The position numbers and the translations under genes were made by a program. This document shows positions 1-42,575 of a stretch of 42,575 nucleotides of DNA, piece after piece; within the stretch, counting starts at the first letter, position 1; each line of letters opens with the position of its first letter. Under the pieces are notes generated by a model. The model worked only from the letters and a program-made list of their open reading frames with translations, did no database searches and had not been told where the DNA came from. The DNA comes from Nitrospirota bacterium (GTDB taxonomy: Bacteria > JACPQY01), in contig JACPQY010000025.1 of the NCBI GenBank assembly GCA_016190245.1, positions 1-42,575 of the forward strand. The letters run 5' to 3'.

Positions 1-3000
1 CCGCCGGGTGGAGGGGGTGGCGGCGGGAGAAGCGTGTAGAAAGAAAGGGTGGTGGACGACGATGCGCCGAGCGCTTCGGTGGCCGAGAACACGAGCGTGT
101 GTGAAGTCGTGTTGAAAGTGGTCGGATCGAGGCTGAAAGTGTAAGGTGCCGATGTCCAGGTTTTCTGGAGGGCTCCATCCACGGTGAGGTCGACCGAGGT
201 GACGCCATTGGGGTCCGTCACGTCGGCCGTGACGGTGCGCGCGGCCGTGAGGACTTCACCCGAGGAAAGGCCGGTCACGGTGATTCGGGGCGGGAGGTTG
301 TAGGAGACGCTCGCGGCGGCGGTCATCTCTCCCTCGGCGATCGGCGTGTAGGCCGCGGCGGCAAACGAGTAGCCGACGCCCTCGGCAAGGGACGTGAACG
401 TGAGCGAGGTGGCTGTTGAAGACACGGGCGATGCGCCTTCGGGGAGGCCTGTGCCTTGGTAGGGCGCTTGACCATCCGTGTCCCAGTACACCCGGTAGCC
501 GAGCGCGCCTGTGACCGCCTGCCACGAAACGGTACAGGATGTCCCGCTCAGGGTGGCCTTGAAGTCCGATGGCGCCGGTGCCGGGAGCACGTTGAACGCC
601 ACCGTGGCGGTGGCGGTCTCAGCCGATGCCCCGGTCGCCGTGACGGCATAGGTGTGGGGTCCGAGAGCGGGGGCGAGGGCCAGGACGAGAGGGGATGCCG
701 TGGGGGGCATGTCGGTGTCGATGAGAAAAGCGCCTCCCTCTTCCACTCTGACGTGGATGCTCGCCCCCGAGGCGATGGCCGCCTGATCTATGAAATCGAT
801 CGTGAGCGCGGGACCGGTGCCGTCTCGGATATCCCCTATGGGTCCCTCCACGGTGAGGGTCACGGGGCCCAACGCGAGCGGCATCACTTTCACGAAAACC
901 GAGTCTTGCGCGCCGGCTCCGGCCTCGTCGGTGACGGCCACGATGATCGTGTGGGTGCCGACATCGAGGCGGCCCGGAGAAAAGGCGAACTCACGCTGGT
1001 CCGACGCCGGTTCTTGGGTGGCGACTTCCACGTCGTCCACGTGCCACGAAACGCGGGTGACGGGGTGAGTCCCCGGGAACACGACGGCGGTCAGGCTTGG
1101 CTCCTGTCCGTCCTGGACCTCAAGGGTGTGTGAGCCGACGAACGCGACGGACGGTGCTACCGTGAGCGGCTCGCCCGCCAGTTGGGCGGCCAGCCTGCCG
1201 AGCGCATCCGCCAGCGCACCGCGCCGCACCGGAAGAAAATAGCGGACGATGCGGCTTGAAGGGGGATCATCCGGTGAGAAGATGCCTCCCGTCTGTCCAC
1301 CGGCAAGGAAACCGGCAAGCGTGGTCAGATCGAGACCACCGGCGGGAACGGGCCCGGTGTGACACCCCGTGCAACGCTCCGCCTCGAAGAACGGTCGGAG
1401 AAGTTCCTCTTGATAGGTGACGTCGGGGGTCGCTTCAAGCAGGCCGATGGGGATGTCAGTTTCCTCGCAGAATGAAGTGGGGGGCGCGATGAGGCCTTTG
1501 GCTTGGACTTCAACCACGTAGCAGCGGCCGAGGGGGAGACTCTCGCGGGCGATGCCGTCTGCCTGTGGAATGAGGATGCGCGTATCCTGCTCCAGCGGAT
1601 CGGGGGAGAGGACATAGCTGCTCGGACCATCCGATAGGATTTCGAGCTCGGTGATGGACAGGGGGCGGCCCTCGGCGTCGGTCAAGTCGATCCGCCAGAG
1701 GCCTTCCGATGTGATGGGGGTCGAACGGGCGGCCAGGGTGGGGGCGTCGCCGGTCTCGACGACCTGGCCATTGGCCGCCAGCGAGGCCTGCCAACCGCGG
1801 CCGGGGGATTGAGTGAACCTGAGGGTGAGCGCGTCATTCTGGATCGAGACCTGGACGAGCGGCGAGGGTCGGCTCACCCGGATGGGGAGGTCGGCGATCG
1901 GGGAGCCGTCCGGTCCCGCACTCGCGCGGGAAGGGCTCGCCATCCGTGGTCTCGCTGGGGGCGCGAGTACAGGGCCGTCCGGGCCCGTGACTGTGAACGT
2001 GCGCAGGGCCTCGGGCGCGGGAGTGAGGCTCGTGGGTGGGAGTGATTGGGTCGCGAGATCGGCCGTCAGGAGAATGCTCTTCGGCCGGAAGGCTGGGGCG
2101 CTGATCGAGAGGACGAAGGGGTCGTCCGCTCCCGCGAGACGCAGGAGCGTGAGATCGAACGATCCGTCCTCGCGGGAGGTCGCGGCGGGACCGGACCCAT
2201 CGGCGCCCTGGAGCGAGATGAGACCGGAGGCGACGGCCCGGCGCTGCAGATCGACGAGGCTGCCGGACACTTTCAGGGGGACAGCGTCGCGGTAACTGAC
2301 CACGTAGGGGAAGGGGCCGGGGACGAGAGCGGGGTTTTCGTCGCCCGTCGCATAGGCGCCGTCCGGCCCGAACAGATTCGTCCCGACGCAGCCGCTGCAG
2401 GTCTCGCCCCAAGGATAACGGGGATTGCGGGTAAGTTCGCCCGGGGCCTCTTTCCACTCGCCGTCTTGGAGATAGAGAAGGGCGAGGCTCGCCGGTTCCA
2501 CGGAGAGACCCTCCAGCATGCCGGAGGGCACGAACACGGCGATGCCTTTGCTGCCCTGGGGGAGGTTCACGGGAGGTGCGCGGGCGGGCGAGGCCCGTCG
2601 GTGGGCGGGCGCGTCCCCGTACCCGCCTGTCCGCCACGGGCGGATGGCGCGGGCAGGTGCAGTGGGCTTGGCCCATCCGCCTCGGCGGACACGGGGCGCT
2701 GCGGCGTGAGCTGTGATGGCCGAGATTTCCAGGTGTTGCCCGCCGATGACATAACCGTGGTCTATGAGTCCCGAGACATCCGGTCCGATCGGGGCGATGT
2801 CGATCGGCGTGTTGCGCGGCAGGTCCAGACCGGCCAGGAGGCTCGTGGCGCCGCTGGATTCCAGCAGGGCGTTCGCTTCGTCGAGGATGAAGGTTGTGCG
2901 CTTGTCGGCATCGAGCGTGACCGAGTAATCGCTCGCTGGGGCAGCGTCATGGTTCGGCAGCCGGATGAGCTTGGGCAGGTAGCCGGCCGAGGAGATTTCG

Positions 3001-3320
3001 ATGGGGAGGGCGGCGGAGTCGGGAGGCAGATGGATCAGACCGCGCGGGTCGGATGCGAAGCAGTCCTCTCGATGGGGGCGGCGGACGCACGCGCGAACGT
3101 TGGGCAGGAGGATCCGGCCGCTCTCGTTGCGACCGGTGACGAGGATCTCCAGGCGGGATTCCAGGGAGGCATCGGAAACGCAGCCGCTGTTCCTGGAGCA
3201 GGTCACGAGAACGAGCGGAAAGGCGACGATCGACAGGATGGCGAGTGACCCGCTTTCTGACGGAGCCGGTGCTCGTCGATATCTCCCCTCCCCAACGGGT
3301 GGGAGAGGAATATGCCCCAT
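1..3320 (-). CDS. Heme-bearing multidomain surface lipoprotein, 3' end outside the window
   Basis: The minus-strand frame stays open from ATG at 3320 to the window edge (about 1106 codons), so the C-terminus is missing. The start is supported by GGAGG five bases upstream. The first ~27 residues are unusual and rich in Pro/Arg. A hydrophobic stretch ending VLVTCSRN follows, a plausible lipoprotein signal with lipobox Cys. The middle holds beta-rich segments and a CSGC pair. A c-type heme motif ERCTGCHTG lies at 1359-1373 (first Cys near residue 650), followed by Ig-like segments (for example GPHTYAVTATGASAETATAT) and an FN3-like segment (SGTSCTVSWQAVTGALGYRVY) near the edge. The likely place is the outer surface or periplasm, with one covalent heme. 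I do not recognise a named family. It is encoded downstream of recG on the same strand after a 211-base gap that carries a possible promoter. Confidence 0.75.
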   Translation of the reverse strand, partial: MGHIPLPPVGEGRYRRAPAPSESGSLAILSIVAFPLVLVTCSRNSGCVSDASLESRLEILVTGRNESGRILLPNVRACVRRPHREDCFASDPRGLIHLPPDSAALPIEISSAGYLPKLIRLPNHDAAPASDYSVTLDADKRTTFILDEANALLESSGATSLLAGLDLPRNTPIDIAPIGPDVSGLIDHGYVIGGQHLEISAITAHAAAPRVRRGGWAKPTAPARAIRPWRTGGYGDAPAHRRASPARAPPVNLPQGSKGIAVFVPSGMLEGLSVEPASLALLYLQDGEWKEAPGELTRNPRYPWGETCSGCVGTNLFGPDGAYATGDENPALVPGPFPYVVSYRDAVPLKVSGSLVDLQRRAVASGLISLQGADGSGPAATSREDGSFDLTLLRLAGADDPFVLSISAPAFRPKSILLTADLATQSLPPTSLTPAPEALRTFTVTGPDGPVLAPPARPRMASPSRASAGPDGSPIADLPIRVSRPSPLVQVSIQNDALTLRFTQSPGRGWQASLAANGQVVETGDAPTLAARSTPITSEGLWRIDLTDAEGRPLSITELEILSDGPSSYVLSPDPLEQDTRILIPQADGIARESLPLGRCYVVEVQAKGLIAPPTSFCEETDIPIGLLEATPDVTYQEELLRPFFEAERCTGCHTGPVPAGGLDLTTLAGFLAGGQTGGIFSPDDPPSSRIVRYFLPVRRGALADALGRLAAQLAGEPLTVAPSVAFVGSHTLEVQDGQEPSLTAVVFPGTHPVTRVSWHVDDVEVATQEPASDQREFAFSPGRLDVGTHTIIVAVTDEAGAGAQDSVFVKVMPLALGPVTLTVEGPIGDIRDGTGPALTIDFIDQAAIASGASIHVRVEEGGAFLIDTDMPPTASPLVLALAPALGPHTYAVTATGASAETATATVAFNVLPAPAPSDFKATLSGTSCTVSWQAVTGALGYRVYWDTDGQAPYQGTGLPEGASPVSSTATSLTFTSLAEGVGYSFAAAAYTPIAEGEMTAAASVSYNLPPRITVTGLSSGEVLTAARTVTADVTDPNGVTSVDLTVDGALQKTWTSAPYTFSLDPTTFNTTSHTLVFSATEALGASSSTTLSFYTLLPPPPPPPG
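2627..2693. repeat. REP-like paired palindromes inside the lipoprotein gene
   Basis: Two GC palindromes, TCCGCC-N3-GGCGGA at 2630-2644 and TCCGCCTCGGCGGA at 2676-2689, face each other as larger inverted copies (TGTCCGCC...GGCGGATGG). They lie in coding sequence. The reading frame passes through them and encodes a low-complexity Arg/Pro/Ala/Gly stretch of about 50 residues unlike the flanking beta-rich protein. This looks like an in-frame insertion of a REP-like element. Family assignment is inference. Confidence 0.5.
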
Positions 3321-3412
3321 GCTCGCCTCCGCTCACCGCCGCTCGCCCGCCAAGGCGCGGGGCCTTGCGGGCCCCTTGACGTCCCCCACCTGGCGGAGGC
3401 TCTACTCTTTCC

Positions 3413-3443
3413 ACACTAGCCCATGTGGTAGGGGGGGTGTCAA
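3413..3443 (-). promoter_or_regulatory. Possible sigma-70 promoter for the heme lipoprotein gene
   Basis: On the minus strand TTGACA (3443-3438) is followed after 18-19 bases by CTAGTG/TAGTGT. The -35 is perfect, the -10 weak. It sits about 90 bases before the ATG at 3320. Between them is a GC-rich hairpin of the form GGGGCC-loop-GGCCCC. No experimental support; confidence is limited by the poor -10. Confidence 0.35.
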
Positions 3444-3531
3444 GCGGAATGCAGCGCCCTCCGCGCGCGCAGGGCGGGGCGGGCCGCGTGCGAGCCGCCG
3501 GACCCAAGCCGCGGCCGGCGTCGGGGGTAGG

Positions 3532-5667
3532 CTACGCGATGGAGCCGAGTTCGAGGCGGCCGTGCCAGCGGGCGACGAGTCTCTCTCGCGTGAAGCGGTG
3601 CTCGGGACGCGCGAGCGCGGGGTCGGTCGCCAGGACGCGACGGGCCCACTCCTGGGAGCGGCGAAGCAGCGCGGTGTCTTCGATGAGATTGCCGAGGTGG
3701 AAATCCGGGTAGCCGGACTGCCGTAGGCCGAGAAACTCGCCCGGGCCGCGGATCCGAAGGTCCTCCTCGGCGATCCGGAATCCGTCCTGCGTCTCCACCA
3801 TCGCCTTGAGCCGCTGCGCGGCCTCCGGACCGGCTTCTTTGCCCACGATGAGCAGACACGTGGAAGACTCCGCGCCGCGCCCCACGCGGCCTCGGAGCTG
3901 ATGGAGCTGGGCCAGCCCGAACCGCTCGGCGTGCTCCACCACCATGAGCGTGGCGTTGGGCACATCAATGCCCACTTCGATGACGGTCGTGGCGACGAGG
4001 ATCTGGATCGCGCCATCGCGGAAGGAGCGCATCACGGCGTCCTTCTCCTCGGCCTTCATGCGGCCGTGCATGAGGCCGACCTTGAGGTGGGGAAAGATCC
4101 GGGTCCGAAACTCCTCGGCCATCTGTTTGGCGTTTTTCAGATAGACCTTTTCCGAATCCTCGACGAGCGGGTACACCAGGAAGGCCTGGCGGCCCTTGCC
4201 CACCTCGTCGTTTACGAACGTGTAGAACCGGGCGCGCCGGCCGTCCGGGACGATGCGCGTGACGATCGGTTTGCGGCCGGGCGGCATCTCATCGAGCGTG
4301 CTCACATCGAGGTCGCCATAGAGCGTCATCGCGAGTGTCCGCGGGATCGGCGTCGCGCTCATGATGAGGACGTGGGGCTGGACGCCTTTTCGGAGGAGCT
4401 CGGCGCGCTGGGCCACGCCGAAGCGATGCTGCTCGTCCACGACGATGAGTCCCAGCCGGTTGAAGGCCACCGCCTTTTCGATGAGTGCATGCGTGCCGAT
4501 GAGCGTGTGGACTTCGCCGGACCGAGCCGCTTCAAGGATTTCTTGACGCTCCACCGTGGACGTGCCGCTTGTCAGCAAGGCGACCTGGGTGTTTGTCTTT
4601 TCCGCCCACGTGCCGAGGGTTCGGTGATGTTGTTCGGCGAGGATCTCGGTGGGGGCCATGAAGGCGGTTTGGAAGTCGTTGTCTGCCGCGCGCAGCGCGG
4701 CGAGGAAGGCCACAATGGTCTTGCCGCTGCCCACGTCGCCTTGGAGGAGACGGTTCATGGGCCGCGGGCGGGCAAGATCGGTCAGGATTTCGGCGAGGGC
4801 GCGCTCCTGTGCCCCCGTGAGGCTGAAGTCCAATGCCTTTCGCAGGAGGTCGCCGCGCCCCCCGGGTTTGGTCATGGCGTGCCCTGCGGCCGCATCGGAG
4901 GCTCGCCGGCGAAGCAACAAACCCAGCGAGAGGAGAAAGAACTCTTCGAGGATGATCCGCTCCTGGGCGGGCGTCCGTCGGGCGAAGAGGATTTGCGGGT
5001 TACGATCAGGAGGGGGGAAATGGGTCTCCTCAACGGCCTGGGGGAGTGGCATGGGGGCTTCGCGCTGCAGCGTGGGCGGGAGCGCGGAGCGCAGTTCGGT
5101 CTTCGCCAGATCGAGGGCCGCGCGGAGGATGGTGCGCAGTCGGCGCGTGGGGATGCCGCCGATCTCGGAATACACGGGCACGATCCGGCCGTAGTGCAGC
5201 GAGGTGGTTGCGGGCACTTGCGGGCCCGGCCCCGCCTCGGGGAGCCACTCGACCTCCGGATGGAGGATTTCCATCTGCCCGCGGTAGGCCTGGGCCGTTC
5301 CGGTGAGCACGACGCGGAATCCCGCGCGGAAGAGGCGTTCGTACCCGGCGCGGAAGTGGAACCACCGGCAGGTGAGATGGCCCGTCCCGTCGGTCAACGT
5401 CACTTCCAGGAGTTGCCGGCGACCCGCCGTGAGGCGCAGACGGGAGCCGACCACGCGACCGGTCGTGGTGACTGTTTCACCGGGCCGGATGTTTCGGAAT
5501 GTGGTCACCGAGCGCCGGTCCTCGTAGGTTCGCGGGAAGAAACAGACGAGGTCTTCGAGCGTGCGGATGCCGGCGGCCTCGAGGGCGGCGCCGATCTTGG
5601 GTCCCACGCCCTTGACGTAGCGGACGGGCCGTTGGAGGACGGGCTCGCGATTCGGTGCCGCGATCAT
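3532..5667 (-). CDS. recG: ATP-dependent DNA helicase RecG
   Basis: RecG is a monomeric superfamily-2 branch-migration helicase that regresses stalled forks and processes Holliday junctions. The N-terminus RYVKGVGPKIGAALEAAGI is the usual RecG helix-hairpin-helix-like start, followed by an OB-fold wedge (VTTTGRVVGSRLRL...). The helicase core shows Walker A GDVGSGKT, the DEQH box (VVDEQHRFG), SATPIPRT and the motif VI region QLHQLRGRVGRG. Length 711 aa, near the family norm. I chose ATG 5667 because it gives the normal N-terminus; an in-frame ATG at 5718 would add 17 residues encoded by the inverted repeat that fills the gap to greA. Last gene of the pyrR-to-recG minus-strand run, though the repeat may separate its expression from greA. 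Confidence 0.95.
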   Translation of the reverse strand: MIAAPNREPVLQRPVRYVKGVGPKIGAALEAAGIRTLEDLVCFFPRTYEDRRSVTTFRNIRPGETVTTTGRVVGSRLRLTAGRRQLLEVTLTDGTGHLTCRWFHFRAGYERLFRAGFRVVLTGTAQAYRGQMEILHPEVEWLPEAGPGPQVPATTSLHYGRIVPVYSEIGGIPTRRLRTILRAALDLAKTELRSALPPTLQREAPMPLPQAVEETHFPPPDRNPQILFARRTPAQERIILEEFFLLSLGLLLRRRASDAAAGHAMTKPGGRGDLLRKALDFSLTGAQERALAEILTDLARPRPMNRLLQGDVGSGKTIVAFLAALRAADNDFQTAFMAPTEILAEQHHRTLGTWAEKTNTQVALLTSGTSTVERQEILEAARSGEVHTLIGTHALIEKAVAFNRLGLIVVDEQHRFGVAQRAELLRKGVQPHVLIMSATPIPRTLAMTLYGDLDVSTLDEMPPGRKPIVTRIVPDGRRARFYTFVNDEVGKGRQAFLVYPLVEDSEKVYLKNAKQMAEEFRTRIFPHLKVGLMHGRMKAEEKDAVMRSFRDGAIQILVATTVIEVGIDVPNATLMVVEHAERFGLAQLHQLRGRVGRGAESSTCLLIVGKEAGPEAAQRLKAMVETQDGFRIAEEDLRIRGPGEFLGLRQSGYPDFHLGNLIEDTALLRRSQEWARRVLATDPALARPEHRFTRERLVARWHGRLELGSIA

Positions 5668-5753
5668 GGGGTCAAGTCTTGACTTGACACAGGTTGGGGG
5701 TGGTCCGGTTGGCCGCATACGCGCTAGCTTGTGTCAAGTCAAGACTTGACCCC
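5668..5753. repeat. Perfect 24-bp inverted repeat filling the greA-recG gap
   Basis: Arms at 5668-5691 and 5730-5753 are perfect reverse complements separated by 38 bases. Each arm is itself palindromic: GTCAAGTC-TT-GACTTGAC. The element ends directly at the recG ATG and begins six bases from the greA stop, so it occupies the whole intergenic gap and leaves recG without a visible Shine-Dalgarno. It resembles REP/MITE-type elements; whether it moves or terminates transcription cannot be told from sequence. Confidence 0.8.
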
Positions 5754-5759
5754 AACGCG

Positions 5760-6236
5760 TCACGCCGATTCGATCGAAACGATCCTGAATTCCTTGAATC
5801 CGCTGGGGGCGTCCACTTCAAAAATCTCTCCCACCTTCTTGCCGAGCATCGCCTTGGCGAGGGGAGCCTGTACGGAAATCAGCCCCTCCTTCGCGTTGCT
5901 CTCCTCCGGGCCGACGAGGAGGTAGCGCGAGGTTTTGCTCGTGGTCGTGTCCTGGACCGTCACCGCGCAGCCGAAGACGGCGATGTCCGTTCTCGCGGAG
6001 GACGGATTGATCACTTCCGCCCGCGCGAGCTTGTCCTCCAATTCGGCGATTCGGCCTTCTACCCACCCCTGCCGTTCCTTGGCGGCCTCGAACTCGGCAT
6101 TCTCGGAGATGTCGCCATGGGAGCGGGCATCCTGGAGCTGCTGGATCACCTTCGGCCGTTGCTCGGTCTTGAAGTGCGCCAGCTCCGCCTCGACCTTCTT
6201 CTTGCCCGCGGGGGTCATCGGAATACGATCCGACAT
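5760..6236 (-). CDS. greA: Transcription elongation factor GreA
   Basis: GreA rescues backtracked RNA polymerase by inserting its coiled coil into the secondary channel and stimulating transcript cleavage. The 158-aa protein starts MSDRIPMTPAGKKKVEAEL. It has the N-terminal coiled coil with the acidic tip region (RSHGDISENAEFEAAKERQ) and ends with the FKBP-like C-terminal domain (LGKKVGEIFEVDAPSGFKEF). Start at 6236 chosen by homology; an upstream in-frame start near 6302 would encode sequence from the adjacent repeat. It lies downstream of carB, as in several deltaproteobacterial pyrimidine operons. Confidence 0.95.
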   Translation of the reverse strand: MSDRIPMTPAGKKKVEAELAHFKTEQRPKVIQQLQDARSHGDISENAEFEAAKERQGWVEGRIAELEDKLARAEVINPSSARTDIAVFGCAVTVQDTTTSKTSRYLLVGPEESNAKEGLISVQAPLAKAMLGKKVGEIFEVDAPSGFKEFRIVSIESA

Positions 6237-6289
6237 GGGTCCTACCTTACCAAGAAAGAGCGGGGGTGCAAGGCGGCTGAGGTTGGGTC

Positions 6290-6347
6290 CGTAGGGACGC
6301 ATGCTGATGCGTCCGTCAGGCCGGACCGATGAGAATCGGCCCCTACG
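6290..6347. repeat. Cruciform-type repeat between carB and greA
   Basis: An outer stem CGTAGGG/CCCTACG (6290-6296 and 6341-6347) encloses two hairpins: GACGCAT-loop-ATGCGTC (6296-6313) and CCGAT-GAGA-ATCGG (6326-6339). Such GTAGGG...CCCTAC cloverleaf elements resemble dispersed intergenic palindromes known in many large bacterial genomes; mobility is inferred. It lies in the 193-base gap between carB and greA. Confidence 0.65.
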
Positions 6348-6429
6348 AAAACGGTGCGCCCCACGTGCGCGGCGTGGTCCCTCCGGTGGCCGGGTGATAC
6401 GCCCGGGGGCGGTGGAGGGGTGTCCTCGG

Positions 6430-8988
<2,559 letters not shown>

Positions 8989-8994
8989 GGTGAC

Positions 8995-9669
8995 CTACCG
9001 TTCGCGCATCACCTCGAGCTCGTATTCCTTCCAGCCGATCACGGATTCCTCGACGAGCACCTTGTGCACGGGGCTGAGGGCGAGGGCGGAGTCGAGGGCC
9101 CGCACCAGTTCTTTCTTGTTTCGGGCGATTCCGCCGCCGGTGCCTCCGAGGGTGAAAGACGGGCGGAGGATGAGGGGATAGCCCACCTCGGCGGCGAAGT
9201 GGAGGCCCTCCTCCACGGAGGAGACATAGCCGCTGCGGGGCACTTCGAGGCCGATGTTGGCCATCGCCTGTTTGAAGAGATCGCGATCCTCGGCCTTGCG
9301 GATGGATTCGGGCCGGGCGCCGATGATCTCGGCACCGCACGCCTGGGGCGTGCCCATCTCCACGAGCTCCATTGTGAGGTTGAGGGCCGTCTGCCCGCCG
9401 AGCGTCGGCAGGATCGCCTGAGGCCGCTCCTTTTCGATGATTCTGGCCACGAGCGGCGCGACGAGCGGCTCCACGTATGTCCGGTCCGCCGTTTCGGGAT
9501 CGGTCATGATCGTGGCGGGATTCGAGTTGACGAGGATGATCTTGTAGCCTTCCTTGCGGAGCACTTTGCACGCCTGGGTTCCGGAGTAGTCGAACTCGCA
9601 GGCCTGCCCGATCACGATCGGCCCGGAGCCGATGATCAGGATGCTTTCGATGTCGGTGCGCTTAGGCAT
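8995..9669 (-). CDS. carB: Carbamoyl-phosphate synthase large subunit, N-terminal 224 codons before an in-frame TAG
   Basis: The fragment starts [20 protein letters not shown] and has the typical ATP-binding start ([34 protein letters not shown]) and the ATP-grasp glycine loop ([17 protein letters not shown]). It ends [13 protein letters not shown] followed by TAG at 8997-8995. In other CarB proteins the equivalent position is an ordinary residue in MRDxxDNVVIVCSIEN. Natural split CarB proteins known from some thermophiles break between the two synthetase halves, not inside the first ATP-grasp. A nonsense mutation, sequencing or assembly error, or readthrough are all possible. carA lies 81 bases upstream. 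Confidence 0.9.
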
Positions 9670-9750
9670 GGGGGCTCGTGCTCAGGGGTGTTCCACGCGG
9701 ACGCTTGACGCCGCGGCAATCCCCCGGCGTTACCGGCTGGAGGGCCTCCC

Positions 9751-10908
9751 TCACGAGGCGCCATCTTTCATCAAGTTCATGAATCTGTCGAACAAGTATC
9801 TCGCATCGTGGGGTCCCGGTGAGGCCTCGGGGTGGTATTGGACCGAGAAGACGGGCAACTCGAGATGGCGCATGCCTTCCACGGTCCCGTCGTTGAGATT
9901 CTTGTGAGTCCACTTGAGACCCTTGGCCAGACCGGCGCCGCCGTCCCCTATCGTGGCGGGGTCCACGGCAAATCCGTGGTTCTGGCTCGTGATCTCGATC
10001 TTGCCGGTTTCCATGTCCATCACCGGATGGTTGGCGCCATGGTGGCCGAATTTCAGTTTGAACGTGCGCGCGCCCATCGCGAGGGCGAGGAGCTGATGCC
10101 CCAGGCAGATGCCGAAGATCGGTTTCTTGCCGAGGAGCTTGCGGATGTTCTCGATGGCATACGTGACGGCCTGGGGGTCGCCCGGCCCATTGGAAAGAAA
10201 GATGCCGTGCGGGTTCGCTTCGAGGACCGCTTCCGCCGGTGTGGTGGCGGGCAGAACGGTGACTTCGCACCCGGCGTGGGCCAGCATCCGGAGGATGTTG
10301 AACTTGATGCCGTAGTCGAAGGCCGCTACGCGGAAGCGCGGCGAGGAGGCCGGGCTGGCGCCGGAGAGATTTCCCTTCCAGACGTACGCGTCCGGACACG
10401 TGACCGACTTCACCCAGTCCGCGCCGACCATTTTCGGGAGTGATTTCGCCTTCTCTACCAATTTCCTCGGATCGAGCGTGCGTGTGGAGATGAGGCCCTG
10501 CATGGAGCCGCAGTCGCGGAGGCGGCGGACGAGGGCGCGCGTGTCGAGGCCGTAGATGCCCACGATGCCCCATCGGCGGAGGTACGCCCCGAGGGATTGG
10601 GTTGAGCGAAAGTTGCTGGGGGCGTCCCAGTATTCCTTGACGATGAACCCGCCCGCGTGGGGCCGGGCCGATTCGACGTCCTCCGTGTTCACGCCGTAGT
10701 TGCCGATTTCAGGATAGGTCATGACCACGAGTTGGCCCTTGTACGAGGGATCGGTGAGGATTTCCTGGTAGCCGGTCATGGCGGTGTTGAAGACGACTTC
10801 ACCGCCGCTCTCGCCTTCGTCACCGAAATGGAGGCCCGGGTACGCAGCGCCATCTTCGAGGGCGAGGAGGGCCGGGAGGCCGAGGGTGGGTTTGCCGTTT
10901 CGGGTCAT
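9751..10908 (-). CDS. carA: Carbamoyl-phosphate synthase small (glutaminase) subunit
   Basis: CarA hydrolyses glutamine and channels ammonia to CarB. The 385-aa protein has the N-terminal CPSase domain ([35 protein letters not shown]) and a class I glutamine amidotransferase domain with the nucleophile elbow GICLGHQ, then [10 protein letters not shown] and the His-Glu pair in [12 protein letters not shown]. It follows pyrC by 15 bases and precedes carB by 81, consistent with one pyrimidine operon. Length and motifs are normal. Confidence 0.96.
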
Positions 10909-10923
10909 GGGGTTTCCGTTTCT

Positions 10924-12333
10924 CTAGACACCGGCGATCCGCCTCTGTGTTGGAGCGCCGGCCGGCTCGGAGATTGCGGTCAACGGGCGCGCCCATTCGG
11001 CCGCGTAGCTCAACCGCCTCTGCGCGAGGGTGTAGGCCACGTCGCCCTCGAACGTCCAGCCCTCGAAGGCGCTGTTGCGGCTTTTCGAGCGGAACCGGCG
11101 GGCGTCCACCGTCCACTTGTGATTCGGATCGATCACGGCGAGCGAGATGGGGCGTCCCTCCGCGATTCGCCCGTGGGGAAGGCCGAAAAGCCGCGCCGGC
11201 CCGAGGCTCATCCTTTCCGCGAGCTGCGCCAGGCTCAGGGTGCCCGAGCGCACCAGCGAGAGGCCCGCCGCGAGGGCCGTTTCGAGCCCGACAACGCCGA
11301 AGGGCGCCCGGTGAAACTCCACGTTCTTGTCGTCCTCGGAATGGGGTGCGTGATCCGTCGCGATGCAATCTATCGTTCCGTCCTGGAGGCCGCGGCGGAG
11401 GGCGTCCATGTCGCGGCTCGCGCGCAAGGGGGGATTCATTTTGTAGCGCGTGTCGTACGCGCCGGAGCCGCCCAGCACCTCGTCGGTGAGGAGCAGGTGG
11501 TGGGGCGCGGCCTCCGCGGTCACATCGAGCCCTTTCTCCTTGGCCCGTCGAACGAGCTCCACGCTGCCCGCGGTGCTGACGTGGGCGATGTGGAGGCGGG
11601 CGCCGGTGAGCGCGGCGAGATGGATGTCCCTCGCCACCATGATTTCCTCCGCCTCGGCGGGGATGCCTTCGAGCCCGAGCCGGGTGGAGACGGCGCCCTC
11701 GTGCATGCAGCCGCTCCCGGCGAGGGCCTTGTCTTCGGCATGTGAGACGACGCGGAGATCGAAGGTTCGCGCGTATTCGAGGGCCCGCCGCATGAGCGCG
11801 GAGTCCGCCACGGGGCGGCCGTCATCGCTCACGGCCACGATACCGCCCTTCTTCATCTCCGCGATTTCCGCCAACTCCTTGCCTTCCAGCCCCTTGCTGA
11901 TGGCGCCGATGGGGTGCACCGCGACGCCGGAGACCTCGGCCGCTCGGGCGCAGATGAATTCCGTAACGGCGCGGCAGTCGTTCACGGGGTTGGTGTTGGC
12001 CATGCAACAGATGGCCGTGAAGCCTCCGCGTGCCGCCGCCTCGCACCCCGTTCGTATCGTTTCCTTGTATTCGAAGCCTGGTTCCCGGAGGTGGACATGG
12101 AGATCCACGAGGCCGGGGAAGACGAGGAGGCCGTCGGCCTCGAGCCGGAGCGCCTCCGGGGCCGTCGCCGCGACGCGCGCGCGCAGTGCCTGCCGTTCCG
12201 TCTCGGTCCGTGCGATCTTCTTCAGTTCGCCGCGCTCGATCCAGAGGCCGGCTGGGCCATCGTAGCGCGTCTCCGGGTCCACCAGCCGGCAGCCGTCGAT
12301 AAGCAGTGTGGGGTTCGCGGTTTCGGTGCTCAC
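10924..12333 (-). CDS. pyrC: Dihydroorotase, class I
   Basis: This zinc amidohydrolase closes carbamoyl aspartate to dihydroorotate, the third pyrimidine step. Visible motifs are the metal-binding [10 protein letters not shown], the substrate loop CMANTNPV, the zinc ligand segments HAED and HIAHVS, and ATDHAPHS with the active-site Asp. Length 469 aa, slightly longer than usual, with a Pro/Arg-rich C-terminal tail ([14 protein letters not shown]). The ATG at 12333 overlaps the pyrB stop by four bases, indicating translational coupling. Confidence 0.95.
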
Positions 12334-13274
12334 GCGGTGCCTCCGCGCCCTTCGGGGCGTGTGATGAGCAGGTAGAGGAGGGCCATCCGCACGGCGACGC
12401 CGTTTTCCACCTGGTCGAGAATCACGGAGAACTCGCCATCGGCCACGTCGCTGGCGATCTCGATGCCGCGGTTGATCGGGCCGGGGTGCAGGACGACGAC
12501 GTCGCGCTTGGCCCTTTTCAGCCGCGCACGGTTGAGCCCATACGTGGCGGCATATTCGGGCACGCTGGGGAAGAGGCTGCCGCTGCCGCGTTCGAGCTGG
12601 ATGCGCAGCATCATGACCACGTCCGCGCCCTCCAGCGCCTCATCCATGCTGTTCGTCACGCGCGCGCCGAGTTGCTCAACCTCCCGCGGGATCATCGTGG
12701 CGGGGCCGCAGAGCCAGACGAGCGCGCCCATCTTTGTGAGGGTGAAGATGTTCGACCGTGCAACTCGGCTGTGCGCGATGTCGCCGACGATGGCCACCTT
12801 GAACCCTTTCACGGGGCCTTTGCGTTCCTCCACCGTCATCAGATCAAGCAGTGCCTGCGTGGGGTGTTCGTGCGAGCCGTCGCCGGCATTGATCACGGGA
12901 GGTTCGAGGATGCGGGCGAGCATGTGAGGTGCGCCGGAGGCGGAGTGGCGGATCACGATCGCGTCCGGCGCCATCGCCTCGAGGTTGCGGGCGGTGTCCA
13001 TGAGCGTTTCGCCCTTCGAGAGGCTCGTGCCCGTGCCGGAGAGCGTGAGCGTGTCCGCCGAGAGCCGCTTGGCGGCGATCTCGAACGAGGAGCGCGTGCG
13101 TGTGCTGGGTTCGAGAAAGAGGTTCACGATCGTTTTCCCGCGCAGCGCCGGCACTTTCTTGATCGCGCGCTTGGAGATGGATTTCATGGACTTGGCCGTT
13201 TCCACGATCGTGCGGATGTCGCCGGGCAGCAGCGGTTCGATGCCCAGGAGGTGGCGTTGGCTCAGGGCGGGCAT
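12330..13274 (-). CDS. pyrB: Aspartate carbamoyltransferase catalytic subunit
   Basis: PyrB condenses carbamoyl phosphate with aspartate, the committed pyrimidine step. The 314-aa protein has the carbamoyl-phosphate site [13 protein letters not shown], the [11 protein letters not shown] motif, the aspartate-loop region ([12 protein letters not shown]) and HPGPINRG. Length is typical of class B/C catalytic chains. It starts four bases after pyrR and overlaps pyrC by four. No pyrI regulatory subunit gene is nearby, so regulation probably runs through PyrR rather than a PyrI complex (inference). Confidence 0.96.
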
Positions 13275-13278
13275 GGGA

Positions 13279-13884
<606 letters not shown>

Positions 13885-13900
13885 TTAAAAGGCCGCGATC

Positions 13901-13928
13901 AATGTATCCCAGCGGCGTCGTTTGTCAA
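13901..13928 (-). promoter_or_regulatory. pyr operon promoter
   Basis: On the minus strand TTGACA (13928-13923) and TACATT (13906-13901) are separated by 16 bases. The -35 is perfect. The predicted start would give a leader of roughly 40 bases that contains the whole PyrR hairpin. The -35 overlaps the -35 of the tadA promoter on the other strand. Confidence 0.6.
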
Positions 13929-13949
13929 GTCCCCTCGCGAAGCTATAAT
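13922..13949 (+). promoter_or_regulatory. tadA promoter
   Basis: TTGTCA (13922-13927), 16-base spacer, perfect TATAAT (13944-13949). The predicted transcription start falls at or next to the GTG start codon at 13957, so the tadA mRNA may be leaderless. The -35 shares bases with the divergent pyr promoter. Confidence 0.65.
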
Positions 13950-13956
13950 CCGTCGC

Positions 13957-14427
13957 GTGGCGACCCACGAGGAATTCATGGCCGTCGCGCTCGAAGAGGC
14001 CCGCGCGGCGTCGGCGAAGGGAGAAGTCCCCATCGGGGCCGTGATCGTGCGAGACGGCCAAGTCTTCACCCGCGCGCACAACCTTCGTGAGGAGCGGCAG
14101 GATCCGACGGCCCACGCCGAACTCCTGGCGATCAAGCAAGCCGCGCTCAAAGAGGGGAGCTGGAGGCTGCTCAATTCGACGATCTATGTGACGCTGGAGC
14201 CCTGCATCATGTGCGTGGGTGCGATCCTGCTCGCGCGGATCCCGCGGTTGGTTTTCGGCGCGCGGGACGAGCGGGCGGGGGCGGCGGGTTCGCTCTATGA
14301 CATCCCCAAGGACAAGAGGCTCACGCATCGGATCACCGTGGTCTCGGGGGCCCTCGAGAAAGAGTGCAGCGAAGTTCTCACGGCCTTTTTCCAGGACCTT
14401 CGCGCAAAGGACGCGCAGCCAAAGTGA
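13957..14427 (+). CDS. tadA: tRNA adenosine(34) deaminase TadA
   Basis: TadA converts A34 to inosine in the anticodon of tRNA-Arg(ACG). The 156-aa protein has the zinc/catalytic HAE motif (PTAHAELLAI) and PCxxC (LEPCIMCVGAI), plus the conserved GEVPIGAVIV. I chose GTG 13957 because the alignment EEFMAVALEEARAASAKGEVPIG matches the normal N-terminus; ATG 13978 would trim the first helix. No Shine-Dalgarno is visible and the promoter places the RNA start at about the GTG. The stop overlaps the GTG of the downstream mscS gene (GTGA). Confidence 0.93.
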   Translation: MATHEEFMAVALEEARAASAKGEVPIGAVIVRDGQVFTRAHNLREERQDPTAHAELLAIKQAALKEGSWRLLNSTIYVTLEPCIMCVGAILLARIPRLVFGARDERAGAAGSLYDIPKDKRLTHRITVVSGALEKECSEVLTAFFQDLRAKDAQPK

Positions 14428-15467
14428 GAGAGGCGATCGCCGCAGCGGGCCTCGCGCCCTACGTGAAGGCGGCGCTCATCTTCACCGGTGTGGCGGGCGC
14501 CGGATGGCTGTTGGAGCGCCTGCTGCTCGGCCGGCTGCAGGCGCGGGCTCTGCGCACGGCGTGGAAGTGGGATGATCTCCTTGTCCGTTCCATCCGCGGT
14601 CCGGCGCTCTGGTGGGCCGTCCTGCTGGGCCTCCATCTGGCCCTCGAGGGCCTCGACCTTCCCAAGCGCGTGGAAGGTCTGATCGATCGTGCCGCCTTCT
14701 CCCTCGTCATCATCAGTCTCATCGTGATCGGGACGCGTCTGACGACCGGGGTGCTGAAGGACTACACCGCGCGAGTCCCGAGCTTCCCGAAGACTTCCCT
14801 CATCATCAACATCGCCAATGGGATCGTCATCACGGTCGGTGCGCTCGTCCTGCTCCACCACCTGGGCGTTTCGATTGCACCCGTCCTCACGGCCCTCGGC
14901 GTGGGGGGGCTGGCCGTGGCGCTGGCGCTGCAGGATACGCTCGCGAATTTTTTCTCGGGTCTCTACATCACGCTGGCGCGCAAGATCCGGAAGGGCGATT
15001 ACGTGAGGCTGGAAACGGGGCAGGAGGGGTACGTGGACGACATCGGCTGGAGGCAGACGACGCTGCGCGAGTTGCCCGGCAATCTCATCATCGTTCCGAA
15101 CAACCGGCTCGCGCAGGCCATCGCCACGAACTACAACCTGCCGGCCTCGGACCTCGCCGTGCTTGTGAACCTGGGTGTGTCCTATGCGAGCGACCTGGCG
15201 AAAGTGGAACGCGTGACCGTCGAAATGGCAAGGGAGGTGATGCGAACCGTGGAAGGAGGCGTGCCCGAGTTCGAGCCCTTCATTCGATACAACGCGTTTG
15301 GCGATTTCTCCATCGATTTTACCGTGATCATGAGGGGCAGGGACTTCGTGGCGCAGCACATCATCCGGCACGAGTTCATCAAGCGCATTCACGAACGGTA
15401 CGCCCGCGAGGGGATTGAGATCCCGTTCCCGGTCCGAACGGTGCACGTGCGGCAGGCGGGAGGGTGA
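14424..15467 (+). CDS. Small-conductance mechanosensitive channel, MscS family
   Basis: MscS channels release solutes on hypo-osmotic shock. The 347-aa protein has about four hydrophobic segments (AALIFTGVAGAGWLL, ALWWAVLLGLHLAL, FSLVIISLIVIGT, IVITVGALVLLHHL). The pore-lining helix with the Gly/Ala pattern follows (LTALGVGGLAVALALQDTLANFFSG), then the beta domain (KGDYVRLETGQEGYVDDIGWRQTTLRELPGNLIIVPN) and a C-terminal alpha/beta domain. Start GTG 14424 overlaps the tadA stop, which suggests coupling. Confidence 0.92.
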   Translation: MREAIAAAGLAPYVKAALIFTGVAGAGWLLERLLLGRLQARALRTAWKWDDLLVRSIRGPALWWAVLLGLHLALEGLDLPKRVEGLIDRAAFSLVIISLIVIGTRLTTGVLKDYTARVPSFPKTSLIINIANGIVITVGALVLLHHLGVSIAPVLTALGVGGLAVALALQDTLANFFSGLYITLARKIRKGDYVRLETGQEGYVDDIGWRQTTLRELPGNLIIVPNNRLAQAIATNYNLPASDLAVLVNLGVSYASDLAKVERVTVEMAREVMRTVEGGVPEFEPFIRYNAFGDFSIDFTVIMRGRDFVAQHIIRHEFIKRIHERYAREGIEIPFPVRTVHVRQAGG

Positions 15468-15489
15468 CCCCGGCACGCTCGGGATCGGT

Positions 15490-15519
15490 TTGACGCGGCC
15501 CGCATGGTTCCCATAGGAT
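15490..15519 (+). promoter_or_regulatory. Possible promoter of the signalling operon
   Basis: TTGACG (15490-15495), 18-base spacer, TAGGAT (15514-15519), about 75 bases before the kinase start codon. It lies in the 127-base gap after mscS, which otherwise shows nothing clear. Both boxes are near but not at consensus. Confidence 0.35.
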
Positions 15520-15594
15520 AGGCCCGCGGGGGAGGTGATCTGGAGGACTGATGCGACAGACGGGTGAGGCGGCGGGAGTGGAACGGAGGGGGGC

Positions 15595-17088
15595 TTGAAG
15601 CGCGGGCGTCGGCGAGAGCGGCGGCTGTTGGTGCGGCTGTCTCTGCCTTTTGCGGGTCTTGTCTGCGTGGCGCTGGGCGGGCTCGGCCTCGTGGCTTGGC
15701 GCATGGAGACTGCGATGGAGCAGGGGCGTCGCCGATCGGAGGCGGTGCTGAGGATCTCCACGGAGTTGGGCGATCTGGCGTACCCCTCGGCCGCGGAGGG
15801 GGGCTCGGAGGAGACTCGGGGGCGGTTGGGCCGGAGCCTGGACCGGTTCCGTGTGGCCGCTCGCGATCCGGCGGTCACCCCTTCCATGCGCGTCCAGGTG
15901 GAGGAAACGGAGGAGGTTTTGCGCGGGATCGTCGAGAAAGGGATCGAATCAAGGAATTCGGAGGCGGCGCAGGAATGGCGGGCGGCGGTGGGATTGTCCC
16001 TGGCCGGTTTGAGGGCGGAGAGAGAGATGCTCGACTGGCAGATGAACGTGGAGCGTGCCTCCTTCAGGCGATGGCTGATTCTTCTCGCCGCATGTGTGTT
16101 CGCGCTCGCTTCCTGGGGGGCGTTCCGGCTGTTCACGGACGTCCATCGGCCGGCGGGTAGAGTGGCGAGCCTGGCTTCCCGGATCGCCTCAGGGGAGACG
16201 GACGTGCGCGTCCCAAGGCTGCCCGGTCGTGAATGGGGTGCGGTGGCGCGCGCGATGGATGCGCTCGTCGGCGATCTGAGCGCCACGAAGCGCCGTTTCG
16301 AGTCGGAATCCAAGGTACGCGAGCTCCACCTCGAGCAGCTCGTGGACGACCTGCGAAGGGCCAACCGCCTCAAGTCGGAATTTCTCGCGAACATGTCCCA
16401 CGAACTGAGAACGCCTCTCAACGCCATCGTCGGCTATTCCGCGCTCATCCGTGACGAGGTCTACGGCCCCGTCACCGACAAGCAGAAAGAGGCCCTCGAG
16501 AAGGTGCGGAACAGCACGCAGACGCTCCTGCGATTGATCAACGACGTGCTCGATCTCTCCCGGCTCGAGGCCGGCAGGATGCCCCTTCAGGTCGAGAGAT
16601 TCGACCTCCGCGACCTGTACCGAGACGCGGTGGGCACCTTTCTGCCACTGGCGGCCGAGAAGAAGCTCAACCTCAGGGTCGAGGATCTTTCGGATGAGGT
16701 GTGGGTCGAGTCCGACAAGGGCAAGATCCAGCAGGTGATCTACAACCTGCTTTCGAACGCGATCAAGTTCACGCCACGGGGGGATGTGAGAATGACCACG
16801 CAGTTGTTGAATGGGACGAAGCCGGGCGCGGAGTGGATTCAGATCTCCGTGAGCGACACGGGCGCGGGCATTCGCGCCGAGGATCAGCAAGCCATCTTCG
16901 AGGAGTTTACGCAGGTCGATTCCACGGCGACTCGATCCACGGGTGGCTCGGGTCTGGGCCTCGCCATCGCGCGCAAGCTCATGGGGGTGCTCGGCGGATC
17001 CATCGCGGTGAGGAGCGAACCGGGGAAGGGGTCCGAATTCACGGTTCGGTTCCCGCGCGTCCTGGAGGGCGCGTCCGCCGCCGCATGA
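15595..17088 (+). CDS. Membrane sensor histidine kinase
   Basis: 497 aa with a TTG start preceded by a G-rich Shine-Dalgarno-like stretch. Order: basic N-terminus, TM1 about 11-36, a helical extracytoplasmic region about 37-157 with no recognised ligand domain, TM2 about 159-180, HAMP about 181-230, and HisKA with H269 in SHELRTPLNAIVGY. The HATPase domain has an N-box around N384/N388 (IYNLLSNAIKFTP), G1 DTGAGI (421-426), F-box FEEF and G2 GGSGLGLAIARKL. Autophosphorylation of H269 and transfer to the receivers encoded directly downstream are expected. The stop overlaps the ATG of the next gene. Confidence 0.93.
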   Translation: MKRGRRRERRLLVRLSLPFAGLVCVALGGLGLVAWRMETAMEQGRRRSEAVLRISTELGDLAYPSAAEGGSEETRGRLGRSLDRFRVAARDPAVTPSMRVQVEETEEVLRGIVEKGIESRNSEAAQEWRAAVGLSLAGLRAEREMLDWQMNVERASFRRWLILLAACVFALASWGAFRLFTDVHRPAGRVASLASRIASGETDVRVPRLPGREWGAVARAMDALVGDLSATKRRFESESKVRELHLEQLVDDLRRANRLKSEFLANMSHELRTPLNAIVGYSALIRDEVYGPVTDKQKEALEKVRNSTQTLLRLINDVLDLSRLEAGRMPLQVERFDLRDLYRDAVGTFLPLAAEKKLNLRVEDLSDEVWVESDKGKIQQVIYNLLSNAIKFTPRGDVRMTTQLLNGTKPGAEWIQISVSDTGAGIRAEDQQAIFEEFTQVDSTATRSTGGSGLGLAIARKLMGVLGGSIAVRSEPGKGSEFTVRFPRVLEGASAAA

Positions 17089-17459
17089 AGGTTCTGATCG
17101 TCGAGGACAATCCGGATACCCGCGAGATCTGGTCCACCATCTTTACCGTGAGCGGCTACGAGGTCGTTCTTGCCGAGAACGGTCTCGAGGGGGTCGAAGC
17201 CGCTCAGGCCCAGCATCCGGACGTGATCGTGATGGACTACTCGCTGCCGCTCTTGGACGGATGGCAGGCCACGAGGCGGATTCGATCTCAGCCCGCACTC
17301 AGGATGGTTCCTATCATTGGTGTAACCGCTCATGGCCGGGTGGCCGACCGGCAGAGCGCGCTCGAGGCCGGATGCAACGACTACCTGACCAAACCCTGCG
17401 AGCCGCGAGACATTCTCGCGGCGGTCGCGCGCGCCTTGGGCTCGGCGGAGCGGTCATGA
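17085..17459 (+). CDS. Stand-alone response regulator receiver
   Basis: 124 aa, a single CheY-like domain with no output domain. Acidic residues E7/D8, phospho-acceptor D51 (VIVMDYSLPLLDGW), T81 and K103 (DYLTKPCEP) are all present. It overlaps the kinase stop by four bases and the following gene by four (ATGA at both junctions), so all three are likely made together. It may act as a phosphorelay intermediate or protein-binding switch; the target is unknown. Confidence 0.93.
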   Translation: MKVLIVEDNPDTREIWSTIFTVSGYEVVLAENGLEGVEAAQAQHPDVIVMDYSLPLLDGWQATRRIRSQPALRMVPIIGVTAHGRVADRQSALEAGCNDYLTKPCEPRDILAAVARALGSAERS

Positions 17460-18847
17460 CGGGGGCCACGGTCCTCGTGGTCGAGGACTCACCCGAAAAT
17501 CTCGACCTGCTCCGGGACGTGCTCGCCTCGAGGGGGTACAACGTGCTCGCGGCGCGGGACGGGACGCAGGGACTCGCGCTCTACCGGGCAGACGGTCCGG
17601 ACTTGGTCCTCCTGGACCTGCGCATGCCCGGTCTTTCCGGGATGGAGGTTCTCCGGAGCATCCGCGAGTCGGAGGGGGAGCGGCGGGTGCCCGTGATCGT
17701 CATCACCGGCAGCGAGGACCTGAGGACGAAGGTTCACACGCTGGATGCGGGGGCGGATGATTTCCTCGCCAAGCCTTTCGAGCCCAAGGAGCTGCTGGCC
17801 CGCGTGAAGGCGCACCTGAGGGCGAAGGAGCTCACAGATGACCTGCGTTTCAACCTTCAGAAGGCCCAGCAGTTCGCGGAGTTCGGCCGCGCTACGAACG
17901 TGCTGGAGCGGGCCGATCTCGAGCGCGTCCTTCGCGAACACCTTCCGCGCCTGTGCGATGCTGAACTCTTTTCGGTGTACGTGATCAATCGCGCGGGGAC
18001 CCATATCGAGCGATGGGCGGACAACCATCCGGGAGAGGGTCTCGACCCTCTGGTGGAGATCGCCCGGCCGGGGATCATGGAGCGGACCGTGAAAACCGCC
18101 GCGCCCGTCACGTTGATGGACTACGGGTTCAGTGAGTTCACGCCTCGCTCCACCAACGGGAAGTACCGCACCCCCTTTGCCGCATGCTACCCGCTCGCGC
18201 GTTCGGCCGATCGGGTTCTGGGGGTGCTCAACATCAACAACCTGTTGCGACCCGCCTTCGACGAGATGGATCACTTGAACCTCACCCGCGTGAGCAACCA
18301 CCTCGCCCTCGCCGTGCGCAACATCCAGCTCCACGAGGAAGTGCGGGAGCAATCCCGTCGCGACTCGCTCACGGGTCTGCTCAACCATGGGAGCTTCATG
18401 GAGGGGCTGGAGAATCTTTTCCGCACTGCAGTCCGCCACCATCGCCCTCTCGCCGTGGTCATGTTGGATGTGGATCATTTCAAGCTCGTGAACGACAGGC
18501 ACGGCCATCCCTTCGGTGACCGCATGCTGGTGGCGATCGCCCGCGCGCTGACGCGGGAGACCCGGCAGGAGGACCTGGTCGCGCGCTACGGGGGCGAGGA
18601 ATTCGCCCTCGCCCTCCCGGAAACCGACCGGGCAGGGGCCGTGGCGCTGGCGGAGCGAATTCTTGCCCGCGTGAGGGAAGTGGAAATGCCTGCCGAGGGG
18701 GAGAGCGTGCGCGTCACGGTGAGCGGTGGCGCCGCGGTGCTGGCGCCGGAAGCGATGCCCGCCAAGAGCGACCTCGTCCGGCGCGCGGACGAGGCCCTCT
18801 ACGCCGCGAAATCTCAAGGCCGCGACCGCGTGGCCGCCGCGGGCTGA
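17456..18847 (+). CDS. Receiver-GAF-GGDEF diguanylate cyclase
   Basis: 463 aa. Receiver 1-120 with D54 (VLLDLRMPGL) and K107 (DFLAKPFEP); GAF-like region about 140-290 (VINRAGTHIERWA, YPLARSADRVLGVLNINN); GGDEF domain about 300-463 with DSLTGLLNHGSF, DVDHFKLVNDRHGHPFGD and signature GGEEF at 379-383. The inhibitory I-site RxxD is present (R370-D373). It is expected to make cyclic di-GMP when the receiver is phosphorylated, probably by the kinase two genes upstream. It converges on the NtrC-type regulator gene with only 27 bases between stops. Confidence 0.94.
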   Translation: MTGATVLVVEDSPENLDLLRDVLASRGYNVLAARDGTQGLALYRADGPDLVLLDLRMPGLSGMEVLRSIRESEGERRVPVIVITGSEDLRTKVHTLDAGADDFLAKPFEPKELLARVKAHLRAKELTDDLRFNLQKAQQFAEFGRATNVLERADLERVLREHLPRLCDAELFSVYVINRAGTHIERWADNHPGEGLDPLVEIARPGIMERTVKTAAPVTLMDYGFSEFTPRSTNGKYRTPFAACYPLARSADRVLGVLNINNLLRPAFDEMDHLNLTRVSNHLALAVRNIQLHEEVREQSRRDSLTGLLNHGSFMEGLENLFRTAVRHHRPLAVVMLDVDHFKLVNDRHGHPFGDRMLVAIARALTRETRQEDLVARYGGEEFALALPETDRAGAVALAERILARVREVEMPAEGESVRVTVSGGAAVLAPEAMPAKSDLVRRADEALYAAKSQGRDRVAAAG

Positions 18848-18874
18848 ATCCGTCCGGCTCTTACAGAAGCAGAT

Positions 18875-20248
18875 TCACGGCTGGAGCGGGCGGATCCCCA
18901 GCTTCTTCATCTTGTAGATGAGCGTGGTGCGGTCGATCCCCAGCGCTTCGGCGGCCCTCGACTGGTTGTGGGAGTGGTCCGAGAGCGCCTGAAGGATCAG
19001 GCGACGCTCGGTGTCCGCGAGAGCCCCACGAAGTGATGCGGCCTCCTCCCCGTCGGCCGGCTTTTCGATGGTCAGTTCGAAGGGGAGGTGACGAACCTCG
19101 AGGTTCTCGGCGTCGTGCGTGGACACCACGCGCTCGATCAAGTGCTGGAGCTCTCTCACGTTGCCGGCCCAGGCGTACGATCTCAGGAGTCTCATCGCCG
19201 CGGGCGTGATGGCCTGGAACCCTCGTCGGTACCGTCTCGCATAGCGCGACAGGAACGCCGCGGCGAGCACCTCGATATCTTGCGGCCGCTCCCGCAGGGG
19301 TGGCACGTTGATGGGCACCGTGTGGATCCGGTAGTAGAGATCCCGGCGGAACTGCCCCTGCTCGATGGCCTTGTCGAGGTCCAGATTCGTGGCCGAGATG
19401 ATCCGCACATCCACCGGAATCGTCTTCTGCCCGCCCAGGCGCTCGATCTCCTGCTCCTGAAGCACCCGCAGGAGGCGAACCTGCACGCTCGGGGGCATCG
19501 TGCCGATCTCGTCGAAGAAGAACGTGCCCGTATCCGCCAGTTCGAACTTGCCCAGGCGGCGCTCGGTGGCGCCCGTGAACGCACCCTTCTCGTGGCCGAA
19601 CAGTTCGCTCTCGAGGAGGTTGTCCGGAACGGCGCCCAAGTGAACCGCCACAAAGGGCCGGTCCTTCCGGCGGCTGTTGCGGTGGATCGCCCGGGCGACG
19701 AGCTCCTTGCCGACTCCCGTTTCGCCCGTGATCAGGACCGCCGAATCGGTGGGCGCCACCTCCCGCACGAGCTGCATCATGCTTTCCATGCCCGGTGAAG
19801 CGTAGAGGATCTCGTGCGGCCGCTCCTGCTCCAACTCCTTCCTGTACGAGAGCGAGTCGCGCGTGAGCCGCCGCTTCTCAATGGCCTTGGACATCGCATG
19901 ACGGAGTCGAACGAGCTGCTCCTCGTCGATCGGCTTCTGGATGTAGTCGAAGGCGCCTCGCCGTCCGCACTCGAAGGCCGTGGTGGCCAGATGGCCGGCC
20001 GTGATCACAATCACCTCGAGCGTGGCATCGGTCTCCTTCAGGTGGGGGAGCAGGTTCAGGCCGGCGTCCGGATCGCCGTCCAGGTTGAGGTCCAGGAGGA
20101 CGAGGTCCACGCGTTCGCGGCCGAGAGCCACCATGCCCGCCTCCGCGCTTGCCGCGCAGAGCACCTCGAAGCCGTCGCGGAGCTTGTGGGAAAGGTAGTC
20201 CAGAATCGCCGGATCGTCGTCGATGACCAGAATGGTCGGCGCCCGCAT
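18875..20248 (-). CDS. Sigma-54-dependent response regulator, NtrC family
   Basis: 457 aa from ATG 20248. Receiver 1-120 with acidic D10-D12, phospho-acceptor D53 and K105 ([10 protein letters not shown]). AAA+ domain about 145-380 with Walker A GETGVGKE (175-182), the sigma-54 contact loop GAFTGA (222-227), Walker B TFFFDEIG (242-249) and the arginine region FRRDLYYRI. Fis-type HTH at the C-terminus ([26 protein letters not shown]). No kinase gene is adjacent on its strand; the kinase in the converging operon is a candidate partner. Divergent from the FadL-like gene, which it might control, but I see no clear -24/-12 promoter in the 103-base gap. Confidence 0.93.
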
Positions 20249-20313
20249 GTTCCCCCGAGGGCAGCATACGCCGCCCATGCTCCCCTGTCAAAAAACACCA
20301 CACCCGGGATGGC

Positions 20314-20341
20314 TTGCTCCCCGGGCGCGGCCTGATAGAAT
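20314..20341 (+). promoter_or_regulatory. Weak sigma-70-like promoter before the FadL-like gene
   Basis: TTGCTC (20314-20319), 16-base spacer, TAGAAT (20336-20341). The -10 ends ten bases before ATG 20352, so the RNA would have almost no leader. The site is in the divergent gap with the NtrC-type gene. Confidence 0.3.
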
Positions 20342-20351
20342 CCCCGCTCGT

Positions 20352-21785
20352 ATGCGGGTTGCCAGCCTGCGCCTCGCCGGACTCTTTGCCTTCGCATGGG
20401 CGGTGTGTTCAGCGCCGACCGACGCCGTGGCGAGCGGTTTCTACGTGACCCAGATCGGCGGGCCGGACAGCGGACCGACGGAACCAGCCCCCACCGCTGT
20501 GTTCTGGAATCCCGCCGCGCTCGGAGGGGACCGGGTCCCCGCCGCGATGTTGGATCTCACCTACTTCATGCGGAAGGCGGAGTACAGTCGCTCACACGAA
20601 TTCACGCAGGACGCCTCGAAGGACTGGATCGCCATTCCGTCCAGTTCGTCGCAAACGGGGAACCTGTCCAACTGGCTCCCGTTCCCGTTTGCCGGGGCAT
20701 CGTGGCCCCTTTCACGTGGAGTCGGTGGTATCGGTGTGTACGCGCCCTTCGGGGCCACCTCCGAGTGGGATGATCCCCACGGCGCGCAGAAATACTACGC
20801 CGGTACGTCCACCCTCATGCATGTGTTTGTCACGCCCGCGTATGCTCACCCGCTCACCGACCGCGCCCACATCGGGTTCGGTTTCAGCTACGTCCGATCC
20901 TTCCTGGACACCACGCGCCACTCCGACATCGCCTCTTCCCTGGCGGGCGGACGCCCGGAGGCTCCCGATACCGACGCGATCACGCATCTCGACAACGTGG
21001 CCGGCAACGCCTTCAATGGGACCCTAGGCGTTTTCCTGGACCACGAGGCGTGGCAGTTCGGCGCGAGCTTCTCCACGCCCACGGTGGTGAAGGGTCACGG
21101 CGTCTTCGAATTCATCCCCCTTGGCCGGTTCCTCTGCACCCGTGTTGGCTGCCGGACGGACGACGGTGGCCGCCTCGAGGAGGCCGTCACGCCCGCCGAC
21201 ATCGAGAGGATCGTCCCGTACAAGGCCGAGGTCCGCGCCGAGTACACGTTGCCGGCGAGCGTGAAAGCGGCGTTCGACTATCACGTGACGCCTCGCATTC
21301 GAACGCGGGTTTACGGCGAGTGGGTGAACTGGAAGGCGTTCGAGACGATCACGCTGCGAACGTCGGAACGGCAGAACAACCTCATTCCCGAGACACAGAC
21401 CATCGAGGAGCGATTCGAGGACGCGTTCGGCATCCGCCTCAATGTGAAATACCGGTGGAGCGACCGGATTGCGCCGTTCGCGGGAGTCAGCTTCGATGGA
21501 AACGCCGTGCCGGATGCGTGGCTGACTCCGGCGATCATCGACTCGGACAAGGTGACCGGCCTCGCGGGTGGCGATTTCGCCATCACCGATCGCATCCGAG
21601 CGAAGGCTGCCGTCGGGCGGATCTTCTACGGTGACCGAAAGATCGATCTTGGTGAGTCCCTGCAGGAACCTACCTCGGCGGGCTCCTACGAGAACAGCGT
21701 GACCTTCTTCAACCTGAACCTTGCCTATCGGTTCGCGCCGGGGGGCGCCTCCCCGGTGGAGCCCGCAAACCCGGAGGTCCCGTGA
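20352..21785 (+). CDS. Outer-membrane beta-barrel protein, OmpP1/FadL family
   Basis: FadL-type proteins pass hydrophobic compounds across the outer membrane. The 477-aa protein has a signal peptide (RLAGLFAFAWAVCSAPTDAVA) and a mature start ASGFYVTQIGG with the family-typical PTAVFWNPAALGGDRV. Amphipathic strands follow (AHIGFGFSYVRSF, ITDRIRAKAAVGRIFYGD) to a C-terminal strand SVTFFNLNLAYRFAPG. A Cys pair (FLCTRVGC) probably forms an exported disulfide. The stop overlaps the GTG of the next lipoprotein gene by four bases, suggesting joint expression. Confidence 0.85.
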   Translation: MRVASLRLAGLFAFAWAVCSAPTDAVASGFYVTQIGGPDSGPTEPAPTAVFWNPAALGGDRVPAAMLDLTYFMRKAEYSRSHEFTQDASKDWIAIPSSSSQTGNLSNWLPFPFAGASWPLSRGVGGIGVYAPFGATSEWDDPHGAQKYYAGTSTLMHVFVTPAYAHPLTDRAHIGFGFSYVRSFLDTTRHSDIASSLAGGRPEAPDTDAITHLDNVAGNAFNGTLGVFLDHEAWQFGASFSTPTVVKGHGVFEFIPLGRFLCTRVGCRTDDGGRLEEAVTPADIERIVPYKAEVRAEYTLPASVKAAFDYHVTPRIRTRVYGEWVNWKAFETITLRTSERQNNLIPETQTIEERFEDAFGIRLNVKYRWSDRIAPFAGVSFDGNAVPDAWLTPAIIDSDKVTGLAGGDFAITDRIRAKAAVGRIFYGDRKIDLGESLQEPTSAGSYENSVTFFNLNLAYRFAPGGASPVEPANPEVP

Positions 21786-24529
21786 CGCACACCCCCACAC
21801 GTGAGGTGGCCTGTTCCTTCAGCACCCCCCATCCCCACCTTCCCCCTCAAGGGGGGAAGGGAAACAAGAGAGGAGGTCTCGGGACAGATTCCCCTCCCCC
21901 TCGATGGGGGAGGGCTAGGGTGGGGGTGGGAGCATGCACGGCGGCGATCACCCTCATCCTAGCCGGTTGCTCGAAATCCCTTGATGCCACCGCACCGGTA
22001 CCGGAGCACAGGGACGGGGTCTTCCGCGTGGGCGCCTCCAAGATCGAGATTATGCCCGTGCCCTATGGAGAAGACGGGAGCTGCCCCCAGGGGAAGTTCT
22101 GCTTCGAGTTGCCCATCCATTTCAGCGACGAGCTTGGGCCCCCCTCGCTCCCGTATCCCGCGAAGCCCGAGGCCGGCGTGACGAACGGCTGTTGGGAGTG
22201 GAAAGCCTCGGAAGAGAATCACCGGAAGCGGAAACGCGACGAATGGTACGAGGGCTTGCTCGACAACCCCGCGCCGGATCCCGCCTCCTGCCGCGAGGGC
22301 TTCGTGGATGCGAACGGGAACGGGAAGTTCGAGGCGCTTTGGATGGGCGGCTACGACCAGGGCCGGCCCGCTACCTCCATTGATCCGGTATCCTCAATCT
22401 ACGTCAAGGTCATGGTCATGCAGCGTGATGACCAGATCGCCGCGGTGGTCGGCCTTCCCTTCGTCGGGTTTCCCACCCTCCAGCTTGCGGCCCTTCGCGA
22501 GCGACTCGCCGCGGCGACGGGCGGGAAGATCGCCCGCGAGAACGTCATCCTCTACGTCCAGCACAACCACTCGCTGCCGGACCCGCAGGGCCTCTGGGGG
22601 CCGGACATCCTGCGCAACTTCGACCTCAAGGGACCGAGCGGCGAGAGCCTCGGGGATTTTTTCAAGATCCCGGGCCTGGATTTCCAGTTCCCGATCGGCT
22701 CGATGAACTTCCATAACTTCCCGTACTGGATGTGGGTGGAGGACCGCGCAGCCGAAGCCCTCGGGCAGGCCCTGAAGGCGCTCGAACCGGTCAAGATGCG
22801 GTTTGGGGAGCGCGAGCAGCCCCACCGGGAGATCGGATGTCTCACGAAGGATTTTTCGGCGCACGCGGACTTCACCGACCCCGACGGGAACGGATTGCTC
22901 AATGCCGAGTTCGATTGCGACGGCGACGGCGTGGCGAACGCGGACGGCGACCGCGGCATCATCGCGAAAGGCTCCATCGGTGCGGGCGAGTCGTGCCTCA
23001 CGCCCGTGATGCTCGCGCAGAAGCCCGGCCGATTCCTCATGGGGGATTCGCGGCTGCCCTACGTGGTGGACAACAACGTGTACACCTGGCAGTTCGTCCG
23101 CGAGGACCGGCCGAACGAGACGGTGGCCTCTTTCGTCGTCTGGGGCGCTCACGTCGAGGCCGGACCGGGCGCCAATACACGCCTGACGGGCGACTACGCG
23201 GAGTACATCTGCAACTTTGTCGAAAAGCAGGCAGGTGGGATCTGCATGTTCCAGATCGGCCCGCAGGGCGGGCTCACGGGGCCTCTGGGCACCGCGATCT
23301 TCAAAGTGGACGATGTGGGGCGGTACTTCGACTGCAACGGAAACGTCATCCCGGGAAGCGAGGCGCAGGACGACGCGCTCAAGCTGGTGGAGGGAGGGCG
23401 AGAGTTGGCGCTGGTCGTGAACGGGCCCAAGCATAAGGACGGCGGCATGAACGTCGAGCGGATGGAGAGCCTCGGCTACCAGATCGCGAAGACGGGCTTG
23501 GCCGCGATCCAGGGCCAGGAGCCCCACGAGGTGAAGGGTTTCTCCGTCGCCACGCAGTACACGCTCATCCCCCTGGACAACCCCGGCCTGTATCTCTTCG
23601 GGCGCCTGGAGATCCTGGGTGGCTTCTCGCTCGTGCTGCGCAGGGGGTTCGAGTTCGGGAAGATCAAGGAACTGGTGTATGCGGACGAGCTGCCCTCGAA
23701 TCGCGGCGGCGTGATCTCGAATCAGGCCTGCGGTCCCGTCCTGTGTATCCGCACCCCGATCAACCTCGTCACCGTGAGCGCCCAGTCGCCGGGTGGGACC
23801 CTGCGAAAGATCGGGTGGCTGACGAACCCGGGTGAGATGTTTCCCGAGTGGATGATGGGTCGGGCCGGCACGGAAGTCGAGTTCCGCGAGACGGATCCCG
23901 GGCGCGCGTTCGAGTTGAAAGACATGGCGGCGACGGGGCTGGATCCCGAGTTTCCTTCAGACCTGTTCACGACCCAGATCAATCCCCAGCACTACATGCC
24001 GATCCGCGGCCTCAACACCGTGGCGCGGGAGGACGCGGGCTACCACCTCTTCTTTGCCACGGCACAAACGCAGTCCTCGCTCGGTTACCAGCCGCCGCAG
24101 TCGGAATTCATGCTCGTGTACGAGGGGCTGCTCGACGACGTCGAGGGTTTTGCGGCGGCGATCGACCTGGTTCTCAAGTTCAACGGCGGCGTGCACAAGG
24201 TTTTCAGGCTCTCGGACAGTGATCGCAACCTCACCTTCAAGGAGGTCATAGACGAGTCGAAGGCCCGGTACGGTGATCGCCTGAAGAATTTCTCCAGGCC
24301 AGTCTCGGCGGCACCCCGGCGGCATGGCGAAGCCGGCGGCCACAACTTGATCGGTCACCCGAACGCCTACGAAGAGGAGGTCTCACCAGGGCCTAGGACA
24401 GGGCTCATCATTTACAATGCCTCCTACGGGCTGATTACGAAATCGAAATACGAGCCGTTCTACCCGATGCCGCGGGGGGACCCGAACACGGACGCCGAAG
24501 TTCGGAATCTGCCGAAGTTCGCGGAATAG
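21782..24529 (+). CDS. Neutral-ceramidase-like lipoprotein with calcium-loop segments
   Basis: 915 aa if read from GTG 21782 (GTGA overlap with the upstream stop). The first ~45 residues are low-complexity and come from a palindromic repeat. The lipoprotein signal (CTAAITLILAGCSKS) begins only after that, so a start at GTG 21920 or 21926 is possible. The mature part opens FRVGASKIEIMP and has DANGNGKFEALWMGGYDQGRPAT and VILYVQHNHSLPDPQGLWGPD. These resemble the N-terminal domain of neutral/alkaline non-lysosomal ceramidases and related bacterial proteins. Asp/Gly/Asn loops (DPDGNGLLNAEFDCDGDGVANADGD) look like calcium-binding repeats. Likely an envelope amide hydrolase; the substrate is unknown, and pairing with a FadL-type transporter suggests a lipid or hydrophobic substrate (inference). 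Confidence 0.75.
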   Translation: MTHTPTREVACSFSTPHPHLPPQGGKGNKRGGLGTDSPPPRWGRARVGVGACTAAITLILAGCSKSLDATAPVPEHRDGVFRVGASKIEIMPVPYGEDGSCPQGKFCFELPIHFSDELGPPSLPYPAKPEAGVTNGCWEWKASEENHRKRKRDEWYEGLLDNPAPDPASCREGFVDANGNGKFEALWMGGYDQGRPATSIDPVSSIYVKVMVMQRDDQIAAVVGLPFVGFPTLQLAALRERLAAATGGKIARENVILYVQHNHSLPDPQGLWGPDILRNFDLKGPSGESLGDFFKIPGLDFQFPIGSMNFHNFPYWMWVEDRAAEALGQALKALEPVKMRFGEREQPHREIGCLTKDFSAHADFTDPDGNGLLNAEFDCDGDGVANADGDRGIIAKGSIGAGESCLTPVMLAQKPGRFLMGDSRLPYVVDNNVYTWQFVREDRPNETVASFVVWGAHVEAGPGANTRLTGDYAEYICNFVEKQAGGICMFQIGPQGGLTGPLGTAIFKVDDVGRYFDCNGNVIPGSEAQDDALKLVEGGRELALVVNGPKHKDGGMNVERMESLGYQIAKTGLAAIQGQEPHEVKGFSVATQYTLIPLDNPGLYLFGRLEILGGFSLVLRRGFEFGKIKELVYADELPSNRGGVISNQACGPVLCIRTPINLVTVSAQSPGGTLRKIGWLTNPGEMFPEWMMGRAGTEVEFRETDPGRAFELKDMAATGLDPEFPSDLFTTQINPQHYMPIRGLNTVAREDAGYHLFFATAQTQSSLGYQPPQSEFMLVYEGLLDDVEGFAAAIDLVLKFNGGVHKVFRLSDSDRNLTFKEVIDESKARYGDRLKNFSRPVSAAPRRHGEAGGHNLIGHPNAYEEEVSPGPRTGLIIYNASYGLITKSKYEPFYPMPRGDPNTDAEVRNLPKFAE
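21824..21930. repeat. C/G-rich palindromic repeat in the 5' end of the lipoprotein gene
   Basis: Stacked imperfect palindromes: CCCCCATCCCCACCTTCCCCCTCAA-type sequence followed by GGGGGG, then CCCCTCCCCCTC-GAT-GGGGGAGGG and AGGGTGGGGGTGGG. The two halves are roughly inverse copies of each other. This is the familiar style of dispersed intergenic repeat that pairs CCCTCCCCC with GGGGGAGGG. Here it lies between the apparent start codon and the signal peptide core. Confidence 0.65.
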
Positions 24530-24662
24530 TCACCCGGCGGGGTACCACTCTTTCACGCCGCTTTCGGCCGATCTGTCGCTCACACCTTGGCGCTACCCCC
24601 CCCTATGATCCGTTGGCTGGGGAAACCGGCGCTATGTACGGATTGAGCCCCCTCCTGCAGCC

Positions 24663-24691
24663 TTGTCCACGCCCGAGCCGCGTGCCATACT
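24663..24691 (+). promoter_or_regulatory. Possible promoter for the Uma2 gene
   Basis: TTGTCC (24663-24668), 17-base spacer, CATACT (24686-24691), ending 21 bases before ATG 24713. The gap from 24530 to 24712 shows nothing else clear. Confidence 0.35.
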
Positions 24692-24712
24692 GTCATGGAA
24701 GGATAGGGATTC

Positions 24713-25258
24713 ATGAGCGCACTTGCACCGGTCAAGTTCACCTACGAGGACTATTGCCTCCTGCCGGAGGACAAGCGCTACGAGCTGATCGAGGGGGATC
24801 TGTACATGACGCCTGCACCCGCCACCAGACACCAGTCCATTTCAAAGTATGTTTTGTATGCCTTCGTCTCCCAGCTCGAGCGGACTGGGATGGCGGTCGT
24901 GTTCAACGCTCCCATCGACGTCTATTTGTCGGATGAGAACGTGGTTCAGCCGGACGTCCTCGCCATCGCCATCGAACGGAAGGGGATCGTGAAGGAGAAG
25001 TACATCCGTGGGGCGCCCGATCTGGTGGTGGAAATCCTCTCCTCCGAGCACCCCGAGCGGGACCGTACGATCAAGCGGAAGCTCTACCACAAGTTCGGAG
25101 TCAAGGAGTATTGGATCGTTGACCCCGAGGCGCGATCGGTGGAAATCTGGTCGTGGGATCAGGACGGGTTCAAGCTGGCCGGCTCCTCGACGACCGGTGC
25201 GGTGACCTCCCACACGTTTCCTTCGCTCTCGATCCCTGTCGCCGAGATCTTCGGGTGA
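24713..25258 (+). CDS. Uma2 family protein (DUF820, PD-(D/E)XK-like nuclease fold)
   Basis: 181 aa. Typical Uma2 features: the start FTYEDYCLLPEDKRYELIEGDLYM, then VVQPDVLAIA and PDLVVEILS (the Asp and E-x-L of the PD-(D/E)XK core), then RKLYHKFGVKEYWIVDPEARSVEIW. The family is predicted to be nuclease-like and is abundant in cyanobacteria and other environmental bacteria; its role is unknown. AAGGA lies about nine bases before the ATG. It looks like a single-gene unit. Confidence 0.9.
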   Translation: MSALAPVKFTYEDYCLLPEDKRYELIEGDLYMTPAPATRHQSISKYVLYAFVSQLERTGMAVVFNAPIDVYLSDENVVQPDVLAIAIERKGIVKEKYIRGAPDLVVEILSSEHPERDRTIKRKLYHKFGVKEYWIVDPEARSVEIWSWDQDGFKLAGSSTTGAVTSHTFPSLSIPVAEIFG

Positions 25259-25305
25259 GGGCCCCTGCCGGGCCGGCTGGCTCGGATGACCGTTGAGTTG
25301 TCGCG

Positions 25306-26442
25306 TCAGAAAAACAGGTGTGCCTGGGCGAGGAGTTCGAACACTCGGTCGTGGCCGAGGGAGGCGGCGCGGCCTTCGCCCGCCGTCGCGAGGGAGCCGA
25401 GCAGTCCCAGTTGAAGGAACGGAATCGGAAAGACCTCTGCGCCCGCGCCGAATCGTTTTTCGTCGAGAGAATCGGGCTTGTTCGCCGGTTCCTCCGGGTC
25501 GTGGATCTCGAACAGGCCGCGCAGGTTGAGACCTTTCAGGGGCTGTACATCGAGTTCGTAGTAGCGGGCCCAGGCGTCCCGATCCGGTCCCCGCTGCACC
25601 GCCGTGACGCGATCCAACTCGGCGAGGATCTGGATGGGGCGGGCGAGTCGGATGCCCAGAAAGGCCCCGAGCGACCGTGTCCCTTCGCCCGCGCCACGCT
25701 GGTAGCCGGCGGAGAAGCCCAGGCGGAAGAGATCGTGGACGATTTCGACCGTGCCGGACGCGTCGGGGCCGGTATCGGCGTCGTCTACCACGGCCAATCG
25801 AAGGGCCGTGAGGTCCAGCGGGTCCAGGTCGAGGCCGAGTTCGAGTCCATTCGAGGCGTCGGTCATCGTGTAGCCCGTTCGCTGGCGGATGAATGCTTCA
25901 TTGTCCACCAGACGCAGTCCGTAGGGCATGAAGAAGCGGCCGATCTTCAGGTAGGAACTTGTGTCCGGGTGGTCCATGCGAAGGAAGACCTCGCGTGTCG
26001 TGGCGGCGGGGGCGAAACTTTCGTCGAGGTAGAAGTTGAGGAGGTTGTCGAGGAGGTTGGTCTCGACATAGAAACCGGCTTGGCTGACCTCGGTGCCGTG
26101 CGTGTCGCGGGTTGGAGTGATGCCTGAGCTCAGGGTCTCGGGTTCATGATGGCGACGCAGTGTGTCGTCCACGCGCATGTCCGCCCCGAGGGAGAGAACC
26201 TCGGCAAAACGGAACGAGACGGGCGTGGATTCCACGATGGGCAGATACTTCTGGCCGTACTTGGCGGCGTGGTCGGTCCGCTTGCCGCCGCCGGTGCGGT
26301 TGACGTGACACGTTGCGCACTTCTCTCCGGCTCGGACGGCGATGTAGGGTTCGGCGCGCGCGGACGCCGCGAAGAGTGAAGTGTGAAGCGTGGTGAGCAG
26401 AAGAAGGAAAGGAAGGACTCGCCCCTGTCCGTTACTTTTCAC
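25306..26442 (-). CDS. Outer-membrane porin-like protein with an N-terminal single c-type heme
   Basis: 378 aa from GTG 26442. Signal peptide (LPFLLLLTTLHTSLFAASARA), then a short domain with one heme site, KCATCHVNRTGGGKRTDHAAKYGQ. About 300 residues of alternating strands follow (FRFAEVLSLGADMRV, YLKIGRFFMPYGLRLVD, RLGFSAGYQRGAG) and a C-terminal FELLAQAHLFF typical of a barrel. A heme at the N-terminus followed by a barrel is the general layout of Cyc2-type outer-membrane cytochromes, but I do not see Cyc2-specific sequence and the barrel match is by pattern only. Encoded 20 bases after a heme lipoprotein gene on the same strand, so the two may work together in electron transfer. Confidence 0.75.
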   Translation of the reverse strand: MKSNGQGRVLPFLLLLTTLHTSLFAASARAEPYIAVRAGEKCATCHVNRTGGGKRTDHAAKYGQKYLPIVESTPVSFRFAEVLSLGADMRVDDTLRRHHEPETLSSGITPTRDTHGTEVSQAGFYVETNLLDNLLNFYLDESFAPAATTREVFLRMDHPDTSSYLKIGRFFMPYGLRLVDNEAFIRQRTGYTMTDASNGLELGLDLDPLDLTALRLAVVDDADTGPDASGTVEIVHDLFRLGFSAGYQRGAGEGTRSLGAFLGIRLARPIQILAELDRVTAVQRGPDRDAWARYYELDVQPLKGLNLRGLFEIHDPEEPANKPDSLDEKRFGAGAEVFPIPFLQLGLLGSLATAGEGRAASLGHDRVFELLAQAHLFF

Positions 26443-26462
26443 ACTTCACGGCTCACCCATCA

Positions 26463-26933
26463 CTAGTTGTTGGGCGCGCCGGCCTGGATCCAGGAGCGGA
26501 TGGTCTCGATCTTTTCCGAGGATAGGGGAGTCCCGCCCCGAGGCATGCGGGTGCCGCAAGCCTCGCCGGAAATGCGCAGGAAGAGGGCGCTTGTCTCGGG
26601 CACGCCCGGCTCGACGCGGTCGAAGCTCGTGCACGACCCCACCTTGGAGGGGACGTTCACGATCGAGGCGTAGGCTTGGCCCGCCGAGAGGTTCTGGCCC
26701 GCCGTCGGCGCTCCGCCTGCGTGGCACCCGATGCGCGCGCAGCTTTGGTCGAAGATCGGCTGGATCGAGGCGGCAAACGACACTTCGCCCGAGGTGGGGG
26801 GCTGGCTCGATTCCGAGGGGGTCTCGGTGGTGGAGGCGGCTGTTTCGTCCGATCCGGAATTGCTGTCGTACGCGTCGCCGCAGCCCGCCAGGAGCACGGC
26901 GAGAACCAAGACCTTCCAAGTCCAAGATTTCAT
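26463..26933 (-). CDS. Heme-binding lipoprotein, CX4CH cytochrome type
   Basis: 156 aa. Lipoprotein signal VLVLAVLLAGCGDAYD, a Ser/Thr/Glu-rich linker to about residue 47, then a cytochrome-like domain starting FAASIQPIFDQSCARIGCHAGG. The motif is C-x4-C-H rather than CxxCH, a form seen in many myxobacterial-type lipoproteins. Further features are CTSFDRVEPGVPETSALFLRI and a distal-ligand candidate Met in GTRMPRGGTPLSSEKIETIRSWIQAGAPNN. Likely anchored in the envelope. Probably co-transcribed with the downstream porin-like gene. Confidence 0.8.
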   Translation of the reverse strand: MKSWTWKVLVLAVLLAGCGDAYDSNSGSDETAASTTETPSESSQPPTSGEVSFAASIQPIFDQSCARIGCHAGGAPTAGQNLSAGQAYASIVNVPSKVGSCTSFDRVEPGVPETSALFLRISGEACGTRMPRGGTPLSSEKIETIRSWIQAGAPNN

Positions 26934-27016
26934 CAGGGCGACGCTAGCAGAGGCCCCGTCCGCTTGTCAAAGGGCGTTTCGGCTCGAGGGCCGAAGCCAC
27001 TCGGATCTCCGGCCGG

Positions 27017-27373
27017 TCAGTGCCGGCGGGCAATGAGATCAACAACGTGACCCATGATCGCCTTCACGCTCGTCAGATCCTTTCGGCCCACGTTGGAGAG
27101 GGCGGCCGCGATCTGCCGACTCAGCCGCTCCCGGGCAATCCGGTCGTAGTCGTTGTCGGGCAGGAACAACTCGTGCAGGCCGATGCCGACCGTCTGCGAA
27201 ACGTCGCGCAGAAGGTTGAGCGTCGGGTTCGACTCGACACCTCTTTCCAATCGGCTGATTGTCTCGACCGAGACGTGAGCCCCCTCCGCCACCTGCTCCT
27301 GAGTCAGACCCCTCCGGGCCCGGGCTTCTTTCAGGCGCGCTCCGATCTCTCTGAGCAGATCCGTCAGCGGCAT
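27017..27373 (-). CDS. XRE family transcriptional regulator
   Basis: 118 aa. An HTH_3 domain spans about residues 8-66 (LKEARARRGLTQEQVAEGAHVSVETISRLERGVESNPTLNLL). A helical C-terminal tail (DRIARERLSRQIAAALSNVGRKDL) probably mediates dimerisation. Divergent from the large surface lipoprotein gene, with a palindrome (27422-27451) in the gap that is a likely operator for autoregulation and control of the divergent gene. Confidence 0.88.
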   Translation of the reverse strand: MPLTDLLREIGARLKEARARRGLTQEQVAEGAHVSVETISRLERGVESNPTLNLLRDVSQTVGIGLHELFLPDNDYDRIARERLSRQIAAALSNVGRKDLTSVKAIMGHVVDLIARRH

Positions 27374-27421
27374 GGCGTCACCTCCCGGAGCGTAGGGGAC
27401 CGGCGTCGGCCAAAGAAGGCT

Positions 27422-27451
27422 AGATACGTCTATGGTCTGACATATGTATCT
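27422..27451. promoter_or_regulatory. Palindromic operator-like site between XRE gene and surface lipoprotein gene
   Basis: AGATAC at 27422-27427 mirrors GTATCT at 27446-27451, with a further near-symmetric core containing ACATATGT-like sequence. The segment is clearly more AT-rich than its surroundings. Position between divergent genes, one of them an HTH regulator, suggests an operator overlapping promoters. Binding by this XRE protein is inference. Confidence 0.45.
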
Positions 27452-27493
27452 GGTCCTGCTAGCTTCACCTCAGGCGTGGTCTTGAAGGAGGGC

Positions 27494-30400
27494 GTGTTGA
27501 AGTTCCGGAGACAGCCAGCATCACATCGGCATGGCCTCGTCCCGATCCTGCTCGCTTCCTTCCTTCACCCAGGGTGCTTCGGCCTGTTTTCGAACGAAGG
27601 TGACGAAGACCGAGGGAGCGCAGCGGCCGAGGTCGTCCCGCCGGTAGAGCTCGAGGTCGCGGTGCCCCTTACGTCCGAGCAGGCGGCCCTCCTGAACGGC
27701 ATCCGTGCCGTGACGCCCATCACGCGGGTGGACGAAATGACGGTGGAATCGGTCGAGGCTCAGGGGATCCGTGCGGGTGTGAGAGGGGCTGTTCGTGGGG
27801 TGCAGGTCGCAGGCGTCCGCGCCGCTGCCCGGCGTCAAGCAGAGGGATCGGCTGATCCCCTCGTGTTCGTCGTAGCTCTGACCACTCCGGGGGGCCTCGC
27901 CGGAGGCGATCACGTCATCAGCTTGAGCTTGGTACCCGAAGGTGCCGATGGCGTATCCCTGTTGAGAATGGCGGCGCTCATTCCGTTCGGACGAGAGACC
28001 CCCACGATCGAAGTTCCCTTGGACTCAAGTGTGGTGGAATTGCCGGCCGGCAACGATGCGGGCGTGCCGAATCTTGTCCAGCAGTTCGCGAAGGAAAAGG
28101 TGCCCCATTTGGGCCTCGATCCCGCCTCGAAGGGCGCCGCGCTCACGCAGGAGCAGATCACGGAGATCCTGGGCCAACTTCAAGGGGCGCTCGAGACTTC
28201 CGCAAAGGATCTCGTCACCAAGATTCAGGTGACTCAGAACATCACGATCAACATCACGGTCAACGCCGCCAGCCTGAATCTCCCTACCGTGATGGATCTG
28301 GTCTGCTTCGTCGCCGACAAGGACGCTTGCGGGAACGGCACCAAGACCGCATCCGGCAAAGTCGTGGTCACCTTCGGCTGCAATCGGGCCGACGCGTGCA
28401 AGTTCGAATGCCGCCTCGACAAGGAATCGTTTGCACCGTGCGAGCCTCCCGTGACCTTGGAAAGTCCGGGCGACGGGATCCACACGTTTGCCGTTCGGGC
28501 GATCGACTCGACGGGAACCGTCGGAGCCCCATTCTCGTTGTCCCTCCAGTTCCAAACCGCGACCGTGGAATCCGGGAGTGGAGGGGCCGATACAAGTACT
28601 CCTTCGGGCGGATCCCAAGGGGGCGGGGGGACAGGCGGCGCAGGCCAACCCTTGCCCGACCTCCCCACCGCCGCGATCGCCACCAAACCGAGTTCTCCCA
28701 GCGGCCCCTCGGTCACTCTCGAGTTCAACTGCACAACCGCCACGACCTCGTGCAGCTACTCCTGTTCCGTGGATGGCGGATACTTCTCCGGCTGCACGAG
28801 CCCGAAGACCCTGAACGGCCTGCTCGTGGGGGATCACACCTTCAGCGTCAAGGCCATTGACACGGTGGGCCAGGTCTCCACCGTTGCCACCCATGCCTGG
28901 ACCGTGGCAGCACCAGAGACCAGCATCACGAAGAACCCGGGGGACTTGGTCGCGAGCAGTCAGGCGGTCTTCGAGTTCAGCGCCTCCGGGCCTGGCGCCA
29001 CCGGCGCGACATTCGAATGTAGGGTGGACGCATCTCCGTTCGCGGTGTGCACCTCGCCGCACACCGCGTCCGGCCTTGCCGACGGCTCGCACGCGTTTGA
29101 AGCCCAGGCCAAGGACACCGCCGGCAATGTGGACCCCACACCCGCCTCGCACCCATGGACCGTTGATACCGCGGCGCCGGACACAACCCTTTCAGGCCAG
29201 CCCGCGAACCCGACCAACGTCAATTCAGCCAACTTCACGTTCACGTCCCCGGACACGACGGCCACGTTCGAGTGCAGCACCAACGGCGGATCCATGTACT
29301 CGGCGTGCGCCTCCCCACAAGGGCTAACCGCCCTCGCGGACGGCTCGTACACTTTCCATGTTCGGGCCAAGGATCCTGCCGGCAATGTGGACCCCACCCC
29401 CGCCTCGCACCCATGGACCGTTGATACTGCCGCGCCCACGGGTGGTTCGGTCACTATTCAGGGCGGGGCCTGGGTGAACAACACATCCGTCGTGCTCAGC
29501 TTGGCCGCCGTTGGCGCGGCCAACATGGCATTCTCAAATGACGGATCGGGGTTCTCGACCTTCGAGACGTACGCCACGTCAAAGCCGTGGACTCTCAGCT
29601 CCGGGGCCGGTACGAAGACCGTCTGGGCCAGATTCCGCGATTTGGCCGGCAACACGTCGGACGCGACCGATACGATCGGATATGAGACCACGGCCCCGAG
29701 CACCTCCATCACCTCCCCCTCCAACGGAGCGAAGCTGTCCGCCCTCACGTCTCTTTCCGGGACGGCGGCCGACGCGACCAGCGGCGTGCAGACTGTCTAT
29801 CTTTTCATCAAGCGCGTGTCGGACAACTACTACTGGACCGGCACCATGTTCTCGAGCGGAGAGACCGCCGTGACGGCTACCGGCACGACAAGCTGGTCCT
29901 ACAGTACGGTTCCCTCCTGGTCGAGCGGCTCCCAGTACACCATTCAGTCCTATGCCCGGGACAACGCCGGCAATACGGAGTCTCCGGCCGCAGGGAACGC
30001 TTTCACGTTCGACAACACGGCGCCCTCCTTTGGCGGCCTCACGAGCGCCAGTGTAGTCTCGGCCACCCAGGTGGATCTCGGTTGGAGCGCGGCAACGGAC
30101 ACTGTGAGCGCGCAGGGCACTATCATCTATCGGATCTGCCGATCCACGACCAACGGATCCTGCCAGACAAGCTTCACCGCAACCTACACGACGAGCGCCG
30201 GGGCCACCTCCTACCCTGTCACCGGTCTCACCAGCGGCACCACGTACTACTTCGTCGCCCGTGCCGTGGACGAGGCGGGCAATCAGGACTCCAACACCGT
30301 CCAACTCAGCGCCACTCCGGCCACCTGGCTCGCCCAAACCTCGTGCGTGTCCGATCCCCTCTTCGATATCTACTTCCTCGACACCTCCACGGGCTATGGG

Positions 30401-31228
30401 GTGGGTGGGAGCGGCGGAGTCAGCAGCGCCATCTGCAAGACCACCGACGGCGGTTCCGCTTGGACGGCCCAAACCTCGCCCACGGGCAGCGACACGCTGG
30501 AAGGTGTTCACTGCCCCGTGGATGCCAGCACGTGCTATGCGGTCGGCTACTCCGGACGGATCATTAAGACCACGAACGGGAGCACCTGGTCCACCCAGAC
30601 CTCCGGCATCTCCACCCGGATCAACGCCGTGGTTTGTCTCAACAACAATACGTGTTATGCGGCCGGTGGCAGTGGGGCGGGCGGCAGCCCTTCCCTCCTC
30701 AAGACCACCGATGGCGGCGCAACGAGCTGGACCAGCCAGACCGTCTGCGACGCATCCTACGGCTTATGGGCGATAGACTGCGTGGACACGAACACCTGCT
30801 GGGCGGCCGGCCAGAACGGGACCATCTGCAAGACAATCAATGGCGGCTCGACCTGGACACCTCAGACCTCGGGCGTCACAAACTGGCTCTATGGGCTCGA
30901 TGCGGTCGATGCCAGTACGGCCTATGTCGTGGGTAATAGTGGTACGGTCCTGAAGACATCCAACGGAGGCTCGTCCTGGAGCAGCCAGACCTCCGGCACG
31001 TCGAACACGCTGTATGGCATCCACTTCCCCGTCGATGGCACGACAGGCTACGCGGCGGGTGCGAGTGGCACGGTGCTCAAAACGACAAATGGCGGGGCCG
31101 CTTGGTCATCCCTGTCGTCGGGCACGACGACTCAACTCAACGATGTGTACTTTCCTTCGAGCATCACCACAGGCTGGGTTATCGGTAACAGCGGCGTGAT
31201 CCGCAAGACCACCACCGGCGGCCAATGA
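27494..31228 (+). CDS. Large surface lipoprotein with Ig-like repeats, FN3 and a seven-bladed Ycf48-type propeller
   Basis: 1244 aa from GTG 27494, chosen because AAGGAGG lies just upstream and a lipoprotein signal follows (GLVPILLASFLHPGCFG). Regions in order: an N-terminal domain with an Arg/Gly repeat (GIRAGVRGAVRGVQVAGVRA) that is also found in the lipoprotein at 31729; a helical stretch; a Gly/Ser linker; at least four Cys-containing Ig-like modules (ATFECRVDASPFAVC, TFECSTNGGSMYSAC); a FN3 module (TQVDLGWSAATD...SGTTYYFVARAVDEAG). The C-terminus has seven repeats of the type YAVGYSGRIIKTTNGSTWSTQT, enough for a closed beta-propeller of the BNR/Ycf48 kind. Likely cell-surface adhesion or scaffold role; ligand unknown. 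An FHA gene and a related lipoprotein gene follow. Confidence 0.85.
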   Translation: MLKFRRQPASHRHGLVPILLASFLHPGCFGLFSNEGDEDRGSAAAEVVPPVELEVAVPLTSEQAALLNGIRAVTPITRVDEMTVESVEAQGIRAGVRGAVRGVQVAGVRAAARRQAEGSADPLVFVVALTTPGGLAGGDHVISLSLVPEGADGVSLLRMAALIPFGRETPTIEVPLDSSVVELPAGNDAGVPNLVQQFAKEKVPHLGLDPASKGAALTQEQITEILGQLQGALETSAKDLVTKIQVTQNITINITVNAASLNLPTVMDLVCFVADKDACGNGTKTASGKVVVTFGCNRADACKFECRLDKESFAPCEPPVTLESPGDGIHTFAVRAIDSTGTVGAPFSLSLQFQTATVESGSGGADTSTPSGGSQGGGGTGGAGQPLPDLPTAAIATKPSSPSGPSVTLEFNCTTATTSCSYSCSVDGGYFSGCTSPKTLNGLLVGDHTFSVKAIDTVGQVSTVATHAWTVAAPETSITKNPGDLVASSQAVFEFSASGPGATGATFECRVDASPFAVCTSPHTASGLADGSHAFEAQAKDTAGNVDPTPASHPWTVDTAAPDTTLSGQPANPTNVNSANFTFTSPDTTATFECSTNGGSMYSACASPQGLTALADGSYTFHVRAKDPAGNVDPTPASHPWTVDTAAPTGGSVTIQGGAWVNNTSVVLSLAAVGAANMAFSNDGSGFSTFETYATSKPWTLSSGAGTKTVWARFRDLAGNTSDATDTIGYETTAPSTSITSPSNGAKLSALTSLSGTAADATSGVQTVYLFIKRVSDNYYWTGTMFSSGETAVTATGTTSWSYSTVPSWSSGSQYTIQSYARDNAGNTESPAAGNAFTFDNTAPSFGGLTSASVVSATQVDLGWSAATDTVSAQGTIIYRICRSTTNGSCQTSFTATYTTSAGATSYPVTGLTSGTTYYFVARAVDEAGNQDSNTVQLSATPATWLAQTSCVSDPLFDIYFLDTSTGYGVGGSGGVSSAICKTTDGGSAWTAQTSPTGSDTLEGVHCPVDASTCYAVGYSGRIIKTTNGSTWSTQTSGISTRINAVVCLNNNTCYAAGGSGAGGSPSLLKTTDGGATSWTSQTVCDASYGLWAIDCVDTNTCWAAGQNGTICKTINGGSTWTPQTSGVTNWLYGLDAVDASTAYVVGNSGTVLKTSNGGSSWSSQTSGTSNTLYGIHFPVDGTTGYAAGASGTVLKTTNGGAAWSSLSSGTTTQLNDVYFPSSITTGWVIGNSGVIRKTTTGGQ
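29108..29436 (+). repeat. Near-identical 71-bp direct repeats within the Ig-like region
   Basis: 29108-29178 and 29366-29436 are the same 71 bases apart from a few substitutions, and encode AKDxAGNVDPTPASHPWTVD twice. Near identity at DNA level between modules that otherwise differ implies recent duplication or gene conversion. Confidence 0.75.
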
Positions 31229-31315
31229 GCGGGATGTACCCCAATCAAACACGCCTTGGGCGTCCAGTGGACCGCTGTCGGCCCCAAGTGATCCACATTG
31301 GGAGAAGGTCGTCTC

Positions 31316-31732
31316 ATGCGCGCGTGCCTTTCGACTGACGGCGGAGAGATCGTGCTATTGGGGAGCCGAACGACCATCGGTCGCAGCGGGGAAAACGAGA
31401 TTCAGATCATCGACGAACGGGGCTCGAAACAGCATGCTCGCATTCTGAAAGAGGACGACGGCAGGTTCGTGATCCTCGACCTCTCGAGCAGGAACGGCAC
31501 GTTCGTGGGAAATGAGCGCATACGCAAACATTCCCTGCGCGTCGGGGACACCTTCCGCATCGCCGGCCATACGTTCACTTACGAAGAACGAGACGCAAAC
31601 GATCCCGTCCTGCAAGACCCCAGCGTCTCGATCAAGCTGCTCTCGGGGCCGGCCAAGGAAGGGACCTTGAGCGTGGAGCAGCCTCTGCCAAGCAAACTCA
31701 ACCTCCCAGAAAGGAACGGTGGAAAGGCATGA
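31316..31732 (+). CDS. FHA domain protein
   Basis: 138 aa from ATG 31316, preceded by GGAGAAGG. An FHA phosphothreonine-binding domain covers residues ~1-90: GSRTTIGRSGENEIQI (GR loop), SKQHARI (S and H), LDLSSRNGTFVGNERI (NG motif), LRVGDTFRIAGHTFTY. The remaining tail is unstructured. No signal peptide, so cytoplasmic. The partner phosphoprotein and kinase are not in the window. The stop overlaps the ATG of the next lipoprotein gene by four bases. Confidence 0.9.
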   Translation: MRACLSTDGGEIVLLGSRTTIGRSGENEIQIIDERGSKQHARILKEDDGRFVILDLSSRNGTFVGNERIRKHSLRVGDTFRIAGHTFTYEERDANDPVLQDPSVSIKLLSGPAKEGTLSVEQPLPSKLNLPERNGGKA

Positions 31733-32439
31733 GAAGAATACGGGCGAGGTACGCCGTCGTTTTGGCGGTTGTGCTCTGCGGCTGCGTGGATACCGCCAAA
31801 GACTGGACCGGCGGCGAAAGCGCGAAGGTTGCTGCGCAAACGACTGCGCTCACGGGTCAGTTCATCAGGGGCGACGCCTTGGAAGGCGCTCGTGCAGGCA
31901 TCCGTGCGGGCATACGCGCCGATGTCGCTGAGGGTGTTCGCGCATCAAGCTTGCGGCGCCAAATGGGCGATCCTCTCGCCGATCACGCGCTCTACTGTGT
32001 GACCTTTGAGTCCGAGCCCAAGGCGGCCAAGGGCCTCGCCGACATCGAAGGGCGCTTTCAAGTGACGATTGAAAGCATCGCCCCATTCGGTTGTTTCGTG
32101 CTTGACCCTGAAGGGGCGAGAGTGGCCGAGCTTTCGTTCTTGAAATCGGAAAGATCGCCCGACGGCAACTTTGCGCTCACGGGCGCGACCCAACTTGCCG
32201 GAAGCGCCGACATCGGTGAGGTCCTCGTGGACCTTGATACTTCCGTTGCGCTCGCCGAGATCCAACGGTCGGTGCCCGTCATCGTGGACCGTCTTTGGGA
32301 CCCGACGGGCACATGGAAATTCGTCCAGTGCGTGGAAACCGAGCCGCGTTCGTGCAAAGGCGACGCGCTCACCACGTACGCGTCCCTCTTCGACGACAAG
32401 AGCCTCTATTTTCGGCTCAACACGAGAAAGTGTGGGTAG
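31729..32439 (+). CDS. Lipoprotein, 5' part of a gene interrupted by an insertion
   Basis: 236 aa as it stands. Lipoprotein signal YAVVLAVVLCGCVDTAKD. It then has an Arg/Gly repeat (ARAGIRAGIRADVAEGVRASSLRRQ) and a domain (FQVTIESIAPFGCFVLDPEGARVAEL) resembling the N-terminal domain of the large lipoprotein at 27494. The last nine codons and the TAG stop come from an inverted repeat that starts at 32413. Deleting 32413-32639 joins SLYF directly to IVFVDVPAYTNFIRW in frame, giving a 345-codon gene ending at 32993. The shown product is therefore probably truncated. No named family recognised. Confidence 0.8.
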   Translation: MRRIRARYAVVLAVVLCGCVDTAKDWTGGESAKVAAQTTALTGQFIRGDALEGARAGIRAGIRADVAEGVRASSLRRQMGDPLADHALYCVTFESEPKAAKGLADIEGRFQVTIESIAPFGCFVLDPEGARVAELSFLKSERSPDGNFALTGATQLAGSADIGEVLVDLDTSVALAEIQRSVPVIVDRLWDPTGTWKFVQCVETEPRSCKGDALTTYASLFDDKSLYFRLNTRKCG

Positions 32440-32639
32440 TTTTGGGATGGGACATGTTGTCCAAGTGGTCGCCGCGGGCCATGCAAAGCCCACGGCGAGC
32501 CACTTGGACAGCCCCGAGAAGTGGTTGCGAAAAGCGGGGAGCCGAAGAAGTCACTCTGTACTGGCAAAACACCGTTAGAACAGGGAGATAGCTAGGAACT
32601 GACCTTGGAATCTACCCACACTTTCTCGTGTTGAGCCGT
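32413..32639. mobile_element. 227-bp insertion with perfect 27-bp terminal inverted repeats
   Basis: 27-base arms at 32413-32439 and 32612-32638 (left arm begins CGGCTCAACACGAGAAAG) are perfect reverse complements. Between them is a second strong hairpin with arms GTCCAAGTGG/CCACTTGGAC at 32459-32509. No transposase is encoded. Removing 227 bases restores a continuous lipoprotein reading frame, which strongly suggests an inserted MITE-like element. Only a one-base flanking duplication (T) fits, so the mechanism is unclear. Confidence 0.7.
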
Positions 32640-32993
32640 ATTGTTTTTGTGGACGTGCCCGCCTACACGAATTTCATCCGCTGGAACGCCGACACGAAGA
32701 TACCGCGCCTCACCTACATCGAACCGACGACGTGGTCCGCTACGGTCCTCAACGTGTACCAAGCGGGTCTGATCGACGTGGACGGCGAGTCCGTCGAGTG
32801 CAAACTCATCGCGCACGATCAATTCTCCGCTGTGCTCACTGACCCGGGGCGTGCACTGTTCACAATGTCCTCGGTTGCCGAGATCCCGAAAACAGGACCG
32901 TGCGCTGACCATGTCGATCTCCTGCCGCCTTGGGTCAAAGACTACGTGGACGAGTCTGAGCGTATCACGATGCGCGCCGAACTCGTGCCGTGA
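32628..32993 (+). pseudogene. 3' part of the interrupted lipoprotein gene
   Basis: The open frame encodes IVFVDVPAYTNFIRWNADTK to MRAELVP. Its original coding begins at 32640. A GTG at 32628 lies in the inverted repeat and is unlikely to be a natural start; there is no Shine-Dalgarno and no signal peptide. Together with 31729-32412 it makes one 345-codon gene. The sequence matches no named domain that I recognise; it has alternating strands and two Cys. Confidence 0.65.
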
Positions 32994-33401
32994 ACCCTCC
33001 CGCGGCCATGGCGGCCATGGGGTCAGGTCTTGCATTCGTTCATTTGCTGCTTGCAGCCGATGTCGGCCAGGCGATTCCCACCGGGGACAGGGAGTTGTGC
33101 GTGGGGCATGTTGACGCCCGGCCAATCCAGTAGCGTGGCTTGCGCTGAAGGTTTGATGCGGCCCGGACAACTACGGTGCCCCGATCCTTTCCCAAGTTCC
33201 AGTTGTAGAACCTGGGGTCAATGTTGCATATTGCGTTTTGGCGCCCGGGTCTCGTCATCCCGCTGAGCCTCGGGGTGCGTTACCAGCATCTCGGTCTTCC
33301 TGCGGATAGGGCGGCTGGTAGGCCCCCTCTGAGCAACTAGGCGGTCAGACGTTCCCCTCCGTCGCAGGCCCAGGGAATTCGTGGTAGACAGGACACTTGG
33401 T
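32994..33401. other. Gene-free stretch with REP-like GGGGTCA motifs
   Basis: No convincing gene in about 400 bases. Two related words, GGGGTCAGGTCTTGCATTCG at 33019-33038 and GGGGTCAATGTTGCATATTG at 33214-33233, are direct copies about 195 bases apart. They have the look of ends of REP/RAYT-type or other decayed mobile elements. The stretch separates the surface-protein genes from the CRISPR region. Confidence 0.4.
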
Positions 33402-33602
33402 ATGGGGGGCATCGATTTCAACCTGATCGATGAGGAGTGGATCCCGATCCTCGGCACCGACGGGAAGCCGCGCCGCGTCGGCATCCGAACGGCGCTGACG
33501 GAAGCGGGCCGCATCCGCCAAATCACCGCCTCGAACCCGATGGACAACGTGGCTCTTCTGAGCTTTCTGCCGGCGGTGCTCCACTGGTGCAAGCCGCGAT
33601 GA
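33402..33602 (+). pseudogene. Truncated second copy of cas8e (cse1) N-terminus
   Basis: 66 aa, NLIDEEWIPILGTDGKPRRV then GIRTALTEAGRIRQITASNPMDNVALLSFLPAVLHWCKPR. It closely matches the first ~97 residues of the intact Cse1 at 34832, with DNA similarity high from 33476 to 33596 and ending abruptly at the TGCAAGCCG codons. It lacks the ~23-residue insert present in the intact copy. A normal Cse1 is about 500 aa, so this is a relic of another or duplicated type I-E operon. Confidence 0.8.
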
Positions 33603-33612
33603 GAAACAAACA

Positions 33613-33855
33613 ATGACCACAGACGGCAAGGACGAATCTGGTCGCCCGGACGCTTGCCGGCCGCCGTTGTGGGCCAAGACAGCTCAGGACGGCGATCACC
33701 TCACCTACCACCGCTTGCTGTGTCATATGCTCGATGTGGCGGCCGTGACCTTTGCCAATGAAGCAGGCTTCGATGGACCTGTCCGCCGCGAAGACCCTGG
33801 AGGGCATGCCGGATTGACCCACGCCGGGTATCCGCGAAAGGCAGGCGGACCGTGA
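33613..33855 (+). pseudogene. Cas3 N-terminal (HD domain) relic fused to unrelated sequence
   Basis: 80 aa. The first ~48 residues (RPPLWAKTAQDGDHLTYHRLLCHMLDVAAVTFA) look like the beginning of a type I Cas3 HD nuclease, where LWAKS...H-x-LLxHLLDVAAV is typical. After FANEAG the sequence no longer resembles Cas3. All later HD residues and the whole helicase are absent. It begins ten bases after the cse1 relic and its TGA overlaps the GTG of the nucleotidyltransferase gene. Identification is by motif memory; a profile search would settle it. Confidence 0.65.
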
Positions 33856-34358
33856 AGCTGTCCAGTCTTGAGGCGATCGTATCGGCCTTGAACCGACACG
33901 ACGCGCGCTTTCTGATCGTGGGCGGATTGGCCGTTGCCGCGCACGGCTACGGGCGCGTCACCTTCGATCTGGACCTTGTCGTGCAGTTGAAGCCGGAGAA
34001 TCTGCGGCGGGCGATGAGCGCATTGGAATCGCTCGGCTATCGTCCTGTCCCGCCGGTCTCCGCGCAGGAATTCGCCGATCCCGCTGCTCGCGAAAGGTGG
34101 ATTCGGGAGAAGAACATGGTTGTCTTCTCGCTTCGTAGCGAGCAGCATCGGGATACGCCCATCGACGTTTTCGTGGCGGAACCTTTCGATTTTGAGTCGG
34201 AATATGACCATGCCCTCATGGGAGACCTCCTACCCGATGCGCCGACCCGCTTCGTGCGACTTGAGACGCTCATCCGAATGAAGGAAGCCGCCGGACGCGA
34301 AAAGGACCGCGATGACGTGCGGCACCTGAGACTGTTGCGGGAGAATCCGGATGAGTAG
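33852..34358 (+). CDS. AbiEii/AbiGii-like nucleotidyltransferase
   Basis: 168 aa from GTG 33852. The nucleotidyltransferase signature is GGLAVAAHGYGRVTFDLDLVVQ (GG...TxDxD), followed by VFSLRSEQHRDTPIDVFV and a C-terminal helix typical of the family (RFVRLETLIRMKEAAGREKDRDDVRHL). Such proteins act in AbiE-type toxin-antitoxin or abortive-infection systems. It overlaps the downstream small gene by eight bases. Its position between cas relics and cas8e suggests insertion at the place where cas3 would normally lie. Confidence 0.85.
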   Translation: MKLSSLEAIVSALNRHDARFLIVGGLAVAAHGYGRVTFDLDLVVQLKPENLRRAMSALESLGYRPVPPVSAQEFADPAARERWIREKNMVVFSLRSEQHRDTPIDVFVAEPFDFESEYDHALMGDLLPDAPTRFVRLETLIRMKEAAGREKDRDDVRHLRLLRENPDE

Positions 34359-34722
34359 CAGTCGGAGCGACCCGAAGCCGGCGATGCGGAGGCCCCATGA
34401 TCCTTCCGATCATCGTCCCCGGAGCGGAGCGGAGGGGGCGGTCGAGTCGGATGGGTGGCGCGAGCATGAACTCTCGCAACTCCGATATTTCCGTTCCCTC
34501 CCCCTGCGCGAGAAGCTGGAGGCGGTTCAGGGAATGGCGGACATCGTCCGGCGCCTACGGCAGATGCGCGAGGAGGGTGCGCTCAAGCCCGCCGTGCCAG
34601 TTAGGGCGGGCAAGCCCGCCGGCGCCGCGGGCGACATCGGCCCGGGCCAAAGTTCGTCCTCCGTCCACGAGCCCGCGCCTGCGTACGGTCGAAAGAAAGG
34701 CAGGTCGGACCCGCCAGGATGA
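34351..34722 (+). CDS. Small partner protein of the nucleotidyltransferase
   Basis: 123 aa, overlapping the nucleotidyltransferase gene by eight bases. The core WREHELSQLRYFRSLPLREKLEAVQGMADIVRRLRQM is of the helical type I associate with short proteins encoded next to AbiEii-like nucleotidyltransferases. The last ~45 residues are Gly/Pro/Ser-rich and may be non-native. Probable cognate partner or antitoxin-like component; not shown by sequence alone. Confidence 0.6.
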   Translation: MSSSRSDPKPAMRRPHDPSDHRPRSGAEGAVESDGWREHELSQLRYFRSLPLREKLEAVQGMADIVRRLRQMREEGALKPAVPVRAGKPAGAAGDIGPGQSSSSVHEPAPAYGRKKGRSDPPG

Positions 34723-34831
34723 CGTTCGCCGCCCAGTCGCCGAACTCCGGGGGCCGGCGCCACGATCTTGCCGAGCACCTGCAGGGGGGCGAGTGACAAG
34801 GCCAACTACTTCTGCACGGGAGCATCGGGCT

Positions 34832-36625
34832 ATGACTCAGGGTGCGAGTCCGTCCGGAATGGATGGTTACAATCTGGTTGAACGGGCGTGGATTCCCGTT
34901 TTGAAGGTCGATGGAACATACGGCCAGGGAGGGCCTGTACCCGGAGCCTTCAAGAGATGCCAGGACGGCATCTCGAAACCTCGCGGAGGGTGCGGTCGCG
35001 TCGGCATCCGAGCGGCGCTCACGGAGGCGGGCCGCATCCGCCAGATCGCCGCCTCGAACCCGATGGACAACGTCGCCCTTCTTCGCTTCCTGCTCGCGGT
35101 GCTTCAGTGGTGCAAGCCGAACCCGACCGATAAGGAACGCAATCGACTCAACGGCGCCGAGGGCATTCCGCCCGAGTGGCTGTCGAATCTGGGAATCGTC
35201 GCGAAGCCGAACGAGGCGTTCAATCTGCTCGGTGACGATCGACGCTTCCTCCAAGACAAGCAGTTGCTCGCCGACTTGTTGAGAGACAAACAGAAGCAGT
35301 GGGACAACCGCGAGAAGAAGAAGACGAAAAAAGCCGCTGGATCGCGTCAGGGCAATCCAGTGAGAGCTACCACGAACGAGCGGCCCAAGGCTCTCGACGA
35401 GGACGATTATCGCCCGGTCGGTGACCTGCTCGTGGAGTTCCCAACCGATACGAAGATTGCCCATTTCCGCCACGTGCGCGACAAAGAGTACGGCCTATGC
35501 CCGGCCTGCTGCGCATTGGGGATTGTTCGGTTCTGCGCGTTTGCCAACGCCTACGGCGGCGGGCGGTACACGTCGGCGGCCAACGGTCCCACGCCCGCGT
35601 ACGCAATCGCGTGGGGCGCGACGCTGCTGGACACATTGCGGCTGCACTGGCCCGCGAGATGTACCTCACCCCGGCAACCGCCGTGGTTGTGCGCCGCCGC
35701 CCCCTCAAAGGACGACCTCGACATCGTAACAGTGTTCGCATGGCGATCCCGCCGGCTCTGGCTGGGTGATCCCGGAGACGAGAGCACCTGCGCCTACTGC
35801 GGCCAGCCAGCCGCACTCATTCGGCAACTGGCGTTCACGGGCAACTGGAAACCGCCCTTTGAAACCGCGGGTCAGCAGAAGAAATTCTGGGACAAGGATC
35901 CGCACTTGGTCCTCATTGACAAGAGTCAGGCGGCAGGTGAAGAAGAGGAGAGCGGCAACTCAAATCAGGAACAGTCCGCCACGGCGCCAAAGACGAAAAA
36001 GAGCGCCGTGGTCAAGACCACACTCGGCTTCCCATCTCCAAGTGCGAGGGTCACGGGGCATTCAAGATTCTGGCGGCGCGTCCTGAGCGCCAAGGCCACG
36101 GAGCAGGCTGATGCGGATGGAACGCCTGCGACCCTCATGGTTGCCGGTCCGGCCGCCAACAAGGGGCTATACCAGGACGCCGCCGCCCTCCACCTGCGCG
36201 TCCCTGTCGTCGGTGCCGCTCAGACGCTTGAGGCTCAAGGAAAAGCGGTCGAGGCGGTGAGCGGCGTCCTGCGGCAGAGCACGCCGAATCCAGATCGCCA
36301 GCACCCCAACCGCATCGCTGTGCTCGACGCCTTGTCTCCGTCCTTGGAGGCTGACCTACGGCGCGACCTTGATCGGTCATTGGGCACGAATCCGCCGGGT
36401 CGGTTGATTGATGCATTGGGGGAGCGACTCGCGCCAGTCGTCGAGCGGGTCGTCCGCTCTACTACCCCCGGTTCGCCTCTGCGGCGGCGCGAGGCGATGG
36501 CGCGGGCGCGATCAGCCTTGGACGCGGCGCTGCACAAGGCCACCACCCCGTTGAGCAAGGCGTCCTCGCGGAAGGACGCGGCGAAGCCGGAGCGCACGCG
36601 CAAGAAGAAGGAGGCCACCTCGTGA
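34832..36625 (+). CDS. cas8e: Type I-E Cascade large subunit Cas8e (Cse1/CasA)
   Basis: 597 aa from ATG 34832 (CGGGAG upstream); ATG 34859 is possible. Cse1 recognises the PAM and, in standard systems, recruits Cas3. The N-terminus NLVERAWIPVLKVDG and SNPMDNVALLRFLLAVLQWC are family-typical. Two Cys pairs, C223/C226 (GLCPACC) and C320/C323 (TCAYC), probably bind zinc. A helical C-terminal bundle ends in a Lys/Arg-rich tail. Extra features are a ~23-residue Gly/Pro/Cys insert at about 30-55, absent from the relic copy, and a basic linker at 161-175. First gene of the cas operon; overlaps cse2 by four bases. With Cas3 absent locally, its recruitment surface may have changed role (inference). 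Confidence 0.92.
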   Translation: MTQGASPSGMDGYNLVERAWIPVLKVDGTYGQGGPVPGAFKRCQDGISKPRGGCGRVGIRAALTEAGRIRQIAASNPMDNVALLRFLLAVLQWCKPNPTDKERNRLNGAEGIPPEWLSNLGIVAKPNEAFNLLGDDRRFLQDKQLLADLLRDKQKQWDNREKKKTKKAAGSRQGNPVRATTNERPKALDEDDYRPVGDLLVEFPTDTKIAHFRHVRDKEYGLCPACCALGIVRFCAFANAYGGGRYTSAANGPTPAYAIAWGATLLDTLRLHWPARCTSPRQPPWLCAAAPSKDDLDIVTVFAWRSRRLWLGDPGDESTCAYCGQPAALIRQLAFTGNWKPPFETAGQQKKFWDKDPHLVLIDKSQAAGEEEESGNSNQEQSATAPKTKKSAVVKTTLGFPSPSARVTGHSRFWRRVLSAKATEQADADGTPATLMVAGPAANKGLYQDAAALHLRVPVVGAAQTLEAQGKAVEAVSGVLRQSTPNPDRQHPNRIAVLDALSPSLEADLRRDLDRSLGTNPPGRLIDALGERLAPVVERVVRSTTPGSPLRRREAMARARSALDAALHKATTPLSKASSRKDAAKPERTRKKKEATS

Positions 36626-37179
36626 GCCAGACCGTCGCCTACATCAAGCGGCTCGAAGACCTCCAGGAAGGGGAGCGCTCGCGCCTGCGCCGACTGGCCG
36701 GAAATCCGCTGAACGCGACGCTGCCGGGATTCGACCTGTTTACCGGCCTGTGGTGGCCGCTTCGGGCCAAGAATCAGGCCGCCCCGCGCCGCGAGACGAG
36801 CTGGCTGGTCGCCAAACTCTACGGCGCCTTCCCGGTACCGCATGTGCGACCCGAACAAGGCGTCGGCCCGAGTCTTGCCGCCGTCTTGGGCCTCTGCGAA
36901 CCGCGGGATGAGCGTGCCGGACCGCGATTTCGGAGCCGATTCGACGGTCTTATCTGTGCGCCTCTATCGGCGCTGGAGCCGCACCTCCGATGGGCACTGG
37001 GCGAAGTCGCCCGGGCCGTCGCCGGACGCCTGCCGCATGTCCGGGATGTCGCGGGCATCGACTGGGCGCAATTGCTCGACGACCTGTCCATCTGGGACCG
37101 CGCCGACGCGCACCACCCACGGCGTGACATTCGTGACCTCTGGGCAGAAGAATACCTGAAAGCTGTCCGTCAACCCTGA
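36622..37179 (+). CDS. cse2: Type I-E Cascade small subunit Cse2 (CasB, Cas11)
   Basis: 185 aa from GTG 36622, overlapping the cas8e stop (GTGA). Helical small-subunit pattern: VAYIKRLEDLQEGERSRLRRLAG, LYGAFP, RFRSRFDGLICAPLSALEPHLRWAL, and the C-terminal DWAQLLDDLSIWDRADAHHPRRDIRDLWAEEYL. In E. coli two copies of this protein form the belly of Cascade and stabilise the R-loop. Normal length. Confidence 0.92.
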   Translation: MSQTVAYIKRLEDLQEGERSRLRRLAGNPLNATLPGFDLFTGLWWPLRAKNQAAPRRETSWLVAKLYGAFPVPHVRPEQGVGPSLAAVLGLCEPRDERAGPRFRSRFDGLICAPLSALEPHLRWALGEVARAVAGRLPHVRDVAGIDWAQLLDDLSIWDRADAHHPRRDIRDLWAEEYLKAVRQP

Positions 37180-37192
37180 AAGGAGTTGGACC

Positions 37193-38461
37193 ATGCTCAT
37201 CGAAATCCACATGATCCAGAACCACAGCCCGTCGAACCTGAACCGGGACGACTTGGGCGCGCCCAAGACGTGCGTCTTCGGCGGCGTGACCCGCGCCCGC
37301 ATCTCCAGCCAGTGCCTCAAGCGCAGCATCCGGCGGAGCGTCGAGTTCCAGAAGGCCATGGAGAAGGACGGAGGGGTACGCACTCGTCGGCTGGCCTCGG
37401 TGCTGGCGCGAATCGTGGACTCCAAAGACTTTGACCTGACACCTGAAAAGCTGACCAAATTCCTCGCGACCAGCGAGGCTGCCAATGGTCCTTCGCTGGC
37501 GAAGCTGGAGGCCCTCGCTAGCGAAGCTTTGGAGCTAGGAGGCGTGAAGGCCAAAGGCAAAAAGAAGGACAAGAGCAAGCCGAAGGGCGAAGGAAACGAA
37601 AGCGGAGATGAGGGCGAGGACACTGAGGCCATGTCCAAGATGCTTCTCTTCCTCTCGACGGCCACCGTCGCGAAGATGGCAAGGGAACTGAAGGACGCTT
37701 CAAATGCAAAGCCACTGGCAGAGAAGTTCAAGGGCTGCATTGCCGAGAAACCGTGTGTCCCGGACATCGCGCTGTGTGGCCGCATGACTGAGGTAACCAA
37801 GAACAGCGTCTTCAGCGACCTGAACTTCACCGTCGAGGCCGCACTCTCCACCGCCCACGCGATCTCCACGCATGAAGTGATCAACGAGGTGGACTACTTC
37901 ACGGCGGCAGATGACATTCCCGGCCAGGACGCAGGCGCGGGCCACGTGAATGAGGGGATGTTCAACTCTGCTTGCTTCTACAAGCACTTCGCCATCGACT
38001 GGAAACAACTAGTGAAGAACTTGGGTGGGGACACCGAGCTTGCCGCCACTACGATCAAGTGCTTCCTTGAAGCCGCCGCCAGGGCCAACCCCTCTGGCAA
38101 GCAGCACGCGTTTGCCGCGTTCAATTGCCCCGACGGGATCCTGGTTGAAATCAAGACCAAATCGCCCACGCCGATCAGCTACGCCAACGCTTTTGCCGAT
38201 CCCGTGCCGCCGAAAACGGCGCGCGGTCTCATCGGCGAGAGCATCGCCCGCCTCGGCCAGTACGCCAACCATCTCATCGAAGGTTACGGCATCAACGCTG
38301 AGCGTTTCTGGTTTTCGCCGAAAAAGCGCTACGCACTGACGTGGATCGACAATGAGAAAAAGGAGCACGAACGGGAACAGTCCGTAGTCGGAACGTCAAA
38401 CGAGTTCGGCGACTTCGGCAAGTTCATCGGGGCGATCATGGACAAGGTGGCCAAATCGTAG
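37193..38461 (+). CDS. cas7e: Type I-E Cascade backbone subunit Cas7e (Cse4/CasC)
   Basis: 422 aa with AAAGGAG upstream. Cas7e forms the crRNA-binding filament. Typical motifs: IEIHMIQNHSPSNLNRDDLGAPKTCVFGGVTRARISSQCLKRSIR, FSDLNFTVEAALSTAHAISTHEV, FAAFNCPDGILVEIKTKSPTPISYANAF. It is about 60 residues longer than E. coli CasC. Much of the excess is a charged, low-complexity insert at about 118-147 (KGKKKDKSKPKGEGNESGDE), which would form a flexible loop on the filament. Confidence 0.95.
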   Translation: MLIEIHMIQNHSPSNLNRDDLGAPKTCVFGGVTRARISSQCLKRSIRRSVEFQKAMEKDGGVRTRRLASVLARIVDSKDFDLTPEKLTKFLATSEAANGPSLAKLEALASEALELGGVKAKGKKKDKSKPKGEGNESGDEGEDTEAMSKMLLFLSTATVAKMARELKDASNAKPLAEKFKGCIAEKPCVPDIALCGRMTEVTKNSVFSDLNFTVEAALSTAHAISTHEVINEVDYFTAADDIPGQDAGAGHVNEGMFNSACFYKHFAIDWKQLVKNLGGDTELAATTIKCFLEAAARANPSGKQHAFAAFNCPDGILVEIKTKSPTPISYANAFADPVPPKTARGLIGESIARLGQYANHLIEGYGINAERFWFSPKKRYALTWIDNEKKEHEREQSVVGTSNEFGDFGKFIGAIMDKVAKS

Positions 38462-38472
38462 GAGGTGAAGGC

Positions 38473-39591
38473 ATGACCAGTCTTTCCACCGTCTTCCTCC
38501 GCCTCGAAGGGCCGCTCCAGGCGTGGGGCGACAACTCGAAGTTCGTCATACGGCGCACGATGGAGGGGCCGACGAAGTCCGGCGTGCTCGGTCTCATCTG
38601 CTGCGCGATGGGGCTGTCGCGCCAGGCCGCGCGGGAACGACTGCCGGAACTGAACAAACTGACCATGGGCGCGCGAATCGACCGGCCCGGCACCCGCTGG
38701 TGGGACTACCACACCGTGGGGGCCGGCATAGGCATGATGACAGCGGCAGGCGGGATCAAGACGGGCGCCCAAGGCACGCTCATCACGCGCCGGGAGTATC
38801 TGGCCGACGCGAGTTTCCTGGTGGCGCTGCATGGCGAGGCAACGCTGATCAAGAAAGTCGCTGATGCTCTAACGTCACCGAAATGGCCGATCTTTCTCGG
38901 CCGCAAGTCCTGCCCGCCCTCCGTTCCCGTTTGGGCGAAACCGCGGTCAGGCGAGACGTGGACGAACCCGATGACGGGGCCGGAAGACCTGAAGTCCATG
39001 CTGGCTCTCGTGCCGTGGCATCCGCGCCATGAGGGTGATGAGCGGCCTGCATCCGGGGAGTTGCCCTGCCTGATCGAATGGCGCGCGGCCAACGAAGGCG
39101 ATATCGCGCCCTCGGATGCCGAGGTCTGGTACGACGCGCCGTTCTCCTTCGACCCCCCGGTGCATCATCCACGTCTGGTCGCACGCGAACAAGTCCCGGT
39201 TCAAGCGGGAAACGCGCTCCAGGAACGTACTTCAGTACCCCCAAGGCCGCGGGCAGACTATCAGAACACGGAATACAAAGAGGCTCGCAAAAAACGCATC
39301 GAATCCGACCACGGCCTGTGCGTTTTCTGCAAATCCCCGGCTACGACGGTCCAGCACGTCACCTACCGTCGGGCCGGTGGCGATGAACAACCGGACGATC
39401 TGCGCTCGCTCTGCCGCCTTTGCCACGATGCCGTCACGATGATCGAGTACGGACTGGGCATGGGAATCGACCGTATCAATCCCGAGGACTCCCGATGGCG
39501 CGATCCAATCATCAAGAAACGTCACGAGATCATCGAGTTCCGTTCCTTGGAGACGCGCCGGAGGCGTCTGAGCGCCGAGGAGGTCGAATAA
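38473..39591 (+). CDS. cas5e: Cas5e fused to a C-terminal HNH zinc-ribbon domain
   Basis: 372 aa with GGAGGTGA upstream; E. coli CasD is 224 aa. Residues 1-~250 are Cas5e: FLRLEGPLQAWGDNSKF, GPTKSGVLGLICCAMG, WWDYHTVGAG, REYLADASFLVALHG, FLGRKSCPPSVPVW. Residues ~262-330 form an HNH-type domain: GLCVFCKSPATTVQHVTYRRAGGDEQPDDLRSLCRLCHDAVT. Zinc cysteines C283/C286/C314/C317, general-base candidate H295, D309 and H318 are present. Two usual metal-ligand positions differ: Q294 before H295 and T322 where HxxxH ends. In standard I-E, Cas5e caps the crRNA 5' handle near the PAM end; a tethered HNH would lie close to target DNA. HNH-bearing Cascades lacking Cas3 (Cas5-HNH, Cas8-HNH) have been reported from large-scale mining. 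Confidence 0.93.
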   Translation: MTSLSTVFLRLEGPLQAWGDNSKFVIRRTMEGPTKSGVLGLICCAMGLSRQAARERLPELNKLTMGARIDRPGTRWWDYHTVGAGIGMMTAAGGIKTGAQGTLITRREYLADASFLVALHGEATLIKKVADALTSPKWPIFLGRKSCPPSVPVWAKPRSGETWTNPMTGPEDLKSMLALVPWHPRHEGDERPASGELPCLIEWRAANEGDIAPSDAEVWYDAPFSFDPPVHHPRLVAREQVPVQAGNALQERTSVPPRPRADYQNTEYKEARKKRIESDHGLCVFCKSPATTVQHVTYRRAGGDEQPDDLRSLCRLCHDAVTMIEYGLGMGIDRINPEDSRWRDPIIKKRHEIIEFRSLETRRRRLSAEEVE

Positions 39592-39593
39592 CC

Positions 39594-40361
39594 GTGTATC
39601 TCTCCTGTCTTCTGATCAATGTGGGCGAGAACCCCGACCGCCCACGGCCGGGACGACTGTGGCTGCGAAATCTCTACCACGTGCACCAGCGGCTGTGCAT
39701 GGCGTTTCCGTCGGTCAGGCGGAAGAACGACGACCGGGACTTCCTGAAGCCGTTCAACCCGGATGATTTCGGCTCCCAAGAGCCGAGACAAGTTCACGTC
39801 GAACGCAAAACGGAGGCCGGTTTCCTGTTTCGCATCGATCCTCAGCCCGGCGGTCGAGTCGTGATTCTCGTGCAATCAGCCTCCCCCGACAAACCGGATT
39901 GGGACTACGCTTTTCACAACGCGGACTATCTCCTCGCGGCTCCTCCGGACTCGAAACCATTCGACCCGTCTTTCGCGAGAGGACAAAGTTTTCAGTTCCG
40001 TCTCGTGGCCAATCCGACGAAACGAATTCGCAAGGACTCTCGGGAAGCGGATGGGAAAACCGTAGATGAAAAATGGATCAAGAAGCGTGTCCCCGTTCCG
40101 ACCGAAAAGCTGGATGACTGGCTCAAAAGACGGGCCGAGTCTGCCGGGTTTGGCGTCCGACAACTCACCAGCATTCAGGCGGGCTACATCTACGTCAACA
40201 AGACAAGAGAGGACAAGGGACAGCGCCTCCGGTCAGCACGGTACGAAGGCATCCTTGAGGTGACGAACCCCGGCCGGTTCCGGGAAACAATGGTTGGAGG
40301 CATCGGGCCGGCCAAGGCGTTCGGATTCGGGCTGCTTTCGGTGGCGGAATGCAAAACATGA
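39594..40361 (+). CDS. cas6e: CRISPR RNA endoribonuclease Cas6e (Cse3/CasE)
   Basis: 255 aa from GTG 39594, preceded by GAGGAGG in the end of cas5e. Cas6e cuts precursor crRNA below the repeat hairpin and stays bound. N-terminus YLSCLLINVG then LWLRNLYHVHQRLCMAF; H31 aligns with the catalytic H20 of E. coli CasE. RLVANPTKRI is the family core, and the glycine-rich RNA-binding loop is GGIGPAKAFGFGLLSVAE at the C-terminus. The matching substrate is the palindromic repeat at 42359. Confidence 0.95.
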   Translation: MYLSCLLINVGENPDRPRPGRLWLRNLYHVHQRLCMAFPSVRRKNDDRDFLKPFNPDDFGSQEPRQVHVERKTEAGFLFRIDPQPGGRVVILVQSASPDKPDWDYAFHNADYLLAAPPDSKPFDPSFARGQSFQFRLVANPTKRIRKDSREADGKTVDEKWIKKRVPVPTEKLDDWLKRRAESAGFGVRQLTSIQAGYIYVNKTREDKGQRLRSARYEGILEVTNPGRFRETMVGGIGPAKAFGFGLLSVAECKT

Positions 40362-40399
40362 GCGCGGGGGTGAACGAATCGGAAAGGAGGCAGGAAGAA

Positions 40400-40714
40400 A
40401 TGACGCTCGGAACACTTGAAGTGTCAAGCGAGGCATTGAGGACTTTGTGTCGGAAGTGGCGCATCCATCGCCTTGCGCTCTTCGGTTCCGCCCTAACGCG
40501 CCAACTCGGTCCGAACAGCGATATTGACCTTCTCGTCGAATTTGAGCCGGATGAGCGGTGGTCCCTCATGGACCTCGTTCGCGCCGAGGCGGAATTCGCC
40601 GATCTATTCGACCGTCGTGTCGATCTGGTCGACAAAAACAATCTCCAGCGGAGTTCAAATTGGATCCGCCGGGACGCGATCCTCAAGTCCGCGGAGGTGA
40701 TCTATGCCGCATGA
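40400..40714 (+). CDS. Minimal nucleotidyltransferase (MNT, MntA-type antitoxin)
   Basis: 104 aa from ATG 40400, chosen for the strong AAAGGAGG nine bases upstream; in-frame ATGs at 40349 and 40358 overlap cas6e but would add an unusual head. The motif LFGSALTRQLGPNSDIDLLVEF is the GSx(n)DxD signature of MNT proteins. In known MntA-HepT pairs the MNT partner AMPylates and neutralises the HEPN RNase. It overlaps the HEPN gene by 11 bases. Confidence 0.92.
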   Translation: MTLGTLEVSSEALRTLCRKWRIHRLALFGSALTRQLGPNSDIDLLVEFEPDERWSLMDLVRAEAEFADLFDRRVDLVDKNNLQRSSNWIRRDAILKSAEVIYAA

Positions 40715-41057
40715 TCCTCTGTCCGCTGTGCTCGACATGGTCCAGGCCATCGAAAGGGCTCATCAACTGTCCGCCGGATTGGGCGAAGCGGGATTCCTGG
40801 CCGACGAGCGGGCCCAATGGGCGGTTTACAGCCAGATCGTGATCTTGGGGGAAGCCGCAGGCCGGGTGGACAAGGAGTTTCAACGGGCGCACCCCGAGAT
40901 TCCGTGGTCAACCGCAATCGGAATGCGCCACCGGCTTGTGCACGGCTACGACAGCGTGGATTGGCTGCGCGTCTGGAAGACGCTTCAGGACGACCTACCG
41001 CCGCTCCTGCAACAGTTGAGAGGGCTGCTCCCCCATGAGGAAGGCCGAAAGAGATGA
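40704..41057 (+). CDS. HEPN domain ribonuclease-type toxin (HepT/DUF86)
   Basis: 117 aa with GGAGGTGAT upstream. Helical DUF86 fold with EAGFLADERAQWAVYSQIVILGEAAGRV and the catalytic-type motif RHRLVHGY (R-x4-H-x-Y). HepT RNases are held inactive by their MNT partner, encoded just upstream. The stop overlaps cas1 (ATGA), so the toxin is translationally linked to the adaptation genes. A pair inside a cas operon could guard the locus against loss or respond to its failure; that is inference. Confidence 0.92.
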   Translation: MPHDPLSAVLDMVQAIERAHQLSAGLGEAGFLADERAQWAVYSQIVILGEAAGRVDKEFQRAHPEIPWSTAIGMRHRLVHGYDSVDWLRVWKTLQDDLPPLLQQLRGLLPHEEGRKR

Positions 41058-42088
41058 GAGTCCAGGACCTCCACGTTCTGCCCAAGTTCCGCGACGGATG
41101 GAGCTACCTCTATGTGGACCACTGCCGAGTCGACCAGGAAGCCCGGTCCATCGCGATCCATGACGCGAACGGAAAGGTGCCGGTCCCCTGCGCCAACCTG
41201 GCCCTCCTGATGCTGGGACCCGGCGTATCCATTACGCACGCCGCCGTGTCGGTGCTGGCAGACCACGGTTGCCTCGTCGCCTGGTGCGGGGAGGAAGGCG
41301 TCCGGTTCTACGCGGTGGGCATGGGGGAGACGCGAAGCGCGTCGAGCTTGCTGCATCAAGCTCGGACTTGGGCGGACGCTGAACTTCGGCTGAACGTGGT
41401 TCGACGCCTGTACCAACTTCGCTTTCCCGGCCCCCTCGACCCGGCCCTGACGCTCCAGCAGATCCGGGGCATGGAAGGTATTCGAGTTCGGGAAACCTAC
41501 GCAAAGGCCGCGCGCGATACAGGCGTGCCTTGGTCCGGTCGAAGCTACCGGCGGGAAAACTGGGCCACGGCGGACCCGGTCAACCGCGCACTGTCGGTTG
41601 CCAACTCCTGCCTTTACGGTATCTGCCATGCCGCGATCGTCTCGGCGGGCTTCTCTCCGGCCCTCGGGTTCATCCACACGGGGAAAATGCTTTCCTTCGT
41701 GTACGACGTGGCGGATCTCTACAAGACGGAGGTGACCATCCCAACGGCGTTCCGCGCAACCGCTGATGGGACCGAAGGGCTGGAGCGGCGCGTTCGTGTG
41801 ACATGCCGTGACGCCTTCGTCTCCACCCGGCTTCTGGAGAGAATCGTGCCGGATGTGCAAGAGGTGCTGGATCTTCCGGCGCCAGGCGAGTCCGGGGCGG
41901 ACGAATCGCTCGATAAGGAAACAGCCGCACCGGGAGGCCTATGGGACCCGACCAAGGGAGAGGTGGAAGGGGGCCGAAGCCACACGATTGAGGCTGGAGA
42001 AAAGGAGGGTGCCGCGCCAGGAAGGCTGGCGGTACCCGGAGCGCCAGGGAAGGCAGAGGAGGGTGACGATGGTGGTCATGATCCTTGA
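41054..42088 (+). CDS. cas1: CRISPR integrase Cas1, type I-E
   Basis: 344 aa. Cas1 integrates new spacers with Cas2. Active residues match E. coli Cas1 at the same numbers: E141 (GMEGIRVRETY), H208 (GFIHTGK), D218 and D221 (SFVYDVADLYK). The protein is about 40 residues longer than E. coli Cas1. After a typical Cas1e ending (GLWDPTKGEVEGGRSH) it continues with a Gly/Glu/Ala-rich tail that runs 20 bases into cas2. Follows the HEPN gene with an ATGA overlap. Confidence 0.96.
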   Translation: MRVQDLHVLPKFRDGWSYLYVDHCRVDQEARSIAIHDANGKVPVPCANLALLMLGPGVSITHAAVSVLADHGCLVAWCGEEGVRFYAVGMGETRSASSLLHQARTWADAELRLNVVRRLYQLRFPGPLDPALTLQQIRGMEGIRVRETYAKAARDTGVPWSGRSYRRENWATADPVNRALSVANSCLYGICHAAIVSAGFSPALGFIHTGKMLSFVYDVADLYKTEVTIPTAFRATADGTEGLERRVRVTCRDAFVSTRLLERIVPDVQEVLDLPAPGESGADESLDKETAAPGGLWDPTKGEVEGGRSHTIEAGEKEGAAPGRLAVPGAPGKAEEGDDGGHDP

Positions 42089-42341
42089 ACGGGTGTCTCC
42101 GGGACTGCGTGGGGAACTGACGCGATGGTACTTGGAACCCCACGCCGGGGTGTTTGTTGGGCGGGTTTCCGCGATGGTTCGGGACCGGCTCTGGGAGAAG
42201 GCTTGTGGGTCGGCCAAGGATGGGGGCTGCGTGATGATCCATTCCAGCAACACCGAGCAGGGTTTCGCCATACGCACATGGGGGCGTACCGCCCGGTCGA
42301 TCAATGACTTCGAAGGGCTTTTTCTCGTCAGAACGCCGTAG
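42069..42341 (+). CDS. cas2: CRISPR adaptation protein Cas2, type I-E
   Basis: 90 aa: VVMILERVSPGLRGELTRWYLEPHAGVFVGRVSAMVRDRLWE and GGCVMIHSSNTEQGFAIRTWG, typical of Cas2e (CasCD) proteins. It forms the central dimer of the Cas1-Cas2 integration complex. Start ATG 42069 lies within the cas1 tail. The stop lies 17 bases before the first repeat. Confidence 0.95.
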   Translation: MVVMILERVSPGLRGELTRWYLEPHAGVFVGRVSAMVRDRLWEKACGSAKDGGCVMIHSSNTEQGFAIRTWGRTARSINDFEGLFLVRTP

Positions 42342-42358
42342 AATGGCGTTTTGGCAGT
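42332..42358 (+). promoter_or_regulatory. Very short leader with a hairpin before the CRISPR array
   Basis: AACGCC (42332-42337) and GGCGTT (42345-42350) form a stem with a seven-base loop followed by TT, across the cas2 stop codon. Only 17 bases separate cas2 from the first repeat, so any leader or array promoter must lie inside cas2. The hairpin could be a leader-anchoring or pause site; it is too short on U residues to call a terminator. Confidence 0.4.
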
Positions 42359-42575
42359 ATTGTCCCCACGCACGTGGGGGTGAACCGATACACGCTGTTG
42401 ATTTTTCGCCCACCTCATCATTGTCCCCACGCACGTGGGGGTGAACCGCTCCCGGATTCCCTCGGGCACGATCCGGCGCTATTGTCCCCACGCACGTGGG
42501 GGTGAACCGTTCAATCCTGAAGCACTTCGGAGGATCCACGCATTGTCCCCACGCACGTGGGGGTGAACCGGGGGC
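42359..42575 (+). CRISPR. Type I-E CRISPR array, start only
   Basis: Four identical 29-nt repeats at 42359-42387, 42420-42448, 42481-42509 and 42542-42570. Each has the stem CCCCAC-GCAC-GTGGGG and ends GTGAACCG, the usual type I-E form and orientation. Three spacers of exactly 32 nt lie between them and a fourth begins at 42571, where the window ends. Transcription is expected in the + direction, with the crRNA cut by Cas6e after the hairpin. None of the spacers matches elsewhere in this window by eye. Confidence 0.98.

Follow-up and report, generated by a model that had tools for sequence, protein, structure and literature searches.

The operon of a Cas5-HNH Cascade in a Nitrospirota bacterium is fronted by two truncated genes, a cse1 stub (cse1') and a cas3 stub (cas3'), which are probably pseudogene debris produced by recombination of two I-E2-type operon starts together with the loss of Cas3. 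The window, i.e., the whole stretch of 42,575 nucleotides that was analysed, is an entire contig of a MAG (3.29-Mb assembly, 85% complete), and misassembly of this MAG may be the source of the structure. As far as the accessible text of Altae-Tran 2023 (PMC10910872) goes, remnants or truncations of cas3 are rarely found near Cas5-HNH systems and were interpreted as progressive loss. A Cas3 remnant next to Cas5-HNH has thus already been reported, and our locus is a further example that shows two extra features. It has in common with the I-E2 loci described in that text the five Cascade genes, the HNH at the C-terminus of Cas5, the lack of an intact cas3 and a truncated cas3 nearby, while it adds a duplicated cse1 start and a mosaic intact cse1, and a nucleotidyltransferase pair in the cas3 slot. 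The locus would be a recent-looking snapshot of Cas3 vanishing from an HNH-Cascade locus.

The I-E2 operon and the genes in front of it

The operon, the two stubs and the genes between them lie on the plus strand. The operon consists of cse1 (34832-36625), cse2 (36622-37179; PF09485), cas7 (cse4; 37193-38461; PF09344 and tree), cas5-HNH (38473-39591; PF09704 and PF01844), cas6 (39420-40361; PF08798 and TIGR01907, with the true start probably near 39590), cas1 (41054-42088; TIGR03638) and, after cas1, cas2 (~42069-42341), followed by the start of a CRISPR array whose first four repeats (42359-42570) are seen before the contig end cuts it. The HNH domain is located at the C-terminus of Cas5e, and its catalytic and zinc-ligand residues are kept and are conserved in relatives. 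With an HNH on Cas5e and the I-E genes cse1, cse2, cas7 and cas6 in one operon without a functional cas3, the operon is of type I-E2 (Cas5-HNH), a variant name that comes from the classification paper (PMC12669027). It resembles canonical I-E operons (cas3-cse1-cse2-cas7-cas5-cas6-cas1-cas2) in gene order and in the position and type of its Cas3 stub, but it retains no helicase-nuclease and its Cas5 bears the HNH. Cas5-HNH Cascades cleave dsDNA without Cas3 (PMC11822464 and PMC10910872), and the latter describes precise crRNA-guided dsDNA cleavage by the HNH for another I-E2 member. Judged by analogy with these systems, the operon of the window has every part for Cas3-free dsDNA cutting, and Cas5-HNH would be the nuclease expected in place of Cas3.

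The preliminary description had recognised a truncated 66-aa Cse1 N-terminus and, ten bases further on, an apparent N-terminus of a Cas3 HD domain, and both the coordinates and this reading proved correct. The cse1' fragment (33402-33602, with 66 codons at 33402-33599 and then TGA) matched positions 1-57 of PF09481 (E 2e-13) in the Pfam profile search and TIGR02547 (E 8e-11) in the NCBIfam profile search. Ten bases past this TGA, the ATG at 33613 opens the 80-aa frame of cas3' (33613-33855), which occupies the position and strand of cas3 in canonical I-E operons, upstream of cse1. Only ~33670-33756 of this frame corresponds to the Cas3 HD N-terminus, as judged from PF18019, PADLOC and an alignment with 17 canonical I-E Cas3. 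When the frame was compared with Cas3 HD models, PF18019 (Cas3_HD) gave 25.6 bits, above the cut-off of 23.1 (E 1.5e-5), over residues 20-46 only (positions 1-26 of the 207 of the profile), i.e., the first helices of the I-E Cas3 HD domain. PADLOC typed cas3' as Cas3e (E 0.0012), and the intact I-E Cas3 of locus L139 was 57% identical to it across 28 aa (E 4e-4); NCBIfam gave no match. Up to codon ~48 the frame is equivalent to the beginning of an I-E cas3, and residues ~49-80 are an unrelated tail, not Cas3. The stub ends ahead of the HDxGK motif and has neither the HD nuclease motif nor the superfamily-2 helicase of I-E Cas3.

A search with a full-length Cas3 profile detected no further piece of Cas3, helicase included, in the window. 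This stub is all that the locus has of cas3 and, as had been described from the start, a complete cascade operon lies downstream. A 25-aa frame at 34719-34796, considered as another Cas3 start, was unsupported. Elsewhere in the 85%-complete MAG, neither a second Cse1 nor a further Cas3_HD above cut-off was present, and all Cas3-like helicase matches were below cut-off. A phage origin of the stubs was discarded, as cse1' had no match in phages and cas3' none in viral contigs.

The remainder of the cas3 slot, from the stubs to cse1, is taken up by a toxin-like nucleotidyltransferase (33852-34358; NTP_transf_5/DUF6036/AbiEii-like, by sub-threshold Pfam and PADLOC matches) and a small partner (34351-34722) that overlaps its stop. 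Homologues of the nucleotidyltransferase occurred in 9 of 20 other genomes and, since a similar small helical ORF follows at least five homologous nucleotidyltransferases in other genomes, the two genes appear to be a conserved pair of toxin-antitoxin type, with a putative function. In AbiEii/DUF6036 toxin-antitoxin relatives a nucleotidyltransferase is likewise followed by an overlapping small helical ORF, although the matches of our pair are below the curated cut-offs and its toxin activity is putative. A possible target-site duplication flanking the pair (a 16/17 repeat) was equalled in 181 of 2000 shuffles and is within chance. The earlier view that Cas3 was lost beside an HNH system agrees with this arrangement, in which the stub sits in the canonical cas3 place and the toxin-like pair fills the rest of the slot.

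Origin of the cse1 stub and of the mosaic cse1 start

In a tree of Cse1 N-termini, which is based on 60 columns and whose bootstrap values are not yet settled, cse1' fell inside the HNH-type Cse1 clade (90/96) as sister to the neighbouring intact cse1 (86/81). This grouping argues that cse1' was not derived from a canonical I-E operon and that its source is of HNH type. When the differences between cse1' and the intact cse1 were polarised, four nonsynonymous changes and one synonymous change were assigned to cse1', versus none and three, respectively, to the intact gene. Three of the four nonsynonymous changes affect sites that are invariant or nearly so across nine relatives, and the changes in cse1' include a helix-breaking proline within a conserved helix. 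The 4:1 versus 0:3 pattern is compatible with decay of cse1', although alone it is not significant (Fisher p 0.14). Apparent Cse1 N-terminal fragments in genomes G449 and G393 are contig ends and not truncations.

The intact cse1 has a chimeric N-terminus, its real start being at ~34832 and not at 34397. A repeat search revealed a 123-nt direct repeat with the left copy in cse1' (33474-33596) and the right copy in the intact gene (34997-35119). Identity between the two genes was 89% (109/123) over this stretch versus 55% (28/51) over the first 51 nt (p 3e-6), while closely related I-E2 pairs are similar in both parts, with ~46-48 identities in the first 51 nt. In addition, the intact Cse1 carries an N-terminal insert of ~20 residues (within 34832-34996) that is absent from every I-E2 relative. 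The mosaic identity and the insert indicate that two distinct I-E2-type cse1 starts probably met at the locus, which suggests that the mosaic arose when two I-E2-type operon starts recombined.

It is unlikely that the stubs are instead all that deletions left of another complete CRISPR-Cas operon once arranged in tandem on the upstream side (cas3-cse1'...deletion...cas3'-cse1). The order cse1'-cas3'-cse1 would be expected after deletions in a tandem cas3-cse1 repeat, in the related locus L011 the I-E2 operon is preceded at ~12 kb by an entire canonical I-E operon, cas3 included, and in locus L065 the I-E2 cse1 has upstream of it a cse1 stub with a frameshift and, after this stub, a CRISPR repeat. 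However, a canonical second operon is a poor fit to a cse1' of HNH type whose sister is the intact gene, the window contains no other cas remnant upstream, and nothing in it ahead of cse1 came within 11 mismatches (of 29) of a CRISPR repeat. The destruction of a second I-E operon had been one of the two origins proposed in the preliminary description. Its recombination with a second operon start is retained here, but the phylogeny of the relic makes the second cse1 I-E2-type and not canonical.

The cse1 stub of L065 (8776-8899) is independent of ours and, at the DNA level, is 83% identical to the intact cse1 of that locus. Between it and the intact cse1, on the minus strand (8941-9200; G360:C3), a crRNA-like gene is predicted, comprising a TTGATT/TATAAT promoter, one repeat of its own system, a spacer, a degenerate repeat and a hairpin with a T-run (terminator). 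The first 16 nt of the spacer match a site by a TTGACA box ~235 bp before cse1, with AAG as the PAM. The only mismatch falls at position 6, which is not read by type I-E Cascades. Since the same pattern is known from CreR self-repression (PMC12737573), we predict that the L065 element is a CreR-type self-repressor of the HNH-Cascade operon.

Age and ancestry of the cas3 stub

For comparison, loci were collected from one genome-collection scan and from searches of ~1,000 genomes, comprising three phyla plus a broad sample. This yielded 14 further loci of I-E2 type, in which the sequence available ahead of cse1 spanned 3.4-11.6 kb. Cas5-HNH was present on the same contig in 11 of them (L077, L011, L014, L063, L064, L065, L067, L133, L134, L136 and L137), while L013, L096 and L100 were assigned by Cse1 type, the genome of L100 having Cas5-HNH on a different contig. 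In each of the 17 canonical I-E loci, cse1 is directly preceded by cas3 within one operon; in the 14 I-E2-type loci, deep branches included, neither an intact nor a detectable partial cas3 precedes cse1. This contrast does not amount to 31 independent events because the compared loci share ancestry. The state before the rearrangement was seen in no sister genome; within the phylum two genomes were compared, and the other one had neither Cas5-HNH nor Cas3. Among plasmids only ordinary I-E Cas5 was found.

In the Cas7 tree the HNH clade forms a single group (96/88) within which the Cas7 of the window is nested. Identities between Cas7 proteins of this clade go down to 36%, and the clade is old. 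The stub, on the other hand, is hardly decayed. Over the 18 best-aligned residues, a median of 10 were identical between cas3' and functional Cas3s, and a median of 9 among the functional Cas3s themselves. Being as close to functional Cas3s as these are to one another, cas3' seems to stem from a recent loss. Since the HNH clade is otherwise without cas3, it is unlikely that this stub dates back to the time when HNH first took the place of Cas3. The lineage may have retained a Cas3 far beyond its loss in the relatives, or it may have acquired one again, the ~27 residues of the Cas3 match being too few to place the ancestry of cas3'. An example of a way to regain Cas3 is shown by L011, with canonical I-E and I-E2 operons in tandem. 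An intact cas3 next to Cas5-HNH in related genomes had been anticipated as an argument against the initial reading; the one in L011 answers to this only in part, because it belongs to a separate canonical I-E operon. In the Synergistaceae genome G003 (L011, L021), the canonical I-E operon, which has an array of ~100 repeats, is directly upstream, and cas1 of the I-E2 operon is broken.

These data also bear on the other origin put forward in the preliminary description, namely that cas3' marks, at its native site, the initial loss of Cas3 permitted by the HNH fusion, the operon having kept its own cas3 up to recent times before this eroded. The position, strand and type of cas3' are canonical, as such an origin would have it, and the discoverers of Cas5-HNH (PMC10910872) likewise read occasional cas3 remnants as progressive loss. 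Nevertheless, we regard it as rather improbable, because the 14 traceless loci include the basal L067 and L137, so that several independent complete losses would be required, and because the similarity of the stub to functional Cas3s points to a loss long after the fusion. The claim that the stub is the original loss enabled by HNH was thus not upheld.

Proposed history of the locus

The reading that we favour, recombination of two I-E2-type starts plus loss of Cas3, would have proceeded as follows. The conserved 123-nt stretch at the 5' end of cse1 would have served as the anchor for a recombination that joined two I-E2-type operon starts, with the former cse1 start staying behind as cse1' and a new one arriving together with an upstream 'cas3 - nucleotidyltransferase pair'. 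Cas3 would have been destroyed by the arrival of the nucleotidyltransferase pair, or earlier. According to the published HNH-Cascade mechanism, the operon would still have been able to cut DNA with Cas5-HNH, and therefore there would have been no selection for repair of Cas3.

After these events, the stubs are most likely without function. That they are small functional proteins of the operon, e.g., Cascade decoys or regulators, is very improbable: both frames are open and tightly spaced (a gap of 10 nt between them, and cas3' running into the start of the nucleotidyltransferase), and a Cas3 N-terminal frame of ~100 aa in L073 has stayed open despite strong divergence, but the changes in cse1' strike conserved residues, including the proline in the helix, just ~27 Cas3 residues are left before the unrelated tail, and a Cas3 stub is present in no other I-E2-type locus compared. 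The L073 frame (4932-5231), in which HD is changed to SN, is located directly before an intact canonical cas3, with overlapping stop and start.

If the favoured history holds, it suggests that cas3 may persist late or return beside HNH systems and then be lost again, as opposed to a single disappearance. It would also mean that the operon fronts of the rare I-E2 systems are built by recombination and that single-gene Cse1 trees may mislead; beyond this, the stubs would be ordinary genome debris. More speculatively, the I-E2 operon start could be a hot spot at which modules are spliced in via recombination at the 5' end of cse1, an old cse1 start being left as a stub each time. Such modules might be, with equally low confidence, the toxin-antitoxin-like pair at our locus and the crRNA-like repressor in L065. 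Upstream of the stubs, at 32413-32638, the window contains a MITE-like element of 226 bp with 30-bp terminal inverted repeats (97%), which seems to break the open frame 31729-32990.

Follow-up and report, generated by a model that had tools for sequence, protein, structure and literature searches.

Does the type I-E Cascade encoded by a contig of a Nitrospirota bacterium carry its own nuclease, and if it does, where would the complex cut its target? The window, i.e., the whole stretch of 42,575 nucleotides analysed here (contig JACPQY010000025.1), encodes a Cas5 protein that continues into an HNH domain. A preliminary description had assigned the locus to the type I-E Cascades with Cas5-HNH reported in 2023 (PMC10910872) and had placed the cut near the position of Cas5. 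The assignment is upheld, with no intact cas3 adjoining the operon or found in the genome, and the position of the cut has to be revised. The gene content, the fusion, the conserved catalytic residues, the grouping of the fusions in a single clade and the lack of any intact cas3 among the genes found lead us to consider it highly probable (roughly 0.92) that the operon is a type I-E2 HNH-Cascade, a reading that includes the assembly, the cleavage and the loss of cas3 proposed below.

The fused gene and its operon

The cas5-HNH gene stands fourth in a complete type I-E operon (cas8e, cse2, cas7, cas5-HNH, cas6, cas1, cas2 and a CRISPR array), in which the five type I-E effector genes (cas8e, cse2, cas7, cas5 and cas6) lie together. 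All seven cas genes keep open frames and have strong family matches. The features of the locus are as follows.

33402-33602 (+): cas8e stump, 66-aa open frame; PF09481, E=2e-13, matching only positions 1-57 of 450
33613-33855 (+): cas3 stump, 80-aa open frame; first 26 of 207 Cas3 HD positions only
34832-36625 (+): cas8e (cse1), large subunit, 597 aa; PF09481, E=2.9e-26; best solved match 8yb6_J
36622-37179 (+): cse2 (cas11); PF09485, E=2.6e-11; sole solved match 8yb6_K
37193-38461 (+): cas7e; PF09344, E=1.3e-89; best solved match 8yb6_D, E=1.5e-99
38473-39591 (+): cas5-HNH fusion, 372 aa; Cas5e body about 1-226, linker 227-258, HNH 259-372
39594-40361 (+): cas6e, probable GTG start at 39594; PF08798, E=7.8e-42; best solved match 8yb6_B
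41054-42088 (+): cas1e; PADLOC Cas1e, E=6.8e-121
about 42066-42341 (+): cas2e, start approximate; PF09707, E=8.4e-33
42359-42570 (+): CRISPR array, first four repeats; 29-nt repeat, 32-nt spacers, 61-nt period

The fusion occupies a single unbroken frame (38473-39591, forward strand) of 372 codons with no internal stop, and Pfam recognises both of its parts, Cas5 (PF09704) at residues 7-185 with E=3.9e-38 and HNH (PF01844) at residues 283-321 with E=4.1e-5 and 24.1 bits, above the curated cut-off of 21.4 bits. The preliminary description, which had proposed a search of HNH profiles, was therefore right that a Cas5e runs in one frame into an HNH-like zinc ribbon, and the seven HNH residues that it had listed (C283, C286, H295, D309, C314, C317 and H318) are all present at those positions, the catalytic and zinc-binding residues being intact. 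The body is a Cas5e by NCBIfam TIGR01868 (E=7.9e-44), and the HNH part has a weak resemblance to IscB (NCBIfam). Such an in-frame arrangement of Cas5e and a C-terminal zinc-ribbon HNH is a feature of type I-E2.

Among solved structures, all five effector subunits match one and the same complex best, PDB 8YB6. The window protein matches the Cas5-HNH chain of this complex with E=6.6e-112, and the comparison with a published Cas5-HNH that had been suggested earlier gives 55% identity over the HNH half. We infer that 8YB6 and the entries related to it belong to the work on the Cas5-HNH Cascade of Candidatus Cloacimonetes (PMC11822464). One deposited variant among these entries has alanine at the position equivalent to H318, which fits a catalytic role of this residue. 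An AlphaFold2 model of Cas5-HNH built from a seven-sequence alignment was poor (mean pLDDT 53.6, most of the HNH part below 40) and was set aside, the sequence match to 8YB6 being the stronger evidence.

The repeats seen in the array are identical and regularly spaced at 61 nt, and the array is incomplete, the contig stopping at 42575. Two further repeat copies are present at the end of another contig (C20), which probably carries the other end of this array; among the frames of at least 150 aa on that contig, there is no apparent cas gene. A repeat-like match inside cas2 (42257-42291) was taken as chance, and relatives show none above background. Further upstream, a 1402-aa frame at 27020-31228 contains repeated Ig-like and YCF48/photosystem-stability-like units and, by our own reading of the sequence, probably encodes a secreted surface protein.

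Gene remnants and the fate of cas3

The front of the operon has evidently been disturbed. The cas8e stump is 89% identical to the operon's own cas8e over 123 nt and is closest to the cas8e of other Cas5-HNH loci (75% nucleotide identity to L009). The cas3 stump, which lies in the usual place of cas3, upstream of cas8e, is recognised by PF18019 at 33670-33750 with 25.6 bits (cut-off 23.1) and also by PADLOC Cas3e (E=0.0012) and by the Cas3 of PDB 4q2c (E=0.0037). The cas8e of the operon has an insertion of about 28 aa near its N terminus, after VLKVDG (34832-35030), which neither the stump nor any of the relatives aligned has, suggesting a recombination joint; the stumps and the insertion together can be read as debris that was left when the operon's 5' end was rearranged. 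The stretch from the cas3 stump to cas8e (33852-34722) contains a nucleotidyltransferase with weak family matches (DUF6036/AbiEii-like, below cut-offs) and a partner frame of 123 aa.

Comparable fragments were observed elsewhere. Upstream of the Cas5-HNH operon of locus L011, a frameshifted 5' fragment of cas8e (5320-5610), 83% identical over 109 nt to the intact gene, adjoins two degenerate reversed CRISPR repeats. Genome G724, which has a Cas5-HNH operon, also has a separate locus (L086) in which a 26-position stump of a different cas3 (G724:C1:202438-202521) lies directly upstream of an intact cas3. Stumps of cas 5' ends may thus recur at operon fronts, and rare cases of cas3 remnants near Cas5-HNH systems were already reported by Altae-Tran et al. 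(PMC10910872).

A second foreign pair lies at 40349-41057, between cas6 and cas1, and encodes an MntA-like nucleotidyltransferase (with a GSx10DxD-type motif) and a HepT-like HEPN RNase (RHRLVH). Homologues of this pair are absent from the first six relatives; in locus L081, a distant mntA/hepT pair is located upstream of cas8e on the opposite strand. It is conceivable, though we think it quite unlikely, that the HepT/MntA pair is functionally coupled to the Cas3-less Cascade, e.g., as a guard that would poison the cell if the operon were lost or inhibited, and that the stumps, more than debris, serve as an expressed operon leader.

The two stumps, the gene pairs inserted into the operon (the nucleotidyltransferase and the HepT/MntA genes) and the Cas8e insertion that relatives lack could alternatively mark a decaying, inactive system, and the complex might indeed be impaired by the Cas8e insertion and the rearranged 5' end. 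However, the seven cas genes retain open frames with strong family matches, the catalytic residues are intact, the repeats are identical at a regular spacing of 61 nt and the stumps lie outside the effector genes, which makes decay of the locus unlikely.

If the HNH-Cascade reading is correct, the complex should not depend on Cas3. No intact cas3 helicase-nuclease gene, which defines canonical type I-E, was found in the genome of the window, a 3.29-Mb draft that is 84.8% complete; the sole Cas3_HD match is the 26-position stump, and such an absence of cas3 is typical of I-E2. A match at 3532-5718 of the window to a C-terminal Cas3-like helicase was rejected as Cas3, the protein being RecG-like by sequence. 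Neither was an intact Cas3 found in 10 of the 13 other genomes that carry the fusion. The remaining three have Cas3 elsewhere, in G724 and G910 within another locus that has a plain Cas5e to itself, and in G003 on other contigs. Weak Cas3_HD matches in G002 and G006 were rejected as Cas3; we read these long membrane HD proteins as PgpH-like.

These results also bear on the possibility, raised in similar form in the preliminary description, that the Cascade of the window only binds or nicks DNA, the HNH domain being an accessory, and that a Cas3 encoded elsewhere destroys the target. The incompleteness of the genome and the presence of Cas3 elsewhere in G003, G724 and G910 leave some room for this, but the Cas3 of two of the three belongs to a locus with plain Cas5e, searches of the window's own genome returned nothing beyond the stump, ten homologue genomes gave no intact Cas3, and a published homologue cuts without it (PMC10910872). 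We therefore consider dependence on a distant Cas3 very unlikely.

A single clade of fusions

The same fusion is found in 13 other genomes from at least five phyla. A scan of 84,980 species genomes yielded six of them, in MAGs named Myxococcota, Rhodopirellula, Desulfomonile, Armatimonadota, Cloacimonetes and Planctomycetota, and seven more came from searches directed at the phyla of L011, L006 and L008; the phylum-wide search around the window's own genome covered two genomes. Viral contigs, where searched, contained no relative of the HNH half, and the plasmids searched had plain Cas5e only, none covering 80% of the query. The spacers of the L011 array gave three weak matches to phages (E=0.04), from which no PAM was inferred.

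H295 and H318 are invariant in the 14 aligned fusions, as is C283; C286, C314 and C317 are kept in 13 of the 14, being lost in L080 only, and the position of D309 is occupied by D in 11 fusions and by E in three. Over the whole protein, the window fusion is 54% identical to that of the Cloacimonetes MAG UBA4175 (L010). When each of the 13 others is paired with the window protein, conservation is higher in the HNH part (259-372) than in the Cas5 part in 11 cases (e.g., 77% against 68% for L006). In a tree that also included 48 plain Cas5e proteins, all fusions group in one clade, apart from plain Cas5e (support 99/96, 100% of 200 bootstrap trees). This grouping is consistent with Cas5e and HNH having been fused once and the fused gene having then spread from phylum to phylum; we deduce the spread from the tree and the host names.

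The open frame, the Pfam matches, the conserved residues and the stronger conservation of HNH relative to Cas5 mean that the fusion is neither a chance product nor a neighbouring gene joined by a frameshift. That a sequencing or assembly error fused an independent HNH gene to cas5, as the preliminary description had allowed, has a negligible probability: nothing was found in its favour, and the junction is likewise unbroken in the solved structures and in 13 other assemblies, which come from several phyla and whose fusions all fall into one clade.

Two neighbourhoods among the relatives deserve mention. Locus L080 (3771-8240) encodes a divergent Cas5-HNH (36% identity) that has lost three zinc cysteines and kept H295 and H318; it adjoins a Cas8e whose C terminus resembles Cse2 (PF09485, E=2e-4, slightly below cut-off), no Cas3 was found in its genome, and it is possibly a distinct branch of I-E2. 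In L006, from a Myxococcota MAG, type III-D-like cas7 and cas10 and a CARF-PDDEXK (Csx1/Can2-like) gene (1895-5425) adjoin the Cas5-HNH operon.

Target cleavage and place among known systems

In type I-E complexes, Cas5 holds the PAM-proximal end. The characterised Cas5-HNH Cascade RNP cleaves dsDNA in a PAM-dependent manner without Cas3, cutting beyond the protospacer at its PAM-distal end (3-4 bp on the target strand and 8 bp on the non-target strand); it also cuts ssDNA, with collateral ssDNA cleavage, and its HNH mutants are inactive (PMC10910872). Its HNH domain is lodged in the belly of the complex, with Cas6 and Cas11 on either side, and shifts together with Cas6 as the R-loop forms (PMC11822464). 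Cleavage near the position of Cas5, as initially supposed, is thus not supported, the cut being expected, by homology, at the opposite end.

By analogy with this homologue, Cas6e would cut the pre-crRNA, and Cas8e, Cse2, Cas7, Cas5-HNH and Cas6e would assemble on a crRNA with a 32-nt spacer. With the PAM recognised by Cas8e and the R-loop opened, the complex of the window would then cut the target at the PAM-distal end. Cas1-Cas2 would supply new spacers. The ancestral cas3 would have been lost, a fragment of its 5' end remaining upstream.

The 2025 classification named this variant I-E2, typically without Cas3 (PMC12669027), and the operon of the window has all of the defining features of this type that sequence can test. 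It shares with the I-E2 system of Candidatus Cloacimonetes (PMC10910872; 8YB6) the Cas5e with a C-terminal HNH, the five effector subunits, the conserved HNH residues, the 32-nt spacers and the lack of an intact cas3, and differs from it in its host lineage, the cas8e and cas3 stumps upstream, the HepT/MntA pair between cas6 and cas1 and the Cas8e insertion of about 28 aa. Selenomonas has a type I-F4 (Cas8-HNH) Cascade (PMC11459484) in which Cas3 is likewise replaced by an HNH domain of one of the subunits, but this domain is part of Cas8 in a type I-F system and the cut positions are different; its authors count this HNH as an independent acquisition. Canonical type I-E with Cas3, as on the Streptomyces plasmid pM92 (L017), has the same gene order downstream of cas3 and homologous Cas8e, Cse2, Cas7, Cas5, Cas6, Cas1 and Cas2, whereas its Cas5e is plain (about 247 aa) and its 976-aa Cas3 is intact.

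Systems of this kind have been known since 2023, and the operon of the window is a new example that changes no established picture. It extends a rare and recently named variant to a new host lineage. The alignment of 14 fusions records natural variants of a compact DNA cutter that needs no Cas3 and has already been put to use in genome editing. The presence of a cas3 stump next to a Cas5-HNH operon that looks functional lends support to the published proposal that the loss of cas3 followed the gain of the HNH domain.
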